From a virus: a stretch of 64,000 nt of DNA. The position numbers and the translations under genes are program-made. The stretch spans positions 1-64,000 of the IMG/VR virus record IMGVR_UViG_3300028581_003594. One strand, given 5' to 3'. A model generated the notes under the pieces. That model worked only from the letters and a program-made list of their open reading frames with translations, made no database searches and had not been told where the DNA came from. How positions within the stretch are numbered: the first letter of the stretch is position 1; every line of letters starts with the position of its first letter. This document shows positions 1 to 64,000 of the stretch, piece by piece.

Positions 1-521
1 ACAGCGTGCCAGTGATACAGGCCATGAACAAAGCATTAGATGTTGCCAAGCAAAAAGGCGACACGCAGATGATGCAGAACATCAAGCAGGACATCGAGCA
101 GGCACAGATCAGCCTGGACTCCGGCCAGAACCTGCAGTCGGTCAAAAACATGCAGGACAGATATGCCAAGTTCATGCCCGCGGATCTCAAGAAAGAGAAC
201 GAGAGCTTCAAGACTAAGATAATGGGCAAGATCATGCAGCCCATCCGAGATTACAACAAGCAGAACAACAGGCCCAAGGACAGCGAACAGGACAAGATGG
301 TGACAAAGCAGCCAGCCAAGGCAGAGCAGATGACATACCAAGAACATCTACAGGATAATTTAGAGATGGCGTTGGAAGTCACAGACATCACCGAAAAGCA
401 GGACGCATGCTACAGCAAGGTCAAATCCAGATACAAAGTTTGGCCCAGCGCCTATGCATCAGGCGCATTGGTGCGCTGCCGCAAGGTAGGCGCTGCCAAC
501 TGGGGCAACAAGAAAAAATGA
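1..521 (+). CDS. Phage protein with C-terminal Cys/basic domain, 5' partial
   Basis: The reading frame is open to the left edge, so the true start is probably outside the window (the first GTG inside is at 6). The visible part is a charged, helical, Gln/Lys-rich region followed by a short basic C-terminal domain with two cysteines and the string YASGALVRCRKVGAANWGN. I recall this ending as common in small proteins of marine phages, but no function is known to me. Its stop overlaps the next start as ATGA, so the two genes are translationally coupled. It could be a virion or DNA-associated protein; that is a guess. Confidence 0.7.
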   Translation, partial: SVPVIQAMNKALDVAKQKGDTQMMQNIKQDIEQAQISLDSGQNLQSVKNMQDRYAKFMPADLKKENESFKTKIMGKIMQPIRDYNKQNNRPKDSEQDKMVTKQPAKAEQMTYQEHLQDNLEMALEVTDITEKQDACYSKVKSRYKVWPSAYASGALVRCRKVGAANWGNKKK

Positions 522-904
522 GATATAAAGAAATCATAGAAGCATGTTGGCAGGGCTATGTCAAGAGGGGCATGAAACCCAAGGGCGGACGCATGGTTCC
601 CAACTGCGTTAAAAAAGAGGACATCGACATCTGCGTCAATTGTGGCAATCTAGTTTTCAATGAATCGCTGAATGAGGATCTCAAGAAATGGTTCAAGCAG
701 AAATGGGTGAGATTTGGTCCAGACGGCAAGATCAGGGGTGATTGTGCCAGGGGTAGCAGCAAGGAAGGCAAGCCCAAGTGCCTGCCCAGGAGCAAGGCCT
801 ATGCTATGGGCAAGAAGGGCCGAGCCAAAGCAGGGGCAAGGAAGCGCAGGCAGGATCCCAATGCCAACCGCAAAGGTGCTGCCAAAAACGTTAAAACCAA
901 GTGA
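518..904 (+). CDS. Small basic Cys-containing phage protein
   Basis: The ATG at 518 overlaps the preceding stop and is preferred to an in-frame ATG at 407 that would lie inside the upstream gene. The product is 128 aa. Residues 8-27 read CWQGYVKRGMKPKGGRMVPN, a phrase I recall from many aquatic phage proteins. A CVNC pair, then KWVRFGPDGKIRGDCAR and KPKCLPRSKA follow, and the tail is very Lys/Arg-rich. The spaced cysteines could bind a metal. It shares the Cys/basic character of its upstream neighbour. Function unknown. Confidence 0.75.
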   Translation: MRYKEIIEACWQGYVKRGMKPKGGRMVPNCVKKEDIDICVNCGNLVFNESLNEDLKKWFKQKWVRFGPDGKIRGDCARGSSKEGKPKCLPRSKAYAMGKKGRAKAGARKRRQDPNANRKGAAKNVKTK

Positions 905-965
905 TTTTTAAACATAAGCACTAGCACAAGCCCAAATAATAATATATTATTATAATACTGGTTTT

Positions 966-974
966 AATAAATAC
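966..974 (+). promoter_or_regulatory. Late-promoter-like AATAAATAC
   Basis: AATAAATAC resembles the T4 late promoter core TATAAATA and ends 5 nt before the ATG at 980. The same motif at the same distance occurs at five other gene starts in the window. Initiation 5-7 nt downstream would give an almost leaderless mRNA; there is no Shine-Dalgarno sequence here. A TATAAT at 951-956 has no matching -35. Confidence 0.6.
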
Positions 975-979
975 TTCAT

Positions 980-2083
980 ATGGCACGCAAATTTGAGCAC
1001 GACGATTTCGCAAAACTTGTAAAAAGACTCAATGAATTGAGCGATTTCTCCCCAGAAAAGGAACGCCAAGAACTGTTGGAAGCAGCAAAGAAAGAGCCCA
1101 GAGTGCTGGATGACAGATCAATATCATTGGCTGACATTGCCAAATTGGCCGGAATCAAGGAATTCAAGGAACCACCCAAGATATCAGCCAAGGCGGAAAA
1201 ATTAATTGAATCAATCACCGGCGAGAAGAGCGACATCACAAAGGCCATAGAAGAATCAGACAAGTCTATTGCGGGAAAAATCATCAAAGAAGCAAAAAAA
1301 GCAAGCAATAGGTTGTACAAAATCGCTGAACTGGAGGCAAAGTTGGCGGAACTCAAAGCCGAACAAAAAGAAGAACAGACATATGACGCAAAGACGTTCA
1401 GAGAAGTGGTGCAGAAAGACCTACAGGAATATATCAGATCATGTGACGAGTCAGCATTGGTTGAGCTCTACAACAGCATATCGGACAATGAGGCAGTCTA
1501 CAATGAGGAATCATCAAGCATTCTACTCAAGACTGAGGAAACTAAAGAGATCATAGCGGACGCGGAGAAGGTGGAGCAGGAAGTGATCGCAGAGAAAGAA
1601 AAGGCAGCGGAAGAAGTTGTCCAAGAAAAATCAGCAGAAACAGCCACACCCACATCCACATCCACAGCAACGAAAAGTGATGACATGATAATGGTCATCA
1701 AACCAGATGGCAAAGAAGGCGTCATTAAGGTCCCTGAGAAGTCGTGGCCGGAATATGAGAAACTGGGCTACGTGCAGGCAGAAGGCACCGATGAGGCATC
1801 AGGATACCAGGGCGAGACAGAACCAAGAGAATTAGCATTCAGGGCGAGAGGTGACTTCAGGCTGGACAGACCAGTGGACGAGAGATACGCAGACAGCATC
1901 AAGATGGAGCTGCAGGCCAAGGGCATCAAGGCAGATGTAGAACCAGATCCAACCGCCTACGATGGCTTCATAGTTCACACACTTGCCGATCCAGCAGCGG
2001 TTGAAAAAGCATTGACCGAACTGGACTTCATCGAATCCTCAGCACTGCCATACAAAGACCAGCTTTCCGAAGAAAAGAAATAA
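980..2083 (+). CDS. Ala/Glu/Lys-rich coiled-coil phage protein
   Basis: A 367-aa acidic, strongly helical protein that I do not recognise. Residues about 20-210 are rich in Lys, Glu and Ala, with likely coiled coils. A Thr/Ser/Pro linker near 220-232 leads to a C-terminal globular part (about 235-360) that starts with IKPDGKEGVIKVPEKSWPEY and ends in a region resembling a small alpha/beta fold. The gene follows an AATAAATAC late-type motif with no ribosome binding site, so it is probably a late protein. A scaffold or head-assembly role would suit the composition but is not shown. Confidence 0.75.
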   Translation: MARKFEHDDFAKLVKRLNELSDFSPEKERQELLEAAKKEPRVLDDRSISLADIAKLAGIKEFKEPPKISAKAEKLIESITGEKSDITKAIEESDKSIAGKIIKEAKKASNRLYKIAELEAKLAELKAEQKEEQTYDAKTFREVVQKDLQEYIRSCDESALVELYNSISDNEAVYNEESSSILLKTEETKEIIADAEKVEQEVIAEKEKAAEEVVQEKSAETATPTSTSTATKSDDMIMVIKPDGKEGVIKVPEKSWPEYEKLGYVQAEGTDEASGYQGETEPRELAFRARGDFRLDRPVDERYADSIKMELQAKGIKADVEPDPTAYDGFIVHTLADPAAVEKALTELDFIESSALPYKDQLSEEKK

Positions 2084-2086
2084 TCA

Positions 2087-2095
2087 AATAAATAC
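2087..2095 (+). promoter_or_regulatory. Late-promoter-like AATAAATAC
   Basis: AATAAATAC ends 6 nt before the ATG at 2102, repeating the arrangement at 966-974. It sits in the short gap after the stop at 2083. Confidence 0.6.
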
Positions 2096-2101
2096 AAGCA
2101 G

Positions 2102-2431
2102 ATGAGCAGCATACCAATATTTTCCTACAAGCAATACCTGGACGACATGATGAGGCTGAAGGACCACGGCCACGTGGGCACGGACGCCCAGGTGCAGAGG
2201 CCAATCAGCGCAGGATCCAGGGGTCTGCAGAGGGCTCAGGGCTTCATGGATGACCCAGTGCACCTAATGGGTGAAGACAGCAAAAAAATTACCAAATCCG
2301 CAGCAATAAACGCCATTGTAGAGAACATCACTTACTGCAGCGAGTCCGGCAAGTTGATCTTACCAGAAGAGATAAAGGGCAAGGCACGGCAGTGGTTCCA
2401 GTCTCGCTGGGCCAGTCTCACAAAAAAGTAA
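2102..2431 (+). CDS. Small phage protein, unknown
   Basis: A 109-aa protein with no motif I recognise. The start is the only ATG after the AATAAATAC motif. The N-terminal half has charged and Gly/Gln segments (SAGSRGLQRAQG); the C-terminal half is helical and ends KARQWFQSRWASLTKK, reminiscent of the KKWFKQKWV segment of the protein at 518-904. It precedes an early-type promoter, so it closes the first late-type group. Confidence 0.7.
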   Translation: MSSIPIFSYKQYLDDMMRLKDHGHVGTDAQVQRPISAGSRGLQRAQGFMDDPVHLMGEDSKKITKSAAINAIVENITYCSESGKLILPEEIKGKARQWFQSRWASLTKK

Positions 2432-2460
2432 TTGATTTAATATCTCCCACATAGTATAAT
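2432..2460 (+). promoter_or_regulatory. Sigma70-like promoter for the dsbA-like/polymerase operon
   Basis: TTGATT at 2432-2437, a 17-nt spacer and TATAAT at 2455-2460. The leader carries AAGGAG at 2477-2482, 5 nt before the ATG at 2488. This is a conventional promoter with a leader, unlike the leaderless ones elsewhere in the window. Confidence 0.75.
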
Positions 2461-2487
2461 ACAAGCAATAATAACGAAGGAGATAAG

Positions 2488-2745
2488 ATGTCTGGAAGAA
2501 ATTTCAACGAAGCGGAAAAAACCAAACTGATACAACTGATCAAGGAAGGCTCACAGGTCATGGGCGAGATCGATGATCTCAAGAGCGGCCTCAAGGACAC
2601 TGTCAAGGCATTGTCGGAGGAACTTGAGCTGAAGCCGGCGCTGATCAACAAGGCCATCTCAATAGCTCACAGAGACAACTACAAGGCAGTGGCGGACGAC
2701 ATGGACATGTTGGACAGCATACTGGCAGCGGCGGGCAAGATCTAG
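2488..2745 (+). CDS. dsbA: DsbA-like double-stranded DNA-binding protein
   Basis: An 85-aa acidic-basic helical protein. In T4, DsbA binds double-stranded DNA and stimulates late transcription. The pattern of an N-terminal amphipathic helix (TKLIQLIKEG), a second helix (DDLKSGLKDTVKALSEEL) and a final part with NKAISIAHRDNYKAVADD matches the T4 protein in length and in the HxDN-containing segment. It has its own sigma70-like promoter and AAGGAG site, and it overlaps the next gene by 1 nt. The assignment is by remembered pattern, so homology is likely rather than certain. Confidence 0.55.
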   Translation: MSGRNFNEAEKTKLIQLIKEGSQVMGEIDDLKSGLKDTVKALSEELELKPALINKAISIAHRDNYKAVADDMDMLDSILAAAGKI

Positions 2746-3026
2746 TGTATGGCGTCGTAAGAGAATTCTGGATACAGAGCTATCGCACAGATAGGACGGC
2801 ATTCTATTACGAACTGATATCACTGCTATTCACCGTGGCTGGATCAATAATGTTGACGTTCACTAGTCCCCATCCACAGATGCAGCTGGTGTTTCCTCTC
2901 TATCTTATTGGCTCTGTCACCATGGCCTATTCTGCCTATCGCAGGCGAAACCTATGGATAACTACGCTTGCCGGATGGTTCACCATAATGAACTGCATCG
3001 GCAACTACTTGGTATTTTTTAAATGA
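2745..3026 (+). CDS. Small integral membrane protein
   Basis: A 93-aa protein starting at a GTG that shares its first base with the preceding stop. Two or three hydrophobic segments are visible: about 22-40 (LISLLFTVAGSIMLTF), 49-64 (VFPLYLIGSVTMAYSA) and 73-92 (LAGWFTIMNCIGNYLVFF), separated by an Arg-rich loop (YRRRN) that should be cytoplasmic. It overlaps the polymerase start as ATGA. Such small membrane proteins next to replication genes may help membrane attachment or nucleotide-precursor transport, but nothing specific is visible. Confidence 0.7.
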   Translation: MYGVVREFWIQSYRTDRTAFYYELISLLFTVAGSIMLTFTSPHPQMQLVFPLYLIGSVTMAYSAYRRRNLWITTLAGWFTIMNCIGNYLVFFK

Positions 3027-5689
3027 GCTACATAGACGCATACTATCGCAGGGACGACGACAAGGTGTTGGTTGTGGAGCGTGACGCCACGGGCAAAAGG
3101 AAATTCGTGGACTACGATGCCAGATATGTGTTCTATTATCCCGACGCCCGAGGCAAGCACAGGAGCATACACGGAGAAACTTTGCAGAAGGTCACTTGCG
3201 GCTCATTCAAGGAATTCATAAAAGAACAAAAGATCAGGAGCAACAAGAAACTTTATGAGCAGGACATCAATCCTGTGTTCCGCTGTCTGGAGGAGAATTA
3301 TCTGGGCAAGGATGCTCCAAAACTCAACATAGTGTTCTTTGACATTGAGGTGGACTTTGATCCACAGCGAGGATATTCCACCACCGACGACCCTTTCATG
3401 CCCATAACGGCGATCACCTGTTACCTCAACTGGACTGACCAACTGGTCACATTCGCGGTGCCGCCCAAGGGACTCAGCATGGCAGATGCCAAGCTGCAGG
3501 TGGAGAGATTCAGCAACGTGATGCTGTTTGAGAAAGAAAAGGACATGCTGGACGCTTTTCTGACCTTGGTGGACGAGGGCGATGTTATCAGTGGATGGAA
3601 CTCGGAAGGATACGACATACCTTACACAGTGGGCAGGATCCAAAAGGTATTGAGCTCAGACGACACGAGGAGACTGTGCTTCTGGGGAGAGAAACCCAAG
3701 AAGAGAACATTTGAGAAATATGGCAGGGAACAGATCAGTTATGATCTTATAGGCAGGGTGCACCTGGACCTATTGGAGTTGTATAGGAAGTACACCTATG
3801 AGGAGAGGCATTCTTATCGTTTGGATGCGATAGGCGAATGGGAACTGGATGAGAAGAAGACTGTTTATGAGGGATCACTGGACCAGTTGTACAACAATGA
3901 CTTTGGCATGTTCATAGAATACAACCGACAGGACTGCGACCTGTTGGCCAAATTAGAGAAGAAATTAAAATTCATTGAGCTGGCCAATGAGATCGCACAC
4001 CAGAACACAGTGCTGCTGCAGACCACCATGGGAGCAGTGGCAGTCACAGAGCAGGCCATCATCAATGAGGCGCACAGGAGAGGCATGATAGTGCCGGGCA
4101 GAATCAAGAGAGATGATTCCGCGCCAATCGAGACAGCGGCGGGAGCATATGTGGCCTATCCCAAGAAGGGCATACATGACTGGATAGGATCCGTGGACAT
4201 AAACTCACTGTATCCTTCCGTGATCAGGGCCTTGAACATGGGTCCGGAAACCATCGTGGGACAGATACGTCCTGTGATCACGTCAGCGGAGATAAACAGG
4301 GCCAAGCACCAGGGCAAGTCGTTCGCTACGGCATGGGAAGGGCAGTTCGGTTGCTGGGAGTACCAGGCAGTGATGAACAAGGACAAGGGCACGGAACTGA
4401 TCATTGATTGGGAAGATGGCACCAGTGTCAGGATGAGCGCGGCACAACTGCATGACCTTGTGTTCGACGGCAACAGGCAGTGGATGATCTCTGCCAACGG
4501 AACCATATTCACCTATGAGTTCGAGGGGGTGATACCAGGCTTGTTGAAGAGGTGGTACGCTGAGAGGAAAGAGATGCAAAAAAGAATGAGTGAGTGTGGA
4601 GACAATGCTATTGAACGAGAGTTTTGGGATAAAAGACAATTGGTTAAAAAAATTAATCTAAACTCTCTGTATGGCGCAATTCTAAATCCGGGCTGTCGTT
4701 TCTTTGACATGCGTATTGGACAAAGTGTAACACTAACTGGCAGATGTATCACACAACACATGGCTGCTAAAACCAATGAGATCATAGCAGGCAAATACGA
4801 TCACTTAGGTGAGAGTGTGATATATGGGGACACAGACTCTGTATATTTTTCTGCGTATGCTACATTGAAAAAAGAAATAGATAGTGGGCAGATACCATGG
4901 GGCAAGGAGAACACGATCGCACTGTATGATCGAATTGCTGAAGAAGTAAATGGCACGTTCACTACGTTCATGACCAAGTCATTCCATTGCCCCAAGACCC
5001 GGGGTGATGTCATACGAGCGGGCAGAGAATTGGTGGCCAGCAAAGGACTTTTTATAACCAAAAAAAGATATGCATTGTTGTATTTCGACAAGGAGGGAGA
5101 GCGTGTGGACACGGCGGGCAAGGAAGGCAAGGTCAAGGCCATGGGCCTGGATCTCAAGCGTTCTGACACTCCGGTGTTCGTGCAGGACTTCCTCAGCGAG
5201 ATATTGTATCTGGTGCTGGTGGGCAAGACCGAGACAGAGGTGTTGGACAAGATCAAGCAGTTCCGCGCGGAATTCAAATCAAGGCCGGGCTGGGAGAAGG
5301 GTTCGCCCAAGCGTGCCAACAACGTCACAGAGTACCACGAGGAAGAGAAGAAGAAGGGCAAGGCCAACATGCCTGGACACGTCAGGGCTTCGATCAACTG
5401 GAATCGTTGCAGAGAGCTGTACGGGGATCGATACAGCATGCCGATACTGGATGGCGCCAAGGTCATAGTGTGCAAATTGAGGAACAATCCACTGGGCTAC
5501 ACTTCCATAGCATATCCCGTGGACGAACAGAGATTGCCTGAATGGTTCAAGGAATTGCCGTTTGATTCGGATGGCATGGAGGAGAGCGTGCTGGATGGCA
5601 AGATAGAGAATCTCATCGGCGTGCTGGAATGGGACGTGAGATCCACAGAGACGGGAAACACATTTAACAAACTATTCGAGATGGCGTGA
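3023..5689 (+). CDS. 43: Family B replicative DNA polymerase (T4 gp43 type)
   Basis: An 888-aa polymerase, close to the 898 aa of T4 gp43, carrying both proofreading and synthesis domains. Exo I is FFDIEVDFD (Asp107, Glu109), Exo II lies near 190 (SGWNSEGYDIPY) and Exo III is YNRQDCDLL near 299-307. Polymerase motif A is DINSLYPS near 392, motif B is KINLNSLYG near 543 and motif C is YGDTDSVYF near 601. All catalytic aspartates are present and I see no intein or intron. DNA from about 4590 to 4880, covering motifs B and C, is clearly more AT-rich than the flanks. It would work with the clamp encoded at 6576-7313. Confidence 0.97.
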   Translation: MSYIDAYYRRDDDKVLVVERDATGKRKFVDYDARYVFYYPDARGKHRSIHGETLQKVTCGSFKEFIKEQKIRSNKKLYEQDINPVFRCLEENYLGKDAPKLNIVFFDIEVDFDPQRGYSTTDDPFMPITAITCYLNWTDQLVTFAVPPKGLSMADAKLQVERFSNVMLFEKEKDMLDAFLTLVDEGDVISGWNSEGYDIPYTVGRIQKVLSSDDTRRLCFWGEKPKKRTFEKYGREQISYDLIGRVHLDLLELYRKYTYEERHSYRLDAIGEWELDEKKTVYEGSLDQLYNNDFGMFIEYNRQDCDLLAKLEKKLKFIELANEIAHQNTVLLQTTMGAVAVTEQAIINEAHRRGMIVPGRIKRDDSAPIETAAGAYVAYPKKGIHDWIGSVDINSLYPSVIRALNMGPETIVGQIRPVITSAEINRAKHQGKSFATAWEGQFGCWEYQAVMNKDKGTELIIDWEDGTSVRMSAAQLHDLVFDGNRQWMISANGTIFTYEFEGVIPGLLKRWYAERKEMQKRMSECGDNAIEREFWDKRQLVKKINLNSLYGAILNPGCRFFDMRIGQSVTLTGRCITQHMAAKTNEIIAGKYDHLGESVIYGDTDSVYFSAYATLKKEIDSGQIPWGKENTIALYDRIAEEVNGTFTTFMTKSFHCPKTRGDVIRAGRELVASKGLFITKKRYALLYFDKEGERVDTAGKEGKVKAMGLDLKRSDTPVFVQDFLSEILYLVLVGKTETEVLDKIKQFRAEFKSRPGWEKGSPKRANNVTEYHEEEKKKGKANMPGHVRASINWNRCRELYGDRYSMPILDGAKVIVCKLRNNPLGYTSIAYPVDEQRLPEWFKELPFDSDGMEESVLDGKIENLIGVLEWDVRSTETGNTFNKLFEMA

Positions 5690-6507
5690 TGCTGAGCATT
5701 GAGGAGATAAAATTAACCATAGAGAAACTGGAGAAGATCAAGGGTCATGACTTCCAGAAGCTGATAGACGACAATCTAAAGATACTCAGAGCCCTGGCCA
5801 TGGCCGTTGACATGAACAACGAGGACCAGATAAACAGGTTGGACAAGACCAAGGACTGGTACGCCGCTGACCTGGAGTGGAGGCATGCCAGGCATGACCT
5901 GCTGCACGACCAGATGTTGTTTGACAGCATAGTGCTCAAGATCAACAACTTCGGCAAGGCCGGGGAGTCCGCACATCTGTGCAACAGCTTGGAGATAGGA
6001 CCCGGCTATGGAAAATTCAGCAAGTGTTTCCTGGCCTGGAGGCTGAACTATTTCGTTGACGTGGTTCCGCACACCCAGACCAAGGTAAAGAAACTGTTCC
6101 TGCCACCGCACCTGCAATTTGTAAAATTTCATCTGACCAATTGGACCGCGTGCCCTGACATACCCAGCAACTCGGTAAATTTTGTGTTCAGCTGGGACAC
6201 ATTTCCATTCTTCACGCAGCAGCACATAAAATTATATCTCAAGGACATACACAGGGTCACTTTGCCCGGCGGCTATGTTTTCCTGCACTATGCCAACTGC
6301 GAATATGATCATGACCTCAACGAGGCCAAGCGTGGTTATTGGAACTACAACACCAAATCGGCCATGACCCAACTGATCAAAGAATGCGGATATAAAGTGA
6401 TAGAGATGAACCAGTTCAAATCTGGCGCCAACTATGCCATATTCCAGAAACCCGGCAATGACAATCCCGTGCTGTACAAGGTAATGGAAATTCCAGCTAA
6501 AAAATAA
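5689..6507 (+). CDS. SAM-dependent methyltransferase-like protein
   Basis: The 272-aa product has a helical N-terminus (1-95) and then a class I methyltransferase Rossmann core. SLEIGPGYGKFSK near 100 is motif I, NSVNFVFSWDTFPFF near 166 fits motif IV, and LPGGYVFLHY near 198 is the usual strand after the catalytic region. The ATG at 5689 overlaps the polymerase TGA; a GTG at 5686 would add one residue. The substrate cannot be read from sequence. Lying between polymerase and clamp it could act on DNA, but the core also resembles small-molecule or sugar methyltransferases of the phage's glycan genes. Confidence 0.75.
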   Translation: MLSIEEIKLTIEKLEKIKGHDFQKLIDDNLKILRALAMAVDMNNEDQINRLDKTKDWYAADLEWRHARHDLLHDQMLFDSIVLKINNFGKAGESAHLCNSLEIGPGYGKFSKCFLAWRLNYFVDVVPHTQTKVKKLFLPPHLQFVKFHLTNWTACPDIPSNSVNFVFSWDTFPFFTQQHIKLYLKDIHRVTLPGGYVFLHYANCEYDHDLNEAKRGYWNYNTKSAMTQLIKECGYKVIEMNQFKSGANYAIFQKPGNDNPVLYKVMEIPAKK

Positions 6508-6514
6508 TTTAGGC

Positions 6515-6543
6515 TTGATTTCTATCTAAATATCCTATACAAT
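6515..6543 (+). promoter_or_regulatory. Sigma70-like promoter before the clamp gene
   Basis: TTGATT at 6515-6520, a 17-nt spacer and TACAAT at 6538-6543. The clamp ATG is 32 nt further on at 6576. There is no strong Shine-Dalgarno sequence in the AT-rich leader. Confidence 0.6.
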
Positions 6544-6575
6544 TTAATTTTTAACTTTAAAGAACAGGCAAACAC

Positions 6576-7313
6576 ATGATAGACGTATTGAGAGACATAG
6601 TCAAGCACACATACGGTCTGGGCTTCCTGGAGCTGGTCAAGATCACTGGCACAGATGCTGAGACCGCGATCGATTCCATGGCCGAGGATCGATCAGTGAT
6701 ACTGCAGGGCACATTCAAACAGGCACAAACAGGATTGACAGGCACATTTGGAATGCCACAATTGAATAAATTAGATATTCATTTGAAATGTCCTGAATAC
6801 AAAGACAAAGCGAATATTTCAGTCATCAAAGGCAATCGCAATGGTGCCGAGGTACCTGTGGGCATACACTTTGCAAATGAAAAAGGTGATTTCAAAAATG
6901 ATTATCGTTTCATGAACGCTGAGATAATCAACGAGAAATTGAAGACCATCAAGTTCAAGGGTGTCAAATGGGACGTGGAGATCGAACCCACAGTGGCGGG
7001 CGTACAGAGATTCAACTTCCAATCGGTGGCAAACACAGAACATAATACATTCGTTGTGAGAACAGACAATGGCAATTTGATATTCACATTTGGTGATCAA
7101 GCATCACATGGTGGAGAATTCACATTCGCCACGGGAGTCAAGGGCAGCCTTAACAAAGGTTGGAGTTGGCCGGTGGCACAGGTTCTACAAATATTAAAAC
7201 TGTCTGATTCTGCCAAGGTCACTCTGCATTTCTCCAATGAAGGTGCAATGCAAGTCACAGTGGATTCGGGAGTGGGTGTATATCGTTACATCATACCAGC
7301 ACAGGCACAATAA
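6576..7313 (+). CDS. 45: Sliding clamp (T4 gp45 type)
   Basis: A 245-aa protein of the length and overall beta-rich pattern of marine T4-like sliding clamps (T4 gp45 has 228 aa). In this family three subunits form a ring that tethers the polymerase to DNA and, in T4, also activates late transcription. The internal beta strands (KLDIHLKCP, ANISVIKG, TFVVRTDNGNLIFTFG) and the C-terminal VTVDSGVGVYRYIIP fit two clamp domains. It follows the polymerase region, has its own promoter, and its stop overlaps the DpdA-like start. No gp44/gp62 loader lies inside the window. Confidence 0.8.
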   Translation: MIDVLRDIVKHTYGLGFLELVKITGTDAETAIDSMAEDRSVILQGTFKQAQTGLTGTFGMPQLNKLDIHLKCPEYKDKANISVIKGNRNGAEVPVGIHFANEKGDFKNDYRFMNAEIINEKLKTIKFKGVKWDVEIEPTVAGVQRFNFQSVANTEHNTFVVRTDNGNLIFTFGDQASHGGEFTFATGVKGSLNKGWSWPVAQVLQILKLSDSAKVTLHFSNEGAMQVTVDSGVGVYRYIIPAQAQ

Positions 7314-8758
7314 TGTCAAACATAGGGCAGGAACATCTAGGACCTTTGAACAGGGACTTCGCCAAGTTCTTGCCAGCGATATCTAATTTCTACAACACCT
7401 TCGTCAGCAAACAGAGAGCGAAAGGTGATCACATACCCCGAGAAAGGCTACCCAAAGGTTTTGAGAATGGCGTTGAAGGATTGAATTTCCTCAATCCAGA
7501 AAAGGGTTATTTCACCTATGACGTGGGCCTATACTCAGCAGGACATGCTTGCCTAGATGTGGAAAAAGCACCTGTGGCCGACAGCATGTGTATACAGAGA
7601 GATAGAAAATTCTCTACCATAGTGGGAGATTCGGGCGGATATCAGATAGGCAGAGGAGTTATCAATTTTGATTGGCAAGACTTCGAGGGCAACAAGGCCA
7701 ACAAAGTTAGAAGTGATATATTAAATTGGTTAGAACTAACTGCCGACTGGTCCATGACACTGGACGTGCCAACCTGGGCGGCAGATGAATTGAATTCTCC
7801 CAAGACAGGATTAAAGAGTTTCCGAGACACTCTAAATGGCACAATCTATAACAATAAGTTCTTTCAAAAAAATAGATTGGGACAAACTAAATTTTTAAAC
7901 GTTCTCCAAGGTGATGATTGGGAAACAGCACAAACATGGTATGATGCCATCAAAGATTTTGAGTTTGAAGGTTGGGCAATGGGTGGTATCAACATGTGTG
8001 ACATGGAAGTACTGTTAAAAAGATTGATCATAATGAGAGATGAAAAGAAATTAGACAAGAAAAATTGGATACACGTGTTGGGTACATCACAATTGGACTG
8101 GGCTTGTTTCTTGACACAGATCCAGAGACAATTGAGAGAACATGTCAATCCAGATGTCACAATCAGCTTTGATTCAGCATCGGCTTTCTTGAGCACTGCC
8201 AATGGGCTGGTCTATACGCACAATCTATTCACTCCTAAAAGATGGAGTTACATCATGGAGAAAGCACCAGATGACAAGAGATTAAAAGGCAGCACTATAC
8301 CATTCCCATTCAAGAGTGCTATTGGCAACCGATTGAACATGGGAGATGTTTGTTGGTATGGTCCGGGCGACCTAAATAAAAACGACAAGGAAGGCAAGAC
8401 TGCCTGGGACTCATTCAGTTATTGTTTGATGATGGCACACAATGTTTATAATCATATCACTGCAGTGCAGATTGCCAATGACATGAATGACATCGAATCA
8501 ATCAAACATCAACCCCAAGCGAAACACTGGAGAAAGATCAAGGATTCGGACAACACGGATCAAATGAGCGACTTCGTTCCAAGGAACATATTGTATTTCA
8601 ACACATTTGTCAAAGAGGTATTTGAATCTGAGAAGCCCATGGAATTGATCAGTTCCAACACATCATTCCTGGCAGATCTCAGAGGCACGAGATGGCAGAG
8701 GGCCACAGGTGGTGGCAAGGGCAAAAACAACTTCAGTTCATTATTCGAAGGAGCATAA
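7313..8758 (+). CDS. dpdA: DpdA-type DNA guanine transglycosylase
   Basis: A 481-aa protein related to tRNA-guanine transglycosylase (TGT). DpdA enzymes of this group exchange guanine in DNA for a 7-deazaguanine such as preQ0. TGT-like motifs run in order: DSGGYQI near 106 (general-base Asp), LDVPTWA near 150, VLQGDDW near 197, WAMGGI near 221, HVLGTS near 254, and FDSASAFLSTANGLVYT near 286-302, which aligns with the TGT nucleophile block D-x2-x-P-T-R-x-A-R-x-G-x2-[FY]-T. The C-terminal CxC-x2-C zinc site of tRNA TGT is not evident, which favours a DNA-acting enzyme. The nearby FolE, QueD-like, QueE and YhhQ genes support the role. Confidence 0.85.
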   Translation: MSNIGQEHLGPLNRDFAKFLPAISNFYNTFVSKQRAKGDHIPRERLPKGFENGVEGLNFLNPEKGYFTYDVGLYSAGHACLDVEKAPVADSMCIQRDRKFSTIVGDSGGYQIGRGVINFDWQDFEGNKANKVRSDILNWLELTADWSMTLDVPTWAADELNSPKTGLKSFRDTLNGTIYNNKFFQKNRLGQTKFLNVLQGDDWETAQTWYDAIKDFEFEGWAMGGINMCDMEVLLKRLIIMRDEKKLDKKNWIHVLGTSQLDWACFLTQIQRQLREHVNPDVTISFDSASAFLSTANGLVYTHNLFTPKRWSYIMEKAPDDKRLKGSTIPFPFKSAIGNRLNMGDVCWYGPGDLNKNDKEGKTAWDSFSYCLMMAHNVYNHITAVQIANDMNDIESIKHQPQAKHWRKIKDSDNTDQMSDFVPRNILYFNTFVKEVFESEKPMELISSNTSFLADLRGTRWQRATGGGKGKNNFSSLFEGA

Positions 8759-8760
8759 AC

Positions 8761-8964
8761 ATGGCAAACAAAAACAAGAAGCTTAGAAAACTACAACTGC
8801 ACCACCATTACCTAAATAGAAAGGTGGAGGAAGTCACTGAATTGAGGCGTCACGACAGGAGCGTGGAAAGCAAGACCATCCTGATGCGTTTGAAGAAAGA
8901 GAAATTGGCGCTGAAGGATGAGATCGCTGAATTGGAAAAGGAATTGGCACAATTAACACTTTGA
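8761..8964 (+). CDS. DUF465/YdcH-like small coiled-coil protein
   Basis: The ATG at 8761 is chosen because GAAGGAG lies at 8747-8753, 7 nt upstream; an upstream in-frame ATG at 8692 would lie inside dpdA. The 67-aa product is one long basic-acidic helix, KLRKLQLHHHYLNRKVEEV followed by LMRLKKEKLALKDEIAELE, matching the DUF465 (YdcH) pattern of H-x4-N-x-E plus KK-x2-LKDEI. Members are widespread in bacteria and occur in phages. Their role is unknown. Confidence 0.7.
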   Translation: MANKNKKLRKLQLHHHYLNRKVEEVTELRRHDRSVESKTILMRLKKEKLALKDEIAELEKELAQLTL

Positions 8965-8988
8965 CAATTTAAATTATCATGTTAAAAT
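8961..8988 (+). promoter_or_regulatory. Sigma70-like promoter, near-leaderless
   Basis: TTGACA (perfect -35) at 8961-8966, a 16-nt spacer and TAAAAT at 8983-8988. The ATG at 8997 begins 8 nt after the -10, so the transcript would start at or next to the codon. The ATG at 8979 lies inside the promoter and cannot be used by this transcript. Confidence 0.6.
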
Positions 8989-8996
8989 TAAACAAT

Positions 8997-9515
8997 ATGC
9001 ACAGGGATTACAACACAGGACATTTTGACAACAACGAGGTAAAGGTATTCACTGGCATTGAGATCGAGCACACGATCGCATATGGCAAGAGGACATTGTT
9101 CCTGGCCACCAATGATCTGGGCACGGAAGAGGTGTTGGAACTGGCCACCATGAATGGCTGCGAGGCAGTGTACTACGGAGCCAACAGGACCTTTCAATAC
9201 AACATAGGGACACATGTTTTCCAAATGAGAAAGTTATTGGACAATGGATACTATGTCACAATTGATTATCCCTATGCAGATCATGAAGAAGTCAAGAAGA
9301 GATTTGCGCTGATATGGAACGAACCAAAATTCATACCATTCTGCTCCATTATATTTGAGCACAGCGATGACGACCAACAACTGCACTTCAAGATAGATGA
9401 TGTCACGTTCAGGCACAGCAATCCTGGCGTGTGGACCATGAGCATGAAGGACTACAAGGCCAAGGCGGGGTTCACAGATTGGGATCAATATGGCAAGGAT
9501 GAGATCATAAAATGA
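8997..9515 (+). CDS. Conserved phage protein beside QueD-like gene, unknown
   Basis: The ATG at 8997 (MHRDYNTGHF) is preferred over 8979 because a TTGACA/TAAAAT promoter overlaps the latter. The product is 172 aa. The hallmark is FTGIEIEHTIAYGKRTLFL near residues 19-37, followed by a Rossmann-like alternation (NGCEAVYYGANRTF). I recall similar proteins with an EVEHTPAYGxKTLF motif beside queuosine-type genes in marine T4-like phages, but no function is established that I know of. It overlaps the QueD-like gene by 4 nt, which suggests a joint role in 7-deazaguanine metabolism. Confidence 0.75.
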   Translation: MHRDYNTGHFDNNEVKVFTGIEIEHTIAYGKRTLFLATNDLGTEEVLELATMNGCEAVYYGANRTFQYNIGTHVFQMRKLLDNGYYVTIDYPYADHEEVKKRFALIWNEPKFIPFCSIIFEHSDDDQQLHFKIDDVTFRHSNPGVWTMSMKDYKAKAGFTDWDQYGKDEIIK

Positions 9516-9934
9516 TTCAAGCACAGAGGGCACAGGCATTGAAAGAAAAATTAAGCCAAAGCTCAAAAATGATCTGGGTAACTTTCCGCAAGGAAGGCAC
9601 TCACAAATATCCTGCGGCACTGACAGATCCAAAATTGGCCACTGGTGATGAGTATGATGTAAGTTTCCTAGGTTATCCTCACAGACACATGTTCCATTTT
9701 CACGTGGCAATTGAAGTGTTCCACGATGACAGAGACATAGAATTCATACAGTTCAAGAGATGGTTGGAGAAGTTGTATGCGGACAAGACGCTGGCGTTGG
9801 ACTACAAGAGTTGTGAGATGATATCAGATGATTTATATCTTGCAATCATAGAACGTTACCCAGGCAGACGAGTAACAATAGAAGTATCAGAGGATGGAGA
9901 GAATGGCTCGAAAGCAGAATACCCAAGAAGTTAA
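9512..9934 (+). CDS. QueD/PTPS-like T-fold protein
   Basis: A 140-aa protein that aligns along its length with 6-carboxytetrahydropterin synthase (QueD), the second step from GTP to preQ0. HRHMFHFHVAIEV (near 58-70) corresponds to the metal-binding HGHxxxVxVxV strand, RDIEFIQFKRWLEKLY to the xxxDFxxLKxxxxxxx segment, and VTIEVSEDGENG to the final xVxVxET strand. The catalytic Cys and the LDHxxLN histidine of QueD are not in place (LALDYKSCEM instead), so it is a divergent member, or another T-fold enzyme or structural relative. Its place between dpdA and folE supports a role in the deazaguanine pathway. Confidence 0.55.
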   Translation: MIQAQRAQALKEKLSQSSKMIWVTFRKEGTHKYPAALTDPKLATGDEYDVSFLGYPHRHMFHFHVAIEVFHDDRDIEFIQFKRWLEKLYADKTLALDYKSCEMISDDLYLAIIERYPGRRVTIEVSEDGENGSKAEYPRS

Positions 9935-10253
9935 TATAGAAGTCAACATACCAGTCAAGACACTGACCAAGAGAATGGGTCATCTGCCCATAGGCGGTGG
10001 AGCTCTCAACGCCAGTTACACTTTCGTGGACGCAGTGGCCAACGTGTGCACCATCATGGGTAATGCGGGCTACACGTATGGCAAGGATTTCATCTGGGCC
10101 TATCACGGCTACAACGACGACATGGATGACACTGTGACCATATTCGTCAAGGACGAGAAGATCAGGACATGGTTGCATCTCAAGGCCAAGTGCGACTATC
10201 ATATCAAACATACAAATGATGGTGGTGTCAAACTAACAAAGATGGCAAAATGA
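9903..10253 (+). CDS. Small phage protein, unknown
   Basis: A 116-aa product from the ATG at 9903 (an ATG at 9894 would add three residues). It overlaps the QueD-like gene and ends in ATGA with the truncated start at 10250. It has a mixed alpha/beta composition with a central IGGGALNASYTFVDAV and aromatic YGKDFIWAYHGYNDD. I do not recognise a family. Confidence 0.65.
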   Translation: MARKQNTQEVNIEVNIPVKTLTKRMGHLPIGGGALNASYTFVDAVANVCTIMGNAGYTYGKDFIWAYHGYNDDMDDTVTIFVKDEKIRTWLHLKAKCDYHIKHTNDGGVKLTKMAK

Positions 10254-10300
10254 AAATATTTTACATGGGGCTGGAACCCTCCAGAATGTGTTGTAACTAA
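10250..10300 (+). pseudogene. Orphaned first codons of the glycosyltransferase gene
   Basis: This 16-codon frame encodes MKIFYMGLEPSRM and stops at TAA (10298-10300). It is a near copy of the intact glycosyltransferase start at 10613 (MRKLFYMGLESYQ). The ATG overlaps the upstream TGA as it would have in the ancestral operon. The simplest reading is that an HNH gene inserted just after this start and a second copy of the start was rebuilt downstream. Confidence 0.7.
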
Positions 10301-10616
10301 AACAATTAATTCTAAACTCAATAAAAGTAAAAGTGTAATAGATCCAAAATTAAAAACAAATTATGAAATTTATTGTAGAACTGTATGGAGATATACTAAT
10401 AGAAATTATAAAAAATTTATGTCTAATCAAAAAAGAAATAGACAAAATCATATAGATCATATACTATCTATTGTAGAAGGATTTAATAACAATTTAGATC
10501 CAAAAATTGTAGGATCAGTTTATAATTTGAGGATAATAAAAGGTGTTGCTAATCGTAAAAAATCTTATAAGAGTGATATTACTATAAAAGAATTAATAAA
10601 AAGGAACAACAAATGA
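10254..10616 (+). CDS. HNH homing endonuclease, start codon unclear
   Basis: The frame is open from 10254 to a TGA at 10614-10616, but the first ATG is at 10419. The family core begins before that ATG: YEIYCRTVWRYTNRNYKKF (10362-10418) followed by NHIDHILSIVEGFNNN and PKIVGSVYNLRII, the usual phage HNH pattern with the catalytic His pair in HIDH. A product from 10419 (65 aa) would lack the first part of the fold. The upstream orphan start is in another frame; a +1 shift at CCC-TCC (10277-10282) would fuse MKIFYMGLEP to it. The DNA is strikingly AT-rich compared with its neighbours, as is usual for a mobile endonuclease gene. Confidence 0.7.
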   Translation, partial: KYFTWGWNPPECVVTKTINSKLNKSKSVIDPKLKTNYEIYCRTVWRYTNRNYKKFMSNQKRNRQNHIDHILSIVEGFNNNLDPKIVGSVYNLRIIKGVANRKKSYKSDITIKELIKRNNK

Positions 10617-11791
10617 GAAAATTATTTTATATGGGCCTTGAAAGTTATCAGGCACGATATACTTTCCAATTAACAGACTGGACAGAAAGAGTTTATAAGA
10701 GACGTGGCATAGAGTATGTGATCGTGCCGGGCACCACCATAGACAACTCCAAAGCGATAGTGACAGGACAGGTGCTGGACGCACATGGCAGAAGTTATTT
10801 TAGCATGAGCCAGATGATGAATTTGGTCAAGATGATGAAAGCAGGAGAGATCACATCAGATGATGCAATATTTTTTGAAGATATGTTCCAACCGGGCATG
10901 GAATCTCTGCCTTATATCATACAGCAATCACCGGAACAATATAGACCAAAAATTTATTTGAGATGCTTGGCACAGGCCATAGATCCAGACGATTTTGTAC
11001 ACGTTTGGGGAATGAGTAAGTGGATGAGTTTATATGAGCAGATGTGTAATGAGATACCAAATGTGCATGTCCTTGCAACCAATGAAGAGATGGTGGCTCA
11101 CATGAGGATAGCGAACTGGAAGGCTCCTATCTATAACATATCTGGGCTGAGTTACGGCAAAGCGGAAGTGTTAGAACGAGTTAAAAAGATCAAACCATTT
11201 GAACAGCGAGCTCACAGAGTTGGATTTGCTGCTAGATGGGATCAAGAGAAACAACCTGGATTCTTCATGGATCTGATAGAACACTGGCATGCAAACAAAA
11301 CTTTGCCTTCTATAGAATTTGCAATATTCTGTGGAGGACCGCTGAGATCCAACAATCCCGTTTATGTAAATCGAGCAAGATTAATGGCAGAAGCAGGTGC
11401 ACTAAAAATATATGAAAATCTTAAAAAGAATGATTATTATGAATTATTGAATGATACTCGAGTGTTATTCAATTGTGCTCTACAGGATTGGGTATCCAAC
11501 ACAGTGTCAGAGGCAGACACTCTAGGTTGTAATGTGCTATTCCCGGCATATCGATCATTTCCGGAAACTTTTGCCAATGATGAAACCAGGATGTATGTGC
11601 CATGGAGCGGCAGAGATGCAATGGAGAAATTAAAAACACTATTGACCAAACCATCTCCTAACATGGGACAGATATCGGACTGGACCGATGGCACGGTTGA
11701 TCGAATGATCGACATCATGACCGGCATAGGCGAACAGTGGAGGAGAGATGGCAGACATTATAGAAACACCGCAGCCGAAAGCAAATATTAA
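10613..11791 (+). CDS. GT-B glycosyltransferase-like protein
   Basis: A 392-aa protein with an AAGGA site before the ATG that overlaps the HNH stop. The N-terminal half has strands and helices of a Rossmann domain with an acidic EDMFQPGMESL segment near 90. The C-terminal half opens with HRVGFAARWDQEKQPGFFMDLIEHW (near 200), the usual start of the donor-binding domain of GT-B enzymes, and contains a SEADTLGCNVLFPAY segment that fits the donor-contacting E-x7-E-like region. The acceptor is unknown. The gene is followed by galE, so a galactose-type UDP sugar is a plausible donor. The first roughly 80 bases are AT-rich, consistent with rebuilding after homing. Confidence 0.75.
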   Translation: MRKLFYMGLESYQARYTFQLTDWTERVYKRRGIEYVIVPGTTIDNSKAIVTGQVLDAHGRSYFSMSQMMNLVKMMKAGEITSDDAIFFEDMFQPGMESLPYIIQQSPEQYRPKIYLRCLAQAIDPDDFVHVWGMSKWMSLYEQMCNEIPNVHVLATNEEMVAHMRIANWKAPIYNISGLSYGKAEVLERVKKIKPFEQRAHRVGFAARWDQEKQPGFFMDLIEHWHANKTLPSIEFAIFCGGPLRSNNPVYVNRARLMAEAGALKIYENLKKNDYYELLNDTRVLFNCALQDWVSNTVSEADTLGCNVLFPAYRSFPETFANDETRMYVPWSGRDAMEKLKTLLTKPSPNMGQISDWTDGTVDRMIDIMTGIGEQWRRDGRHYRNTAAESKY

Positions 11792-12788
11792 AGTCATGAA
11801 CAAGGCAGTGCTGGTAGTGGGAGGAGCCGGCTACATTGGTTCTCACACAGCAAAAGAATTAACAAAAAATGGGTTCACGCCAGTGGTGGTGGATAGAGAT
11901 ATCAAGACCAAACCCTGGGCCACCCAATATGGGCCGGCATTTGAATGCCATCTGCCCAGAGACACAGATTTCCTAAAAGAGATTGTTCACAGATACAACA
12001 TAGATTCTTGCATACATTTTGCCGCACACACACAGGTGGGAGAATCTGTAAAGGATCCATCTAAATATTACAAGAACAATGTGATAATGACCGTGCAGTT
12101 GTTGGACAAACTCAGAGAAGCAGGTGTGAACAAGTTTGTGTTCTCATCCAGTGCAGCCGTTTATGGCGTTCCTGCCAATGGCATAGCAGAAGACGATGCG
12201 ACAGATCTACAACCAATCAATCCCTACGGTAAAGGTAAACTAATGGTGGAGAATATTCTAAAAGATTATTATGTGGCCTATGGGTTGAGCAGTGTGAGTC
12301 TAAGATATTTTAATGCTGCAGGAGCAGATGCTGATGCAGAAATTGGAGAGTTGAGAGAAGATGAATCACATATCATACCATTGGCTATAGAAGCGGCATA
12401 TCAAAATAAGGAATTCAAGTTGTTCGGCACTGATTTTGATACACCAGATGGAACCTGTGTGAGAGATTATGTGCATGTGACTGATCTTGCCAATGCACAT
12501 GTATTATCTCTACAACGTGCATCAGGAGATGTGATCTGTGAAAGATACAATCTGGGGTCGGGCATCAGCACCAGCAACAGACAACTGTTGGACACCATAA
12601 AAAAATATGTGGGCAATATAAAGATTGCGGAGATGGCTAGGCGGGCAGGAGATCCTCCCGTGTTGGTGGCAAATACCACACGTGCAAAAAGTCAATTAGG
12701 ATGGCAACCTAAGCATAGCTCAGTTGACAACATAGTGCAGACTGCTGTAAAATGGTACAGTAAGATCAACCGGAAAGATTTAAACTAA
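11748..12788 (+). CDS. galE: UDP-glucose 4-epimerase-like (GalE family)
   Basis: Extended short-chain dehydrogenase of 346 aa (330 aa if the ATG at 11796 is used). The NAD-binding motif VGGAGYIGSHTAKEL follows the N-terminus, FSSSAAVYG carries the catalytic Ser region, NPYGKGKLMVE is the YxxxK site, and LRYFNAAGAD and DGTCVRDYVHVTDLANAH are hallmark GalE segments. GalE interconverts UDP-glucose and UDP-galactose. It overlaps the end of the glycosyltransferase gene, suggesting it makes that enzyme's donor. The N-terminal 16 residues before MNKAVLVVGG are extra relative to the family. Confidence 0.9.
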   Translation: MADIIETPQPKANIKVMNKAVLVVGGAGYIGSHTAKELTKNGFTPVVVDRDIKTKPWATQYGPAFECHLPRDTDFLKEIVHRYNIDSCIHFAAHTQVGESVKDPSKYYKNNVIMTVQLLDKLREAGVNKFVFSSSAAVYGVPANGIAEDDATDLQPINPYGKGKLMVENILKDYYVAYGLSSVSLRYFNAAGADADAEIGELREDESHIIPLAIEAAYQNKEFKLFGTDFDTPDGTCVRDYVHVTDLANAHVLSLQRASGDVICERYNLGSGISTSNRQLLDTIKKYVGNIKIAEMARRAGDPPVLVANTTRAKSQLGWQPKHSSVDNIVQTAVKWYSKINRKDLN

Positions 12789-13540
12789 TGAGCGATATCA
12801 ACAGAGATTCCGTAGTGCAAGGCTTGATGGACACCTGGGTGGACAAGAACAAGCCCGTCAGTGAACAGATAAGAGAAAGAGTCGTCAAGGCGGGAGATAG
12901 GTTCTTCGCAGCCGACAACATCAGCCAATACATAGAGGCGGGCGAAAGAGAAAAACTGATCATTGAGTTGACTGCAAAATTTGAGTCAGTGTTGGACAGC
13001 CTGGTGATCGACAGGGTGAATGATCCCAACAGCTCAGGCACGGGCAAGAGATTGGCCAAGATGTACATAAATGAGATAATGGGCGGAAGATATAATCCTG
13101 CTCCGGAAGTCACAACATTCCCCAACGAAGACGGCAGGTATGATCAATTGATCGTGATAAGGTCAGATATAAAAAGTATGTGTTCACATCATCATCAACC
13201 AGTGTCGGGAGTTTGTTATATAGGTTGTCTGCCAGGCAAGAGATTGATTGGATTGAGCAAATACACTCGGATAGCACAACATCAGGCAGCCCGAGGACAT
13301 CTTCAGGAGGAACTGACGGAAAAGATTGCGTACAAGATTTCAAAGCTCACAGAGAGTCCAGCGGTGGGCGTGTACATCAGAGCAAGGCACGGCTGCTGTG
13401 AGAACAGGGGCATAAGGAGCAACAACTCCAGCACACAGACAACGGTGTTGAAAGGGCTGCTGAAAACAGATCCCGGATTAAAAAACGAGTTCATGCACAA
13501 CATTCAATTACAAGAAACACAGGGTGGTACAAATGGTTAA
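12788..13540 (+). CDS. folE: GTP cyclohydrolase I
   Basis: A 250-aa FolE homologue. The enzyme converts GTP to dihydroneopterin triphosphate, the entry step of folate and 7-deazaguanine synthesis. The active-site block MCSHHHQPVSGVCYIGCLPG near 130-150 supplies the zinc ligands (Cys, His), followed by IGLSKYTRI with the usual substrate loop and ARHGCCENRGIRS near 200 with the third zinc Cys. The N-terminal 30 residues are charged and variable. Its ATG overlaps the galE stop. With the QueD-like, QueE and DpdA genes nearby, preQ0 supply for DNA modification is the likely purpose. Confidence 0.93.
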   Translation: MSDINRDSVVQGLMDTWVDKNKPVSEQIRERVVKAGDRFFAADNISQYIEAGEREKLIIELTAKFESVLDSLVIDRVNDPNSSGTGKRLAKMYINEIMGGRYNPAPEVTTFPNEDGRYDQLIVIRSDIKSMCSHHHQPVSGVCYIGCLPGKRLIGLSKYTRIAQHQAARGHLQEELTEKIAYKISKLTESPAVGVYIRARHGCCENRGIRSNNSSTQTTVLKGLLKTDPGLKNEFMHNIQLQETQGGTNG

Positions 13541-13868
13541 CAGCTCAACAGTCAGCACCTGTCCACTATTTCCCGAATTGGAAAATGAAAAGTCACATGG
13601 GTCGTTAGATCCAAATACAGGACAAGTAACTATTCCTGGTCTTTTTTCTGTACAGGCGAACGCAACACTGCCACCGGGAGTGAATGTGGGCAGTGCATCA
13701 ACATCATACACTGTGTCTCATGATGCATGGCAATCCACTGCCAACAGGAATTACGAATTAGAACTACATGAAGAATATCCTGCCCTACGTCAGGCATGGG
13801 AACATTATCAAACTATTTTAAGAATGTGCAAATCTCGAGAGGAGGAGACCGGTGAGAATAGATTATAA
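13533..13868 (+). CDS. Small conserved phage protein, unknown
   Basis: A 111-aa product from the ATG at 13533, overlapping the folE end by 8 nt (a GTG at 13524 is an alternative). The middle is a low-complexity, beta-rich stretch (GLFSVQANATLPPGVNVG); the C-terminus carries SHDAWQSTANRNYELEL and YPALRQAWEHYQTILRM, a helical pattern I associate with small conserved proteins of T4-like aquatic phages. Function unknown. It overlaps the guaC start. Confidence 0.65.
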   Translation: MVNSSTVSTCPLFPELENEKSHGSLDPNTGQVTIPGLFSVQANATLPPGVNVGSASTSYTVSHDAWQSTANRNYELELHEEYPALRQAWEHYQTILRMCKSREEETGENRL

Positions 13869-14895
13869 TCTACATCTTGATTACTCCGATGTGCTGCTGA
13901 AACCCAAAAGATCCACACTGAATTCTCGCAGAGATGTTGAGATGACTAGAGATTTCACATTTAGAAACAGCAAGAAACAATTATCTTACACTCCCATAAT
14001 AGCATCCAACATGGATGGCGTGGGCACATTCTCCATGGCACGAGTATTGCAAGATTATAAGATGCTCACAGTGATTCGAAAACACTACTCATTCAATGAT
14101 TGGAAGGCCACAGCAGGTTCGGGATTAAAATTCAAATATGTTTCTGCTTGTGTGGGCACCGGTGCCATATGGGATGAAGAAGCACTAGACTATCAAACAT
14201 TGAAACAAGTGATCGCAGCGTTTCCAGACATACCTGCCATCACAATAGACGTGGCAAATGCTTACCACGAGCAGTTCGTGGACTTCGTCAAGAGGATAAG
14301 ATCAGAATTTCCCGACAAGATCATCATAGCAGGCAACGTGGTGTCGCCAGAAATGACTGAAGAATTGATTATTAACGGAGCAGATGTTGTGAAAATAGGT
14401 ATCGGTCCGGGCTCTGTGTGTACCACAAGAACACAGACCGGAGTGGGAGTGCCACAGTTTTCTGCCATAGTTGAGTGTGCTGATGCTGCCAATGGAGTGG
14501 GTGGCCATATCATTGCTGATGGTGGTTGCACCCAATCAGGAGACATTGCCAAGGCCTTGGGTGCAGGTGCTCATTTCGTCATGTTGGGCGGCATGTTGGC
14601 AGCTCACGATGAATCCGAATTGGAATTGCGAGATGGCAAGAGGGTGTTCTACGGCATGAGTTCGGAATCAGCATTTGAGCAACACGGTGCAAGAAAAGAC
14701 GGCTACAGAGGCACCGAAGGTAAAACAGTACTATTGGATAATAGAGGACCAGTGAGAGATACTGTGGAACAGATTCTGGGTGGTGTCAGAAGCTCTTGTG
14801 TATATATTGGTGCAAGAAGAATCAAAGACATGCCTAAATGTGCTCATTTCGTAAGAGTTAATAATATACAAAATAGAATATTCGATGGAAAATAA
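13852..14895 (+). CDS. guaC: GMP reductase
   Basis: A 347-aa protein, the same length as E. coli GuaC and alignable throughout. GMP reductase converts GMP to IMP with NADPH, releasing ammonia. Visible blocks are DYSDVLLKPKRSTLNSR near 10-26, IIASNMDGVGTFSMA near 48, IDVANAYHEQFV near 130, IIAGNVVSPEM near 160, KIGIGPGSVCTTRTQTGVG with the catalytic Cys near 190, IADGGCTQSGDIAKA and FYGMSSESA. The substrate loop is of GuaC rather than IMP dehydrogenase type and CBS domains are absent. It starts at a GTG with a strong AGGAGG upstream, and overlaps the phosphoribosyltransferase gene. Confidence 0.95.
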   Translation: MRIDYNLHLDYSDVLLKPKRSTLNSRRDVEMTRDFTFRNSKKQLSYTPIIASNMDGVGTFSMARVLQDYKMLTVIRKHYSFNDWKATAGSGLKFKYVSACVGTGAIWDEEALDYQTLKQVIAAFPDIPAITIDVANAYHEQFVDFVKRIRSEFPDKIIIAGNVVSPEMTEELIINGADVVKIGIGPGSVCTTRTQTGVGVPQFSAIVECADAANGVGGHIIADGGCTQSGDIAKALGAGAHFVMLGGMLAAHDESELELRDGKRVFYGMSSESAFEQHGARKDGYRGTEGKTVLLDNRGPVRDTVEQILGGVRSSCVYIGARRIKDMPKCAHFVRVNNIQNRIFDGK

Positions 14896-15352
14896 CGCAA
14901 CTGTAGAAAAATTATACTTTACTAATATACAGATGAGGAATGCTCTGTTACAGATCGAAGACAAACTAGTGCATGACATGTGGCTGCCTGATATCATACT
15001 TGGTGTCAACCGAGGTGGTTGCATTCCGGGAGTTTATCTTTCCCACAGGTTGAAGAAAGAACATGCTGTTTTGGATGTGAGATTGAGAGATCACGCCGCC
15101 AAGCCCAACCTATCTGTGCTGGAACGAGAGTTTGCTTTCCAAAAAAAAATATTGATCATTGATGATATCAATGACACCGGAGCCACCTTCCAATATATCT
15201 TGGACAATTTTGGACGCCATGACAGAGTGAAGTTTGCGGTGGTGATAAACAACAGGCCTTCCCCAGTAAAAGTTGACTATTTTGGTTATGAGATAGACAA
15301 AAACGAGAATCCGCAATGGGTGGTTTTTCCATGGGAAGAATGGCAAAAATAA
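14885..15352 (+). CDS. Purine phosphoribosyltransferase (XGPRT-like)
   Basis: A 155-aa type I phosphoribosyltransferase. LGVNRGGCIPGVYLSHRL near 39-56 is the PPi loop region, KILIIDDINDTGATFQYIL near 87 is the PRPP-binding signature with its acidic pair, and NPQWVVFPWEEW at the C-terminus matches bacterial xanthine-guanine phosphoribosyltransferases. It would turn a free 6-oxopurine plus PRPP into the nucleotide. Coupled to guaC (11-nt overlap), it forms a guanine to GMP to IMP route. The base specificity cannot be fixed from sequence. Confidence 0.8.
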   Translation: MENNATVEKLYFTNIQMRNALLQIEDKLVHDMWLPDIILGVNRGGCIPGVYLSHRLKKEHAVLDVRLRDHAAKPNLSVLEREFAFQKKILIIDDINDTGATFQYILDNFGRHDRVKFAVVINNRPSPVKVDYFGYEIDKNENPQWVVFPWEEWQK

Positions 15353-15371
15353 AAAACAACAGGAAAAAAAA

Positions 15372-16013
15372 ATGATACAGTTTGTACAGGACCTTTTAAA
15401 AGGCACGGACAAGATATTGGTCAGGAACCTTGTGATATTGCATACACTTATTATCGCTGTGAGCAATTATTTGGTCACCATACGATTCAGTTTGTTCGCG
15501 GAAAAAATCAATATATTGGGATGGGAGACCAACTTTCCCTTGGCAGCGGCAGCATTCACTTTTCCGTTAGTGGTCGTGGCCAGTGATCTCACTGTGAGAT
15601 TGATCGGCAAGCAGAGCGCAAGGGCAGTGGTGGCGTTGGCAATCATACCGGCCATTGTGGCATCTGTGTTAGTATTATTGTATTTGGGAGACAAGCACGC
15701 CTATAGAGTGGGCATAGCCAGCGGCGTGGCCTATGGCATAGGCACACTGTTGGATGTATATGTTTTTCAAATAATCAGAGAAAAATTTAAAACCAATTGG
15801 TGGGCGGCACCAGCACTGAGCATGATAGCTGCCAACATCATCGACACTTACATATTCTTTTACACGGCGTTCTATCCACAACCATGGGTGCATGCGGTGG
15901 CCTTCAACAACACCATGGTCAAGATCATAGTGGGACAGGTTGTGTTCGTACCGGCCTATGGCATACTGCTTACATACCTGTCCAAGAAATTGAACAGGAA
16001 ATTGGTAGGATAA
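15372..16013 (+). CDS. yhhQ: YhhQ-family queuosine precursor transporter
   Basis: A 213-aa integral membrane protein with about six hydrophobic segments (near 18-35, 52-70, 84-104, 112-130, 145-165 and 183-203). The signature FPLAAAAFTFPLVVVASDLTVRLIGK corresponds to the conserved PxxFxxxDxxxExxGK-like region of the vitamin-uptake-like (VUT/YhhQ) family. These inner-membrane proteins import preQ0 or preQ1. SYLVT-like and Lys-rich ends fit cytoplasmic termini. Placement between purine salvage and queE supports a role in supplying deazaguanine to DpdA. Confidence 0.8.
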   Translation: MIQFVQDLLKGTDKILVRNLVILHTLIIAVSNYLVTIRFSLFAEKINILGWETNFPLAAAAFTFPLVVVASDLTVRLIGKQSARAVVALAIIPAIVASVLVLLYLGDKHAYRVGIASGVAYGIGTLLDVYVFQIIREKFKTNWWAAPALSMIAANIIDTYIFFYTAFYPQPWVHAVAFNNTMVKIIVGQVVFVPAYGILLTYLSKKLNRKLVG

Positions 16014-16029
16014 GGATATTTTTGGTAAG

Positions 16030-16058
16030 TTGACTTCCGATCTAAATATCCGTATAAT
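16030..16058 (+). promoter_or_regulatory. Sigma70-like promoter giving a leaderless mRNA
   Basis: TTGACT at 16030-16035, a 17-nt spacer and TATAAT at 16053-16058. The ATG at 16065 is 6 nt beyond the -10, where transcription should begin. It must originally have driven the cupin gene, whose first codons follow it directly. Confidence 0.75.
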
Positions 16059-16064
16059 ATACAT

Positions 16065-16154
16065 ATGAGCAATAAAGCAGGAAAAATTTATAAAGCTAGT
16101 AAAATCCATAAATACTTTTATGAAGTTATATTGGATCAAAAGACCAGAACATAA
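16065..16154 (+). pseudogene. Orphaned first codons of the cupin gene
   Basis: This 29-residue frame starts MSNKAGKIY and ends at TAA 16152-16154. The intact cupin gene at 16697 starts MGNKAGKIW. Seven of the first nine residues match, while the DNA differs at synonymous sites. The duplicated start flanks the GIY-YIG gene, as expected when a homing endonuclease gene inserts near a gene start and the downstream gene is rebuilt. Confidence 0.75.
16108..16115 (+). promoter_or_regulatory. Late-promoter-like ATAAATAC
   Basis: ATAAATAC ends 4 nt before the GIY-YIG ATG at 16120. It lies in AT-rich sequence, so chance is more likely here than at the structural genes, but late expression of homing endonucleases is known from T4. 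Confidence 0.4.
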
Positions 16155-16707
16155 AGATATGTATCAAGAAGGTTATATAGGAATTACAACTACAGAAGGT
16201 ATAAATGGGAGATTATATACACACTTCAATAAATTAAAAAACAATTCTCATCCAAACCCAAAATTACAAAACGCTTATAACAAAGATTCTAATCTGATAG
16301 TTGAAACAATTTACAAAGGATCAATAAAGAATTGTATAAAAAAAGAAAAAAAACTTAGACCCTATAAAAATGTAGGATGGAATATTTTAGAGGGTGGAGG
16401 ATTACCTCCTTTACACAATGGTTATATTTGGTTTACAAATGGAAAAAAAAATAAATTAGATATTGATTGTCCGACTGGTTACTGGCCGGGCAGATTAACA
16501 GTTCAAGGAGAAAATCATGGACATTATGGAAAACCAAAAAAATATAAAACAATAGGATTTAAAAAAGGATATACACCTTGGAATAAAGGACTTTCTTTAG
16601 GACCAAAAACAATAGTAAAATGTCCTAATTGTAATAAAAAGGGTGGGTTGCCTATAATGAAAAGATTTCATTTCACAAATTGTAAGGAGATTAATAATGG
16701 GAAATAA
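16120..16707 (+). CDS. GIY-YIG homing endonuclease
   Basis: A 195-aa endonuclease. The catalytic module has YQEGYIGITTT near 15-25 (the GIY-YIG strands) and NGRLYTHFNK with the catalytic Arg near 31. The middle is basic with GYTPWNKGLSLG, a NUMOD3-like DNA-contact segment. The C-terminal CPNC, HFTNC pattern is a likely zinc finger often seen in phage homing nucleases. The gene is extremely AT-rich, overlaps the cupin start by 11 nt and supplies that gene's AAGGAG (16683-16688). It is flanked by two copies of the cupin start, marking it as a recent free-standing insertion. Confidence 0.9.
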   Translation: MKLYWIKRPEHKDMYQEGYIGITTTEGINGRLYTHFNKLKNNSHPNPKLQNAYNKDSNLIVETIYKGSIKNCIKKEKKLRPYKNVGWNILEGGGLPPLHNGYIWFTNGKKNKLDIDCPTGYWPGRLTVQGENHGHYGKPKKYKTIGFKKGYTPWNKGLSLGPKTIVKCPNCNKKGGLPIMKRFHFTNCKEINNGK

Positions 16708-17089
16708 GGCTGGTAAGATATGGGGTTCTACAGAACTAATACATGCCAATGGCGTGTTGGAATTCCATAGGATAGATTTCAAGGCAGGTGGCGTTTGTTC
16801 CAAGCACCAGCACAAGTACAAGTGGAATGGCTTCTACGTGGTCTCGGGCAAGATGAAGATCAAGGTCTGGCAGAGGGATCAGCAAGATCTCATTGATGAA
16901 ACTGTATTAGGACCGGGAGATTTTACTAAAGTTAAACCAGGATACTATCATCTGTTTGAAGGTTTGGAAGATGGCATGGCTTTCGAACTTTATTGGGCTG
17001 AATTCAACCACGATGACATACAGAGAGAGAACGTGGGTCACTTCAGGAGCGGCAACGTTGTGAGACTGGATAAGAAAGATAAAAAATAA
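16697..17089 (+). CDS. Cupin-domain protein
   Basis: A 130-aa single-domain cupin. GGVCSKHQHKYKWNGFYVVSG near 34-54 carries the first metal-binding His/His pair and the conserved Gly, and VLGPGDFTKVKPGYYHLFE near 75-93 is the second cupin motif with its His. Such proteins are often isomerases or metal-binding sugar enzymes; I cannot assign a reaction. The start was rebuilt after the GIY-YIG insertion. It is coupled to the DUF6614-like gene (shared base at 17089) and lies between the YhhQ and queE genes. Confidence 0.8.
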   Translation: MGNKAGKIWGSTELIHANGVLEFHRIDFKAGGVCSKHQHKYKWNGFYVVSGKMKIKVWQRDQQDLIDETVLGPGDFTKVKPGYYHLFEGLEDGMAFELYWAEFNHDDIQRENVGHFRSGNVVRLDKKDKK

Positions 17090-17502
17090 TGGCCGACATC
17101 TATCACATATGGTGCGACCCAAAGGAAGGGGTCGACGGCAAGGACTTCGCAGAGAAGATCAGGATCTTCCTGGGAGAACTGGTCAGAGACGGCAAGCTGG
17201 AGTCATTCAGGGTCATGAGGATGAAGTTGGGATTCAGGAGCATGGAACTTCCGGACTTCCACATCATGATGGAGACCAAGAACATGCAGCAGCTGGATGA
17301 CGCCATGAGCCTCGTGGGACGCAGGACCGGAGAATTGGAAGGACACCATGTGGCCATGAACTCCCTGGTTGACAAGAACACAATACAACATGCATTGTAC
17401 AGAGACTTCCCTGACGCTTTCCTTGGCAAGACTGGCAATGAGCCAAGCGAGGAAATAAAAGAAATATTAAAGGCAGTGGATCACTTTCATGAGCAAGATT
17501 AA
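17089..17502 (+). CDS. DUF6614-like protein
   Basis: A 137-aa alpha/beta protein. The pattern YHIWCDPKEGVDGKDFAEKI, RVMRMKLGFRSMELPDFHIMMET and GHHVAMNSLVDKN matches what I remember of the DUF6614 family, in which the ferredoxin-like fold has conserved His and Glu residues. No activity is known to me. It overlaps queE by 14 nt, so it is produced with it, and a small accessory role in the same pathway is possible. Confidence 0.65.
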   Translation: MADIYHIWCDPKEGVDGKDFAEKIRIFLGELVRDGKLESFRVMRMKLGFRSMELPDFHIMMETKNMQQLDDAMSLVGRRTGELEGHHVAMNSLVDKNTIQHALYRDFPDAFLGKTGNEPSEEIKEILKAVDHFHEQD

Positions 17503-18349
17503 GATAGCAGAACTATTCTACAGCATACAGGGCGAGGGTCGCTACATGGGAGTGCCTTCCGTGTTCATGCGCACATTTGGCTGCAACTTCACCTGTGCGG
17601 GTTTTGGCCTAACCAAAGGCATGCGCAGTGACGAGAATGACCGAGTGTTTGAACAACACAAACTGCATCCTTTCAAAGATTACAAAGAGCTGCCTCTGGT
17701 GAACACAGGCTGTGATTCATATGCATCATGGGATCCACGATTCAAAGATCTATCTCCCATGCTGACATCAGATGCCATTGTGGAAAGAACTATGGAGATA
17801 TTGCCTCACAGACGATGGGTGGATGAACATTTCATATTCACAGGCGGAGAACCATTGCTGGGTTGGCAGAGAGCATATCCTGATTTGTTGGAACACGCGA
17901 AGATGCAAGAACTCAAAGAAATAACATTTGAGACCAATGGCACTCAAAAATTACATGTTGATTTTAAAAAATATTTGCAAGAATGGACACAACGCAACAA
18001 CAGAAACAAAGACAGCATTACATTTTCGGTCAGCGCAAAATTAAGCGTGAGCGGAGAAAAACGTGAAGAAGCCATACTGCCTGAAGTGGTGACAGAATAT
18101 GGTGAAGTGGGTCATGTGTATTTGAAATTTGTGGTGGCAGATCAAACAGATGTGCAGGAGGCCATGGAAGCAGTGAAAGATTATCGTAAAGCAGGATTCT
18201 CGGGATCAGTATATCTGATGCCTGTGGGTGGAGTGGAAAGCGTCTACCACATGAACAATAAAACAGTGGCAGAACTGGCAATGAAGATGGGATATAGATA
18301 CAGTGATAGATTACAGGTGCCTCTGTTTAAAAATGCGTGGGGCACATAA
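17489..18349 (+). CDS. queE: 7-carboxy-7-deazaguanine synthase (radical SAM)
   Basis: A 286-aa QueE homologue. QueE converts 6-carboxytetrahydropterin to 7-carboxy-7-deazaguanine. FYSIQGEGRYMG near 10 is the family signature, TFGCNFTC near 29-36 gives the first two cluster cysteines, and TGGEPLL near 117 is the SAM-binding GGE motif. The third cysteine appears to be in VNTGCDSYASWD near 73, so the CxxxC and the last Cys are separated by roughly 37 residues instead of 2. This extended cluster loop is the phage-type arrangement as I recall it. It ends the deazaguanine block. Confidence 0.88.
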   Translation: MSKIKIAELFYSIQGEGRYMGVPSVFMRTFGCNFTCAGFGLTKGMRSDENDRVFEQHKLHPFKDYKELPLVNTGCDSYASWDPRFKDLSPMLTSDAIVERTMEILPHRRWVDEHFIFTGGEPLLGWQRAYPDLLEHAKMQELKEITFETNGTQKLHVDFKKYLQEWTQRNNRNKDSITFSVSAKLSVSGEKREEAILPEVVTEYGEVGHVYLKFVVADQTDVQEAMEAVKDYRKAGFSGSVYLMPVGGVESVYHMNNKTVAELAMKMGYRYSDRLQVPLFKNAWGT

Positions 18350-18375
18350 TATGGTAATGACATGTTGGAAAACAA

Positions 18376-18404
18376 TTGATTTATTCCAAGAAGTGTTGTA
18401 AAAT
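18376..18404 (+). promoter_or_regulatory. Sigma70-like promoter giving a leaderless mRNA
   Basis: TTGATT at 18376-18381, a 17-nt spacer and TAAAAT at 18399-18404. The ATG at 18411 begins 6 nt beyond the -10. An AGAGG lies between them but would be too close to be transcribed as a leader. Confidence 0.7.
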
Positions 18405-18410
18405 AGAGGT

Positions 18411-18722
18411 ATGAAAGTGAAGAAAACAAAAGACACAACCATTAAGAAAACTACCAAGAGCGAAGAGCCCATGGTCAAGGTATTGCAAGTGAATGTGAAT
18501 CCAGAAAACCCGAGGAATGGATTTTTTGAACTGGACTGGAATGATGAATTCGTCAACATGCTGAAGCAAAATGGCTACAAGGGAGAATCAGAAGAAGAGA
18601 TAGTGGACAGATGGTTCCAGAGCCTTTGCAGGACCATCGGCAACGAGCAAGGCATAGACATAACTGGCGCAGGTTATGTGCAAATCAATCGAAGAAACGA
18701 CGGCAAGACTGAGGTATCATAG
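18411..18722 (+). CDS. Small conserved phage protein, unknown
   Basis: A 103-aa protein. The Lys/Thr-rich first 20 residues look disordered. The core NPENPRNGFFELDWNDEFV, then GESEEEIVDRWFQSLCRTI is a pattern I recall from T4-like aquatic phage genomes near rnh. Function unknown. It opens the operon that continues into RNase H. Confidence 0.7.
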   Translation: MKVKKTKDTTIKKTTKSEEPMVKVLQVNVNPENPRNGFFELDWNDEFVNMLKQNGYKGESEEEIVDRWFQSLCRTIGNEQGIDITGAGYVQINRRNDGKTEVS

Positions 18723-18725
18723 GGC

Positions 18726-19709
18726 ATGACCCACATACTAGTGGACACTGCAAATACTTTTTTCAGGGCGAGGCACGTCATACGTGGTGATGCCTCTGAG
18801 AAGATCGGCATGGCCATACACATCACGCTAAACTCTATCAAGAAAGCCTGGAATGATTTTGATGGCTCGCACGTGGTGTTCTGCCTAGAAGGTCGTAGTT
18901 GGAGGAAAGACCATTATGCTCCCTACAAAAGAAATCGAAAAGAATTAGCAGATGCCATGACAGCCACAGAGCAGGAAGAGAACAAGCTGTTCTGGGAGTG
19001 TTATGATGATTTCGTGGATTTTATCAGGACCAAGACCAACGTCACGGTGCTGCAAAATGGCAGATGTGAGGCAGATGATCTCATAGCTCGCTGGATCGAT
19101 CTCCATCCCCAACAGCAACATGTTATAATAAGCACAGACAAGGATCTAAATCAATTGGTAGCGCCAAATGTGAGACAATACAATGGCATCACAGAGGAAA
19201 CCATGAAGATGGAGGGATATTTTGACAAGAAGGGTAACCCGGTGATAGACAACAAGACCAAGGAGCACAGGAAAGTAGAGGACCGCGAATGGATGCTGTT
19301 TGAGAAGGCCATGAGGGGAGATCCTTCGGACAACATATTTTCAGCCTTCCCGGGAGTGCGCAAGAAAGGCACCAAGAGCAAAGTGGGATTGATAGAGGCA
19401 TTTGAGGACAGGCTCAACAAGGGCTATGCCTGGAACAATCTCATGCTGAGCAAATGGGTTGATCCCGACGGCATTGAGCACAGGGTGATAGATGATTATG
19501 AGCGTAATAGGTTATTGGTTGACCTGCACGCACAGCCAGAGGCCATCGTGCAGGAATTGGATCAAACCATAGCACAGGCCAAGGCAGAAAACAAACAGAT
19601 ATCACAGGTGGGCATCAGGTTCATGAAGTTCTGCGCCAAATATGACCTGCAAAAGATAACTGAACAGGCACAGTTATACGTGGAACCATTCAATGCGAGG
19701 TTGGCATGA
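18726..19709 (+). CDS. rnh: RNase H / 5'-3' FEN-type nuclease (T4 rnh-like)
   Basis: A 327-aa flap-endonuclease-family nuclease (T4 RNase H has 305 aa), which removes RNA primers during lagging-strand synthesis. Metal-binding acidic motifs are LVDTANTFFRARH at the N-terminus, NGRCEADDLIARWI near 113, ISTDKDLNQLVAPN near 138 and MRGDPSDNIFSAFPGVRKKG near 201, the last starting the helix-hairpin-helix region. GRSWRKDHYAPYKRNR near 56 is the helical-arch entry. It completes the replication set with gp43 and gp45. Confidence 0.9.
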   Translation: MTHILVDTANTFFRARHVIRGDASEKIGMAIHITLNSIKKAWNDFDGSHVVFCLEGRSWRKDHYAPYKRNRKELADAMTATEQEENKLFWECYDDFVDFIRTKTNVTVLQNGRCEADDLIARWIDLHPQQQHVIISTDKDLNQLVAPNVRQYNGITEETMKMEGYFDKKGNPVIDNKTKEHRKVEDREWMLFEKAMRGDPSDNIFSAFPGVRKKGTKSKVGLIEAFEDRLNKGYAWNNLMLSKWVDPDGIEHRVIDDYERNRLLVDLHAQPEAIVQELDQTIAQAKAENKQISQVGIRFMKFCAKYDLQKITEQAQLYVEPFNARLA

Positions 19710-20218
19710 CAGTTAAAGCTAAGATATTGGTGAAGGACAAGTTCTGGATCATTGAGGAGAATGGACAGAAGCTGGGCACACTGCAGAAGAAAGATGACAA
19801 TGGTTGGATCTTCCTGGGCAAGAAAGACCAGAGGCAAGAATATCCCACGCAGGAGAGTCTCTATTCGCGATTTGGATCGGGCATCTTCGCCATGGACATC
19901 ACAGTTCCGCCCAACGAGCCCAAGACCGACGAGAGCGAGTGGCATGTGCATGGCTATCCCTGTTCCCAACAGCCCTACAACAGCATGTTTGATGTGCAGA
20001 AGCAACTGCCCATCTACACCAAGACCCCCAAGAGCAGGAGCCTGTTCTGCGCTGGCTACTACATCATAGACTTCCCCAAAGGATGGAGGAAGGCCTACTG
20101 CCCCAAGGTAATTACACTACAGCGATATGCCTACAAAGGGCCTATCAAAAGCAAGATAGAAATGCAACAGATATTGAACAATGCAATCAAAGAACAAAAT
20201 ACAGACACAACCCATTGA
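19706..20218 (+). CDS. Conserved phage protein, unknown
   Basis: A 170-aa protein overlapping rnh by 4 nt. The N-terminus is a small beta-rich part (ILVKDKFWIIEENGQKLGTL), followed by YPCSQQPYNSMFDVQKQLPI and the distinctive SRSLFCAGYYIIDFPKGWRK near 111-130. I recall this as a conserved hypothetical of marine T4-like phages beside rnh. The conserved CAGYY and HGYPC cysteines may matter functionally. No fold assigned. Confidence 0.75.
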   Translation: MTVKAKILVKDKFWIIEENGQKLGTLQKKDDNGWIFLGKKDQRQEYPTQESLYSRFGSGIFAMDITVPPNEPKTDESEWHVHGYPCSQQPYNSMFDVQKQLPIYTKTPKSRSLFCAGYYIIDFPKGWRKAYCPKVITLQRYAYKGPIKSKIEMQQILNNAIKEQNTDTTH

Positions 20219-20429
20219 AGACTTCATAGCCAGGGTCAGGACTGCCAAGAGCAAGCAGGATAAGAATATCACCCTGACCATGCAGGATGCGGACCGTTTG
20301 GCCGCCAGTTTGAGTCAAACCATGACAAGATTGGTGTCTGTGCAGGAAGACATAATTGAAGCCCTCAAAACAGCACAACAAGCCCAAACAATCAACATCG
20401 AAATGGACGGCGGCAAGTTCAGCAAATAA
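20181..20429 (+). CDS. Small helical phage protein, unknown
   Basis: An 82-aa protein whose ATG lies 38 nt inside the preceding gene. IEDFIARVRTAKSKQDKNI, MQDADRLAASLSQTMTRL and a final helix suggest a short helical bundle. No family recognised beyond similar small proteins in aquatic T4-like phages. Confidence 0.65.
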   Translation: MQSKNKIQTQPIEDFIARVRTAKSKQDKNITLTMQDADRLAASLSQTMTRLVSVQEDIIEALKTAQQAQTINIEMDGGKFSK

Positions 20430-20466
20430 TCTATCTGGTAAAAATTGGTAAATACTATGATAAATT

Positions 20467-20754
20467 ATGTCCAGACCCAAGCCAACCGTGCTGTTAACAA
20501 TCAGCAATAAAGACACTTACAAGCAAGAGGAAGTGCTTGCGGCTGAAGGCATTTGGGCAGTGTTTTACGATGGTAAACCCATCAATCTCAAAAGCTCCAG
20601 TTTGGTCAGCAACTATCCAGGCCCCAAGTACAAGAAGGTATCCTTCTCCAATCCAGGACACGCGGAGAACCTGGCCAAGAAGCTCAACACCATGCACAAG
20701 ACTGACAAGTTTGGCGTGTACCTATTAAAGACCGGCGAAAAATTCAAGAGATAA
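20467..20754 (+). CDS. Small conserved phage protein, unknown
   Basis: A 95-aa basic protein. AEGIWAVFYDGKPINLK and YPGPKYKKVSFSNPGHAENL form a compact alpha/beta pattern that I associate with a conserved hypothetical of marine T4-like phages. A TATGAT lies 5 nt and a GTAAATAC 11 nt before the ATG, but neither is a convincing promoter. Function unknown. Confidence 0.7.
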   Translation: MSRPKPTVLLTISNKDTYKQEEVLAAEGIWAVFYDGKPINLKSSSLVSNYPGPKYKKVSFSNPGHAENLAKKLNTMHKTDKFGVYLLKTGEKFKR

Positions 20755-20762
20755 TTAACAGT

Positions 20763-21158
20763 ATGGACGTCAAGACCGCCTATACTCGCACCTTCATGCA
20801 ATTGCTGAATCAGCCCGATCATGAGGAAACTCTCAAGACCTATTATTATACCTGGTGGCAGAATGTGAGAGAGAGCTATCAGGCCCGATCACTGAGGATG
20901 ACCAAATCAGGATTAGAAATTTTAAAAAAGTTAGAAATCAAGACCTACAGCATCAAATTTCCAGACAAGATCATCTTCACGCCGCAAACTTTCCTATGGT
21001 TGGATGAGTACGTGGATTGTCCATATTATGTGGATAAAAAACAGATTGTGGTCACAATGGAAAGAATGGCCCTGCAATTAATGATGTTCGCGGGAGATGT
21101 GACCAAATATGGGTTGGCTCGTGCAATGAGCAAAATAGACGAGCAAAAAAGTCAGTAA
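20763..21158 (+). CDS. Conserved phage protein, unknown
   Basis: A 131-aa protein with aromatic helices (TYYYTWWQNVRESYQA), a central SGLEILKKLEIKTYSIKFP and CPYYVDKKQIVVTMERMALQLMMFAGD. The last segment is a likely amphipathic helix pair. No enzyme motif is visible. It ends before the next promoter. Confidence 0.7.
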   Translation: MDVKTAYTRTFMQLLNQPDHEETLKTYYYTWWQNVRESYQARSLRMTKSGLEILKKLEIKTYSIKFPDKIIFTPQTFLWLDEYVDCPYYVDKKQIVVTMERMALQLMMFAGDVTKYGLARAMSKIDEQKSQ

Positions 21159-21178
21159 AATCAGTGAGTTATACCCAG

Positions 21179-21206
21179 TTGACCTTATACGGTTTTATGT
21201 TATAAT
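21179..21206 (+). promoter_or_regulatory. Sigma70-like promoter for the MoxR/VWA pair
   Basis: TTGACC at 21179-21184, a 16-nt spacer and TATAAT at 21201-21206. The leader is about 28 nt and has AGAGAGG at 21226-21232 ahead of the ATG at 21240. Confidence 0.75.
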
Positions 21207-21239
21207 GATACTATAACAAACTTTAAGAGAGGTCTTAAA

Positions 21240-22343
21240 ATGGTGAGCAAAAAAGAAAAGGGCACAGCGGTTGGCTCTCAGAACAGAACCGTAACTCCAA
21301 ATGAAGCAAAGGCAGCACTATCGCATTGCCTGCAATTACAAAGACCACTAATGATGTGGGGTGCACCTGGTATTGGTAAATCTGATATCGTCAAACAGGT
21401 CGCAGAAGAACAAGATAGATCAGTGATTGATATCAGGTTGCCATTGTGGGAACCCACAGATATCAAAGGTATTCCTTATTACAACAGCAAAGAAAACAAC
21501 ATGGTCTGGGCTCCACCAGCGGAACTGCCCACCGATCCGGAATCCACTGATATCATATTCCTGGACGAGCTTAATTCGGCTGCTCCTGCTGTGCAGGCCG
21601 CGGCATACCAATTGATATTGAACAGGAGGGTTGGACAATACCATCTTCCCAAGGGCGTGGCCATAGTGGCTGCGGGCAACAGGGACGCGGACAAGGGCGT
21701 GACCTACAGGATGCCGGCGCCGTTGGCCAACAGGTTCGTACACATCGAACTGAGAGTGGACTACGAAGATTGGATGCAGTGGGCGACCCTGCACTACATA
21801 CACCCAGACGTGGTGGGCTATGTCACATTCGCCAAACAAGATTTATATGATTTTGATCCCAAGGGATCATCACGTTCTTTCGCAACTCCAAGATCGTGGA
21901 GTTTCGTCAGCCAACTTCTATCGGACAGCCTGCCTGAAAGTACGCTCACAGACCTCGTGGCAGGCGCAGTAGGAGAGGGCCTGGCCGTTAAGTTTATGAA
22001 CCATCGTAAAATTAGCGGCCAGCTACCTAACCCATCCGACATACTGAGCGGCAAGGTCAAGGATCTAAAGACCAAGGAGATATCTGCGATGTATTCTCTC
22101 ACCGTCAGCCTGTGCTATGAACTGCAACAGGCGCACATAGACAAGCAGAAAAATTGGAACGACATGGCGGACAGGTTCTTCAACTACATGATGGACAACT
22201 TCGAGACCGAGCTGGTTGTGATGGGTGCCAAGATCGCTCTCACAAACTACAAATTGCCATTTGATCCAAGCAAGTTAAAATCATTCGATAGGTTCCATAA
22301 GAAGTTTGGCAAGTATGTCATAACTGCCATGGAGTCTAAATAA
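21240..22343 (+). CDS. MoxR-family AAA+ ATPase
   Basis: A 367-aa AAA+ protein. Walker A is WGAPGIGKSDIVKQV near 39-53, Walker B is IIFLDELNSA near 100, and the sensor region is VAAGNRDADKGVTYRMPAPLANRF near 140-165, with the arginine-bearing end. MoxR ATPases remodel partner proteins and typically work with a VWA-domain protein encoded next door, as here (4-base overlap region at 22343). The likely job is ATP-driven maturation or insertion of a metal-dependent complex; the client is unknown. Confidence 0.9.
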   Translation: MVSKKEKGTAVGSQNRTVTPNEAKAALSHCLQLQRPLMMWGAPGIGKSDIVKQVAEEQDRSVIDIRLPLWEPTDIKGIPYYNSKENNMVWAPPAELPTDPESTDIIFLDELNSAAPAVQAAAYQLILNRRVGQYHLPKGVAIVAAGNRDADKGVTYRMPAPLANRFVHIELRVDYEDWMQWATLHYIHPDVVGYVTFAKQDLYDFDPKGSSRSFATPRSWSFVSQLLSDSLPESTLTDLVAGAVGEGLAVKFMNHRKISGQLPNPSDILSGKVKDLKTKEISAMYSLTVSLCYELQQAHIDKQKNWNDMADRFFNYMMDNFETELVVMGAKIALTNYKLPFDPSKLKSFDRFHKKFGKYVITAMESK

Positions 22344-23587
22344 TGGCTGCGACAGATCAAAAAATTCTAGACAAACTGGTCACGGCGAGGATCGCGCTGT
22401 TGTTGAAGCATCCTTTCTTTGGCAACTTGGCCACGAGGCTCAAAATCGTCAACGCGGACGACTGGTGTCCAACCGCTGCCACTGATGGCAGACACTTCTT
22501 CTACAACATCAAATTCATCGACAGCCTAACACCGAGAGAGACCGAGTTCCTGTTCGGACACGAGGTACTGCACAATGTGTTCGAGCACATGCTGTTGAGG
22601 AGCGAGGGCAGAGATCCTGAGATATGGAACGTGGCTTGCGACTACGCGGTAAACCAGATATTGGTGGACTACAGGATCGGCGAGATGCCCAAGGGCAAGA
22701 AGGGCGAGAACAAGGGCTTCCAGGACGACAAGTACAAGGACTGGGCTTCGGAAAAGATCTACGATGAGCTGATGAAACAGGTCAAGAAGAACAAGGTGGA
22801 CCTAAAGAAATTGGGACAGCTCCTAGACGAGCACATAGAATGGGGCAAGGGCCAGAGACAAGGCGAGGGTGAAGGCAAGGACAAGGATCAGCAGGGACAA
22901 GGATCCGGCGGAAAACCCGTGTACACAAAAGAAGAACTTAAAAAGATCAAGGATGAGATAAAAGAAGCCATGATGTCAGCGGCACAGAGCACAGGTGCGG
23001 GCAATCTCCCTGGCAGCATACAGAGGATGATAAGCGTGCTCACGGAACCAAAATTGAACTGGAGAGAGATCATACAGCAACAGATATTGAGCACCATGAA
23101 GAGCGACTACACGTTCATGAAGCCCAGCAGGAGGAGCTGGCACATGGACGCCATCCTGCCCGGCATGGTCAACGTGGACAGCATTGACATATGCCTGGCC
23201 ATTGACGCATCTGGATCCATAAGTGAACAGCAGTGCAGGGATTTCCTGGGAGAGATCAGGGGCATAATGGAACAGTACAAGGATTTCAAAATACATCTTT
23301 GGTCCTTCGACACCAAGGTTTTCAACCCCAAGATATTCACGCCAGACAACATGGACGAACTAACGGAATACGTGATCGGCTCCGGTGGTGGCACAGATTT
23401 TGACTGCAACTGGGAGTTCATGAAGGAAGAGGGCATAGAGCCCAAGAAATTCATCATGTTCACGGACGGATGGCCCTTTGACAGCTGGGGTGACAAGGAC
23501 TACTGCGACACCATATTCCTTATCAACAACAGCTACGAGAGGAACATACAGGCCCCATTTGGCATGACGGTGAACTATGAGGATTAA
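22343..23587 (+). CDS. Metallopeptidase-like plus VWA protein (DUF2201/COG3864 type)
   Basis: A 414-aa protein with two domains. The N-terminal domain has LFGHEVLHNVFEHM near 70, a HExxH-like zinc site (HEVLH) with a following His, as in the putative metallopeptidase domain of COG3864. A Lys/Gly/Gln-rich linker spans about 110-205. The C-terminal von Willebrand A domain has AIDASGSISE near 285 (MIDAS DxSxS), GGGTDFDC and FTDGWPFDSW. Pairing with the MoxR ATPase resembles cellular MoxR-VWA systems. Whether the HEVLH site is a working protease is not known. Confidence 0.85.
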   Translation: MAATDQKILDKLVTARIALLLKHPFFGNLATRLKIVNADDWCPTAATDGRHFFYNIKFIDSLTPRETEFLFGHEVLHNVFEHMLLRSEGRDPEIWNVACDYAVNQILVDYRIGEMPKGKKGENKGFQDDKYKDWASEKIYDELMKQVKKNKVDLKKLGQLLDEHIEWGKGQRQGEGEGKDKDQQGQGSGGKPVYTKEELKKIKDEIKEAMMSAAQSTGAGNLPGSIQRMISVLTEPKLNWREIIQQQILSTMKSDYTFMKPSRRSWHMDAILPGMVNVDSIDICLAIDASGSISEQQCRDFLGEIRGIMEQYKDFKIHLWSFDTKVFNPKIFTPDNMDELTEYVIGSGGGTDFDCNWEFMKEEGIEPKKFIMFTDGWPFDSWGDKDYCDTIFLINNSYERNIQAPFGMTVNYED

Positions 23588-23840
23588 TCCAAAAAATTTC
23601 CATCCGAGGAAACTGGATCGAATCCCCCCGCATTTCAAGGTCATTGCATTACCAAATCAAATAGAATACCAGCAACACAAGACCACCCGCTGGATACACG
23701 CACACTGCGCTGGCAGGTTCGCCTTGGTAAATGATGTGCAATACCAAAATGACCAAGTCACATCAGTGACCAAGATCGGCTTCGAAGAGCCCAGCGACCT
23801 CACCATGTTCATACTCAGCGGCATGGCCCAGAATGCGTGA
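23577..23840 (+). CDS. Small phage protein, unknown
   Basis: An 87-aa basic protein whose ATG lies inside the last codons of the VWA gene. IPPHFKVIALPNQIEYQQHK and TRWIHAHCAGRFALVNDVQY suggest a small beta-rich fold with several histidines. Translation is probably coupled to the MoxR/VWA pair, so it may be a third component of that unit. Confidence 0.65.
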   Translation: MRINPKNFHPRKLDRIPPHFKVIALPNQIEYQQHKTTRWIHAHCAGRFALVNDVQYQNDQVTSVTKIGFEEPSDLTMFILSGMAQNA

Positions 23841-23849
23841 ATTTAGGCG

Positions 23850-23878
23850 TTGACCACACTAACTAATTTTGTTACAAT
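23850..23878 (+). promoter_or_regulatory. Sigma70-like promoter
   Basis: TTGACC at 23850-23855, a 17-nt spacer and TACAAT at 23873-23878. An AGGAG lies in the leader before the ATG at 23909. It should serve the genes up to the epimerase at 26682. Confidence 0.7.
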
Positions 23879-23908
23879 ATTATTCTAATTGCAATTAGGA
23901 GAAAAAAA

Positions 23909-24223
23909 ATGGCAACAAAAAAAACAAAAAAAGAGACTGAGTCAGTAGCGCCGGCCATGCCAGCTGCCAACGCTCAACCAACTACGCCTCCCCCACAGGG
24001 ACAGGCGCCAGCAGCACCAGATCTAACCATAGCTGATCTAAAAAATATAGGCACCATACTTGACGTGGCTTCCACTAGAGGAGCCTTCAGGGCCAACGAG
24101 ATGGCTACCATAGGATTGGTGTACAACAAACTTCAGATGTTCCTGGCCAGAGTGGCTCCAGAGACCAAACCTGAAGACAACAAAACTGCAACTGCACCAG
24201 CGCCAACAGCGCCAGGAAAGTAG
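23909..24223 (+). CDS. Pro/Ala-rich small phage protein
   Basis: A 104-aa protein. Disordered Lys-rich and Pro/Ala/Gln-rich ends flank a conserved-looking core, LTIADLKNIGTILDVASTRGAFRANEMATIGLVYNKL. Such TRGAFRxxE cores recur in small proteins of marine T4-like phages as I recall. Function unknown. Confidence 0.7.
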   Translation: MATKKTKKETESVAPAMPAANAQPTTPPPQGQAPAAPDLTIADLKNIGTILDVASTRGAFRANEMATIGLVYNKLQMFLARVAPETKPEDNKTATAPAPTAPGK

Positions 24224-24226
24224 ACA

Positions 24227-24751
24227 ATGTTAAACCTATATGACAAGCTAGTGATGGATGCTGCCGGCACGGGCGGCACCACAGAAGCTGCACGTGTTTT
24301 CAAACACATCGGCGTGCTGAAAGAAGACAATACGCCGGTGGTGATCGTGTTCCGCACAATACCAAACGAACCAAATTTCTGTTTGGTGGTGGGGCCTAAA
24401 TTCCTGCCCGACAACAGTCGAGACGCCCTGATGCGAGCTGTGGAGAGCAAGGACGGCCAGTCAAGTTTTGAACTGGGCACCCACATTGCCAGGCTCAATT
24501 TCCAGGATGGAGTCAACATGCTGGCATCGTTGCACGTGGACAACTATCTCAAGAAGTTCCAGACCAAGGACATCATAGTGACCTATGGTGCCGGTGATGC
24601 GGGCAAGATATCATTGGACAAACTCAATCAGATGATAGCGGATGACATGAAAGTTTCCATCAATGAGCTAGCGGTCAAAGAGAACATAGTGCTGTCCAAG
24701 AAAGAGAAATCCAACAAAAAATCCAATGCCAAGGAAGCTGCCAAGAACTAA
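24227..24751 (+). CDS. Conserved phage protein, unknown
   Basis: A 174-aa protein of mixed alpha/beta character (VVIVFRTIPNEPNFCLVVG, SSFELGTHIARLNF) with a disordered Lys/Ser/Asn tail (SKKEKSNKKSNAKEAAKN). No catalytic motif seen. It overlaps the next gene by 26 nt. Confidence 0.7.
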   Translation: MLNLYDKLVMDAAGTGGTTEAARVFKHIGVLKEDNTPVVIVFRTIPNEPNFCLVVGPKFLPDNSRDALMRAVESKDGQSSFELGTHIARLNFQDGVNMLASLHVDNYLKKFQTKDIIVTYGAGDAGKISLDKLNQMIADDMKVSINELAVKENIVLSKKEKSNKKSNAKEAAKN

Positions 24752-25070
24752 GCAGACCTGGGTGCAACTGACTTCGGAGTTCGTCAAGGAATGGCCCGAG
24801 GTTCTAGAGGGCATCAAGTACAGCAACATGCCCATAGGCTACGTCAAGTACTGCGACATCACCTTGAAGAACAACGTGACCATACACTATGACGTGGAGA
24901 AGGAACTGCAGAACAAGAAATCCCAGATGGAAGTGGCCAACACGCTGAAGAGATATGTCAGCAACAACTACGCCAACGTCAAACACGTGGACCTAAAATT
25001 TGACATACCCAAGCTGAAAAGAGAGATGGAGTCAAAGACCAACAAGCTGTTGGACAAAACTTTTAAATGA
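24726..25070 (+). CDS. Small basic conserved phage protein, unknown
   Basis: A 114-aa basic protein. TWVQLTSEFVKEWPEVLEG, YVKYCDITLKNNVTIHYDVE and VANTLKRYVSNNYANVKHVD outline a helix-strand arrangement I recall from marine T4-like phage genomes. It could bind nucleic acid given its charge, but that is inference. It overlaps the PIG-L gene start by 4 nt. Confidence 0.7.
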   Translation: MPRKLPRTKQTWVQLTSEFVKEWPEVLEGIKYSNMPIGYVKYCDITLKNNVTIHYDVEKELQNKKSQMEVANTLKRYVSNNYANVKHVDLKFDIPKLKREMESKTNKLLDKTFK

Positions 25071-25714
25071 ATGCGTTCTGCCAAAGAAAATTCTTAATAC
25101 TGACGGCTCATCCAGATGACGCAGAAGCCGCCTGCGGCGGATTGATATCCAAAATATTAGCGGGGGGTGGAGCGGTGACCAATCTCATAATGGTCCGACC
25201 ATCCAAGGAGATCAACAGCAAGAGGGACGAGACCATAGTGAGGTCAGAGTTATACAGGAGCCAGGGCGTATTGAAGCACACCGTTGAGTGTTACCAAACC
25301 CCTCTGCACGAAGACGGCAGGCCAAACTTGGTGCTGTCCAACAATCTCATCACGGAAGTGGAGATGGTGGCCAAGGATTATGACGTGTTGATCACGCATT
25401 GGCGAGAGGACACACATCAGGAGCATAGGGTATGCTATGAGTTGGGTCTCAGCATGTCCAGGAAGTCATACCAGGAATTTTGGTGCATGGACCAGGCCCC
25501 GTACAACCTGCGTTATGAAAATTTCAACGCAAATCTCTATGTTGACATAACAGATCATGTGCAACACAAGATCAGGGCGTTGGAGTGCTACAAATCATAT
25601 TTCACGCAAGTAGCAATAGAACAGATCATCAATTACAATCGACACAGAGGTTCTTTCCTCGGCGAGGGCAGGATTGCAGAAACATTCTCGGTGCAATATC
25701 AGAAAATCACATGA
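25067..25714 (+). CDS. PIG-L/LmbE-family deacetylase
   Basis: A 215-aa zinc-dependent N-deacetylase-like protein. TAHPDDAEAACGGLI near 13-27 gives the HPDDxE metal/catalytic motif, and ITHWREDTHQEHRVCY near 110-125 gives the second His cluster. The family removes acetyl groups from N-acetylglucosamine-type sugars attached to lipids or small molecules. It is coupled by ATGA to an NAD-sugar epimerase and lies at the plus-strand edge of the large glycan cluster, so a sugar substrate is likely. Confidence 0.85.
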   Translation: MNAFCQRKFLILTAHPDDAEAACGGLISKILAGGGAVTNLIMVRPSKEINSKRDETIVRSELYRSQGVLKHTVECYQTPLHEDGRPNLVLSNNLITEVEMVAKDYDVLITHWREDTHQEHRVCYELGLSMSRKSYQEFWCMDQAPYNLRYENFNANLYVDITDHVQHKIRALECYKSYFTQVAIEQIINYNRHRGSFLGEGRIAETFSVQYQKIT

Positions 25715-26682
25715 ACATATTGATACTGGGTGGACATGGTCTGATTGGTAGCCGCGTCAGCCAGCGACTGAAGAAAGAGGGACACACCGTGGGTGTGGTG
25801 GACTGCTACCATCAATACAACGCCTTCCCAGACTGGGAGTATTTTCCATTGCTGGAGCAGAGGAAAGTCATTGCCAATAACGATCGCACATTCATGGGCA
25901 GGATCGAGGACAAGGCATTCATGGCCACCACATTTGCTGAATTCCAACCAGAATCGGTTATTCATTTGGGCACTTACCCCAACGCCAAGATGGTTCAGAA
26001 CAACATAGACGATGCCACAGGCAACATGATCAATGCCACGGCGAATGTGCTGGACCTATGCGTCAAACACAAGGTGAGGAAAATTGTTTTCGCCAGCAGC
26101 AGCATGGTGTATGGTGATTTCAAGGAACAGATACCAGATGAGAAAGTGACGCCAAACCCCAACACATTGTATGGCTCGTACAAGTATCAGGGTGAGCTGA
26201 TGTGCAAAATTTGGAGGAGGGCACATGGATTGAATTACGTGATAATGCGACCATCAGCTCTGTACGGCACTCCAGACATAATAGTGCGAGTAATAAGCCA
26301 ATTGGTAAAAAGTGCTTTCACCAAAAAGGAAATGACGGTGCAGGGTCCTGACAACAAATTGGATTTCTCACACGTGGAGGACGTGGCGGAATATTTTGTC
26401 AGGGCCGCGTTGTCTGATGTCGTGGATGAAGTTTTCAATTGCACCAGGGGCAGGGGACGAAGGATAATCGATGCCGCGGAAATAGTGCAATCTCTTATTC
26501 CCGGGGTCAGGATCATCACCAAACCACATGACGAATTTTATCCCAACAGAGACACATTGAACAGCAACAAAGCCATAGCGCTTTTGAAATTCCAACCCAT
26601 GATCGACATTGAGCAGGGCATACCAGAATATGTCAACTGGTTCTCCAAGCAAAAATTTTATAGGGACAATCTAAATTTTTAA
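25711..26682 (+). CDS. NAD-dependent nucleotide-sugar epimerase/dehydratase
   Basis: A 323-aa extended SDR starting at the ATG that overlaps the PIG-L stop; an upstream in-frame ATG at 25585 would lie inside PIG-L. MNILILGGHGLIGSRV is the NAD-binding glycine motif, FASSSMVYGDF carries the catalytic Ser region, TLYGSYKYQGE the YxxxK pair, and MRPSALYG the substrate loop. It is similar to the minus-strand epimerase at 29066-30007 (both have SSSMVYGDFK). The two convergent genes meet at 26679-26682 with a 4-nt overlap. Confidence 0.87.
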   Translation: MNILILGGHGLIGSRVSQRLKKEGHTVGVVDCYHQYNAFPDWEYFPLLEQRKVIANNDRTFMGRIEDKAFMATTFAEFQPESVIHLGTYPNAKMVQNNIDDATGNMINATANVLDLCVKHKVRKIVFASSSMVYGDFKEQIPDEKVTPNPNTLYGSYKYQGELMCKIWRRAHGLNYVIMRPSALYGTPDIIVRVISQLVKSAFTKKEMTVQGPDNKLDFSHVEDVAEYFVRAALSDVVDEVFNCTRGRGRRIIDAAEIVQSLIPGVRIITKPHDEFYPNRDTLNSNKAIALLKFQPMIDIEQGIPEYVNWFSKQKFYRDNLNF

Positions 26683-28007
26683 TAACTGGCCTCTGCGGGA
26701 TATAATTTGAAGAATGTGTCCTTGGTGAACTTCCAAGAATAAGTCTCTTCTATCTTGGCAACATCGAAATTACAATCTTCCACAAATTTTTTAGCATCAT
26801 GTGCTCCTCGTTTAAGCCATGTGTTGCCTGTAGACAACCATTTTTCAATCCTATATCCCGTTTCCACTGTGGGACGTTGTTTATTCCATAATATTAATTT
26901 GCTGACTTCTCTAAAGGCATTTTTCCATGCTGTGTAGTTGTCTGGGCACAATAATGCTGTGTTTGCCACTATAGGTACGACTTCATGTTTGCTATAAAGA
27001 GTGAAATCCAGACCTGGGGTATCTGGAGTGTCGAGGCATAAAGATCTGGAAAAAAGATTGATATTAAATGTACCATATTCCAATCCAAGTTCGGATAATC
27101 TTGCATGAAATATATAATGTCTTTTATTTTTTGCTCTATCCACAGTGTAATCAAACATAAAATTCTCGTCCACCTGGCTTTTTGCAAACACAGCATAAAA
27201 ATATTCTTGGCTGGATTGTTCGGCCGCTTGTTTATATGCTGCTGTTCTTCCATCCACTCCTCGCACCCAATACAGTTTATTTTTTAAGTTGTTTTTTTGT
27301 AAATGTGTTTTTAACAATTCATAGTTTCCCTCTTCGAATGGTTCTCCGTTGGATATGAAGGCTATATCAAAACAATCTTTTTCCATGTTGTTCTGCAATC
27401 GATACAATAAGTGATAGTCATATATCTGCGTGTGTATCTTATCCACGGCTGCATTTGGTACATAGAATGTGGTGCCATCGATGTAAATTTTTAGATCTTC
27501 CCAATAAGAGGGATATATTTTTTTATCGTTTTCCTTTTCAAAATGTTTAACGTATCTGCAGGGAGGTCCCGGCGTCCTTGTCAGACAATCGATGTTATTG
27601 CTTAGATCGTAGGGGGATTCTGCAATGTTATAATCATAGGATATATTTTTTACAGTATGGTAGTTGATATCTTTGTAGTCTCGTAGATGGTCTATTTGTT
27701 GTTCTGTATACTTCTTTGGTATTAAGAATGTATCACCTTCTTTCTGTCCTTCTATGGACCAAACATGAATTTGTTCTGTTTGGAATTGTTCGGGAATAAA
27801 CATAAAATCAAAATTTCGATAATCAATTAAACTGGAAAGCAACCAAAGATATCGTGTGCTGCATGATGAGATCTGGGATCGTATTATTTCGTGGTAGCTC
27901 TGCAGGAATGGCATGACTCTCACGTAAGGAAATACTTTTTTAATATTCTTTATATTTTGTTCACTTTTACTATTTTTAAAATCTATACAGATACAATCAA
28001 AAGCCAC
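26679..28007 (-). CDS. Tandem glycosyltransferase-like protein
   Basis: A 442-aa protein starting at a GTG with TAGGAG upstream. The C-terminal half (from about 210) resembles the glycosyltransferase-like gene at 39484-40374: FISNGEPFEEGNYELL, WVRGVDGRTAAYKQAAEQ, YFYAVF and VDENFMFD. The position of the DGDN acidic motif of that relative reads AKSQ here, so the metal-binding DxD appears lost. The N-terminal half looks like another copy of the fold (FDFMFIPEQ, IHVWSIEG). The DNA is strongly AT-rich compared with the rest of the window, as in the next gene, suggesting recent acquisition. It ends the long minus-strand unit. Confidence 0.65.
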   Translation of the reverse strand: MAFDCICIDFKNSKSEQNIKNIKKVFPYVRVMPFLQSYHEIIRSQISSCSTRYLWLLSSLIDYRNFDFMFIPEQFQTEQIHVWSIEGQKEGDTFLIPKKYTEQQIDHLRDYKDINYHTVKNISYDYNIAESPYDLSNNIDCLTRTPGPPCRYVKHFEKENDKKIYPSYWEDLKIYIDGTTFYVPNAAVDKIHTQIYDYHLLYRLQNNMEKDCFDIAFISNGEPFEEGNYELLKTHLQKNNLKNKLYWVRGVDGRTAAYKQAAEQSSQEYFYAVFAKSQVDENFMFDYTVDRAKNKRHYIFHARLSELGLEYGTFNINLFSRSLCLDTPDTPGLDFTLYSKHEVVPIVANTALLCPDNYTAWKNAFREVSKLILWNKQRPTVETGYRIEKWLSTGNTWLKRGAHDAKKFVEDCNFDVAKIEETYSWKFTKDTFFKLYPAEASY

Positions 28008-29091
28008 AAAATTCTCCTATCATATCACAAACATATTTGATTTCATTCTTCCTTAGATGTGGATAGATTGGAAGACTCAAACATTCTTTTGAAATTTTTT
28101 CAGCATTAGGGAAAGACTCTTTATTATTAAAATATTTTGTGTGTGGCAATATCGTGTTGTAATGTATTTGTGTTTCTATGCCTTTCTTATTAAGAAATTC
28201 TTTTAAATTATCTCTATCTTTACATAATATCACAAATTTGTGATTGGACCCAGTTGTGTTTGATTGTGTGTCAATAATTTTAACATTCAACAATCTTTTT
28301 AAATGTTGACTGTATTGTTCTCTGACTTGTTGCCTCCTGTCTTGCAGAGTATTAAAATCCATCATCAACACATTCAATTGCGCAGCTTGACTTTCTGATA
28401 TTACAGAATTATATCCATAATCTATGTCAGCACCATTCACTCCATGGTATCTTAGAGCTAGACATTTTTCCTCTATTTCTTTGTCATCGGTTAATATCAT
28501 ACCACCACTGCCAAGAGCAGGCAAATTTTTTGTAGGAGAGAAACTTAACACACTGATATCTCCCAGACTGCCAGAATGTGACTTTTTATAAACGGCTCCC
28601 AACGATTGAGCAGCGTCTTCCACTAACAATATTTTATTTTTACGACAATACTGTTTCAACCTATCATAGTCAGCTAGATTGCCATAAAGATTTACATATA
28701 CTAAAGCATCGGCTTTGATACCTTTGATATCACTAATCTGAGCATCTACTCCCACGTCTACGAATTTCATATGCGCACCGGTACGTTTTATTGCTGTGGC
28801 GGTGCTGAGGAAGGATAGTGCTGGACATATCACTGTTTTACCTGGTCCTATTCCATGCGATCGTAGTGCAAAATACAGTGCATCCGTGCAGCTCTGCACT
28901 CCTATCGCATGCTCCCGTCCCACATAATTTGCTACCAAATCTTCAAACATTCCTAATTCTGAATCTACTTTTTTTCTACCCATTAGCACGTTGCCTGTTC
29001 GCCAAACGTCTCGGGCAGCTTGATCTAGTTCTCCCTTGTAACAAGAATAGATTCTATCTAATCCGTTAAATTTTATTTTGTAACCACTCAT
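27997..29091 (-). CDS. DegT/DnrJ/EryC1-family sugar aminotransferase
   Basis: A PLP-dependent aminotransferase of about 364 aa from the ATG at 29091 (an ATG at 29121 would add 10 residues). VGVQSCTDALYFAL near 65 and ICPALSFLSTATAI near 88 are the cofactor-binding segments, LLVEDAAQSLGA near 155 carries the Asp/Gln that contacts PLP, and SFSPTKNLPALGSGG near 183 holds the Schiff-base Lys. HYNTILPHTKYF is a usual C-terminal segment. The family adds an amino group to keto-sugars linked to nucleotides. The gene is AT-rich and overlaps both neighbours. Confidence 0.88.
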   Translation of the reverse strand: MSGYKIKFNGLDRIYSCYKGELDQAARDVWRTGNVLMGRKKVDSELGMFEDLVANYVGREHAIGVQSCTDALYFALRSHGIGPGKTVICPALSFLSTATAIKRTGAHMKFVDVGVDAQISDIKGIKADALVYVNLYGNLADYDRLKQYCRKNKILLVEDAAQSLGAVYKKSHSGSLGDISVLSFSPTKNLPALGSGGMILTDDKEIEEKCLALRYHGVNGADIDYGYNSVISESQAAQLNVLMMDFNTLQDRRQQVREQYSQHLKRLLNVKIIDTQSNTTGSNHKFVILCKDRDNLKEFLNKKGIETQIHYNTILPHTKYFNNKESFPNAEKISKECLSLPIYPHLRKNEIKYVCDMIGEFCGF

Positions 29092-30007
29092 AATATTTCT
29101 CGATGCCTTTATTAAAATCATACTTAGGCATATATCCTAAAAAACTTTTAGCCTTTGTCACATCCAGCGTACCTCTGGAAGGATACAATGAATTTTTGCC
29201 CGTGTCTATAATTTTGCTTTTGCTTCCGGTCAGCTTGATAATTTTCTCTGCCGCTTCTCCTAAACTGCTTGCATTGCCTGCTGTGATATTGAATGTTTGA
29301 TTGGCAGCTTTTTCCGCCAAAGCACAACTGATGATGCCATCGGCTGCATCCTCTACATAGGTGAAATCGATCTTATTTTCATTGTCATGGACATAGATAT
29401 TCTCGTTTAACATTGCGGCTTTAAAAAATTTGCTTAAAACTCGATCTGGTATATCGCCTGCTCCATACACCCCACTGGGCCTGGCTATCACGTACTCGAG
29501 ACCAAATGCCCTGTTGAATTGCTGTGTTAGTCTCTCTCCTGACAATTTGGCCTCTCCATAGATGTTGACCGGAGCAGGCACGCTGTTCTCATCCGCTCCA
29601 TCCTTGAAGTCCCCGTATACCATGCTGGAGGACACATAAACAAAGCGCTTGACTCCGTGTTCCACGCAGTCCTGCAACATGCCCGTGGTGCCCACCACTA
29701 TGTTCTCCACTCCCAGCTCTGGCTGCTCATTGACTATCTTGGCCCTGGGATAACTTGCCAGGTGTATCACTATGTCTTGTTTTCTCAACCACACGCGATC
29801 CAGAGGCACGGTCACATCTCCTGATTTCTTTGTTACCTGATTCCAGTTCCTCTGACGCCATTGACAAAGACTATCTAAAGAATCCCTATCAATCACATCA
29901 TAGGTTTCTCCAGAATCTATTGTGGTAATTTTATGGCCCATGCGACATAATTTCTCCACAATCCAACTGCCAATGAATCCTTCTCCTCCGGTGATTAAAA
30001 TTTTCAT
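29066..30007 (-). CDS. NAD-dependent epimerase/dehydratase
   Basis: A 313-aa extended SDR. MKILITGGEGFIGSWIVEKL is the NAD-binding motif, VYVSSSMVYGDFK the active-site Ser region, NIYGEAKLSGE the YxxxK pair and ARPSGVYG the substrate loop. It is a paralogue of the plus-strand epimerase at 25711-26682. Together with the DegT enzyme it can provide a 4-keto or epimerised nucleotide sugar for amination. It overlaps the carbamoyltransferase by 4 nt. Confidence 0.87.
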   Translation of the reverse strand: MKILITGGEGFIGSWIVEKLCRMGHKITTIDSGETYDVIDRDSLDSLCQWRQRNWNQVTKKSGDVTVPLDRVWLRKQDIVIHLASYPRAKIVNEQPELGVENIVVGTTGMLQDCVEHGVKRFVYVSSSMVYGDFKDGADENSVPAPVNIYGEAKLSGERLTQQFNRAFGLEYVIARPSGVYGAGDIPDRVLSKFFKAAMLNENIYVHDNENKIDFTYVEDAADGIISCALAEKAANQTFNITAGNASSLGEAAEKIIKLTGSKSKIIDTGKNSLYPSRGTLDVTKAKSFLGYMPKYDFNKGIEKYYEWLQNKI

Positions 30008-31494
30008 AGTACCCTTACATTATACTTGGTTTCAAAGCGTTCCGCATCCTTGATGTCATTTACCATGGGCTCGCCCTTGATATTGAGAGATGTGTTCAAC
30101 AGCATGGGACAGCCGGTCTTTTGCTTCCATGTTTTTAACAGTTGGTAAAAACCTGGATTCTGTGTTTTATTCACTGTTTGCACACGGCTGGTGCCGTCAT
30201 GATGCACAATGGCAGGAAAGTCTTTACCATGCTTACAACGGGCTATAAATTGCATATAAGGGGTGTTTACAACGCACTTAGGTACCTCAAAATACTCGTG
30301 TAGATCCTCCTCTAGTATGGCGGGTGCAAATGGTCGAAATTGCTGTCTCTTCTTGATGCGATTTACCAAATCTTTGATATCATCGCCTCTTGGATCTGCC
30401 AGCAATGATCTATTACCAAGAGCCCTGGGTCCAAACTCTGCCCTGCCATTGGCCACGCCCACCATGCGATTGTTTTCCAATTCTTTCATGATGGCATCCA
30501 CAGGGTATTCTCCTGCTATGTTATGTCCCAGGAAAGGATGACGCCAATTGATGTGTCTTCGTTCAGCTGCCGCGATACACCCTATGGAACTGCCAGCATC
30601 TCCTGGATTGGGCATGATCCATATGTTGTCAAACAATCCAAGATCGGCCAATCGACTGTTGGCCACACAATTTAGGGCCACCCCACCTCCATACACCAGG
30701 TTTCTCTTGTTGCCGTATGGACTGACCGCTATCTGACCATTTGGTATGTACTGTCGAGCCTTGCGCCACAGTTTTTCTAATTCTTGTTCCGTAACTTTTT
30801 GTATGCTGGCTGCCAGATCCATGGGATCAGCTTCGGGTAGCCAGTTGTGCAATCCTCTGTGTAGATTTTTCTTCAATGTGAAATCTCCATCCCTGTCCAC
30901 GAGATCCTTGTAAACCTCTGCCACATGTCTGGGTTCTCCGTATGCTGCCATGCCCATTAGGATGTACTCTTCTTCGGCGGGTTTTAGTCCAACTCGCTGT
31001 GTGAACGCTGAATACAGCACACCCAATGAATGAGGATATTTGATCCTGTAGCATAGTTCTAATCGCTTGCCCTGGGCTTGCCATATTGAGGTGGTATCCC
31101 ATTCTCCTATGGCATCCACTGTCAACACCATGGCATCATAGAATGGCGATGTGAAAAACCCCGCAGCGGCGTGAGATTCATGGTGACCCACATACTGATC
31201 TATCTTTATTCCAAATGCATTTAGATAATTTTGTGGCATGTTAGTTCTGGAGAAAACTTCCGCCCATTGCCCAGCATAGGCCTGTCGAGTCTTTTTTAAC
31301 AATGGTCGCTCATAATAGACCACTCGGTCCCATGGTCCGTATTCGCGAGCCTCGTTGACTATTTGCCAATTGAGATACGGATCGTTCTTGTCCTTGCTGT
31401 ATCTCTCTGCGTGTGCCGCCCATAGGATCTCTCCATCTTCAACCACTGCCATGGCGGCGTCATGATTGAGGCAGTTGATTCCTAAAGTTCTCAT
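30004..31494 (-). CDS. NodU/CmcH-type carbamoyltransferase
   Basis: A 496-aa protein with the two-domain layout of NodU/TobZ. The N-terminus MRTLGINCLNHDAAMAVVED is the YrdC-like actin-fold start, GHHESHAAAGFF near 102 is the metal-binding His motif, VYGGGVALNCVANS near 268 is the nucleotide site, and RAEFGPRALGNRSLLADPR near 350 is the C-terminal signature. These enzymes transfer a carbamoyl group, via carbamoyl-adenylate, to a hydroxyl of a sugar or antibiotic. Here it probably decorates the sugar made by the neighbouring epimerase and aminotransferase. Confidence 0.92.
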   Translation of the reverse strand: MRTLGINCLNHDAAMAVVEDGEILWAAHAERYSKDKNDPYLNWQIVNEAREYGPWDRVVYYERPLLKKTRQAYAGQWAEVFSRTNMPQNYLNAFGIKIDQYVGHHESHAAAGFFTSPFYDAMVLTVDAIGEWDTTSIWQAQGKRLELCYRIKYPHSLGVLYSAFTQRVGLKPAEEEYILMGMAAYGEPRHVAEVYKDLVDRDGDFTLKKNLHRGLHNWLPEADPMDLAASIQKVTEQELEKLWRKARQYIPNGQIAVSPYGNKRNLVYGGGVALNCVANSRLADLGLFDNIWIMPNPGDAGSSIGCIAAAERRHINWRHPFLGHNIAGEYPVDAIMKELENNRMVGVANGRAEFGPRALGNRSLLADPRGDDIKDLVNRIKKRQQFRPFAPAILEEDLHEYFEVPKCVVNTPYMQFIARCKHGKDFPAIVHHDGTSRVQTVNKTQNPGFYQLLKTWKQKTGCPMLLNTSLNIKGEPMVNDIKDAERFETKYNVRVL

Positions 31495-31495
31495 T

Positions 31496-31600
31496 TTATT
31501 TGTAGATGAAAGGATCTTTCTTTTTCAGCTCTTTCAATCTCTTGCGATATTGCAACTCCAGTCGCACTTTGTTTATTAGGCCCTTGATCCATCCTATCAT
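31496..31600 (-). CDS. Small basic phage protein (34 aa)
   Basis: This short frame fills the gap between the carbamoyltransferase and the SGNH gene. It encodes 34 residues, beginning MIGWIKGLINKVRLELQ and ending LKELKKKDPFIYK. The ending KRDPFIYK-like is one I recall in tiny helical proteins of marine T4-like phages. Its start overlaps the upstream stop by 4 nt, and its stop is 1 nt from the next ATG, which supports it as a real gene. Function unknown. Confidence 0.65.
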   Translation of the reverse strand: MIGWIKGLINKVRLELQYRKRLKELKKKDPFIYK

Positions 31601-32406
31601 GTTTTGCTCCTTTTTGTGTTGTACAGATCTAGAAATTTACCGGACATCAATCCAGCGGCATCCACGTGTGCCTGGTCCAAAGGATGCGTGGTGCCTCGCG
31701 GATAGTCGTTCAGCAATGTCCATTGATTGAACCCCATGTTCCTTTCTCCAAAAAAATGCCATTTGCCTAGGTCAAGCTCATTATACAACGCATTCATCAA
31801 AGGGTCAACTTGGCTGAGTGGTTTGAGTTCATCCCAGAACAATGTGTTGTCCGCCAGCGTGAAAAAATAACCTATGTTCTTCTTTTCCAATATGTTCTGC
31901 AGCCAAACAATGCTCTTCCAGCTGAGATAGGTCTCATGATACTGGTTGGCCGCGTGCCTATACAATGCGTCAGCGAATGGCCCCACTCCCGTGCTGCGCA
32001 TGTCCTCCCTGCGTTTTTTCCAAACTTCCAGCTGTGGCTCGCTGGTGGCCAATTTCTTGTGTACCTCCGCCTGTGTGTCCGAGGTGTCCCAGGGAGTTAT
32101 GGTGGCCCATCTGGTCTTTTCCAGCACTGCGTTCCTGGGCATGGCCCAGTCGTAGCGAGAACAGAAGCTCCACATGATGGCCACGAACATGTCACGTGAT
32201 TGGTTCTGCGACACGTACTCGAACACACGCCGCGCTATGCCCGCGTTTCCTGTGCCTGGATATGACACAGTGGCGTAGTCCGCATTGGCGCTGGTGGCCA
32301 GCAGTGCCGACCATGACTTCTTGGAGGGGACCTTGCCGTCCTTGTCATCAGACAATTCGTGCCCGTAAGTGAAGCTGCAGCCCCCAGATAATAACAGTCT
32401 ATTCAT
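31597..32406 (-). CDS. SGNH-hydrolase-like protein
   Basis: A 269-aa protein. LLSGGCSFTYGHEL at the N-terminus is a GxSF variant of the SGNH Gly-Asp-Ser block, VSYPGTGNAGIARRV near 48 gives the Gly/Asn oxyanion region, and THPLDQAHVDAAGLM near 243 supplies the DxxH-like C-terminal pair. The family contains esterases, deacetylases and O-acetyl-group enzymes. A second SGNH-like gene lies at 37459-38100. The context suggests action on the sugar or other product of the cluster. Without the classical GDS the activity is uncertain. Confidence 0.7.
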   Translation of the reverse strand: MNRLLLSGGCSFTYGHELSDDKDGKVPSKKSWSALLATSANADYATVSYPGTGNAGIARRVFEYVSQNQSRDMFVAIMWSFCSRYDWAMPRNAVLEKTRWATITPWDTSDTQAEVHKKLATSEPQLEVWKKRREDMRSTGVGPFADALYRHAANQYHETYLSWKSIVWLQNILEKKNIGYFFTLADNTLFWDELKPLSQVDPLMNALYNELDLGKWHFFGERNMGFNQWTLLNDYPRGTTHPLDQAHVDAAGLMSGKFLDLYNTKRSKT

Positions 32407-33571
32407 ATATCTTCAAAAAATTATTTAATTCGGGAAATATCTTGGCGAAATTTTCCTGCCTGTATTCATCCGCACGCAGTATCCTTTTCCTCCTCTGCTC
32501 CTGTATCTCCTCCGTGTACCTGTCTCTGCTGTTCATGTAGCTGATGATGGACTCCAATTCCTTGATATTTTTGTATTTGTCCGAGGCCATTTTCTTCAAC
32601 TCATTGGGCAAGGTCTGCACATTGAAACAGTCGGGATCAAACAATGTGTTGATGTATAGGAATTTTGGATTGTATCCTTTCACCCACTTCAACAGTGTGT
32701 CCAGGTTCAATATGTTGAACACATTAATGGTTGAGCATATCTGGAAATCGGTGTTGCCGGTCAATGTCGACCGCAGGTTGAACTGTTTCAAATTTTCCTT
32801 TACTTGCTCCCAGTTGGCGGGGTGGCGCTGGTATTCAAATGCCTCTCCGGTGTCGTCGATGCTGAATGCTATCTCCACGTGCTTGAACTGGCTCCACAGC
32901 CAGAACATCCTGAAGTCAGGCAACTGAGTGCCGTTGGTGTTGTAGTGTATGTCCTGATTTTTGGCATACCCCTGCTCCACGCAGTGCTCCAGTATGCGGA
33001 AATGATTTTCTATCATGAACGGCTCTCCTCCCGTGAACTCAAAATATTCCACGTCCTTCAGCACCGGCTTGATGTCTTCGAAGAAAGCAGGATTTTTCTT
33101 GGGCCATTGACCCTCGTCCAGTTGCTTCTTGGCCAGAGGATTTGGGCCATATGCAATCTCTTCCTGAGCCCATTTGCTGCTGCTCCAGCTGCCGCATATG
33201 CGACATTTTAGATTGCACACGTTGCCCAGTTTGAAATCAATGAATCTCAATGATGGCCTGTGGTCAGGCGTCCAATCTCGCAGGCTCTGCTTCATCTTGT
33301 ATATGGAATTCATCCTCTTGCTGGTCTTGCCGGCATCCTCTTCCTGCCAGCAATTGCTGCAGCCCTCTGGACGTTCGCCCTTCCGGAATTGATCCCGCAG
33401 ATTGTTCATATATTCAGAATTCTGTATAGTGTCCAGAGAGTCCTTGTAGACCTTGTACTGGCCAATCTCTCCCTTGTACAGGCAGCAGGGTGATGCGGAT
33501 CCGTTCACGTCCACTTCAAGGTGCGTCCATGGCAGCACGCACATGTTGGATTTTATATAGCGTTCCACCAT
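32399..33571 (-). CDS. Radical SAM protein with N-terminal SPASM/twitch-like cysteines (1)
   Basis: A 390-aa radical SAM protein. The cluster motif CNLKCRIC (Cys119, 123, 126) is in the barrel's first loop and FTGGEPFM near 180 is the SAM-binding GGE motif. Before it lies an auxiliary-cluster-like segment: CVLPWTHLEVDVNGSASPCC (11-30) and GCSNC (70-74), so the SPASM/twitch-like part precedes the barrel instead of following it. SPASM enzymes usually modify peptides or sugars by hydrogen abstraction. It is the last of five different radical SAM genes in the block. Substrate unknown. Confidence 0.88.
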   Translation of the reverse strand: MVERYIKSNMCVLPWTHLEVDVNGSASPCCLYKGEIGQYKVYKDSLDTIQNSEYMNNLRDQFRKGERPEGCSNCWQEEDAGKTSKRMNSIYKMKQSLRDWTPDHRPSLRFIDFKLGNVCNLKCRICGSWSSSKWAQEEIAYGPNPLAKKQLDEGQWPKKNPAFFEDIKPVLKDVEYFEFTGGEPFMIENHFRILEHCVEQGYAKNQDIHYNTNGTQLPDFRMFWLWSQFKHVEIAFSIDDTGEAFEYQRHPANWEQVKENLKQFNLRSTLTGNTDFQICSTINVFNILNLDTLLKWVKGYNPKFLYINTLFDPDCFNVQTLPNELKKMASDKYKNIKELESIISYMNSRDRYTEEIQEQRRKRILRADEYRQENFAKIFPELNNFLKIYE

Positions 33572-34857
33572 GCCAATATCCTCTCATCCTTTAGTATTTT
33601 TTTGATGTCCGTGTTCCTTATGGAATCTATCTGCTCACATCTTTTCTTGCCGCTGCGTATGCCTATCTCGGCCTTGGGATATTCCTCCCAAAATGTGTCC
33701 CGGGTTTTCATGTTCTCCAACACATCTATGAGGCTCTGTTGCAGATGAGTGGCCCTGGGCCTGATGTATTCTAAATTTTCATCTATGAGCTCATTCAGCA
33801 ATGATTTTGGCAGGCACATTGGGCTCATTATCTGTTGTGGGTCAAAAGCGAATGTGACCTTGGTCAGTAACTTGGCGTTGAGCTGCTGTGATAGGTCAAA
33901 CATGTTTCGTATTTCTTGCAAGCCTGGCATGGTGATGGTGAAGTCCAGTTGCATCTGTCTTTTGTTGCGGGCTATGGCCAACCCTTCCTTGAAGTTCTCC
34001 AAGAACTTTTTGTAGTTCAGTCCTGTCCTGATGTACTCTCCGATCTCTCCGGTGCCGTCCAGTGATGCGCACACCTGCCAGTCTCTGAATTTTTTCAACA
34101 GGTCAAACAATTTCTTGCCCTTGAACTCCACGCGGCTTAGATTCGTGTTGTATCTCGCATATACCCTGTAGCTGAAACCAAGCTCGATGATCCTTGCCAT
34201 CGAGTCCCAGTGTATGTCCCACATCAGTGGCTCCCCACCAACCCAATATATCTCCTCCATGCGTTTGTCTTCTATGGCGCTCATGAATTCCATCACCACC
34301 GTGCTGTCCTGGAAATATGATATCTGCTGCCTCAAGGGCGATGCCATCCATGGCTGCCGCTCTGGGGACCACATGTCATTGTTCCTCTGTTCTGATTCCC
34401 AGCTGGAGCTCAACATGTCGCCGCACTGACGGCATTTAAAATTGCAAAGATTATTGAAACGGTAGTCAAAGCTCACTGTCCTCATCTCTGTGTGGCCTGT
34501 GTCGTCGGTCTTATCAAAAGCATCATCTATCTTGTGGCCGAATAACTTGTTGAAATAGTCCCTGTACACATCTGTGTTGAGCAGTTTGTCATTGCACACC
34601 TGGCACTCGGGCAGCGTCTCTCCCGCCATCATCCTCCTCCTCACGCCGCGCATATGTTCATTGTTCCAATGCTGATCCAATGTCTCTGGATTGTATTCTT
34701 TTAGATCCCCTTCCCTGTCAATGTATTGGCGGAAGCTCTGTGCTGGTTCTCTGGAAGCGCAGCACATCCTGCGTTCTGTCTGTGGCGACAGGTAGGTGTG
34801 GGTCCAAGGCGCCATGCAAAACGTTTGGTTCCCTTCAGCGGGCTTAATCCTTTTCAT
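33553..34857 (-). CDS. Radical SAM protein with N-terminal SPASM/twitch-like cysteines (2)
   Basis: A 434-aa protein from the ATG at 34857 (MKRIKPAEG); a more upstream ATG at 34899 would overlap the neighbour further. The 4Fe-4S motif is CNFKCRQC (Cys138, 142, 145) and the GGE motif is WVGGEPLMW. N-terminal cysteines are CMAPWTHTYL (14) with MCC (31-33), and CQVC (85-88). The AdoMet barrel continues with SLDGTGEIGEYIRTGLNY. It overlaps the genes on both sides. It is a sister of the preceding and following proteins but not a recent duplicate. Confidence 0.88.
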   Translation of the reverse strand: MKRIKPAEGNQTFCMAPWTHTYLSPQTERRMCCASREPAQSFRQYIDREGDLKEYNPETLDQHWNNEHMRGVRRRMMAGETLPECQVCNDKLLNTDVYRDYFNKLFGHKIDDAFDKTDDTGHTEMRTVSFDYRFNNLCNFKCRQCGDMLSSSWESEQRNNDMWSPERQPWMASPLRQQISYFQDSTVVMEFMSAIEDKRMEEIYWVGGEPLMWDIHWDSMARIIELGFSYRVYARYNTNLSRVEFKGKKLFDLLKKFRDWQVCASLDGTGEIGEYIRTGLNYKKFLENFKEGLAIARNKRQMQLDFTITMPGLQEIRNMFDLSQQLNAKLLTKVTFAFDPQQIMSPMCLPKSLLNELIDENLEYIRPRATHLQQSLIDVLENMKTRDTFWEEYPKAEIGIRSGKKRCEQIDSIRNTDIKKILKDERILAWWNAI

Positions 34858-36127
34858 ATAATTCGGCCAGTTCCGGAAAAGTTTCCAATATATTCTCATT
34901 CCTGATGTCGTCTAATTTCTTCATTCCCGATTTGAACTCTTCTATTTGTTCAAACTTGTCTCTCCTCATCATGTAATCCAAGCCAGACTGGAATCCTTTC
35001 GTGGCCCTGGTGAGATGATCTTGTGGTCTAAGCCATGCTATATGTGACTCATATTTTTCTTTTACCTTTTGTTTCATTGACTCAGGCAATAGATCAATTC
35101 TTTGCCAGAAAGGAAATTGTAATAGATTAAAATTAAAATCTTGGGGTTTTATGTAGCCTTGTTCCGACCACGTTCTGTGGAAATCCACCACATGCAGGGC
35201 ATTGATCAATCCCACAGTAGCACTGATATAAAAATCCACCTTTGGACACATAGCTTGCATTCTTTTTCTATTTGATTCTATCTCTGTCCATACAGTGCCT
35301 TTCCTCATGAATTCTGCTCTTGGTCCCATTGCATCAAGGCTAGCGCCCACAGAGACTGAATCAAACTTGTTCCATAGTTCTAACACATCCATGTCTTTGA
35401 AAGTTAATTTGCTAAAGTTAGTATTATAGATTAATCTCACGTGGTACAGCTTCCTGCGATCGAGTTCTTTTAAAATTTTATAGTGTTCTTCCATTATGAG
35501 GGGTTCTCCTCCGGCGAAATAGAACTGCTCCACATGATCAAACTGCGTCAACATCTGCTCCCAGATGTCATCTGCTGTTCTGCCCACTTTCATTATCTTG
35601 GCATGCCCTGGTGGTTTGCCAGTTAATTTTTTATGGTCCTCGTACCAATTGGATGAGAACCATGTGCCACAACTGCGACAGGCAAAGTTACAGAGATTGC
35701 TGAATCGTATATCCCAATACTTGATTACGAAATCAGCAGTGCCATCTGCTTGTGTGTTGTCGATCATGCCTATGTTGTGTCCAAAATGTTTGTTAGAACT
35801 TAATCTTAGGCTAAAAAATCCCGACTTCTCTTGGTCATAGCACTTGCCGCACTGCCGTGACTGTGTGTTTGACAACATGTTGAGACGCATCTCTCGCATA
35901 TCATTGCCATTAAAAACTTCTGCCATAGAACTCTTGTTTAAATCTCCTACAGGGTATTGATCCAATCCAAAACAACATGGATAAGCTCTGCCATCTGGAA
36001 AAGCATGTAGATGTAACCATGGCATCATGCAAAAAGTATCACTATCTAGCAGCAATTCTTTTTGCTTTGAGGTCATGTCTTTAATTTTTAATTTTTCGGG
36101 CTCTTTGGCCCCATACTCATAAGCCAC
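34844..36127 (-). CDS. Radical SAM protein with N-terminal SPASM/twitch-like cysteines (3)
   Basis: A 427-aa protein starting at a GTG with AGGAG upstream. The cluster motif is CNFACRSC (Cys146, 150, 153), the GGE motif is FAGGEPLIM, and SLDAMGPRAEFMRKGTVW is a later barrel segment. N-terminal cysteines are CMMPWLHLHAFPDGRAYPCC (33-52) and CGKC (93-96), the clearest CxxPWxHxxxxxxGxxxPCC form of the five. The middle of this gene is more AT-rich than its neighbours. Substrate unknown. Confidence 0.9.
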   Translation of the reverse strand: MAYEYGAKEPEKLKIKDMTSKQKELLLDSDTFCMMPWLHLHAFPDGRAYPCCFGLDQYPVGDLNKSSMAEVFNGNDMREMRLNMLSNTQSRQCGKCYDQEKSGFFSLRLSSNKHFGHNIGMIDNTQADGTADFVIKYWDIRFSNLCNFACRSCGTWFSSNWYEDHKKLTGKPPGHAKIMKVGRTADDIWEQMLTQFDHVEQFYFAGGEPLIMEEHYKILKELDRRKLYHVRLIYNTNFSKLTFKDMDVLELWNKFDSVSVGASLDAMGPRAEFMRKGTVWTEIESNRKRMQAMCPKVDFYISATVGLINALHVVDFHRTWSEQGYIKPQDFNFNLLQFPFWQRIDLLPESMKQKVKEKYESHIAWLRPQDHLTRATKGFQSGLDYMMRRDKFEQIEEFKSGMKKLDDIRNENILETFPELAELYEKD

Positions 36128-37466
36128 GGTACCACTCTCCTATCCTTGCAAATGTTTTGGCAAAATCCTTGCCTCTTCTCTCATCGTATTGTTTATAGAA
36201 ATTTTTAAAGTCCGACCGCAGTCTTGGTAAATCAAATGCCTCTGAATGTGGAGTTTTGACCACGTCCAGATAGTCTATCAGTCGCTGCACATGGTCCACT
36301 TCCATCTGTTCGCAGTGCGTTATATTTGCATCCAACCATCGGGATAGGTCATCACGGAATTCCAGCCTCAGGTGATCCGGCAACACCAGCGGAGATTGGA
36401 AGCTGGGGAATCTCAATATGTTGAGAGTGAAATTGACATTGACCCCATACACCCTCTTGGCATCCAATTTGTTCCTTATGATCACATCTAGGAATCGAGG
36501 CAATGATTCTAGGCAAAGGGCATTGACTGTACACATGTTGTGCAGTCCTGCAGGTCGTATTTGATCTATGACATTCACAAAGTTCACATACCAATTGGCA
36601 TAATCCATTCCATCTCTGCTGTAATCTGAATGGGCATACGTGGATTCATTGGAAGTATAGATATGCAAATTTTTTATTCGTTTACACTTGTCTACAAATT
36701 TTTCAAATAATTCTGCCTTGGGCACTAGGTTGGAGTTGATGGCCAATCGCATGTTGGGGTTGATACGTTCTCCCTGTGTTTCGAACCAATCCAACAATCT
36801 CCACAGGGAAGGTGACATCATGGGCTCTCCACCCGTGATCCTCAATTCATCTAGTGTCTTGTGTAGATCTGTTTCCCACCATCGAAAGAATGCTTCCACA
36901 TAGGGATTTTCTTCTGTGTCTTTGTACAATTGTGCACCATCATGAGCATGAGTGAAATGATTCCTGCCATCTGATATTAAATCCTTATAAGGACCATGCT
37001 GTTTTATGTCTCTCGCCCAGGTGGTGCTGAACGCAGGGTTACAATAGGAACAGGCAAAATTACATGTTCTATCAAAGGCAATCTCCAGGGTTTTTAGATT
37101 TACATCTTCTGTGATGGGAGTACTGAATGCTCTTTCTAGATCCGCGTCTGGATAGATTTTACTTTTGTAAACCCTGTCACTCACGGCATCTCTGCCCATG
37201 TCCTCAATCTTCCAGCAGTATTCGCAACCAGCGGGGCGTTCGCCCGCTATCATCTTGGCGCGGTCCTGTTTCTTCTGCGGGGTGTTGTGCAACAATCTGG
37301 GATTATCTCTTAATTTTGCCACATCCACTTGGTGAGCGGGCGGATGATGGCAGCTGGTGGTCATTCCAGAGCCCAGCCATATGGTGGCGTTGTACCACTT
37401 GGCTCCACAGAAGCTGGGAGATAGCGAATCTAATATTTGTTTACGATATTCAAGATCTTTATTCAT
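36117..37466 (-). CDS. Radical SAM protein with SCHHPPAH-type N-terminus (4)
   Basis: A 449-aa protein. The cluster motif is CNFACSYC (Cys135, 139, 142), and GGEPMMS near 220 binds SAM. The N-terminal part differs from copies 1-3: FCGAKWYNATIWL (20), SCHHPPAHQVDVA near 39 and PAGCEYCWKIED near 79. With copy 5 it forms a second subtype in which a Cys-His-His-Pro-Pro-x-His string replaces the PCC. The His residues could ligate a metal or an auxiliary cluster. The ATG overlaps the end of the SGNH gene. Confidence 0.9.
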   Translation of the reverse strand: MNKDLEYRKQILDSLSPSFCGAKWYNATIWLGSGMTTSCHHPPAHQVDVAKLRDNPRLLHNTPQKKQDRAKMIAGERPAGCEYCWKIEDMGRDAVSDRVYKSKIYPDADLERAFSTPITEDVNLKTLEIAFDRTCNFACSYCNPAFSTTWARDIKQHGPYKDLISDGRNHFTHAHDGAQLYKDTEENPYVEAFFRWWETDLHKTLDELRITGGEPMMSPSLWRLLDWFETQGERINPNMRLAINSNLVPKAELFEKFVDKCKRIKNLHIYTSNESTYAHSDYSRDGMDYANWYVNFVNVIDQIRPAGLHNMCTVNALCLESLPRFLDVIIRNKLDAKRVYGVNVNFTLNILRFPSFQSPLVLPDHLRLEFRDDLSRWLDANITHCEQMEVDHVQRLIDYLDVVKTPHSEAFDLPRLRSDFKNFYKQYDERRGKDFAKTFARIGEWYRGL

Positions 37467-38100
37467 TGTTTTTTATTGCTGCGTAGACTTTGTCAGCCCA
37501 AAGTTTATTTTGTTCGGCGCTCATGTGATTGATTATACCTTTGCCCCACGGCATTGTTGCCCCTCTGCCAGGCAAGAAATTTAATTCATGGTTCAATGAT
37601 AGAGCATACATGCTCTCATCAATGAATATTCCGCTGCTCAATTTGATTCCAGCGTCTTTTTTTGCCTGTTCAAATGGACGGAAGCTCCAGGTTTGTACAA
37701 TTGTTTTATTTTTTATTTTAGATAATACGTCGTGGTCAAACCATTTCAGGGCATATTCGTAGGCCAACTCATCTCTGTCGTAGCTGTGCAGGTGTATGAA
37801 GTACTGTTCCAGGGCATCGTATATCTTAGGATTCACTCCGGGAACGGGCTGGGTATTGGCCGACAGTATCAGATCTGGATGATACAACCTATAAGGCTCT
37901 GTATAGCACAGCACGCAGGTGTCAGGCAGCTTATTTTCCTGGTTCAATTTATTGAATTTAAAAAAGGTAGTCCATATGCTGCGGCCGGGCTCGCCCATGT
38001 GTACTATCTTGGCTCCCAATCTATCTGCCAACAATGTGCACCAGCTTTCTTTTTCCTTGCCTGCGCAGAAACTGTCTCCAAAAAATCCTATTGTCCTCAT
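37459..38100 (-). CDS. SGNH-hydrolase-like protein (second copy)
   Basis: A 213-aa protein from the ATG at 38100 (MRTIGFFGDSFCAG), chosen because homologues of this type start at the GDSF block and because an upstream ATG would intrude further into the neighbour. GFFGDSFCAG has the classical Gly-Asp-Ser, MGEPGRSIW near 40 fits the Gly block, and NHMSAEQNKLWADKV near the end provides a His-containing DxxH-like site. It sits between two radical SAM genes of the same subtype (copies 4 and 5), so the three probably serve one product. Confidence 0.72.
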   Translation of the reverse strand: MRTIGFFGDSFCAGKEKESWCTLLADRLGAKIVHMGEPGRSIWTTFFKFNKLNQENKLPDTCVLCYTEPYRLYHPDLILSANTQPVPGVNPKIYDALEQYFIHLHSYDRDELAYEYALKWFDHDVLSKIKNKTIVQTWSFRPFEQAKKDAGIKLSSGIFIDESMYALSLNHELNFLPGRGATMPWGKGIINHMSAEQNKLWADKVYAAIKNNE

Positions 38101-39491
38101 AAGCTCTTGCACTCCTGCCAAAATTCCTGCATCTCAGGAAATGTTTGCTCAAAACTTGTGCCACGTCTGCGATCGTGTTCTGCAAAAAATGCGTAAAAAT
38201 TCTTTTTCTGCGCACTGTCTTTTTCCTGGTGCTTGCGCCAGTAAGCAAGATTGCGCTGCATCTTCTGTATCTCAAAGTCTTTGAACAACGAGAAATCCAA
38301 TCCAGTTCCAGTCACTTGTTTGGGACCAATCTGCTCATGGTGATCCATCATGTATTTGATGTTGTCCTCATGTATGCGCTGATATGATTCGGGCAGCAGG
38401 GTTATCTGTTGCCATGCGGGCTGGCGCAGCAGGGGAATATCGAACCACACTCGCTGATAGGTTTTTGAATGCTCCGATCTCAACAGGCGTATGTGTTTGA
38501 GTAATCTGTTCAGTGAGGTCACACTTAAATTATTGTAGGTGATGATAAAAGTGATGGAATTGCGCACGGGTATCCTGTGCAGGAACTCATTGACATTGTC
38601 CATGAATTGATTGTAGTTCAGTCCGTTCCTGATGTACTCTGCCTGTGCGCCATGGGCATCCACAGACACGAACTGCATGAAATGCTCCACTTTCTCATCC
38701 AGGCATATCCTTTTGACCTGATCAAAATACTTGTTTTTCAATTTGATGTCCGGAGGACACATGTTTGATGTAACATTTAGGTGCAGGTCTTTCTTGGGAT
38801 GATCTATGATGTAGTCAAACACTCGATAGGTGTTGACATCCATCATGGGCTCGCCACCGGTCATGCGGAAGTGTTTTAAATTCTTATACAATTCCGGCCA
38901 CCAGCGCCAGAATGCTTCCACGTAGGGATTGTTTTCTCTGTTGGGTATGGGCATCCTCCTGCCCGTGAAATGCTCGGGTGCGTTGTGCTCTGGCGCAGTG
39001 GGATACGCTCCATATATGTCTATCTCCTTGCCCCATGCAGTGGAAAATTGTGGTGAGCAATAGCTGCATTTGAAATTACAGGCATTGTTGAAGTTTACTT
39101 CCACATAGCGAGGCACATGTGTCCTGTCCAACGGATTGTCTCTGATCTTCTCAAAGTCCATCATGGCCCATGGCTCGCCGGAACGATAGTGGCGATCACT
39201 CATCTCGCCCGTGTCCTCCATCTTCCAGCAATAGGAACAGCCCGCGGGTCTTTCGCCTGCCAGCATCTGTTGCCTCTGCTTGATCTTTTCTTCTGTGTTG
39301 TGCAGTGCTGCTGGATTGTCTGCCAGGCCTGCAGCATCTATTTCGTGCAATGGTGGATGATAGCAAGAGTTCGTCAGTCCTGTGGGCAGATGCAGAGACA
39401 CCTGGTTCCATTTGGCCAGGCACATGGTGGGGCTTATTTGTTCTAATTCTCTCTTTGCCTCATCCGCTGATGTTTTATAAACGCTACTCAC
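38097..39491 (-). CDS. Radical SAM protein with SCYHPPLH-type N-terminus (5)
   Basis: A 464-aa protein from a GTG at 39491 (MSSVYKTSADEA), 8 nt inside the upstream gene; a longer frame to 39605 exists but would overlap by over 100 nt. The cluster motif is CNFKCSYC (Cys138, 142, 145) and the SAM motif MTGGEPMMD lies near 220. The N-terminal segment is MCLAKWNQVSLHL, SCYHPPLHEIDAA near 42 and PAGCSYCWKMED near 83. It is the close paralogue of copy 4 (TTWARDI against TAWGKEI after the cluster). Substrate unknown. Confidence 0.9.
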   Translation of the reverse strand: MSSVYKTSADEAKRELEQISPTMCLAKWNQVSLHLPTGLTNSCYHPPLHEIDAAGLADNPAALHNTEEKIKQRQQMLAGERPAGCSYCWKMEDTGEMSDRHYRSGEPWAMMDFEKIRDNPLDRTHVPRYVEVNFNNACNFKCSYCSPQFSTAWGKEIDIYGAYPTAPEHNAPEHFTGRRMPIPNRENNPYVEAFWRWWPELYKNLKHFRMTGGEPMMDVNTYRVFDYIIDHPKKDLHLNVTSNMCPPDIKLKNKYFDQVKRICLDEKVEHFMQFVSVDAHGAQAEYIRNGLNYNQFMDNVNEFLHRIPVRNSITFIITYNNLSVTSLNRLLKHIRLLRSEHSKTYQRVWFDIPLLRQPAWQQITLLPESYQRIHEDNIKYMMDHHEQIGPKQVTGTGLDFSLFKDFEIQKMQRNLAYWRKHQEKDSAQKKNFYAFFAEHDRRRGTSFEQTFPEMQEFWQECKSL

Positions 39492-40374
39492 GATCCTGCA
39501 CTCCTTTGTTCCTGTAAGGTTGTTGACAAAACTTATAAAATTGGCTCTGTGCTGCATCAAAATCTGCCACGGGCAATGCCAATCTCTGTCGCAGACTGTT
39601 GCCATGGGCCGACATATCAGATTCTATATCATACATCATGTGAGAAAATTTGTCGCTCATGAATTCTAAATCTCTGACCAGTGTGACATCGTAGTTTGTA
39701 TCCAGCGTGGCCATATAACAGCCACATCGGGCACCCAGCATGGCCCATCGACCATTCTCCACGTCAGCACCCACGCTCATCCATGTGACTAGATTTCTAA
39801 GATTGGGCTGGGGGATCGTCTGCATGAAAAGGCTAGGATCTACCTTCTGTCCATTATCGAGACTCATTTTAACACCTTCTCTCCATCCTGCTATGAAAGC
39901 CTGTTCAGGAGTATGATTGATATGTGTCGTGGAGTATACATTGTGCAGATTCTCATGTGGCACCGTCCAACAGAAATCTATCTTGGCTCGTTCTTCCACA
40001 GCATTTTCATGAGTTTTCATTTCCAAGCAAATCTTGCGAGGCCATCCCACAATACCACCATTGCCATATATCAATCCATTAATAATGTTTCTTGCTCTCC
40101 AACGATGCACAGCAAGAGGATTGGTCTTGCTCCAATCCAGCGTCTGTAATAGGAAAGCGGGATCTATTCTATTGTCCCCATCGATGCTGATAAAGAAATC
40201 TGTTTCTGCTCGTTCGGCGGCGGCCTTGTGTGCGTTGTCAAACCCCTTGACTCCATGCACTCGTTTGGCCCAGGGCACTATGTTCAATAGGTCAGCGTAG
40301 TTCTCATCAGCGTTGGGCTCTCGATAGCTAATAAAAACAAAATCTAGATCGGTTACTCGGACGGTGTTTGCCAT
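39484..40374 (-). CDS. Glycosyltransferase-like protein with DGDN motif
   Basis: A 296-aa protein from the ATG at 40374 (MANTVRVTDLD). The GT-A-like pattern is clear: FVFISYREPNADENYADLL, AKRVHGVKGFDNAHKAAAER, FFISIDGDNRIDPAFLL with the acidic DGD that would bind the metal and nucleotide sugar, then RARNIINGLIYGNGG. The C-terminal half of the tandem protein at 26679-28007 is related but lacks the acidic motif. It is a good candidate for attaching the cluster's sugar. An earlier ATG at 40407 is possible. Confidence 0.72.
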   Translation of the reverse strand: MANTVRVTDLDFVFISYREPNADENYADLLNIVPWAKRVHGVKGFDNAHKAAAERAETDFFISIDGDNRIDPAFLLQTLDWSKTNPLAVHRWRARNIINGLIYGNGGIVGWPRKICLEMKTHENAVEERAKIDFCWTVPHENLHNVYSTTHINHTPEQAFIAGWREGVKMSLDNGQKVDPSLFMQTIPQPNLRNLVTWMSVGADVENGRWAMLGARCGCYMATLDTNYDVTLVRDLEFMSDKFSHMMYDIESDMSAHGNSLRQRLALPVADFDAAQSQFYKFCQQPYRNKGVQDRE

Positions 40375-40694
40375 GCGTGTCCTCCTTCTCCCGTTCCAGT
40401 GGGCCAATATGGATCTCCATTAGAAAAATGCAAGCCATCAGACGATGCCAACAGCACACTGTATTTCCGCTTTATCTCCGCGGGGGGCTTACGGATGATC
40501 TTGCCCTGCTCGTAGTAAAAATTTTGATGTCCTTGGCCCAGCAGCATGAGGTATGTTTGCTTGTCTACGCTTGTTGTGTCCGTGCCCTGTTGGTTGGCCA
40601 GGCACAGTATCTCATTGCCTTTGGTCCTGATGTAGTATTTTGGATCAAATTTCTTGGGCTTGAAATTCTTCAGCGAATCAAAAAGTTCTTGCAT
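40353..40694 (-). CDS. Small phage protein, unknown
   Basis: A 113-aa basic protein. The N-terminus LFDSLKNFKPKKFDPKYYIR is charged, followed by GNEILCLANQQG and a C-terminal SSDGLHFSNGDPYWPTGTGEGG that looks beta-rich. It overlaps glycosyltransferase-like genes on both sides. No family recognised. Confidence 0.65.
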   Translation of the reverse strand: MQELFDSLKNFKPKKFDPKYYIRTKGNEILCLANQQGTDTTSVDKQTYLMLLGQGHQNFYYEQGKIIRKPPAEIKRKYSVLLASSDGLHFSNGDPYWPTGTGEGGHAWQTPSE

Positions 40695-41481
40695 CTAACA
40701 CCTCCGGTATGTTCTTGTCATGGTAGTGCCACACGCTGGACATCCTTCTTCCCCCCAGGTACAACCTGTCCCGCAGCCTGACGGGATAGAGATAGTTGTT
40801 GCAGTCCTCGGTGGGCGAGCCGTTGATGGCTGACTTGCCATGCACGAACTTGAACCATTTGTAATCTATTAAATTTTGCTGCGTGGGTTCCATGATCCTG
40901 TGGGCCAGGGCATACACCACGTCCGTGGTCGGGAACTTGTCATGGCAGTTCACGAGCATTTTTTCTTTGACCTGCTGCCAGTTGCTCGCTATGGCATCGC
41001 ACAGCATGAAAAATTTCTGTGCCATTTTGCTTTTCCTGAAATATGTCAGCCCGTTGTATATGTTTGGCAGGTGATTCCTTGTAAAAAGTTTCCTGTATGT
41101 GCCGTCCACGATCTCCTGGTCACGATAATTCAGGCAATTGACGGAAAACACCATGTCACGCTGGCACAGGTGCTCCCACCACCAGTCGGTGTTGGCTGTC
41201 CACAGCATGTCAGACTCCAGCTTGATAGTGTGTACATAGGGTGACAGCGAGAACACCTGATGTTCATTGGCAAATTTTTGTTCGTGCTCCTGGCTGTGAT
41301 CTCTCCGCAGCAGCCGGACCACGTCCACGTGCTCGCTGCTGAACATGGAATGCTCGTCCACCAGCACGCATATGCTGTTGTGCCTGTTGTGTCGCTTGAT
41401 GGACCTGGCAAGTTCAATGCTGCACCTCACGTAATCAGTGGTGCTGTTGTTCTGGCAAACCCAAATGAATCCCCTAGACAT
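40678..41481 (-). CDS. Glycosyltransferase-like protein
   Basis: A 267-aa protein from the ATG at 41481 (MSRGFIWVCQNNSTTDYV); a longer frame to 41571 would cut deep into the neighbour. The order of a small GT-A fold is visible: IELARSIKRHNRHNSICVLVDE, VHTIKLESDMLW near 90 with an acidic pair in place of DxD, and YNGLTYFRKSKMAQKFF near 143. It resembles the next upstream gene in overall design. Donor and acceptor unknown. Confidence 0.65.
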   Translation of the reverse strand: MSRGFIWVCQNNSTTDYVRCSIELARSIKRHNRHNSICVLVDEHSMFSSEHVDVVRLLRRDHSQEHEQKFANEHQVFSLSPYVHTIKLESDMLWTANTDWWWEHLCQRDMVFSVNCLNYRDQEIVDGTYRKLFTRNHLPNIYNGLTYFRKSKMAQKFFMLCDAIASNWQQVKEKMLVNCHDKFPTTDVVYALAHRIMEPTQQNLIDYKWFKFVHGKSAINGSPTEDCNNYLYPVRLRDRLYLGGRRMSSVWHYHDKNIPEVLDARTF

Positions 41482-42223
41482 TGACAAATCCTTTGTTGAG
41501 CACATGCACGTCCTGTCCCTGTATGCTGTTGATGCTGTTGAGATGCCGGTAGCACAGGCCATCACCGTCATGGCTGATCACATCGCAGTCCTGTGGCAAC
41601 GTGGCGATGGAATCCGGGATCACGTCATATGCGCCGAAGCCGTTGATCTGATTCAGTGCCATGGCGAATGCATAATCGTTCCTGAAATTTTTGTAGTCTA
41701 TCCTGTAGAGGTTGCAGTAGTGGTTGTAATTTTGCTTGATCATCTTGACCAGGTCAAATATCCTGCGCACACGATCAGTCTTCCTGAAGATCAACACCGT
41801 GGCCCAGACCAGGGGCAGCATGGACTTGCGCTCATAGGTCAGTGCCTGCCTGTAGGACACATCATGTGCGCGGTCATGTATGAGGAAGTCATGCGCTGTG
41901 CCACTGAGCCGCAGCAATTTGTCGGAGAAGCAAAGATAGTCCACGTCCAGCACAATGGTGGTGGCGTACGGCGAGTGGTCAAATGCCTGGCAGCGCTCGA
42001 GGTTGTGCCATGGCAGCCCCAGCTTGGTGTTGTTGCACTCGTTGTCCACAGTGATGAAGTCAATTTCTGGCCTGTCGACCCAGCGCTGCAATGTGTGTGC
42101 GTTGGTGACCATGGTGATGGGCAGTTCCAGGTGCTGCTTGACCAATGCCACGCTGGCGTTGGCCACCCTGTGGTAGGGCACCTGTTCCGTGTCAAAGCAA
42201 TACATCAGCACGCCCCGTGTCAT
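41474..42223 (-). CDS. Glycosyltransferase-like protein
   Basis: A 249-aa protein; the ATG at 42223 has GAAGGAG 5 nt upstream and beats a GTG at 42229. ASVALVKQHLELPITMVTN, TIVLDVDYLCFSDKLLRL near 91 (a DxD-like DVD) and VWATVLIFRKTDRVRRIFDL near 140 fit a glycogenin-like or other GT-A fold. It pairs with the following gene of the same design. Donor and acceptor unknown. Confidence 0.68.
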   Translation of the reverse strand: MTRGVLMYCFDTEQVPYHRVANASVALVKQHLELPITMVTNAHTLQRWVDRPEIDFITVDNECNNTKLGLPWHNLERCQAFDHSPYATTIVLDVDYLCFSDKLLRLSGTAHDFLIHDRAHDVSYRQALTYERKSMLPLVWATVLIFRKTDRVRRIFDLVKMIKQNYNHYCNLYRIDYKNFRNDYAFAMALNQINGFGAYDVIPDSIATLPQDCDVISHDGDGLCYRHLNSINSIQGQDVHVLNKGFVNV

Positions 42224-42225
42224 GT

Positions 42226-42543
42226 TCACTCCTTCAGTGTTCGCAGCGATTGATAGGCCTGGTGATAGGTGTTGAGGGCCGCCTGCTGGCGCTCCACCAG
42301 CGCGGCTATGAATTGCTTGGGATCCTTGATCTCCACGGGATTGGAATTGGCGTCCAGCATGAAGAAGCTGTCGCGATGCTCCATCAGCATGGTGGCCGTG
42401 GCTATGGTGAGAGGGTCCGCGCGGAATATGTGGTCATTGTACACCGTGACCATCTCGCTGTCAGCCCTGGACAGTAGATTCTTCTTGGCCACTGCCCTGT
42501 CAAAGCTGAGATCGCTGTGTCGCTTGAGTTCATTGATATCCAT
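42226..42543 (-). CDS. Small phage protein, first gene of the accessory cluster
   Basis: A 105-aa protein. MDINELKRHSDLSFDRAVAK, MVTVYNDHIFRADPLTIATA and FFMLDANSNPVEIKDPK are patterns I recall from small, function-unknown proteins near tail-fibre genes of T4-like aquatic phages. It begins the minus-strand accessory unit and its ATG is 6 nt from the TATAAT of the promoter upstream, so its mRNA should be leaderless. Confidence 0.72.
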   Translation of the reverse strand: MDINELKRHSDLSFDRAVAKKNLLSRADSEMVTVYNDHIFRADPLTIATATMLMEHRDSFFMLDANSNPVEIKDPKQFIAALVERQQAALNTYHQAYQSLRTLKE

Positions 42544-42549
42544 ATGACA

Positions 42550-42578
42550 ATTATAGCTTAATTATCGTGGTAGATCAA
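42550..42578 (-). promoter_or_regulatory. Sigma70-like promoter of the minus-strand accessory cluster, leaderless
   Basis: On the minus strand TTGATC (42578-42573), a 17-nt spacer and TATAAT (42555-42550). The ATG at 42543 begins 6 nt beyond. No other promoter is seen on this strand before 26679, so it may drive about 16 kb. Confidence 0.72.
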
Positions 42579-42594
42579 CCTGGTAAAATATATG

Positions 42595-43572
42595 TTATGT
42601 GGTTGTGTTGCTTACTTGTGCTGTGCTGGCCTCGTTGTACACAGTGGCAAGTCCCTCTGTGGTGTTGGGCCTCAACATGTACAGCGTGGTCACCATCTGC
42701 GGCGTGTCCTTGATGGCCGATGCCACCGATGCTGTGTTGCCCGCGGTGTATTGCGTGTCCGCTGAGCCGTCCGTGGCCACCATCTTGATGGTCATCGTGA
42801 CCGCTGTGCCGGGTGATGCGTTCAGCTTGGCCGAGATCTCCACCGTGTTGCTGGTGTAGGTGCTGTTGTCCGAGGTCAGCTTGATGATGGTCTGGTAGCT
42901 GGTGGTCATGTCGTAGAATCCCACGGCCAGGCCGTTCGTGGTCAGTGTCTCCGTGGAGCCGGAACGTGTGCTTGACTGTGATCCTATGTCCAGGTTGCCG
43001 ATGCCGGTGCCCAGGTCCACGTAGGAGTTGTCCTTGGCGCTGAGCGAAGAGGCAGTGGCGGAAACCACTATCCTGACCTTGCCGCCCTGGTTGAAATAAA
43101 ATCTCATGTCGTTGGCTGATGCCCAGGTTATGCTGATCTCATGCGTGGCAGTGGAGTCCCAGCCCTCTGCGGCTGTGGTGACCGATCTCACCGATGCCGA
43201 AGTGGTTATGGCGGTGGCCAACGTGGATCCGCCCTGCACGGCCGTGGCCAGTGCGTTGAGGTCCGTCAGCAGCGCGGCCTTGACAGCTATGACGTCGCCC
43301 ACTTCTCTGGAAACGGTGGATGTCAGTGCCGTGATGTTGGTGTGATTCTGTATGTTGTTCATGGCGGTCCACAATGAGTTCCATTGCGCCACCGTGATCT
43401 TCTCAGCGGTGTTGACCGTGTGCAGGGCCGTCTGCCCCAGGCCCAGGTTCAAAAGGCCAGTGCCCATGATGTGATTGATGCCGTAGGCAGCTATGTCACC
43501 TGAGTTGGAGGTGTTCGTTAGAAATGCGTTGTATTCTGCTGGTAGTATCTTGTCCGACGCTGCGTAACCCAT
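42595..43572 (-). CDS. Virion/tail structural protein
   Basis: A 325-aa Thr/Ser/Ala-rich, beta-rich protein. The N-terminus SDKILPAEYNAFL and TVAQWNSLWTAMNNIQNHTN are helical; MRFYFNQGGKVRIVVSATA near 155 is a pattern I recall in marine phage tail-fibre or baseplate-associated proteins. The rest is short repeated strands. It is the last gene of the structural block, 2 nt downstream of the fibre gene. It is probably a fibre or adhesin part. Confidence 0.7.
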   Translation of the reverse strand: MGYAASDKILPAEYNAFLTNTSNSGDIAAYGINHIMGTGLLNLGLGQTALHTVNTAEKITVAQWNSLWTAMNNIQNHTNITALTSTVSREVGDVIAVKAALLTDLNALATAVQGGSTLATAITTSASVRSVTTAAEGWDSTATHEISITWASANDMRFYFNQGGKVRIVVSATASSLSAKDNSYVDLGTGIGNLDIGSQSSTRSGSTETLTTNGLAVGFYDMTTSYQTIIKLTSDNSTYTSNTVEISAKLNASPGTAVTMTIKMVATDGSADTQYTAGNTASVASAIKDTPQMVTTLYMLRPNTTEGLATVYNEASTAQVSNTTT

Positions 43573-43573
43573 G

Positions 43574-45199
43574 CTATTTTGCTCCTATCGCACACTCTGT
43601 TAATTCTGTGTCTATATTATATTTATCTTGGATCAGTCGGCCCAGCACGTTAAATGCGGTGCATTCTGCCAGATCCGCCACGCGAGCCACGCCCGCTGTG
43701 CTGCTGCTCACTATCCTGTCGCCCGCTTGGCCCACGCCCTGCACCTTGACCCTGGCACGTCCCTTGAGAGCAATCATGGGATGACTGTCATTATTACCAG
43801 CATCTTTGTTCATTAAGAAAGCTGGATTTTCAGAAACCACGCCAAACACCCTGTGATCCAATTGATTTTTGCATTTCGTGATCTCTTTTGATCCACCCAA
43901 TATCACCACGTCGCCCACTTGCAGCGGCATGTCTGTGGCATAACGCTCTGCCAAATCCGCATACTGCGCCGCCGTTGATGTCGCATGCACTATGTTGGCC
44001 CTGATGTCCACCAAGGTGGGAGCTGAAACGTCCATCTGCCCCTGTGCCTTGAATGCAGTCCATGCCCCGCCGGAGTTGCCGTATGTTGTCGTCAAGTCGT
44101 CCGCGAAGGTCTCGTCCCACACCCAGAAAAGATCCTGCTCCGTGGCGCTGGATGACTCTCCCCTGTTGACCTTGAGACCCGAATAGTTGGGCATGGCCGC
44201 CGCGGTGGACAGGTTCCTGTTGACTTCGATTATGTTGTCCTCCACGGACAGCGTGGAGGTGTTGATCACTGTCTGCGTGCCGGTCACCGTGAGGTTCTGG
44301 ACCACTAGGTCCTTTACCACTCCCTCGCCACCGTCTATGGTCATCACGGTCTTGTTGACTCCACCGTCATTGACCCTGAATATGATGTCACCATTGATGG
44401 TGTTGTTCTGCACTATGACGTTCTCTCCCGACTCAATGCTTATGGTGAGATCCGCTCCCGAGCCCAGGCTAATTCCGCCGTCGTTGAATATGGTCAGTGT
44501 GCCGGTCATGCTGTCGTTGGCATCCGCCCTGACGAAGTTGTCCGCGGGCACCACGGTGGTGAGGTCCGCCAGCAGCAGGTTGGTGGCCTGCGTGGCCACT
44601 CCCGTGAACCTGGCCTGGCTGACCGCGGTGGACAGCGTGATGCCCTTGAATATCGTGGCGAACCCCGTGATCGCAACCAGCGGATTGAATTCCTCTGGGG
44701 ACACTATGGCGGTTATCTGGTCATTGACTATGAATTTCAATATGCTCTTGAACACTCCCGCGCCGCTGAGCACTGTGTCCGGGATCACTGAGGTCTGTCC
44801 CGATCCCGCTACCGTGGTGGGTCCGATCAGCGTCCAGGCCGTGCCGTTGTAGACATGGAGCTGGAGGTTGTTGGTGTCGAACCACATGTCTCCGGTGTTG
44901 GCGTTGGTTGGCGTGGAGCTGCTGTTGGTTCCCGATCCCACTGGCTTGAATTTGTTGCCGTTCCAGACCTTGATCTGATTGGCCAGGGTGTCATACCATA
45001 GCTGGCCCCGTATCTTGTTGGCGGGTGCCGTGGTGTTGGCGAAGTTTTCCAGCACCTTGACGAAGTTCTCGTTCAGGCGCTCGCCGAATCCAGCATAGCT
45101 CTTGCCGAACAGCGCAAGGTCCGTGGTGGCGATGTCCACCGTGCCGTCCTTCAGCACTACCAACTTTGTTCCGTCCGTTTTGTTTATGATATAGGACAT
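43574..45199 (-). CDS. Tail-fibre paralogue with head-domain C-terminus
   Basis: A 541-aa fibre protein. The N-terminal module (1-130), INKTDGTKLVVLKDGT, FGKSYAGFGERLNENFVKVL and GQLWYDTLANQIKVWNG, is shared with the fibre genes at 47695 and 51830. A long beta-rich shaft follows. The C-terminus has AQYADLAERYATDMPLQVGD, VFGVVSENPAFLMN and ALKGRARVKVQGVGQAGDR, a distal fibre domain found in many phages. It probably attaches to the baseplate by the shared N-terminus and contacts the host by the end. Confidence 0.85.
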   Translation of the reverse strand: MSYIINKTDGTKLVVLKDGTVDIATTDLALFGKSYAGFGERLNENFVKVLENFANTTAPANKIRGQLWYDTLANQIKVWNGNKFKPVGSGTNSSSTPTNANTGDMWFDTNNLQLHVYNGTAWTLIGPTTVAGSGQTSVIPDTVLSGAGVFKSILKFIVNDQITAIVSPEEFNPLVAITGFATIFKGITLSTAVSQARFTGVATQATNLLLADLTTVVPADNFVRADANDSMTGTLTIFNDGGISLGSGADLTISIESGENVIVQNNTINGDIIFRVNDGGVNKTVMTIDGGEGVVKDLVVQNLTVTGTQTVINTSTLSVEDNIIEVNRNLSTAAAMPNYSGLKVNRGESSSATEQDLFWVWDETFADDLTTTYGNSGGAWTAFKAQGQMDVSAPTLVDIRANIVHATSTAAQYADLAERYATDMPLQVGDVVILGGSKEITKCKNQLDHRVFGVVSENPAFLMNKDAGNNDSHPMIALKGRARVKVQGVGQAGDRIVSSSTAGVARVADLAECTAFNVLGRLIQDKYNIDTELTECAIGAK

Positions 45200-45202
45200 T
45201 TT

Positions 45203-45382
45203 TTAATTGCTTTCGTTGTCCCTCACATGCACCAGGAAGCTCACGTCGCCCAGCAGCTTGATCAATATCGCTGCCAGCTCTGGCGTCAGGGCCTGATCTA
45301 TTTTTACGAGGTCATTAGCAGTCAAACTGGACTGATAATTTGCATTGATGTAGTCAGCTACTTGTTGTTTTGTTATGGCCAT
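45203..45382 (-). CDS. Small phage protein between fibre genes
   Basis: The ATG at 45382 has AAGGAG about 8 nt upstream, so it is preferred over in-frame ATGs further out (the frame is open to 45436). The 59-aa product (MAITKQQVADYINANYQSSL, then LAAILIKLLGDVSFLVHVR) is helical and could be a small structural or chaperone protein. No family known to me. Confidence 0.7.
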   Translation of the reverse strand: MAITKQQVADYINANYQSSLTANDLVKIDQALTPELAAILIKLLGDVSFLVHVRDNESN

Positions 45383-45402
45383 TTTTTGTTTCTCCTTATT
45401 AA

Positions 45403-46236
45403 TTATCTTATTTTTGAGCTGTACACGGACAGCCAATGTTTAAATTTTTCTCCTGTGAAGGGTCTAGCGATAGAGCCCAATACAAAACAAGCACCCTCTC
45501 CCACTATTCTGACCATTTTACCTAGAAGGTCACTGTTGGTTCTTGCTCCTGTTTGATATGCGATCTCATTGGCCCTTGCCTGGGCAATGATTCTGATTGC
45601 TTTGATGAAAAGAGAATTGGTCTTATGTTTATAATTTTTTTCCATATATTGCACCAGTGGACAAGCCCATAACCAATAACCTATTTTGGTATTATCACTC
45701 AAATATTGTACACTGAATTGGGTGTCAATTGCAAGATCTTTTGCAGTGAATAACCCATTGTTCCTCAGCCAAGTGCATATGACTCTGCCATTGGTGTAGT
45801 CCAGTGCTTCCAACATCTCCACAGTTTTTACCACTGCGGCACTTTTATCGTTGTTTCTCAAAGCATCTAGGATGTCTCTGACATATCTGTCATAGTAGCC
45901 TCGCCATATGATCCTGTCATTCTTGTGTACGCCTCTGATCTGTGTCACTGTTTTTTCTGATTGCACATAATATTGCACCATTTTATCTTCGTTGATATAT
46001 TCTCTGAATGCCCGTAGCAGCACGAAGTCCGCCTGTGCCGCTGCATTGTGCTCATCGGGTGTGAATGGTGTTGTCTTTGTTCTGGTTGGTAGATGATATG
46101 CCAGGATGGAATTATAAAATATACAATTGTCTTCACGACTCAACAGCGTGGTGACACAGTGCTCTTCGTCCCCGTGCTCTTGACACTGGGCGCAGGCCTG
46201 TCTATTGTGTAGGTATTCTTCAACTGATATTCCCAT
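45403..46236 (-). CDS. Fibre-tip associated phage protein
   Basis: A 277-aa protein from the ATG at 46236 with AGGAGTG upstream; its start overlaps the previous stop. The N-terminus has a C-x2-C-x3-H-x7-C cluster (ACAQCQEHGDEEHC) that may bind metal. The helical C-terminus (YWLWACPLVQYMEKNY, FIKAIRIIAQARANEIAYQTG, LLGKMVRIVGEGACFVLG) parallels the C-terminal domain of the glycine-rich protein next door (HWLRQTDP, WARRIATPWAEHMAYKMG). It may be a companion or folding factor of that adhesin. Confidence 0.65.
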   Translation of the reverse strand: MGISVEEYLHNRQACAQCQEHGDEEHCVTTLLSREDNCIFYNSILAYHLPTRTKTTPFTPDEHNAAAQADFVLLRAFREYINEDKMVQYYVQSEKTVTQIRGVHKNDRIIWRGYYDRYVRDILDALRNNDKSAAVVKTVEMLEALDYTNGRVICTWLRNNGLFTAKDLAIDTQFSVQYLSDNTKIGYWLWACPLVQYMEKNYKHKTNSLFIKAIRIIAQARANEIAYQTGARTNSDLLGKMVRIVGEGACFVLGSIARPFTGEKFKHWLSVYSSKIR

Positions 46237-47690
46237 TATTTCACTCCTGCTATCATGTATAATAATCCAAACATTGCCCACATGGCATAACCTATGGCTA
46301 CATTTTTAGTGGGCTGGTTGGTGTGCTTGACAAATTTTCCTATAATTCTGCTCACTGCGATTCCTATCGTCATTATGTATCTGCCCGCTCGATTGTCTTC
46401 TTTCAGCACTCCCATTTTGTAGGCCATATGCTCGGCCCATGGTGTGGCTATTCTTCGTGCCCATCTCACAGCCATGGCTTTTTGTTGAGCATTTCTTTCG
46501 GCTCTGTCTTGGATCCAGAACATGCATTGAGGACCTTCATTGCTCATCCAATCCACAACCACTCGTGCCCATTTAAGGTATCCGTAATAGGCATTGGGAT
46601 CGGTCTGTCTCAACCAGTGCCCAAACATCTCATCTGCCTGATAGATCTCGTCTGACAGATAGCCCAGTTCATGTAGTTTGGTACAAATGATTGAACATCC
46701 GCCACCACCACCGCCGCCGGCTGGTAGTCCTCCAGAGCCTGGAGTTCCTGATGAAGGATTGCCGTCGCTGTCTCCAAATCCCGCAGTTGTGGAGACAAAG
46801 TTCACTCCCGAGTTGAATATGGCCTTCCACACGCCATTGATCTTTACGTAGGCCGCTGATATGTCCTTCCAGGTTCCTGATTTTTTAAATTTGATTGCGT
46901 TGATGGTCTTCCATGCGTTGTTGACCTTGAACTTGGCCTCTACGCTGATGTCGAAAATTAAAACGGCCAATCCATTTCCCCCTGGTGATGCAGCGGATCC
47001 GCCCGTTGCGGCCCCCGCCTGGTATGATGCTCCTGTGAATGGCGATGTTCCAGTACCGTTGGAACCGGTGCCACCTGTTGGCACTAGATTGGATCCAGAA
47101 TAACCGCCAGTTCCGCCATCATCCCCTCCAGCTCCGTTGCCGCTCCTGCCACCATCCGTTCCGCCACCACCTGCTCCTGCTCCTGCTCCATCACCTGAGT
47201 GGTTGGCTCCGTTCTCTCCCAGTGTGCCTGGCACGCCCAACGTTGGATCGTTGTTGTTTATACCATCGGTTCCCACGCTGTTTTGTCCGTCACCGCCTCC
47301 ACCGCCACCGCCACCTGCCACCGCTATGTCTGTTCCATTGATCCTTATCACTGTAGCTGCTCCGCCTCCACCTCCAGCGCCAGATGATCCTGTTGGCCCT
47401 TGTGTTCCCCCGTTGCCACCTGAATATCCTGTGAGTCCTTTGCCCATGCTCTTGCCTCCGGCTCCACCTCCCACTCCCAGAGTCATGGTTGATCCTGATT
47501 CTGCTGTGAGGTCTATGGTTCCTGTGACGTAGTGTCCGCATGCTCCGGGCCTTCCGGGACCAGCGCTGTCTCCACCTCCTCCTCCTCCACCTCCGCCCCA
47601 TATGTGGAATGTCACAGAAGCCGCTCCCGCGGGAATCGTGGCCTGCTGCGTGGTGCCAGTGTATGTGAATGTTTTTGTTATCGTTGGCAT
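46236..47690 (-). CDS. Glycine-rich tail adhesin
   Basis: A 484-aa protein with GGAGG in front of its ATG. The N-terminus FTYTGTTQQATIPAGAASV and HIWGGGGGGGGG begin a glycine-rich region (about 30-245) with many GGGG runs, of the kind that forms polyglycine packs in phage adhesins. A connecting segment (VNNAWKTINAIKFKKSGTWK) repeats a short strand motif. A second GGGGGGGC precedes CTKLHELGYLSDEIYQADEM and the helical C-terminal domain to the end, a type I recall from marine T4-like phages. It is likely the receptor-binding tip. Confidence 0.8.
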   Translation of the reverse strand: MPTITKTFTYTGTTQQATIPAGAASVTFHIWGGGGGGGGGDSAGPGRPGACGHYVTGTIDLTAESGSTMTLGVGGGAGGKSMGKGLTGYSGGNGGTQGPTGSSGAGGGGGAATVIRINGTDIAVAGGGGGGGGDGQNSVGTDGINNNDPTLGVPGTLGENGANHSGDGAGAGAGGGGTDGGRSGNGAGGDDGGTGGYSGSNLVPTGGTGSNGTGTSPFTGASYQAGAATGGSAASPGGNGLAVLIFDISVEAKFKVNNAWKTINAIKFKKSGTWKDISAAYVKINGVWKAIFNSGVNFVSTTAGFGDSDGNPSSGTPGSGGLPAGGGGGGGCSIICTKLHELGYLSDEIYQADEMFGHWLRQTDPNAYYGYLKWARVVVDWMSNEGPQCMFWIQDRAERNAQQKAMAVRWARRIATPWAEHMAYKMGVLKEDNRAGRYIMTIGIAVSRIIGKFVKHTNQPTKNVAIGYAMWAMFGLLYMIAGVK

Positions 47691-47694
47691 GGGA

Positions 47695-49197
47695 TTAAAC
47701 CTCCCTTACAAACCAGAGATCCCCGTCTGAGCCTTGCACCGAAGTGGGCGCCACTGTCTCGACGTATCTGTTGCCTGCCACGGTATTGCCCGTGACCCCT
47801 GCATCGGCGGTTATTACGCTGCCTCCCCATCTCTTGATGGATTCCGCCACCGCTCCCGTGGTCGGAACATTAAGATTTCCAGTGTCCGTCGCTGCCACTA
47901 CTCCAACCGCCGCCAGCGTCAGCGTGCTTACTTTCACGTTACCGGCTGCAGTGGTCTTTAAAACTTTTTGCTTGTTGGCGTCGCCGTCGACGACCGCGTC
48001 CTCGGATCTTATTATCTGTGAATAGGTTCCGCTCTCGCTCTTGCCTGCCACCCAGAAGCCATCACCAGCGCTGTAATAAAGTTTGGCTTCTCTGGCCGAA
48101 TCTCTGTCGATCTTGATTCCGGAATCAACGTTCGTTTCGTTGCCGTTGTTCAGTTGCAGGAACACGTCATTCATCAACACGTTGGTTGTGGACAGGGTGT
48201 CGTATTCTCCCGTGACTGAGAGATTTCCAGTGATCTTGACGTTGCCTGTTATCTCCAGTGGCACTGTGGGTGCCGTGGTGAATATGCCGACCCTGCTGTT
48301 GTCGCCATCTATGGTGATGGCCTCAACGATGTTTCCGCTGTTGTTGATCTTGAATGCTATGTTCTTGTCCTCAGATGCGTTGGCGATTATGAGGTTGTTA
48401 GAACTGACCGTGATCTCTCCCTCTTGAGACTCTCCCACCACGATGCCTGCGTTGTCATCTATGGTTATGCCGCCCTGTGTGGTCTGGGCGATGTCCTTCC
48501 TCATGAAATTTTTTCCAGCTATGTTCAATCCATTGTCTGCTATTGATGTGTCTGTGTTCAGTTGGTTGGCCGAAGTGGTTGATCCGTTGAATGCAGCTCC
48601 GATGCTGGAATTCAATGTGATACCGGTGTAAATCTGTGCGAAGCCGTTGGTCAGCAGCGGAGTGCTGGCCGGTGATCCCGCGGATGGTGTGAATGTGGAT
48701 GAGCTCAATACCGCCACCCTGATGGTGCCGTTGAACATGGAGGCTATGACCTTGTCGCCAGTGGCACTGCCTACTGTTTCAATTTTAAATCCTGATAGTT
48801 GCTGTCCCTCTGTGTAGACCGGTCCGGCCAGTTGCCATGCGGATCCCGTCCAGAAATACAACTGCTTGTCATCGCTGTCCACCCATAGGTCGCCCGCGGA
48901 TGGAGATGCGGGAGCGGTGGCCTGTGATTTGGCTCCGCCTGTGGGTTTGAAGTTCGCCCCGTCGTAAACTTTGAGCTGATTGATGTTTGTGTCAAACCAG
49001 ATCTCACCTCTCAATGGTGCTGCTGGACTTGCTGTAGATGCGGAATTTTCTAATAACTTGACTAAATTTTCATTCAAAAGCTCACCAAAGCCCGAATAGC
49101 TCTTGCCGAACAGCGTCAACGAAGTGGTGTTGTTAATTGTGCCGTCTGTGATAGTGGCAAGCACCGTGCCGTCAGTTTTGTTTACAATGTAAGCCAT
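47695..49197 (-). CDS. Tail-fibre paralogue
   Basis: A 500-aa fibre protein. The N-terminal module VNKTDGTVLATITDGT, FGKSYSGFGELLNENLVKLL and GEIWFDTNINQLKVYDG is shared with the fibres at 43574 and 51830. The shaft is beta-rich with VNMT-like repeated turns, and the C-terminus is GNRYVETVAPTSVQGSDGDLWFVREV, which differs from the other two. An ATAAATAC late-type motif lies 3 nt before its ATG, so it heads a late transcription unit covering the fibre and adhesin genes to 42595. Confidence 0.85.
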   Translation of the reverse strand: MAYIVNKTDGTVLATITDGTINNTTSLTLFGKSYSGFGELLNENLVKLLENSASTASPAAPLRGEIWFDTNINQLKVYDGANFKPTGGAKSQATAPASPSAGDLWVDSDDKQLYFWTGSAWQLAGPVYTEGQQLSGFKIETVGSATGDKVIASMFNGTIRVAVLSSSTFTPSAGSPASTPLLTNGFAQIYTGITLNSSIGAAFNGSTTSANQLNTDTSIADNGLNIAGKNFMRKDIAQTTQGGITIDDNAGIVVGESQEGEITVSSNNLIIANASEDKNIAFKINNSGNIVEAITIDGDNSRVGIFTTAPTVPLEITGNVKITGNLSVTGEYDTLSTTNVLMNDVFLQLNNGNETNVDSGIKIDRDSAREAKLYYSAGDGFWVAGKSESGTYSQIIRSEDAVVDGDANKQKVLKTTAAGNVKVSTLTLAAVGVVAATDTGNLNVPTTGAVAESIKRWGGSVITADAGVTGNTVAGNRYVETVAPTSVQGSDGDLWFVREV

Positions 49198-49200
49198 ACC

Positions 49201-49209
49201 GTATTTATT
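49201..49209 (-). promoter_or_regulatory. Late-promoter-like AATAAATAC (minus strand)
   Basis: On the minus strand AATAAATAC (49209-49201) ends 3 nt before the fibre ATG at 49197. It is divergent from the plus-strand motif at 49275-49283, forming a two-way late-type control region of about 80 nt. Confidence 0.6.
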
Positions 49210-49274
49210 GTCTTTGTTTAGTTTGGGTCTTTTAGTTTATACGAGCATATTAGTGCGATCGTGCTGATACCTAG

Positions 49275-49283
49275 GATAAATAC
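49275..49283 (+). promoter_or_regulatory. Late-promoter-like GATAAATAC
   Basis: GATAAATAC ends 5 nt before the ATG of a 16-codon frame at 49289, which precedes the QueC-like gene. No sigma70-like promoter is visible here. Confidence 0.5.
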
Positions 49284-49288
49284 GCATA

Positions 49289-49339
49289 ATGAGCAATAAC
49301 TCCGCAAAAATACAGCGTAGCATTACAAACAGGAAATAG
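49289..49339 (+). CDS. Short leader peptide before the QueC-like gene
   Basis: A 16-residue frame (MSNNSAKIQRSITNRK) placed 5 nt after a GATAAATAC motif and ending 3 nt before the QueC-like ATG. The placement suggests a translated leader that couples translation to the next gene. Its first residues resemble those of the orphan cupin start (MSNKAGKI). It could also be a chance frame. Confidence 0.35.
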   Translation: MSNNSAKIQRSITNRK

Positions 49340-49342
49340 ACA

Positions 49343-50152
49343 ATGAACGAGTCATATGTGCTGGGGAGAAATAAAACAGTATTCGAAACTGCAGAATTTC
49401 CTCAAATAACTGCGGATGAGAAAATAGGAATAATATTTGACGGGGATATAGAGTCCTCACTGCTTGCTATCATTGCTAAAAGATTATATGGCGCGGACCG
49501 TGTGGTGTTTATCAACGATCAAGCAATGGGTTATGACGGGAAAATATATAAAGAAAGGAAAGATCTACATCGTCTAAACATTATCAACTCAACCATCGAA
49601 GAAGCAATAAAAAGACTCGATGGCACACAAATATTGAATGTTGAAACAGAAATCTACATGGCAAACAGAAACGCTACCGATGCATTGGCAAAATTATTAG
49701 TAAAAAAATATAATAACAAATTAAGATTTGTTTTGTCTGGATGGAACAAGATACACGAGCAGAGCATATCCATGCTGAAATCCAGTGGTTGGACTCGTGG
49801 TATAATTACCAATGGACAACTGAAACCATGGTTAGCAAAAAATGCTGCACATTATCCTGAATTGCACAAGTACGTTTTTGAACAAGACGGTAGAATATTT
49901 GGCGTGAACAAAAATGTTGCCTTTGAGCAGTACGAGGCAGATTTCAATCTCTGCGTGAGGCCTTTTAGGAACCTCACCACATCAGATGTGATAGACCTAT
50001 ATGATCAACTGGGTGCCGTGGCCCAACTCTATCAGTCCAGCAGTTGTAAGATCGATCTTGGCAACTGTGGAACCTGTGATAATTGCCACCAAAGAAAATT
50101 AGCATTTAAAAATAGCATGGTTGTAGATCTCACGAAATATACTTTGAATTAA
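49343..50152 (+). CDS. QueC-like protein with altered PP-loop
   Basis: A 269-aa protein related to 7-cyano-7-deazaguanine synthase (QueC), which makes preQ0 from CDG using ATP and ammonia. The C-terminal zinc site CKIDLGNCGTCDNCHQRKLAF, near 236-256 with its four cysteines, is typical of QueC. The N-terminal P-loop region reads FDGDIESSLLAI near 35, where QueC has SGGxDSTT: Gly to Asp and Asp to Glu changes would weaken classical ATP binding. It is encoded alone, inside the structural block, far from queE. The activity is uncertain; if inactive, preQ0 would come from the host or via YhhQ. Confidence 0.65.
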   Translation: MNESYVLGRNKTVFETAEFPQITADEKIGIIFDGDIESSLLAIIAKRLYGADRVVFINDQAMGYDGKIYKERKDLHRLNIINSTIEEAIKRLDGTQILNVETEIYMANRNATDALAKLLVKKYNNKLRFVLSGWNKIHEQSISMLKSSGWTRGIITNGQLKPWLAKNAAHYPELHKYVFEQDGRIFGVNKNVAFEQYEADFNLCVRPFRNLTTSDVIDLYDQLGAVAQLYQSSSCKIDLGNCGTCDNCHQRKLAFKNSMVVDLTKYTLN

Positions 50153-50171
50153 AGATTAATCACTGTATAAT
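50144..50171 (+). promoter_or_regulatory. Sigma70-like promoter giving a leaderless mRNA
   Basis: TTGAAT at 50144-50149, a 16-nt spacer and TATAAT at 50166-50171, 6 nt before the ATG at 50178. The promoter overlaps the end of the QueC-like gene. Confidence 0.6.
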
Positions 50172-50177
50172 CCATAC

Positions 50178-50759
50178 ATGTATCAAATAAAAGAATACCA
50201 AAGAAATATGGATCTTTCTTTTTTTTACGATTTGTGTTTAAAAAAGGGATTTATGAACAACTCTTCTCCCTTGCGTTTGATAGATACGTTCAAACAACAA
50301 AAATTTTATAAATTATGGATTTTATTTTATAACAATTTGCCTGTTGGCACCACTGCAGCGCACGACTTTGATGATGTCATGGGAGAAAATAGTTATAGAA
50401 TCTGTGTGAGGACCTGCTTGTTGAGCGAGATGCTTCCTATCAAACACGTGAGAACCAAAGATGGCATCGTCAATCATCAAAACATTGTTTCACAAATTTT
50501 TATTCCTGTGACACTGAGCGCATTGCCCAATGACAGTAAATGCTACATAACATCTTCAGACAAGGATGAAGCCAGCATGAAAAAAGTAAATGGTATATGG
50601 ACCAAGCTGTTATCAAGACAGGGAGTGTTAGAAAAAGTCAAAGATGTATTTTATAGAGGAACCACCCAGACTGTGTGGCTTTTGAACAATCAGCAATTTT
50701 TTAAACAGCTGGACCAAAGTCCCCGATGGGAGTACAGTCTGGAACAAGGCATTCTCTAG
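50178..50759 (+). CDS. Acyltransferase-like phage protein, unknown
   Basis: A 193-aa protein. The segment FYKLWILFYNNLPVGTTAAHDF near 37-58 resembles the first strands of GNAT-type acyltransferases, but no acetyl-CoA P-loop (Q/RxxGxG/A) is evident. SYRICVRTCLLSEML and IPVTLSALPNDSKCYITSS follow. I recall similar proteins in marine phages without function. It has its own leaderless-type promoter, and is AT-rich like the QueC-like gene before it. Confidence 0.6.
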   Translation: MYQIKEYQRNMDLSFFYDLCLKKGFMNNSSPLRLIDTFKQQKFYKLWILFYNNLPVGTTAAHDFDDVMGENSYRICVRTCLLSEMLPIKHVRTKDGIVNHQNIVSQIFIPVTLSALPNDSKCYITSSDKDEASMKKVNGIWTKLLSRQGVLEKVKDVFYRGTTQTVWLLNNQQFFKQLDQSPRWEYSLEQGIL

Positions 50760-50772
50760 GTTAATTAATTTA

Positions 50773-51756
50773 CTATTGCTTGTATGCTTGCAGCGTATAG
50801 ACGTTGATGGGTTGCGGAGATCCATCAGGAAATTCCTGGGCTCTATAATCGTCTCCCCCAATTTGTTGTGTTTGATAATTGCCTGAACCATCCAACCTGC
50901 TATCGGTCATGGCAGATCCGGCCACAGTAAACCCCACTGTGCCTGAACCATTTGTTCCATACTCGTAACGTATTCTATATCCGTCTTCGCTCTGAACCAT
51001 ATATCTAATGGCTGCTCCTATAGCGGTGTCTATGGCCACACTGGTCATGGCAACCACGTTGCCATCGGTATTAACTCTGACCATTGCAGGTAATGCAGGC
51101 AGAGCAGGAATATCTTTTTTAAAAAGATAATAATTCTGTGTGTCGATGGGTTGGTCCTGCAACTCGGGTATGTCTGCTGCACCATACGCTGCCACATCGG
51201 CTCTGGTGTCTGTGAATACAGGTACTATGGTGCTGCCATCTGGCCCTGGCACTGCTGTGTAATCTGTCAAAGAAGTGGTTGTGTGTATTTTGTATATCAG
51301 TGCGTTTATCAGCGACGGGTATATCGTGGAACCATCCGCGGCTGTCCACCCTCCGTCGAAAACATCTATAGCGAAAGTATCATACATGTCCTGTAGATTC
51401 ATCGCCCTAACATCACCAGCTAACGTGAAGTAGGCAGGATATTGCGTGGGCGTGGTGGCCGGGTTTGGATCTGCTGCTATGGTCTGCTGTATTCTGGCAA
51501 TGGCCACGTTCACCACGCTGGGTTCGGCTGTGGTTGCTTCATCCGGAAAACTTGATACCGATGTGCTGGCTGCTCCTGCCTGCAGTCTGGTGTCTGTTAT
51601 ACTGCCCAAGTTGCCGCCCGAGTTGACCACGGTCAGTGTCACTGAAGGATTGGACACGTATGACCAAAACATTCTTGCTTTGATCTGAGCTATTTGATCA
51701 TCGGTCATCTCTCTTAGATTTCCGCTGTCATAATATAAAGGTCTACGTTCTGGCAT
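50773..51756 (-). CDS. Virion structural protein
   Basis: A 327-aa acidic protein rich in Thr, Ala and Asp with beta-strand character. MPERRPLYYDSGNLREMTDD begins it, a start I associate with marine phage tail or baseplate proteins. DGST turns occur twice (AADGSTIYPS, GPDGSTIVPV), as in the giant protein. A perfect-consensus sigma70 promoter precedes it, unusual for a late structural gene. Exact role unknown. Confidence 0.65.
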   Translation of the reverse strand: MPERRPLYYDSGNLREMTDDQIAQIKARMFWSYVSNPSVTLTVVNSGGNLGSITDTRLQAGAASTSVSSFPDEATTAEPSVVNVAIARIQQTIAADPNPATTPTQYPAYFTLAGDVRAMNLQDMYDTFAIDVFDGGWTAADGSTIYPSLINALIYKIHTTTSLTDYTAVPGPDGSTIVPVFTDTRADVAAYGAADIPELQDQPIDTQNYYLFKKDIPALPALPAMVRVNTDGNVVAMTSVAIDTAIGAAIRYMVQSEDGYRIRYEYGTNGSGTVGFTVAGSAMTDSRLDGSGNYQTQQIGGDDYRAQEFPDGSPQPINVYTLQAYKQ

Positions 51757-51775
51757 TTTACAGTCTCTCTATGTT

Positions 51776-51804
51776 ATTATAGATGTATTTGGTATTGCTG
51801 TCAA
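51776..51804 (-). promoter_or_regulatory. Consensus sigma70 promoter (minus strand)
   Basis: On the minus strand TTGACA (51804-51799), a 17-nt spacer and TATAAT (51781-51776), matching both consensus hexamers exactly. The ATG at 51756 is 19 nt beyond the -10, so the leader is about 12 nt. Confidence 0.78.
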
Positions 51805-51829
51805 TTAATACAATATTTTCCATACAGTA

Positions 51830-53071
51830 TTAAGCACCGGCACCGTAGATGGTTTTCAAAACCGCGCCTGTGGAATCTAATATTTGCAGGGTCACCACAC
51901 TTGCCAGCATTGACCCAGTGACAGTGCCCGTGTCCCCGGTGGTTATGACCGTGCCCGACCTATTTGGTAAAGTGATTGTCCTGTCCGCTGTGGGATCTGC
52001 CACTGCGATCGTGGTCTCGAAATTGTCATCCGTGGCGCCCTCGAACACCAAGGTTCCCCCCGCCACAACAGTGACAGCCGATGAGTGTAGTGGACCTATG
52101 AATTCTGTGCCGGCCGTGATGGTTGTTGCTGTGACTGCAGTGGCGTTGACCGTGCCCACGACATCCAATTTGGTTGTGGGCGAGCTGGTGCCTATGCCGA
52201 TCCTGGCAGTGGATCCGTCCATGCTCATCACCGTGGTGATGGTTCCGCCGTCGTTGATCCTGAATATTATGTCCTGGTCCACTGTGTTGTTCTGCATATG
52301 GACTCCCACGTTGTCCAGCAGTATCCTGAAATCGCTGTCCGCGCCTATGGTCAATCCAACATCATTGGTGATGCCCAACGACCTTGTGGTGGTGCTGGTG
52401 CCACTTCCGTCTATGCGCAGGTATGATCCGGCTGGCTGGTTGTCCAGCTGGTCGGAGTTGGTGGCAGTGCCCGCGAACCTGTTTCCCGCTATGGCAGTGG
52501 ACAGGGTTATGCCCTTGTTTATGGTGGCGAATCCCGATATCGCGACCTTGGGAGTGAACGTGACGTCACTGAGTATGGCCACTTGCACGTCATTGTTGTA
52601 GATCCTGGAGATGTTCCTGTCCACGTCCGTGCTGTCGGATATGGTGCTGAAGAAGAAACCATTCAGCGTGCCCGAAGAGGCAGGTGGACCAACCAGCACG
52701 TTTGTCGTGCCGTTGTTGAAATACAATTGCTGGGTGTCGCTGTCAATGAAGAGGTCACCTGCGTTAAGTCCCGCTGGCGCCACTGAAGAATATGTTGCTC
52801 CGCCCACTGGCTGGAAAGAAGAGCCCGTGTAAACCTTGACCTTGGATGTTGCCTCGTCATACCAGAGCTGGCCCTTGATGGGCTTACCTGGTGAGGTCGT
52901 GTTGGAAAAATTCTCCAGCAGGTGCAGGAAATTCTCTGCAATTACTTCTCCGTAGCCGGCGTAGCCCTTGCCCACGAATGACAAGTCGGTCTGTGTGTTA
53001 AGAATTGAATCTTGTACGATGAACTGGTTCGGTGATGCTGCGGAATTAGTTTTATTGACAGTGTATGGCAT
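51830..53071 (-). CDS. Tail-fibre paralogue
   Basis: A 413-aa fibre protein. The N-terminal module is VNKTNSAASPNQFIVQDS, FVGKGYAGYGEVIAENFLHL and GQLWYDEATSKVKVYTG, as in the two other fibres. The shaft has short Asp/Thr/Gly turns. The C-terminus VFEGATDDNFETTIAVADPT, then RTITLPNRSGTVITTGDTGT is a domain I recall from structural proteins of marine T4-like phages. TATAAATG spans its start, close to the late motif. Confidence 0.82.
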   Translation of the reverse strand: MPYTVNKTNSAASPNQFIVQDSILNTQTDLSFVGKGYAGYGEVIAENFLHLLENFSNTTSPGKPIKGQLWYDEATSKVKVYTGSSFQPVGGATYSSVAPAGLNAGDLFIDSDTQQLYFNNGTTNVLVGPPASSGTLNGFFFSTISDSTDVDRNISRIYNNDVQVAILSDVTFTPKVAISGFATINKGITLSTAIAGNRFAGTATNSDQLDNQPAGSYLRIDGSGTSTTTRSLGITNDVGLTIGADSDFRILLDNVGVHMQNNTVDQDIIFRINDGGTITTVMSMDGSTARIGIGTSSPTTKLDVVGTVNATAVTATTITAGTEFIGPLHSSAVTVVAGGTLVFEGATDDNFETTIAVADPTADRTITLPNRSGTVITTGDTGTVTGSMLASVVTLQILDSTGAVLKTIYGAGA

Positions 53072-53076
53072 TTATA

Positions 53077-53739
53077 TTATTCCGTAAATGTTGTTAATGA
53101 TTGTATCCTCAATGTGTAATCAATCTGTATAAGTCTGTTCAAACTTTTTTGTACGGGATGGAATATCACGTGTGTTAATAGTTTATTGCTGTCACCATTT
53201 TCTGTGCCTTCCCACGATACCAATCCTAGTTCATCAAATACATAATCATCATTGAAATTGGTTGTGTTGTCAAAAGCCTCTTGTTCTGTGGGTTCACCGT
53301 AGTCCAGCGTGCAGGTGGCCACTATGTCGGTGTACTTGTTGCCCGCGGTGTGGCGGATCTCCATCTTGTTACGGGTGGTGTCCTTGTTGGTGGCAGAGTT
53401 ATCATCAATGACTTTGTAATAGGTCTGATTGTATAAAGAGGCGTTGGTGCCCGTGGTGTTGGGTGTGAGGTATGTGATAATTCCCGTGGGGTCCACCGCG
53501 GTGCCTCCATTGCCAAATGCCATCTCGTGTATGAATCCTGTGCTCTTGTTGGCCAGGCTGTTGGCCAGCGCTATGCTGATGTTCTCGTAATGTATTGCGT
53601 TCCTCTTGTCAACTATGACCTCACCGCTCACGGGATCCCATATCTTGATGTGGCCCTCCATCTTTATGCCACTCTTGTCCTGTGGTTTGGCGCTGTTCTC
53701 TTGGGGCTGATTATCTTTGTTATCTTGTTGCTCTGTCAT
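53077..53739 (-). CDS. Virion structural protein
   Basis: A 220-aa protein starting at the ATG at 53739 (MTEQQDNKDNQ), chosen because AATAAATAC lies 6 nt upstream; an in-frame ATG at 53763 would start above that motif. After a disordered Gln/Asn/Lys N-terminus comes GHIKIWDPVSGEVIVDKRNA and FIHEMAFGNGGTAVDPTG, a pattern I recall in conserved virion proteins of marine T4-like phages. It is probably a baseplate or tail component. Confidence 0.75.
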   Translation of the reverse strand: MTEQQDNKDNQPQENSAKPQDKSGIKMEGHIKIWDPVSGEVIVDKRNAIHYENISIALANSLANKSTGFIHEMAFGNGGTAVDPTGIITYLTPNTTGTNASLYNQTYYKVIDDNSATNKDTTRNKMEIRHTAGNKYTDIVATCTLDYGEPTEQEAFDNTTNFNDDYVFDELGLVSWEGTENGDSNKLLTHVIFHPVQKSLNRLIQIDYTLRIQSLTTFTE

Positions 53740-53745
53740 GGTGTT

Positions 53746-53754
53746 GTATTTATT
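53746..53754 (-). promoter_or_regulatory. Late-promoter-like AATAAATAC (minus strand)
   Basis: On the minus strand AATAAATAC (53754-53746) lies 6 nt before the ATG at 53739 and overlaps the end of the giant gene (stop at 53750). This fixes the start of the downstream structural protein. Confidence 0.6.
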
Positions 53755-56700
53755 CAGGCGCATTTGTTGGTTCTCCTGCTATGAATCTAGCTTGGTTAGT
53801 TGTTGATTTTTGTAGTCCTTTTCCATCGGAAGCCGTGCCCGAGCCGGTTGTGTACCACACCCTGCCCCGCTTCTGTACCACTTTTACCTGCACTTTTGCA
53901 GCTGGCACGCTGGCCAGCACCACGTTGGCGGTGCTGCCATCCACTGTGAAGTTGGCTGTGCTGCCATCTTCGCTGATGTGTGGCAATCTCTTGCCGCCCA
54001 CGAACACGTCCAGCTCATTGGGAGTTGCCGCCGCTATGCTGGTGGGGAACTGGGCAGTGCTGCCATCGGACAGTGAGGTCTTGGTGAAAACTGTTTCCGC
54101 ATATGGCACTGTCTGTGATCCTGATGCGTCCACTACCTGTGTTCCTGATGTGTGTGTGCGTATGCCCGTGCCCAAAGTACCCCTGCGCAGTTGTGACAAT
54201 GTGTTGTTGTTCTTGATGAAATATTCTATCCTCTCCTTGTCTATGAAGATGACTCCCGGTACGGATCCTCCTGGGGGAGTGGCCAGTTTGCTTCCGTCCG
54301 CAACTGTGATTGAAGTTGCATCTTCCGTCAGCGCCGCCGCCAACGCAGTTGTGTCATCGGAACTGATCCTCTTGAAGAAGGTCCTGTTCAGCATGTCCTT
54401 GAATATCCTGAAACCTGTTGCCAACTTGGCGCTCTCCACCGCGAAGTACATCACGTCCACTCGGTCTGTGGCAGTGAGAGATATGCCACTTATTTTTAAT
54501 TTCTTGCCGTCGACGAAATAATTTGATCCAAACGTGAAATCATATCCCTGGGTCAATGCCTGTCCATTCAACCAAACGAACAAGTAGTCGCTGTTCATTG
54601 GCGTGTCCTGCAGCACGAACTCTCCGGTGCTGTTTCCTGCGAAAATTTCTCTTCTTTGATTCATCCCCAGTGCGTTGTTGAAAGTGGTTGTTGAGAATGT
54701 TGTGCCGGACGTCAGCGTGATGCCATCCGTGGCCAATTGCGCTGGCCTGAATATTATATCAGCGCCCTCGGTGTAGTAGTGGTTGTCCAACAGCACCGAC
54801 ACCGCCACGACATCTGTGCTGGCGGGGGCCGATACCAACTGCACCTGCTGCGTGCCAAGGTTCACTGTGTAGTCTGTGCCTAGATCTTTCTTGGTTCCAT
54901 TCACAAACACCTGTGCCTGAGTGGCGCTGGTGACAGCGTTGGCAGGATCTGTGCCCAGGCTGTAGGTCACGGTGCTGCCATCGCCCGCGTAGTATGTGTT
55001 GTCGGGTCCTCGTAATATCTTTCCACCAACTTCGATCATGGTCAGTCCAGAGAATGGACCTATGGATCCTGACGGATATGTCAGTGTGTACCTGTTGCCA
55101 CCGTCGTGAACTTTTTGTTCAGCTCTGATCTCTGCCTGTGCCCTGCCGCTGCCGGCTGGCTGATTGAATGCTGCTATCTGTATGGATTTTCCGATCGCTG
55201 GCGCGGTGTTGAATGTCAAAGTGATTAATTTATTAGCGGTTGTGTATGTGTAAGCCGTTGTGGGAACTCCGTCCACAGTGACGTAGAGCTGGCTCATAGC
55301 GCTGTCCAGCTGGAATGACTCTCTCGCCGCGGTGACGAAGGATGTTGTCGATCCATCTCCGATCAAGGTGTTTATCACGATGTAGTTGCTGCCTGACATG
55401 GCAAAGCTCTTGATGCTGATCTTGGCGTTGGCTGCTGGGGCGGCCAGCATAGTAATTGTCTTGGCGTCAACGTCAACCGTGTAATCAGTCGTTAATCTTT
55501 TGGTCTGACCATCTATCATCACTATCACTGATTCCAGTGTTCCTGGCATCTGTCCTATAGCGAAGGTCGTGGTTGATGCGTTGCCAATATAATTTTTCAT
55601 CATGATGAATGGAACTCCTGATTCTGGAGTGGTGTAGACCTTGATGTCCACTGTGTCAAACATGCTGCCTGGCAGGTTCTCTTCTGGGGCGTAGCTGGTC
55701 TCCGGCGTCACGAAGCCGTCACCCTCTAATATGATGTCACTTGGCGCTATGCCCACCGCGGATCCAAAAAGCCCGCCCGTGATTATGGAGTCCAATGTTT
55801 TGTCGTCTGTGGGTGTCAACACTCCATCATCATTGAACAATATGAACTGTATCTCATCGCCAGTTCCTGCCACTGCGCTGTCATCTGGGATGACCGTGAA
55901 TGTCTTGGTCGAACCATCTCCTCGGAACACCAATGATGTTTGCCTTACCCCGTTTATGTACACTGTGTAAACATCGGTAGCGCTTGGAGCGGTGGAGAAG
56001 GTGAAGCCCGTGGTGCTTCCGTCTCCATAGAAAGTTTGCACCCTGCTGAGTCCGTATGAGTCCCATGGATTGTCATACCATGGACTCCTGTCCCATCCTT
56101 GGCTGTTGTCAAATGCCAATCCGGTAACCATGACTCCACCGTAGTCCACGCCTGTCATTACTTGAGAAAGCTCATTGCCCGGCATGCCCGATATGGGATC
56201 ATACATACCCAGCGTCCTCTCGGCCGCGGTCAAGTATGGTTCATCACCTCGCAACTTGGTGAGATATGGCAAGCCGTCCTTGAATTCTGCTGTGCTAGTG
56301 AAGCCGCTGTTGACCTTGTAGAATCCCTGTTCGTACCTGATCAGGTCATTGAAAGCATAGTCACGATTGGCCTCCCAAAGCAGCACCGTGGCCGTGGACT
56401 GCACCCTATCAAATTTTATGGTTGTGTGAATGTCCCTCACCACATCGTTGGTCAGATTGGCATAGGCCCTGGCAAAGTTTGCCGGCGTGGTGCCCCCCGC
56501 TCCCCCACCCGTCAGCACCACCGTTGGGGTGGCTGTGTAGTTCGTGCCGGGAGTCAGCAACCTGATGCTGGTCACCGATCCGCCCTGTACTATCGCAGTG
56601 GCAGTGGCCTGCGTGTTGTCCGCCGTGGTGTAGACATCATAACCGGAAGGCCTGTCCGTGTTGGCAATGTTCTGCCCTGTCGTGGGCATGTGGAACTCCA

Positions 56701-59700
56701 GTCCGGGATACTCCACAAACGTGAATATTGTGCTGGTGCCCGTGCCGCCCGCGCTATCATCTGCCACCTGTGCGTCCAGGGCCGCGGTATACAATGGATA
56801 GTAGTATCCAGACTGCCCCGAAGTTGTGCCACTGTTGCTCTGTCCCAATACAGCAAATGGACCCACTGATTTGGTGGTTCCCCCAACCAGTGTCACTGTG
56901 GGCGCGGTCACATATCCGCTGCCGCCCTTGGTCACTGCTATGGAAGTCACATATTTCTTGTGATTGTCTCTCCAGAACCTGTATGGATATCTGGACATCA
57001 CTCCCACGTCCGCCACTGGGTCAACGTTCCTGGTATTGCTTCCGTCATAGAAAGCCGGCAGGTCGAAATCGGTTATGATACCATCTTGTGTGTCTGTGTT
57101 GCTGTATCCTAACTTATATTCCCGTATCTTGGTGTGGAAGGGCTTGACCTCATTGATGTAGTCTTCAACGAAATTCTCATTTCCGATGTTGTAGGTCTTC
57201 CTCTGGTCAAGTGGTCTCAGTCGGTTGGTCACGTTTATGAATGACGTGGTGCTCAACCAGTCCACGTAAAGCTGCTCCTCCAACACCTTCCTCAAACCTA
57301 TAAAAAATATGTTGTTGTATTCCACTGCCAGGTCGCCCACGAATATGTCGTCCCTCAGGGCCCGCAGCACATTGCGAGTCTCGGTGGTTGGCTCCTGGTC
57401 GAAGAAATTCTCGTCGAATGTGTCATCCGCGTTGTATCCGGTGTTGTCGATCGTGTAGTCATACAGAGCAGCGGAGATTTGTATGGTCCCGTTCTGCGTC
57501 GCCACGTTCCTCATCTCGTCGGTGGTCTTCTCGAACAACTTCCATCCGCCGGTGTCGGCCTTCAGCACTTTCACGATGTCGCCGATCTCCAGCGGCAGAG
57601 CATCCATCTCATATTGGAAGTTAACTTGCTTGTCGATCAACGTATTCTCGTCATAACCTTTGTCATACCAATCGGCCAGGCGATAATATTTGCTGGTGTT
57701 GTACGTCTGTACCTTGGTTCTGTTCCACTCCGGCGCATTCCATTGATATATCGCCCAGGATCCACGGCTGTTCTCTTCATCGCTGGCAACCAGCACGTTG
57801 ATGATACCGCTGATGTCTCTGGTGTCGATGTATGTAAGGTCCGCGTAGCTCTCCACCCTGCTGTCCCATTCTCCCGATGTGCTGGTGGGTTCGGGGTCCT
57901 TTGAATTTAAATTGTCATAACCAATGATGTCTGCCAATTGGTTGTTTTTCAATATGGTGTTGCTGTAGTCTATGATCTCTTTCAGCGCGGCGAACCTATC
58001 CAGGTACCAACTCTGCCTCGGCCTGATCCTGTTGCCATATCTTTGATTCAATGGAAGAGTGAGATCTGGAACTTCGTTGCCTATCAGATCCTTGCCCACC
58101 AAGCTGTCCCACCACTTGTTCTCCAGCAGGGCCTTTGGACGATCGTTTTTATCTCCTTGCTTGATGATGTTCCACACAGCGTGTGACTCATCGAGGTTGT
58201 CATTTTTCCTGTAGCTTACGTTCAGTATGGTGTTGTCATTGACCAGGCTGTTTTTGACATTATAGGTTATCAATGAGTTGTTGCCTGTCACAGCATAATA
58301 TTTTATTCCTGTGGATAATGGGTTCCTTATCACGTTGGCCACATAAGCGGCAGTGTTTTTCCTGTCCACCACTGCTTTGCCTTTTGGTGGGAGGAACACA
58401 GAGTTCCTGACCCAGAAGTAATAATAGTTCACGTAGCTGTCCGACACAGGATTATATTTTTGCTTGACTGTGAATACTGTGTTGTCCGGATGCAATGGCC
58501 TGCCCGACACGCCGATGGCCAGTCCTGGCGTGGTGTCAGACCTCTGGGAATATTCCGATGGCGCAAGTGTAGATTCCACCCACTCATAGATGTCCACTGA
58601 TGATCCAGGGAAGAGATTGCCCCAATTCTTTGTCTGATATTCCACATTCTGCTGCTCGTACCACAACCACCTTACTCTCCCCAAATCCCACCAAACTTCT
58701 CCCACATGCTCTTCTCCCCATGCTGTCTTGGCATTGAGCGTCTTGCCTCCCGTGGCTATGTTGTAAATTGCAGGATCCCATTCTGTCTTGTAATTTATTT
58801 CCCTGTCGGCAACTCCCAATATCCTGCCTTTGACGGGATCATAATAATCCAGATAGTCAATTATCTCATTCTTTGCCGAATCAAATATAAACACGGAATC
58901 TATACGGCTGTCGTCGATGAGGCTTGTTTCAGTTGACAACGCAGTCCATGCATAATTTCCCGGAGTGTTGAGGTCGAACACCGTCACAGTGCCGTCGTCA
59001 ACCCTATAGGTGCTGCCGTCCGTGGTCAACGTGTCGTCATCTGGTGATCCAACGAACACAGATGTGTCGGTGATGAATATGCCCCTGCCAAAGTCGTCAT
59101 TCTCGTTCACGCTGGTGGTCACTAATTTGTCGTCGATAACGTACTTGGTGTTGTATTTTGTCGCTGTGAACACTGCTCCAGATCCAATGTTGAGGTCAAC
59201 TATCAGCGTGTCTCCAAGATCGAACGTGGTTGAGTTGCTGTCAAATCTCATGGTCCTGCTGTTGCCAAATTTTTCTGCTCCTATCACTATTCTATTCTTC
59301 ATGCGATTGATCTGCACGGTGGATCCAAATCTTATGTTGCTGGCCGCTTCGGGGGCAGCTATGGTGTCTGACAGTGTGTAGGTATTTGTCGACCCATCTG
59401 CCTTCCATTTGTAGACGTACACTGCGCCGGCGTCGGTCTGCTCGCCCGCTTCGGTGCCCGGGGCGGAGATCACCAACAGTTCTCCGTCTATGCTCATGGA
59501 GATCGCCTCTCCAAAGGCGGTGTTCAACGTGCTGCCATCAGCGTTGACTCCCTTCAGCGTCTGGCGATGGGTGAATATGTGCTTGGTGCTGCCGTCCTCC
59601 ACGGTGCTGCCGTCATCGTTGACGCTGCTCCTGGTGAATATCTCCACCATGCCCGCCGATCCCGGGGACACGCTGCTGATGGCTATGATGTCCGCGTTTT

Positions 59701-62700
59701 CATTGACCGCCACGCGATGACCAAATCTCTTGCCGGATCCTGGCTCTGTGCTGAATATCGCTGAGTCTTGCCTCCACACCTGTATGGTGCTGTCTCCCAC
59801 ATCCTTTTGTAGGGTATGCACGTACACCACGCCGGAGTCTGAGCTCAGTCCTGGCGCCGAGGCGAAGAGGAACTTGGGCCTCGTGGACACCGTGCTGTTG
59901 TCCGAAGGTTCAGCTATGGCCACCGACCATCCATAATTCATGTTGACCAGCGTGCTGCTGTCGTCCGATGGTGGCAGCACAGTGTGTGACAGGTCGTACT
60001 GCTTGTTGGTGTTGTTCCATGCCCAAACTTTCACAATGCCCACGCCGTCCTGCCTGGTGCTGGTTGGTCCCAGCGTCCTGGTGTAAGGGGCACCGGCCGC
60101 TATGTAGTTCTCGTCTGTGCTGATGCACAGTGATTGGCCTAACCTTGACTCATCAGTATCGCCGTCCGCCATGGCGAAGGATGACACCACTGTGAACAAG
60201 TTGCCGGGCAGGTTCTCCTGCCTGAACAGGAAGTGCAGCGATCCCTGTCCTTGGTCCGGGGCCGCCACGCATATCATCCTGCTGTCGTTCCTGGCCACTA
60301 TGTTATAACCAAAATCCTGTTGGTTGTCCGCGTCCGGTGATGCCAATATTGTGCTGGTGTAGGGATCGGTCTTCTCGTATATCGTCCACCTGCCGTCGGG
60401 ATTGGTGTCGGCGAACACCCTGTCTCCGTTGACAAAATTGGTCTGGTCCACGTCTCTGTAGACATTGTAAGATATCCTGTCATTGACCTCATCCATGCTG
60501 GAGAACCTGACGCTGACCCATTTGTACACGTTGCCGTAGGTAACTAATGTGGACTCATCTATCCGCAGGTTCAGAGAGCTCACAACGCTTATGGCTCTGC
60601 TTTGATTGAAATTGAATATGACGGAGTTGGCGTTGGGCGTGCTGATAATCTTGAACACACCATTCAGTTGCGAGAACTGGCTGTTGAGTATCGCAAAATA
60701 TTCACCCACTTGGAAATTATGCGGATTTGTAAGTATCACTTCCACTTGGGTGGCGTTGTTTATCTGCCTCATGGCTATGATTCTCAGGCCAGTTGACGTC
60801 AATCGCAGCATGTCCCAATCATTATTTTCTTTTTTGGCCATCCAGACTAGGTCATTCTTGGTCACAGATGAAACGTTCAAATTTAATAGATCATTGATGT
60901 TAAAGGCCGTGTGGTCCGCATCGATCAACCTAGGATAGCCAGCAGTTTTGTATTTCTGCACGGAATCTTTGTCAATGCCGGGCTGAGAATAGTCAAACCT
61001 AGCAAAAGTATCGTCTGCCATGTACTCCAGGGGTTTGGAGAATAGCTGTGATTTTATGACCCTAGCTGATTTCTCCCAGTTCGATTGGTCGGCGATATCG
61101 TCTAATATTTCTATGCTCTGTATATTGCTGGTGAAGGTGTCACTCGGCATCCTTATTTGCACTGACTGTGCGTTGTCAACGTTGCCAAATTCTCCCGCAC
61201 GGATCATCCACTCGGGATAGACTTCCAGATCTATATCCTCTCCGTAGAACCTGCTCTTGACTAGCTTATCTATGGCGTTCAGCGTGCCCTTCTCACGGAT
61301 GAATCCCTGATAGAACTTGTATTGGCTTACATCGTTCTGGAATAGGTTGTCAAGATAATTTCTTGACTGATAACCTGTGAGATGCTGTGCCAATTTCTGC
61401 TGTCCTTCATCAAAATTATTGCTCTCCAAGTTGTAAAAATCATTGAACTGGGCGATCTTGTAATCAAAATTTGGTATTAGTTGCTGAGTCGGTTTGCTTT
61501 TTTTCTGCAGCCAGTTTACTGTTGCGAAAGTGTTTCCGGAATTATGATTTTTATTGGCCGTGAAAAATCTAGAGTTGTACTCCACTGTGTCACCTATTTG
61601 GTAGTCTGTGTTGGCCGTCCATAAGTTTACCTTGGCCTCATCAAAAACAAATCCGGGAGAGTAGTAGTCACCATTCCAGTCACCGGTCTTCCACCCGATC
61701 AATTTCAATCTCTGTTGCCTGAATCCTGTGGCCAGCTGCAGGATGATGTCTGAGAACACAGTGGCGTTGTCAAAAAGCAGCAGGTGTTCCTTCTGCACTG
61801 CGTTGATGGATATGTTGTATATGCCCGAGTCTGGAAACTTGCTTACTATCTCGAAAGTGGTGCCCACACGCTTGGTGCTGATGGATTTCTCCGGCATCGT
61901 TCGCCCCGAGGCGTCCAGCACAGTGTATTCACCTTGAAGATTTCTTAATTTGCCTACCACGCTGTCTCTGGTCACGAGGTTGAATCCTCCAGCGCCTGGG
62001 CTCAGCGTGATGGCCGATCCGGGAGCCCATCCCTGCCTGGTCCAATAGATAAACTCCTTGGCGGACGTTTCCCAGTTTGCCGTTTCCTCCAGCTCCTTGG
62101 AGAACCTGTCAAAAACAAATCCCTGCGATTCGAGATATTTTCCATATCCCGTCAAAAAATCCACCACGGACTGTATGTCCTTGAAAACCGTGCCATAAGT
62201 GATGATTTGTTCCACCTGGGAGAAATCTTTGTAAATCACTGCTCTGGCGCTGCCGGCCTCGATGTTGTAGCTGTTTCCATTCTTTAGAGGTTGAAAAATT
62301 TTGAAGTATGGTTTGATGGTATTGTATCCTATGATCTTGTAGCCACCCTCCAGAGTACTGCCGTCACCTGAGACAGCTGTGTTGGATTCAACCAACACTC
62401 CGGAATATTCAAAAGTGTTTATGGGATTGCTTACCCTGAACAGTATCTTATAGTTCTCGTCGGGTATAAATTGCGATCCCGCTGTGGATCCGGGACTCAC
62501 GCTGTCTGTCAGCACCCTCAGGTTCTGCTTGTCTGAGAATCCTCCCAGCTTGTATGACAGTTGCACGTTGAGGTCTTTCATCTTGTCATAGAAAAATACA
62601 GCGGGATCGAGATTACATTTGATTAGGTAATTTACTATCATTGGCTGGTATCCCGCCGTGATGTATCGTGTGGTGGATTGGGTCAGGGTGTCAACTGTTA

Positions 62701-64000
62701 CCTCTAAGTGATACTTGGCCTGTCGTGTGTTCTGGGCCACCAGCGTGTCCGTGTCTATGATGTTGCCCGCTTTGTTCTCACTTAATCTGCTGTTGTCAAG
62801 AAAAAGTCCAAAAAACTTTGCCGGCCTCGTAAGTGCCAGCAACTTCATCACCGCGAAAGGATATTGTGCGCTCGTCCTCCACGCGGTCTCCGCTGGAGCA
62901 TGATCACCAAACTTCCATGTCCTGTCAAGTCCGGCAGCCGCGTAGCTGTCTATAAGTCCGGTCTGCAAAGGTGACAGCAATTGTCCATTGGCATCAACCG
63001 GCAGATAATTCAAAAGTCCTGGCCTCACATATCTTGGGTTAGAAGTGTGCGAGCCGTGATCATATCCACTTGCAAGGTCATTCCATAACAGTTCATTTCC
63101 CGAGCTGTATGGTGCTGGACCGTAGTGCTCCACCCACCAAGCGGGTCTCTCGCTGTAGCCCAACATCTCCCATGGATGTGTGTGCGGCCTGTCGGTGTCA
63201 TAGAAATGTTTGTATATGCCCCTCCAATATCCAGGCAGATATTCTCCATTGATCGAGTCTTTGTTCCTGCTGTAGTTGAAAGTGAAAGCGTTGTTAGATT
63301 CGTATGTGTTATTTTTTTGATAGTCCACTCCGTTCCTACCAGCCCAAGAATAAAAATCGTGACCCATGATATCATTTATTTCCCTGATGGTGTAATCACC
63401 GGCAGTGAATCCCGATGGACTGACTTCTGATTTGGGCAATAGCTTGGCATCATATTGAGTCTTGCAGTTGTTGTATATCCTTTTCTCTAATTCCAGCAAC
63501 ACGTCGTCCCTGTAATCTCCATGCGCCAGTGTCCTGCTGCCGTCGTGCCCTACTATCACATATGCCGGTGACACATAAGTTTCGTCCAACACTTTTTCTG
63601 GCCTGTAACGAGGATACATGCCCAGTTTGGTTGGCGTAGGTGGGATGAAGCTGCCGGTAGTGTCATTGTAATCCTTGATCTGGATCACGTCACCTTCAGT
63701 CAATGTGGCGGTTATGTTGACGCTGTCATCTGCGTCACTGAACGTGTAGTCATAACCATTCAACAGCTGGACGCCATTGAGATACAAATACACCGCGCGG
63801 TTGCTGGGGATCGCGTCGTCAAATTGGCTGTCTATGGAATATTGAGTCTCGGTGCCGTCCTGCACCGTGTAGGTCCTGGTGCTGACTTTTTCTCCATGAC
63901 CAACCATGTCCTCATAGTAGAATGGAAAACTGGTGTTCTTCTGCTTGGTCATTATCCTCAATATCTCGTCCACCGCCTGCGCGGCGTCCTCGTATGGTTT
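53750..64000 (-). CDS. Giant virion (baseplate/tail) protein, 5' partial
   Basis: More than 3,400 codons, still open at the right edge (the frame continues past the GTG at 63973), so the true start lies outside. It is a multi-domain beta-rich protein. The N-terminal part has beta modules of the form NGVQLLNGYDYTFSDADDSV. About 1250-1600 holds repeats with SLHFLFRQ, LGQSLCISTDENYIAAGAP, FGHRVAVNENADIIAISS and FGEAISMSIDGELLVISAP, like blades of an FG-GAP-type beta-propeller. The last third consists of repeated modules, each with a GDGSTxxF entry and xxVxxNGxxL strand. It is most likely a very large baseplate or peripheral tail protein. Confidence 0.85.
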   Translation of the reverse strand, partial: KPYEDAAQAVDEILRIMTKQKNTSFPFYYEDMVGHGEKVSTRTYTVQDGTETQYSIDSQFDDAIPSNRAVYLYLNGVQLLNGYDYTFSDADDSVNITATLTEGDVIQIKDYNDTTGSFIPPTPTKLGMYPRYRPEKVLDETYVSPAYVIVGHDGSRTLAHGDYRDDVLLELEKRIYNNCKTQYDAKLLPKSEVSPSGFTAGDYTIREINDIMGHDFYSWAGRNGVDYQKNNTYESNNAFTFNYSRNKDSINGEYLPGYWRGIYKHFYDTDRPHTHPWEMLGYSERPAWWVEHYGPAPYSSGNELLWNDLASGYDHGSHTSNPRYVRPGLLNYLPVDANGQLLSPLQTGLIDSYAAAGLDRTWKFGDHAPAETAWRTSAQYPFAVMKLLALTRPAKFFGLFLDNSRLSENKAGNIIDTDTLVAQNTRQAKYHLEVTVDTLTQSTTRYITAGYQPMIVNYLIKCNLDPAVFFYDKMKDLNVQLSYKLGGFSDKQNLRVLTDSVSPGSTAGSQFIPDENYKILFRVSNPINTFEYSGVLVESNTAVSGDGSTLEGGYKIIGYNTIKPYFKIFQPLKNGNSYNIEAGSARAVIYKDFSQVEQIITYGTVFKDIQSVVDFLTGYGKYLESQGFVFDRFSKELEETANWETSAKEFIYWTRQGWAPGSAITLSPGAGGFNLVTRDSVVGKLRNLQGEYTVLDASGRTMPEKSISTKRVGTTFEIVSKFPDSGIYNISINAVQKEHLLLFDNATVFSDIILQLATGFRQQRLKLIGWKTGDWNGDYYSPGFVFDEAKVNLWTANTDYQIGDTVEYNSRFFTANKNHNSGNTFATVNWLQKKSKPTQQLIPNFDYKIAQFNDFYNLESNNFDEGQQKLAQHLTGYQSRNYLDNLFQNDVSQYKFYQGFIREKGTLNAIDKLVKSRFYGEDIDLEVYPEWMIRAGEFGNVDNAQSVQIRMPSDTFTSNIQSIEILDDIADQSNWEKSARVIKSQLFSKPLEYMADDTFARFDYSQPGIDKDSVQKYKTAGYPRLIDADHTAFNINDLLNLNVSSVTKNDLVWMAKKENNDWDMLRLTSTGLRIIAMRQINNATQVEVILTNPHNFQVGEYFAILNSQFSQLNGVFKIISTPNANSVIFNFNQSRAISVVSSLNLRIDESTLVTYGNVYKWVSVRFSSMDEVNDRISYNVYRDVDQTNFVNGDRVFADTNPDGRWTIYEKTDPYTSTILASPDADNQQDFGYNIVARNDSRMICVAAPDQGQGSLHFLFRQENLPGNLFTVVSSFAMADGDTDESRLGQSLCISTDENYIAAGAPYTRTLGPTSTRQDGVGIVKVWAWNNTNKQYDLSHTVLPPSDDSSTLVNMNYGWSVAIAEPSDNSTVSTRPKFLFASAPGLSSDSGVVYVHTLQKDVGDSTIQVWRQDSAIFSTEPGSGKRFGHRVAVNENADIIAISSVSPGSAGMVEIFTRSSVNDDGSTVEDGSTKHIFTHRQTLKGVNADGSTLNTAFGEAISMSIDGELLVISAPGTEAGEQTDAGAVYVYKWKADGSTNTYTLSDTIAAPEAASNIRFGSTVQINRMKNRIVIGAEKFGNSRTMRFDSNSTTFDLGDTLIVDLNIGSGAVFTATKYNTKYVIDDKLVTTSVNENDDFGRGIFITDTSVFVGSPDDDTLTTDGSTYRVDDGTVTVFDLNTPGNYAWTALSTETSLIDDSRIDSVFIFDSAKNEIIDYLDYYDPVKGRILGVADREINYKTEWDPAIYNIATGGKTLNAKTAWGEEHVGEVWWDLGRVRWLWYEQQNVEYQTKNWGNLFPGSSVDIYEWVESTLAPSEYSQRSDTTPGLAIGVSGRPLHPDNTVFTVKQKYNPVSDSYVNYYYFWVRNSVFLPPKGKAVVDRKNTAAYVANVIRNPLSTGIKYYAVTGNNSLITYNVKNSLVNDNTILNVSYRKNDNLDESHAVWNIIKQGDKNDRPKALLENKWWDSLVGKDLIGNEVPDLTLPLNQRYGNRIRPRQSWYLDRFAALKEIIDYSNTILKNNQLADIIGYDNLNSKDPEPTSTSGEWDSRVESYADLTYIDTRDISGIINVLVASDEENSRGSWAIYQWNAPEWNRTKVQTYNTSKYYRLADWYDKGYDENTLIDKQVNFQYEMDALPLEIGDIVKVLKADTGGWKLFEKTTDEMRNVATQNGTIQISAALYDYTIDNTGYNADDTFDENFFDQEPTTETRNVLRALRDDIFVGDLAVEYNNIFFIGLRKVLEEQLYVDWLSTTSFINVTNRLRPLDQRKTYNIGNENFVEDYINEVKPFHTKIREYKLGYSNTDTQDGIITDFDLPAFYDGSNTRNVDPVADVGVMSRYPYRFWRDNHKKYVTSIAVTKGGSGYVTAPTVTLVGGTTKSVGPFAVLGQSNSGTTSGQSGYYYPLYTAALDAQVADDSAGGTGTSTIFTFVEYPGLEFHMPTTGQNIANTDRPSGYDVYTTADNTQATATAIVQGGSVTSIRLLTPGTNYTATPTVVLTGGGAGGTTPANFARAYANLTNDVVRDIHTTIKFDRVQSTATVLLWEANRDYAFNDLIRYEQGFYKVNSGFTSTAEFKDGLPYLTKLRGDEPYLTAAERTLGMYDPISGMPGNELSQVMTGVDYGGVMVTGLAFDNSQGWDRSPWYDNPWDSYGLSRVQTFYGDGSTTGFTFSTAPSATDVYTVYINGVRQTSLVFRGDGSTKTFTVIPDDSAVAGTGDEIQFILFNDDGVLTPTDDKTLDSIITGGLFGSAVGIAPSDIILEGDGFVTPETSYAPEENLPGSMFDTVDIKVYTTPESGVPFIMMKNYIGNASTTTFAIGQMPGTLESVIVMIDGQTKRLTTDYTVDVDAKTITMLAAPAANAKISIKSFAMSGSNYIVINTLIGDGSTTSFVTAARESFQLDSAMSQLYVTVDGVPTTAYTYTTANKLITLTFNTAPAIGKSIQIAAFNQPAGSGRAQAEIRAEQKVHDGGNRYTLTYPSGSIGPFSGLTMIEVGGKILRGPDNTYYAGDGSTVTYSLGTDPANAVTSATQAQVFVNGTKKDLGTDYTVNLGTQQVQLVSAPASTDVVAVSVLLDNHYYTEGADIIFRPAQLATDGITLTSGTTFSTTTFNNALGMNQRREIFAGNSTGEFVLQDTPMNSDYLFVWLNGQALTQGYDFTFGSNYFVDGKKLKISGISLTATDRVDVMYFAVESAKLATGFRIFKDMLNRTFFKRISSDDTTALAAALTEDATSITVADGSKLATPPGGSVPGVIFIDKERIEYFIKNNNTLSQLRRGTLGTGIRTHTSGTQVVDASGSQTVPYAETVFTKTSLSDGSTAQFPTSIAAATPNELDVFVGGKRLPHISEDGSTANFTVDGSTANVVLASVPAAKVQVKVVQKRGRVWYTTGSGTASDGKGLQKSTTNQARFIAGEPTNAPE

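Follow-up and report, generated by a model that had tools for sequence, protein, structure and literature searches.

The pairing of a MoxR ATPase with a VWA protein is widespread in phages, previously described and not new. It appeared in print in 2007, for phage 0305phi8-36, and was reported for jumbo phages by Iyer et al. (2021, PMC7824862), who, in the sections of that survey consulted here, proposed a role in virion assembly plus proteolysis. Their group 2.2 pair has the architecture of the locus described below, a MoxR AAA+ protein adjoining a vWA protein whose N-terminal domain is a metallopeptidase; however, it belongs to another phage, and the domain is treated in those sections as peptidolytic, whereas its glutamate is dispensable in some of the relatives studied here, which retain the metal site. 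In phage N4 (Schitoviridae, NC_008720), gp24 and gp25 form a homologous adjacent pair with motifs identical in kind. Both belong to the core set of 14 genes shared by 25 N4-like phages, and their transcripts are middle, not late (PMC4193335). N4 differs in being a podovirus, in a VWA protein of only about 27% identity and in the gene that follows, which encodes dCTP deaminase and is not homologous to the genes flanking our pair. The archaeal virus ATV, compared by description, also carries a viral MoxR and VWA protein; the consulted part of a review places its MoxR protein p618 in the virion and has it bind the VWA protein p892; the ATPase has 618 aa, and according to the jumbo-phage survey there is no peptidase domain. 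In NorQ-NorD a MoxR ring likewise works with a VWA partner bearing the MIDAS DxSxS-T-D; there the client is nitric oxide reductase, and the portions of the literature consulted do not present the N-terminal domain of NorD as a metallopeptidase. No tested function was reported for the phage MoxR-VWA family in the literature searched, and the CRISPRi-ART, phage DEV and N4 lysis papers gave no phenotype for gp24/gp25. New in the present analysis are the retention of the metal site against loss of the catalytic glutamate, the presence of MoxR but not VWA in virions, and the contradiction of a PHROGs label.

In the window (the whole stretch of 64,000 nucleotides analysed), three co-directional ORFs encode a MoxR-type AAA+ ATPase, a DUF2201_N/DUF2201 protein and a small protein, at the coordinates given in the preliminary description (Table 1). 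The ATG start of the VWA gene overlaps the MoxR stop by one base. The MoxR ORF matched the Pfam families AAA_3 (8e-9) and AAA_5 (5e-7), with AAA also above its cut-off; the VWA ORF matched DUF2201_N, "putative metallopeptidase domain" (3e-41), and the VWA-like DUF2201 (1e-14), both curated cut-offs being passed (PF13203 and PF09967; 142 bits against 23.2 and 54.9 against 26.4). These domains and the adjacency of the genes confirm that the pair is a MoxR-VWA module of the cellular type. In PHROGs the two ORFs were assigned to phrog_1297 (1.5e-104) and phrog_1314 (4e-109); the MoxR ORF also matched phrog_249 (porphyrin biosynthesis, used as a test for a CobS-like protein), with an E-value of 1.3e-5. 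Its best matches in a PDB sequence search were midasin chains (E about 1e-7). The PHROGs label "HNH endonuclease" for the DUF2201 family was rejected, as no HNH family was found among the Pfam matches at E≤0.1 and the domains are DUF2201; this contradicted label propagates through annotation.

Table 1. Features of the locus. Residue counts for the ATPase refer to an alignment of 86 proteins, KpS8 left out; those for the VWA protein refer to an alignment of 88 phage proteins, 75 of them from one clade.
Feature	Positions	Strand	Remarks
Upstream neighbour, 131 aa	20763..21158	+	homologues adjoin the pair in Phosso, XaC1, CBB, 121Q
MoxR-type AAA+ ATPase	21240..22343	+	367 aa; phrog_1297; N4 gp24 family
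Walker A, residues 41-48, GAPGIGKS	21360..21383	+	G44, K47, S48 invariant, 86/86
Walker B acidic pair D109-E110	21564..21569	+	86/86
Sensor-1 N147	21678..21680	+	86/86
R165, candidate arginine finger	21732..21734	+	86/86
DUF2201 protein, N-terminal metallopeptidase-like and C-terminal VWA domain	22343..23587	+	414 aa; phrog_1314; N4 gp25 family
HEVLH, residues 73-77	22559..22573	+	H73, H77 88/88; E74 87/88
H82 of HExxHxxxxH, candidate metal ligand	22586..22588	+	88/88
D100 to N104, next helix, candidate metal-site residues	22640..22654	+	each 88/88
MIDAS DxSxS, residues 288-292	23204..23218	+	D288, S290, S292 88/88
MIDAS T351	23393..23395	+	85/85 where contig uncut
MIDAS D375	23465..23467	+	84/84 where contig uncut
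Small downstream ORF, 87 aa, clade-specific	23577..23840	+	11-base overlap with VWA gene
Downstream neighbour, 104 aa, phrog_13789	23909..24223	+	homologue directly after VWA in XaC1, CBB, S16, 121Q
Downstream neighbour, 174 aa, phrog_15894	24227..24751	+	homologue in XaC1, CBB, PA5oct, 121Q

The MoxR ORF has the Walker A motif, the acidic DE of Walker B and the sensor 1 expected of an AAA+ ATPase. An "anti-sigma factor" of LL12 and KpS8 was rejected as a MoxR orthologue, the orthologue in LL12 being a divergently placed MoxR gene. In the partner protein, a zincin-type HExxH is accompanied by further conserved candidate ligands (HExxHxxxxH, D100 and N104), and the VWA domain carries a complete MIDAS (DxSxS, T, D). 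Conservation of the metal site and the MIDAS is far above chance expectation. The preliminary description had called the Walker, MIDAS and zinc-like motifs intact and had named missing conservation of HEVLH and MIDAS in homologues as grounds for refutation; all residues proved present and conserved in the alignments. E74 was kept in 80/80 proteins of a broader phage sample overlapping the set of 88, in which the one exception is the VWA protein of Atu_ph07; the two phage locus samples are not independent, because at least five contigs are common to both. The predicted model has a VWA fold (Z about 7 to integrin/VWF-type domains) and an N-terminal domain with pLDDT of about 80-90, in which a helix spanning residues 92-109 carries D100 and N104. 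A structural search with this model matched the VWA part alone, with no metallopeptidase among the matches listed, and the best match of the N-terminal part to solved structures by sequence was MJ1213 (E about 0.3, not significant).

The pair was found in at least 728 phage records. Both genes are single copy: the 728 and 824 places found come from equal numbers of records. In 64 of 72 testable loci the VWA start follows that of MoxR by 1097-1106 bases, and in the other 8 the distance is slightly larger; in the broader sample of 80, MoxR is directly upstream of VWA in all 79 testable loci. The family thus extends over hundreds of phages, and both genes are core in the model phage N4. A VWA candidate picked by eye in Bacillus phage G, gp569, had no VWA match and was dropped. 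Median dN/dS against relatives was 0.055 for moxR (40 of 72 pairs with dS<2), 0.079 for vwa (9/74) and 0.13 for the small ORF (9/64). The moxR/vwa pair is under strong purifying selection, with all key motifs intact. This constraint, together with single copy and core status in N4-like phages, speaks against a role in host takeover or counter-defence, in which an ATP-driven protease adaptor would disable host proteins: unlike the usual host-directed genes, the pair is neither patchy nor fast-evolving. A metal protease would suit the removal of host proteins, and MoxR-VWA pairs operate in bacterial conflict systems according to the part of that literature consulted; however, the bpMoxR model of the MoxR-vWA ternary conflict systems scored 20.8 bits for the MoxR ORF, under its cut-off of 27, and PADLOC matches for MoxR were no better than E 9e-4, with none for VWA. 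We consider host takeover quite unlikely.

The small ORF had been presented as a third coupled gene. It lies downstream of the pair in 65/65 testable loci of the marine clade, abutting the VWA gene in 26 of them, but other sequence intervenes in 39, and it had no significant Pfam family, nor did the phage collection yield a significant hit. A universal third component was therefore rejected: the ORF is real but lineage-specific, and not an obligate partner of the pair. The genes at 20763, 23909 and 24227, by comparison, are flanking genes common to the window and distant jumbo phages. In PA5oct the homologue of the gene at 23909 is nearby on the opposite strand, and a Foldseek search with the model of the gene product at 24227 returned nothing at E≤0.001.

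In other phages the pair often sits beside genes of DNA or nucleotide functions (dCTP deaminase, DNA polymerase, RecD-like helicase, thymidylate synthase), and in separate lineages an RNase H/pol I-like exonuclease occurs as well. Such neighbours would fit a remodeller that takes apart or reshapes protein-DNA or enzyme complexes of replication and nucleotide metabolism in the middle phase of infection, as would the middle expression of N4 gp24/gp25. Neighbourhood is weak evidence, since most phage middle genes belong to DNA or nucleotide kinds, and CBB and 121Q have structural genes directly upstream of the pair; we regard this role as unlikely, even though RecA-like, SSB and thymidylate synthase proteins accompany MoxR in the virion list of phAPEC6.

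That list names gp265c, an "ATPase" of 49.52 kDa with 6 peptides, which corresponds to the 121Q MoxR (49.51 kDa) in identical gene order. It also contains gp262c (25.02 kDa, 1 peptide), the counterpart of 121Q_566 (25.03 kDa), a homologue of the gene at 24227. The MoxR record of PA5oct is annotated with ESI-MS/MS. In CBB, MoxR and VWA (216/217) are within the structural region 201-261 and adjoin CBB_213 and 214, both in the CBB virion list, but neither MoxR nor VWA is among its 55 proteins. The VWA-peptidase was absent from the 62 virion proteins of phAPEC6, and the PA5oct VWA carries no MS note. Published virion proteomes thus include the MoxR orthologue in phAPEC6 and PA5oct, not in CBB, and the VWA partner in none examined, which suggests that the MoxR half may be packaged. 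Since the phAPEC6 list includes RecA-like, SSB, topoisomerase, PhoH and thymidylate synthase proteins, co-purification of MoxR is possible.

Taken together, adjacent co-directional genes, conserved ATPase, metal and MIDAS residues, the VWA fold and the virion data lead us to favour, tentatively, a phage-encoded MoxR-VWA remodelling machine that probably cleaves its client, most likely the phage's own protein complexes. The MoxR proteins would assemble as an ATP-driven ring on which the partner would dock via its C-terminal VWA domain, with the MIDAS metal gripping the client. The N-terminal domain, with its candidate metal site of H73, H77, H82, D100 and N104, would probably clip or process the client, as the catalytic E74 is kept in phages. 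Virion parts would be the first choice of client and replication machinery the second. The absence of VWA from the virion lists, the middle transcripts of N4 and the DNA and nucleotide neighbours weaken this reading.

The cellular relatives bear on whether cleavage is general. Pairs of MoxR and DUF2201 genes in Pseudomonadota and Bacteroidota have the adjacent MoxR, the VWA MIDAS and the metal-site residues in common with the phage pair, MoxR lying within about 1.5 kb of the VWA gene in 10/13; they differ in their varied neighbours and in loss of the catalytic glutamate in 5/13 (replaced by H in four and by Q in one). The tree shows about three losses of this residue, chiefly among bacteria, with the metal-site residues kept in phages and cells. 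For the 12 cellular sequences placed on the tree, the invariance of the metal site is partly by construction, because they were picked by a pattern requiring H, H, H and D...N; the sole significant cellular match outside this pattern retains E, the three H and D, with D replacing N104. Proteolysis is not universal in the family, since the glutamate is missing in Atu_ph07 and in those five relatives. An invariant metal site with a dispensable glutamate would allow proteolytic and metal-binding readings to be told apart. The pair might be a novel type of ATP-dependent protease, in which a MoxR ring would drive a zincin-type metallopeptidase in trans on a VWA adaptor, active in phages and a non-cleaving metal-binding chaperone in several bacterial lineages; we hold this to be rather improbable.

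The greater conservation of the metal site than of the glutamate across phages and bacteria would also agree with metal insertion or cofactor maturation in the style of NorQ-NorD, CoxD-CoxE or CobS-CobT, where a metalloenzyme of the phage or the host would be opened and the N-terminal site would carry or present the metal with no cleavage; the nearest known mechanism, that of NorQD, is metal insertion in the literature consulted in part. A plain carrier, however, has no need of E74, kept in nearly all phage proteins, and no constant metalloenzyme neighbour was found across phages. Seven cellular loci likewise had no common client gene or constant metalloenzyme in their neighbourhoods; one cellular pair was seen, by eye only, near CO-dehydrogenase-like genes, which would suit insertion. 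The preliminary description had proposed that the pair could serve the maturation of iron-sulphur enzymes, and the phage indeed has several radical-SAM genes. Co-occurrence was not general in other phages: among 14 isolate-phage records with the pair or its MoxR, 8 had no radical-SAM match at E≤1e-3, namely N4, which has the pair, and 7 of the 13 others, so that a general role of this type is not upheld. Metal insertion is quite unlikely in our judgement, and remodelling of the phage's own proteins is more likely than maturation of iron-sulphur enzymes. PA5oct, counted among the 8, carries a divergent QueE. Within the marine clade to which the window belongs, QueE is a usual neighbour, and 28 of the 32 loci with enough flank have it close to the pair; this favours metal insertion, and a local link between QueE and the pair may therefore exist there.

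The preliminary description had placed a MoxR ATPase next to a partner carrying an HEVLH motif and a VWA domain; both open reading frames, and the small third one, were found at the coordinates given, and the Pfam families of the pair agreed. In the VWA protein, Pfam searches detected DUF2201_N ("putative metallopeptidase domain", E = 3e-41) and the VWA-like DUF2201 (E = 1e-14), while the small ORF gave no family above threshold. In PHROGs, MoxR belongs to phrog_1297 (E = 1.5e-104) and the VWA protein to phrog_1314 (E = 4e-109). The PHROGs name of the latter, "HNH endonuclease", was not supported by any Pfam match at E ≤ 0.1; the same name stands on many phage records listed for the DUF2201 VWA-metallopeptidase family.

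Features at the MoxR-VWA locus
Feature	Position	Orientation	Source
MoxR-type AAA+ ATPase	21240-22343	co-directional with the next two ORFs	
DUF2201_N + DUF2201 protein	22343-23587	co-directional	Pfam
Small ORF	23577-23840	co-directional	

To describe residue conservation, 88 VWA proteins were aligned: 75, counting the window's own, came from its clade and 13 from isolate phages. H73, H77, H82, A98, D100, N104, D288, S290 and S292 were present in all 88, and T351 and D375 were missing solely from cut contigs (3 and 4, respectively). The catalytic residue E74 was found in 87; among the aligned homologues of isolate phages, Atu_ph07 (L093, 8295-9584) alone has this residue changed, to Q, and it keeps the metal-site residues. 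In MoxR, K47/S48 (Walker A), D109/E110 (Walker B), N147 and R165 were conserved in 86/86 proteins. The Walker, MIDAS and zinc-like motifs are intact, as the preliminary description had it. Median dN/dS over pairs with dS < 2 was 0.055 for moxR (40 of 72 pairs), 0.079 for vwa (9 of 74), 0.13 for the small ORF (9 of 64) and 0.22 for the flanking gene starting at 23909 (13 of 34). An AlphaFold2 model of the VWA protein, built from 30 sequences (mean pLDDT 69; about 80–90 across most of residues 1–150), places H73, H77 and H82 on helix 64–83, D100 and N104 on helix 92–109, and the VWA alpha/beta fold at residues 281–395. Compared with integrin and VWF-type A domains by VIA-align, the VWA part reached Z of about 7 over about 105–120 residues, which is middling on the tool's scale.

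A tblastn search of 50,697 phage records detected the VWA protein in 728 and MoxR in 824, with no match reaching 60% identity; the nearest isolates are PA5oct-like Pseudomonas jumbo phages (MoxR 51%, VWA 43.5%). Two IMG/VR samples, sharing at least 5 contigs, were analyzed. Among 80 loci close to the window (out of 89 confirmed), 76 had moxR, at a median identity of 88%, and 65 had the small ORF, at a median of 48%. From a broader profile search with at least 590 matches, 80 loci were kept; all 80 carried HExxHxxxxH...D...N with E and a MIDAS-type pattern, and moxR lay immediately 5' of vwa in all 79 testable loci.

Members of the window's clade share, apart from small insertions, the gene order 18411 – exonuclease 18726 – 19706 – 20181 – 20467 – 20763 – moxR – vwa – small ORF – 23909 – 24227 – 24726 (genes named by start coordinate). 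Profile searches found a 20763 homologue beside the pair in Phosso, XaC1, CBB and 121Q, more weakly in PA5oct, and homologues of 23909 and 24227 3' of it in XaC1, CBB and 121Q; in PA5oct these two lie nearby on the opposite strand, and S16, searched for 23909 alone, has that gene 3' of vwa as well. The small ORF, described earlier as a third coupled gene, is real, yet not a deeply conserved partner, because in its own clade it adjoins vwa at 26 loci and is displaced at the remaining 39 of the 65, and it matched none of the genes tested in CBB, XaC1, S16 and 121Q. Phosso gave a weak match (E = 1.5e-7).

Two phylum samples of genomes were also searched for DUF2201_N, giving matches in 16 out of 299 and in 6 out of 247. 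Of those 16, G001, a phage-like contig inside a metagenome bin, was excluded from the cellular counts; this contig (L088/L117) encodes MoxR, VWA, the small ORF and homologues of 23909 and 24227. As L088 (NZHE01000019.1, labelled a Rickettsiales MAG) holds the phage block with 85% MoxR identity, it probably comes from a phage and was binned together with bacterial sequence. The cellular set comprised 13 proteins in fetched loci matching the phage VWA profile, 10 of them with MoxR within about 1.5 kb. All 13 keep H73, H77, H82 and D100, and 12 keep N104 (D in L141); E74 occurs in 8, replaced by H in four (L118, L119, L120, L122) and Q in one (L139). In a 37-protein FastTree tree that included 12 cellular sequences and was computed with position 74 omitted, E74 was lost at three places: a clade of four (support 0.97), L139 and Atu_ph07. 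Metal-site invariance among these 12 is partly by construction, since they were chosen by a pattern that includes metal-site residues. We read these sequences as suggesting that what stays constant in DUF2201_N is the metal site, with catalysis kept in phages and repeatedly lost elsewhere. By eye, at least three cellular loci (L129, L130, L134) have an extra ORF of about 230–260 aa, with a similar N-terminal region, 5' of the MoxR-DUF2201 pair.

Virion data were taken from published protein lists and from record notes. For phAPEC6 the table gives gp259c (thymidylate synthase, 35.51 kDa), gp262c (25.02), gp265c (ATPase, 49.52; 6 peptides, 19%) and gp267c (35.96). phAPEC6 was absent from the phage collection, and its near relative 121Q stood in for it; the computed 121Q masses agree in the same order (35.51, 25.03, 49.51 and 35.95 kDa), and gp265c is therefore assigned as the orthologue of MoxR and gp262c as that of the 24227 homologue. 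None of the 62 proteins listed for phAPEC6 is the VWA protein, which measures 54.06 kDa in 121Q. Co-purification of MoxR with the virions is a real alternative, because the same list includes RecA-like, SSB, topoisomerase and PhoH proteins. The PA5oct record notes ESI-MS/MS on the MoxR gene and RNase H, and none on the VWA gene. In CBB, 213 and 214 are among the 55 virion proteins and 216 and 217 (MoxR and VWA) are not. For Staphylococcus phage UFV_DC4, whose pair is comparable by annotation, an AAA protein (1 peptide) adjoining a gene annotated as metallopeptidase is reported.

The pair is a new member of a kind already known. A "MoxR-type metalloprotein chaperonin" of two subunits was named in phage 0305phi8-36 in 2007 (PMC2147016), N4 genes 24 and 25 were assigned in 2014 to the core of 25 N4-like phages and to middle transcripts (PMC4193335), and a 2021 jumbo-phage survey described a MoxR-vWA pair with N-terminal metallopeptidase, suggesting a role in virion assembly and proteolysis (PMC7824862). 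Comparable systems are archaeal ATV p618-p892 (PMC4124505) and NorQD, whose mechanism was described in 2023 and 2026, with MIDAS and a VWA finger inside the MoxR pore (PMC9976466, PMC13036017). The earlier observation is confirmed and its interpretation partly supported. The leading reading, tentative and somewhat short of probable, is that the pair remodels phage proteins, driven by ATP, through a head that depends on metal and is probably proteolytic.

Maturation of iron-sulphur enzymes had been proposed as one role. Six radical-SAM matches were found in the window's record. Across the records of 14 isolate phages that encode the pair or its MoxR, co-occurrence was divided: matches at E ≤ 1e-3 were found in LL12, Atu_ph07, CBB, Phosso, S16 and W70, but not in PA5oct, N4, XaC1, KpS8, V1245, G, Slicko and PaWF01. 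PA5oct carries a divergent QueE, so absence here means none at that threshold. With 8/14 records lacking a match, the pair is in general independent of such enzymes, and maturation is not supported as its overall role. A link specific to the window's clade may exist, since of its 32 loci for which the upstream sequence spans 9.9 kb or more, 28 have a QueE-like and 25 a QueD-like gene. QueD and QueE are frequent in marine relatives.

In the window, QueD-like, QueE-like, GTP cyclohydrolase-like and IMPDH/GMP-reductase-like genes lie at 12788-18349 (the QueD label, on ORF 16697, was judged by eye) and possibly form a 7-deazaguanine pathway for DNA or tRNA modification. A radical-SAM run at 32399-39605 (- strand; two with SPASM domains), together with 27997-31494 and with a carbamoyltransferase and a DegT-type aminotransferase adjoining, resembles a pathway for a sugar or another small molecule. 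The parent record measures 72,693 bases; large proteins encoded in its remainder look, by eye, similar to baseplate proteins of the T4 type, and a T4-like myovirus is therefore likely. A 3407-aa ORF (53750-63973, - strand) lies amid probable tail genes.
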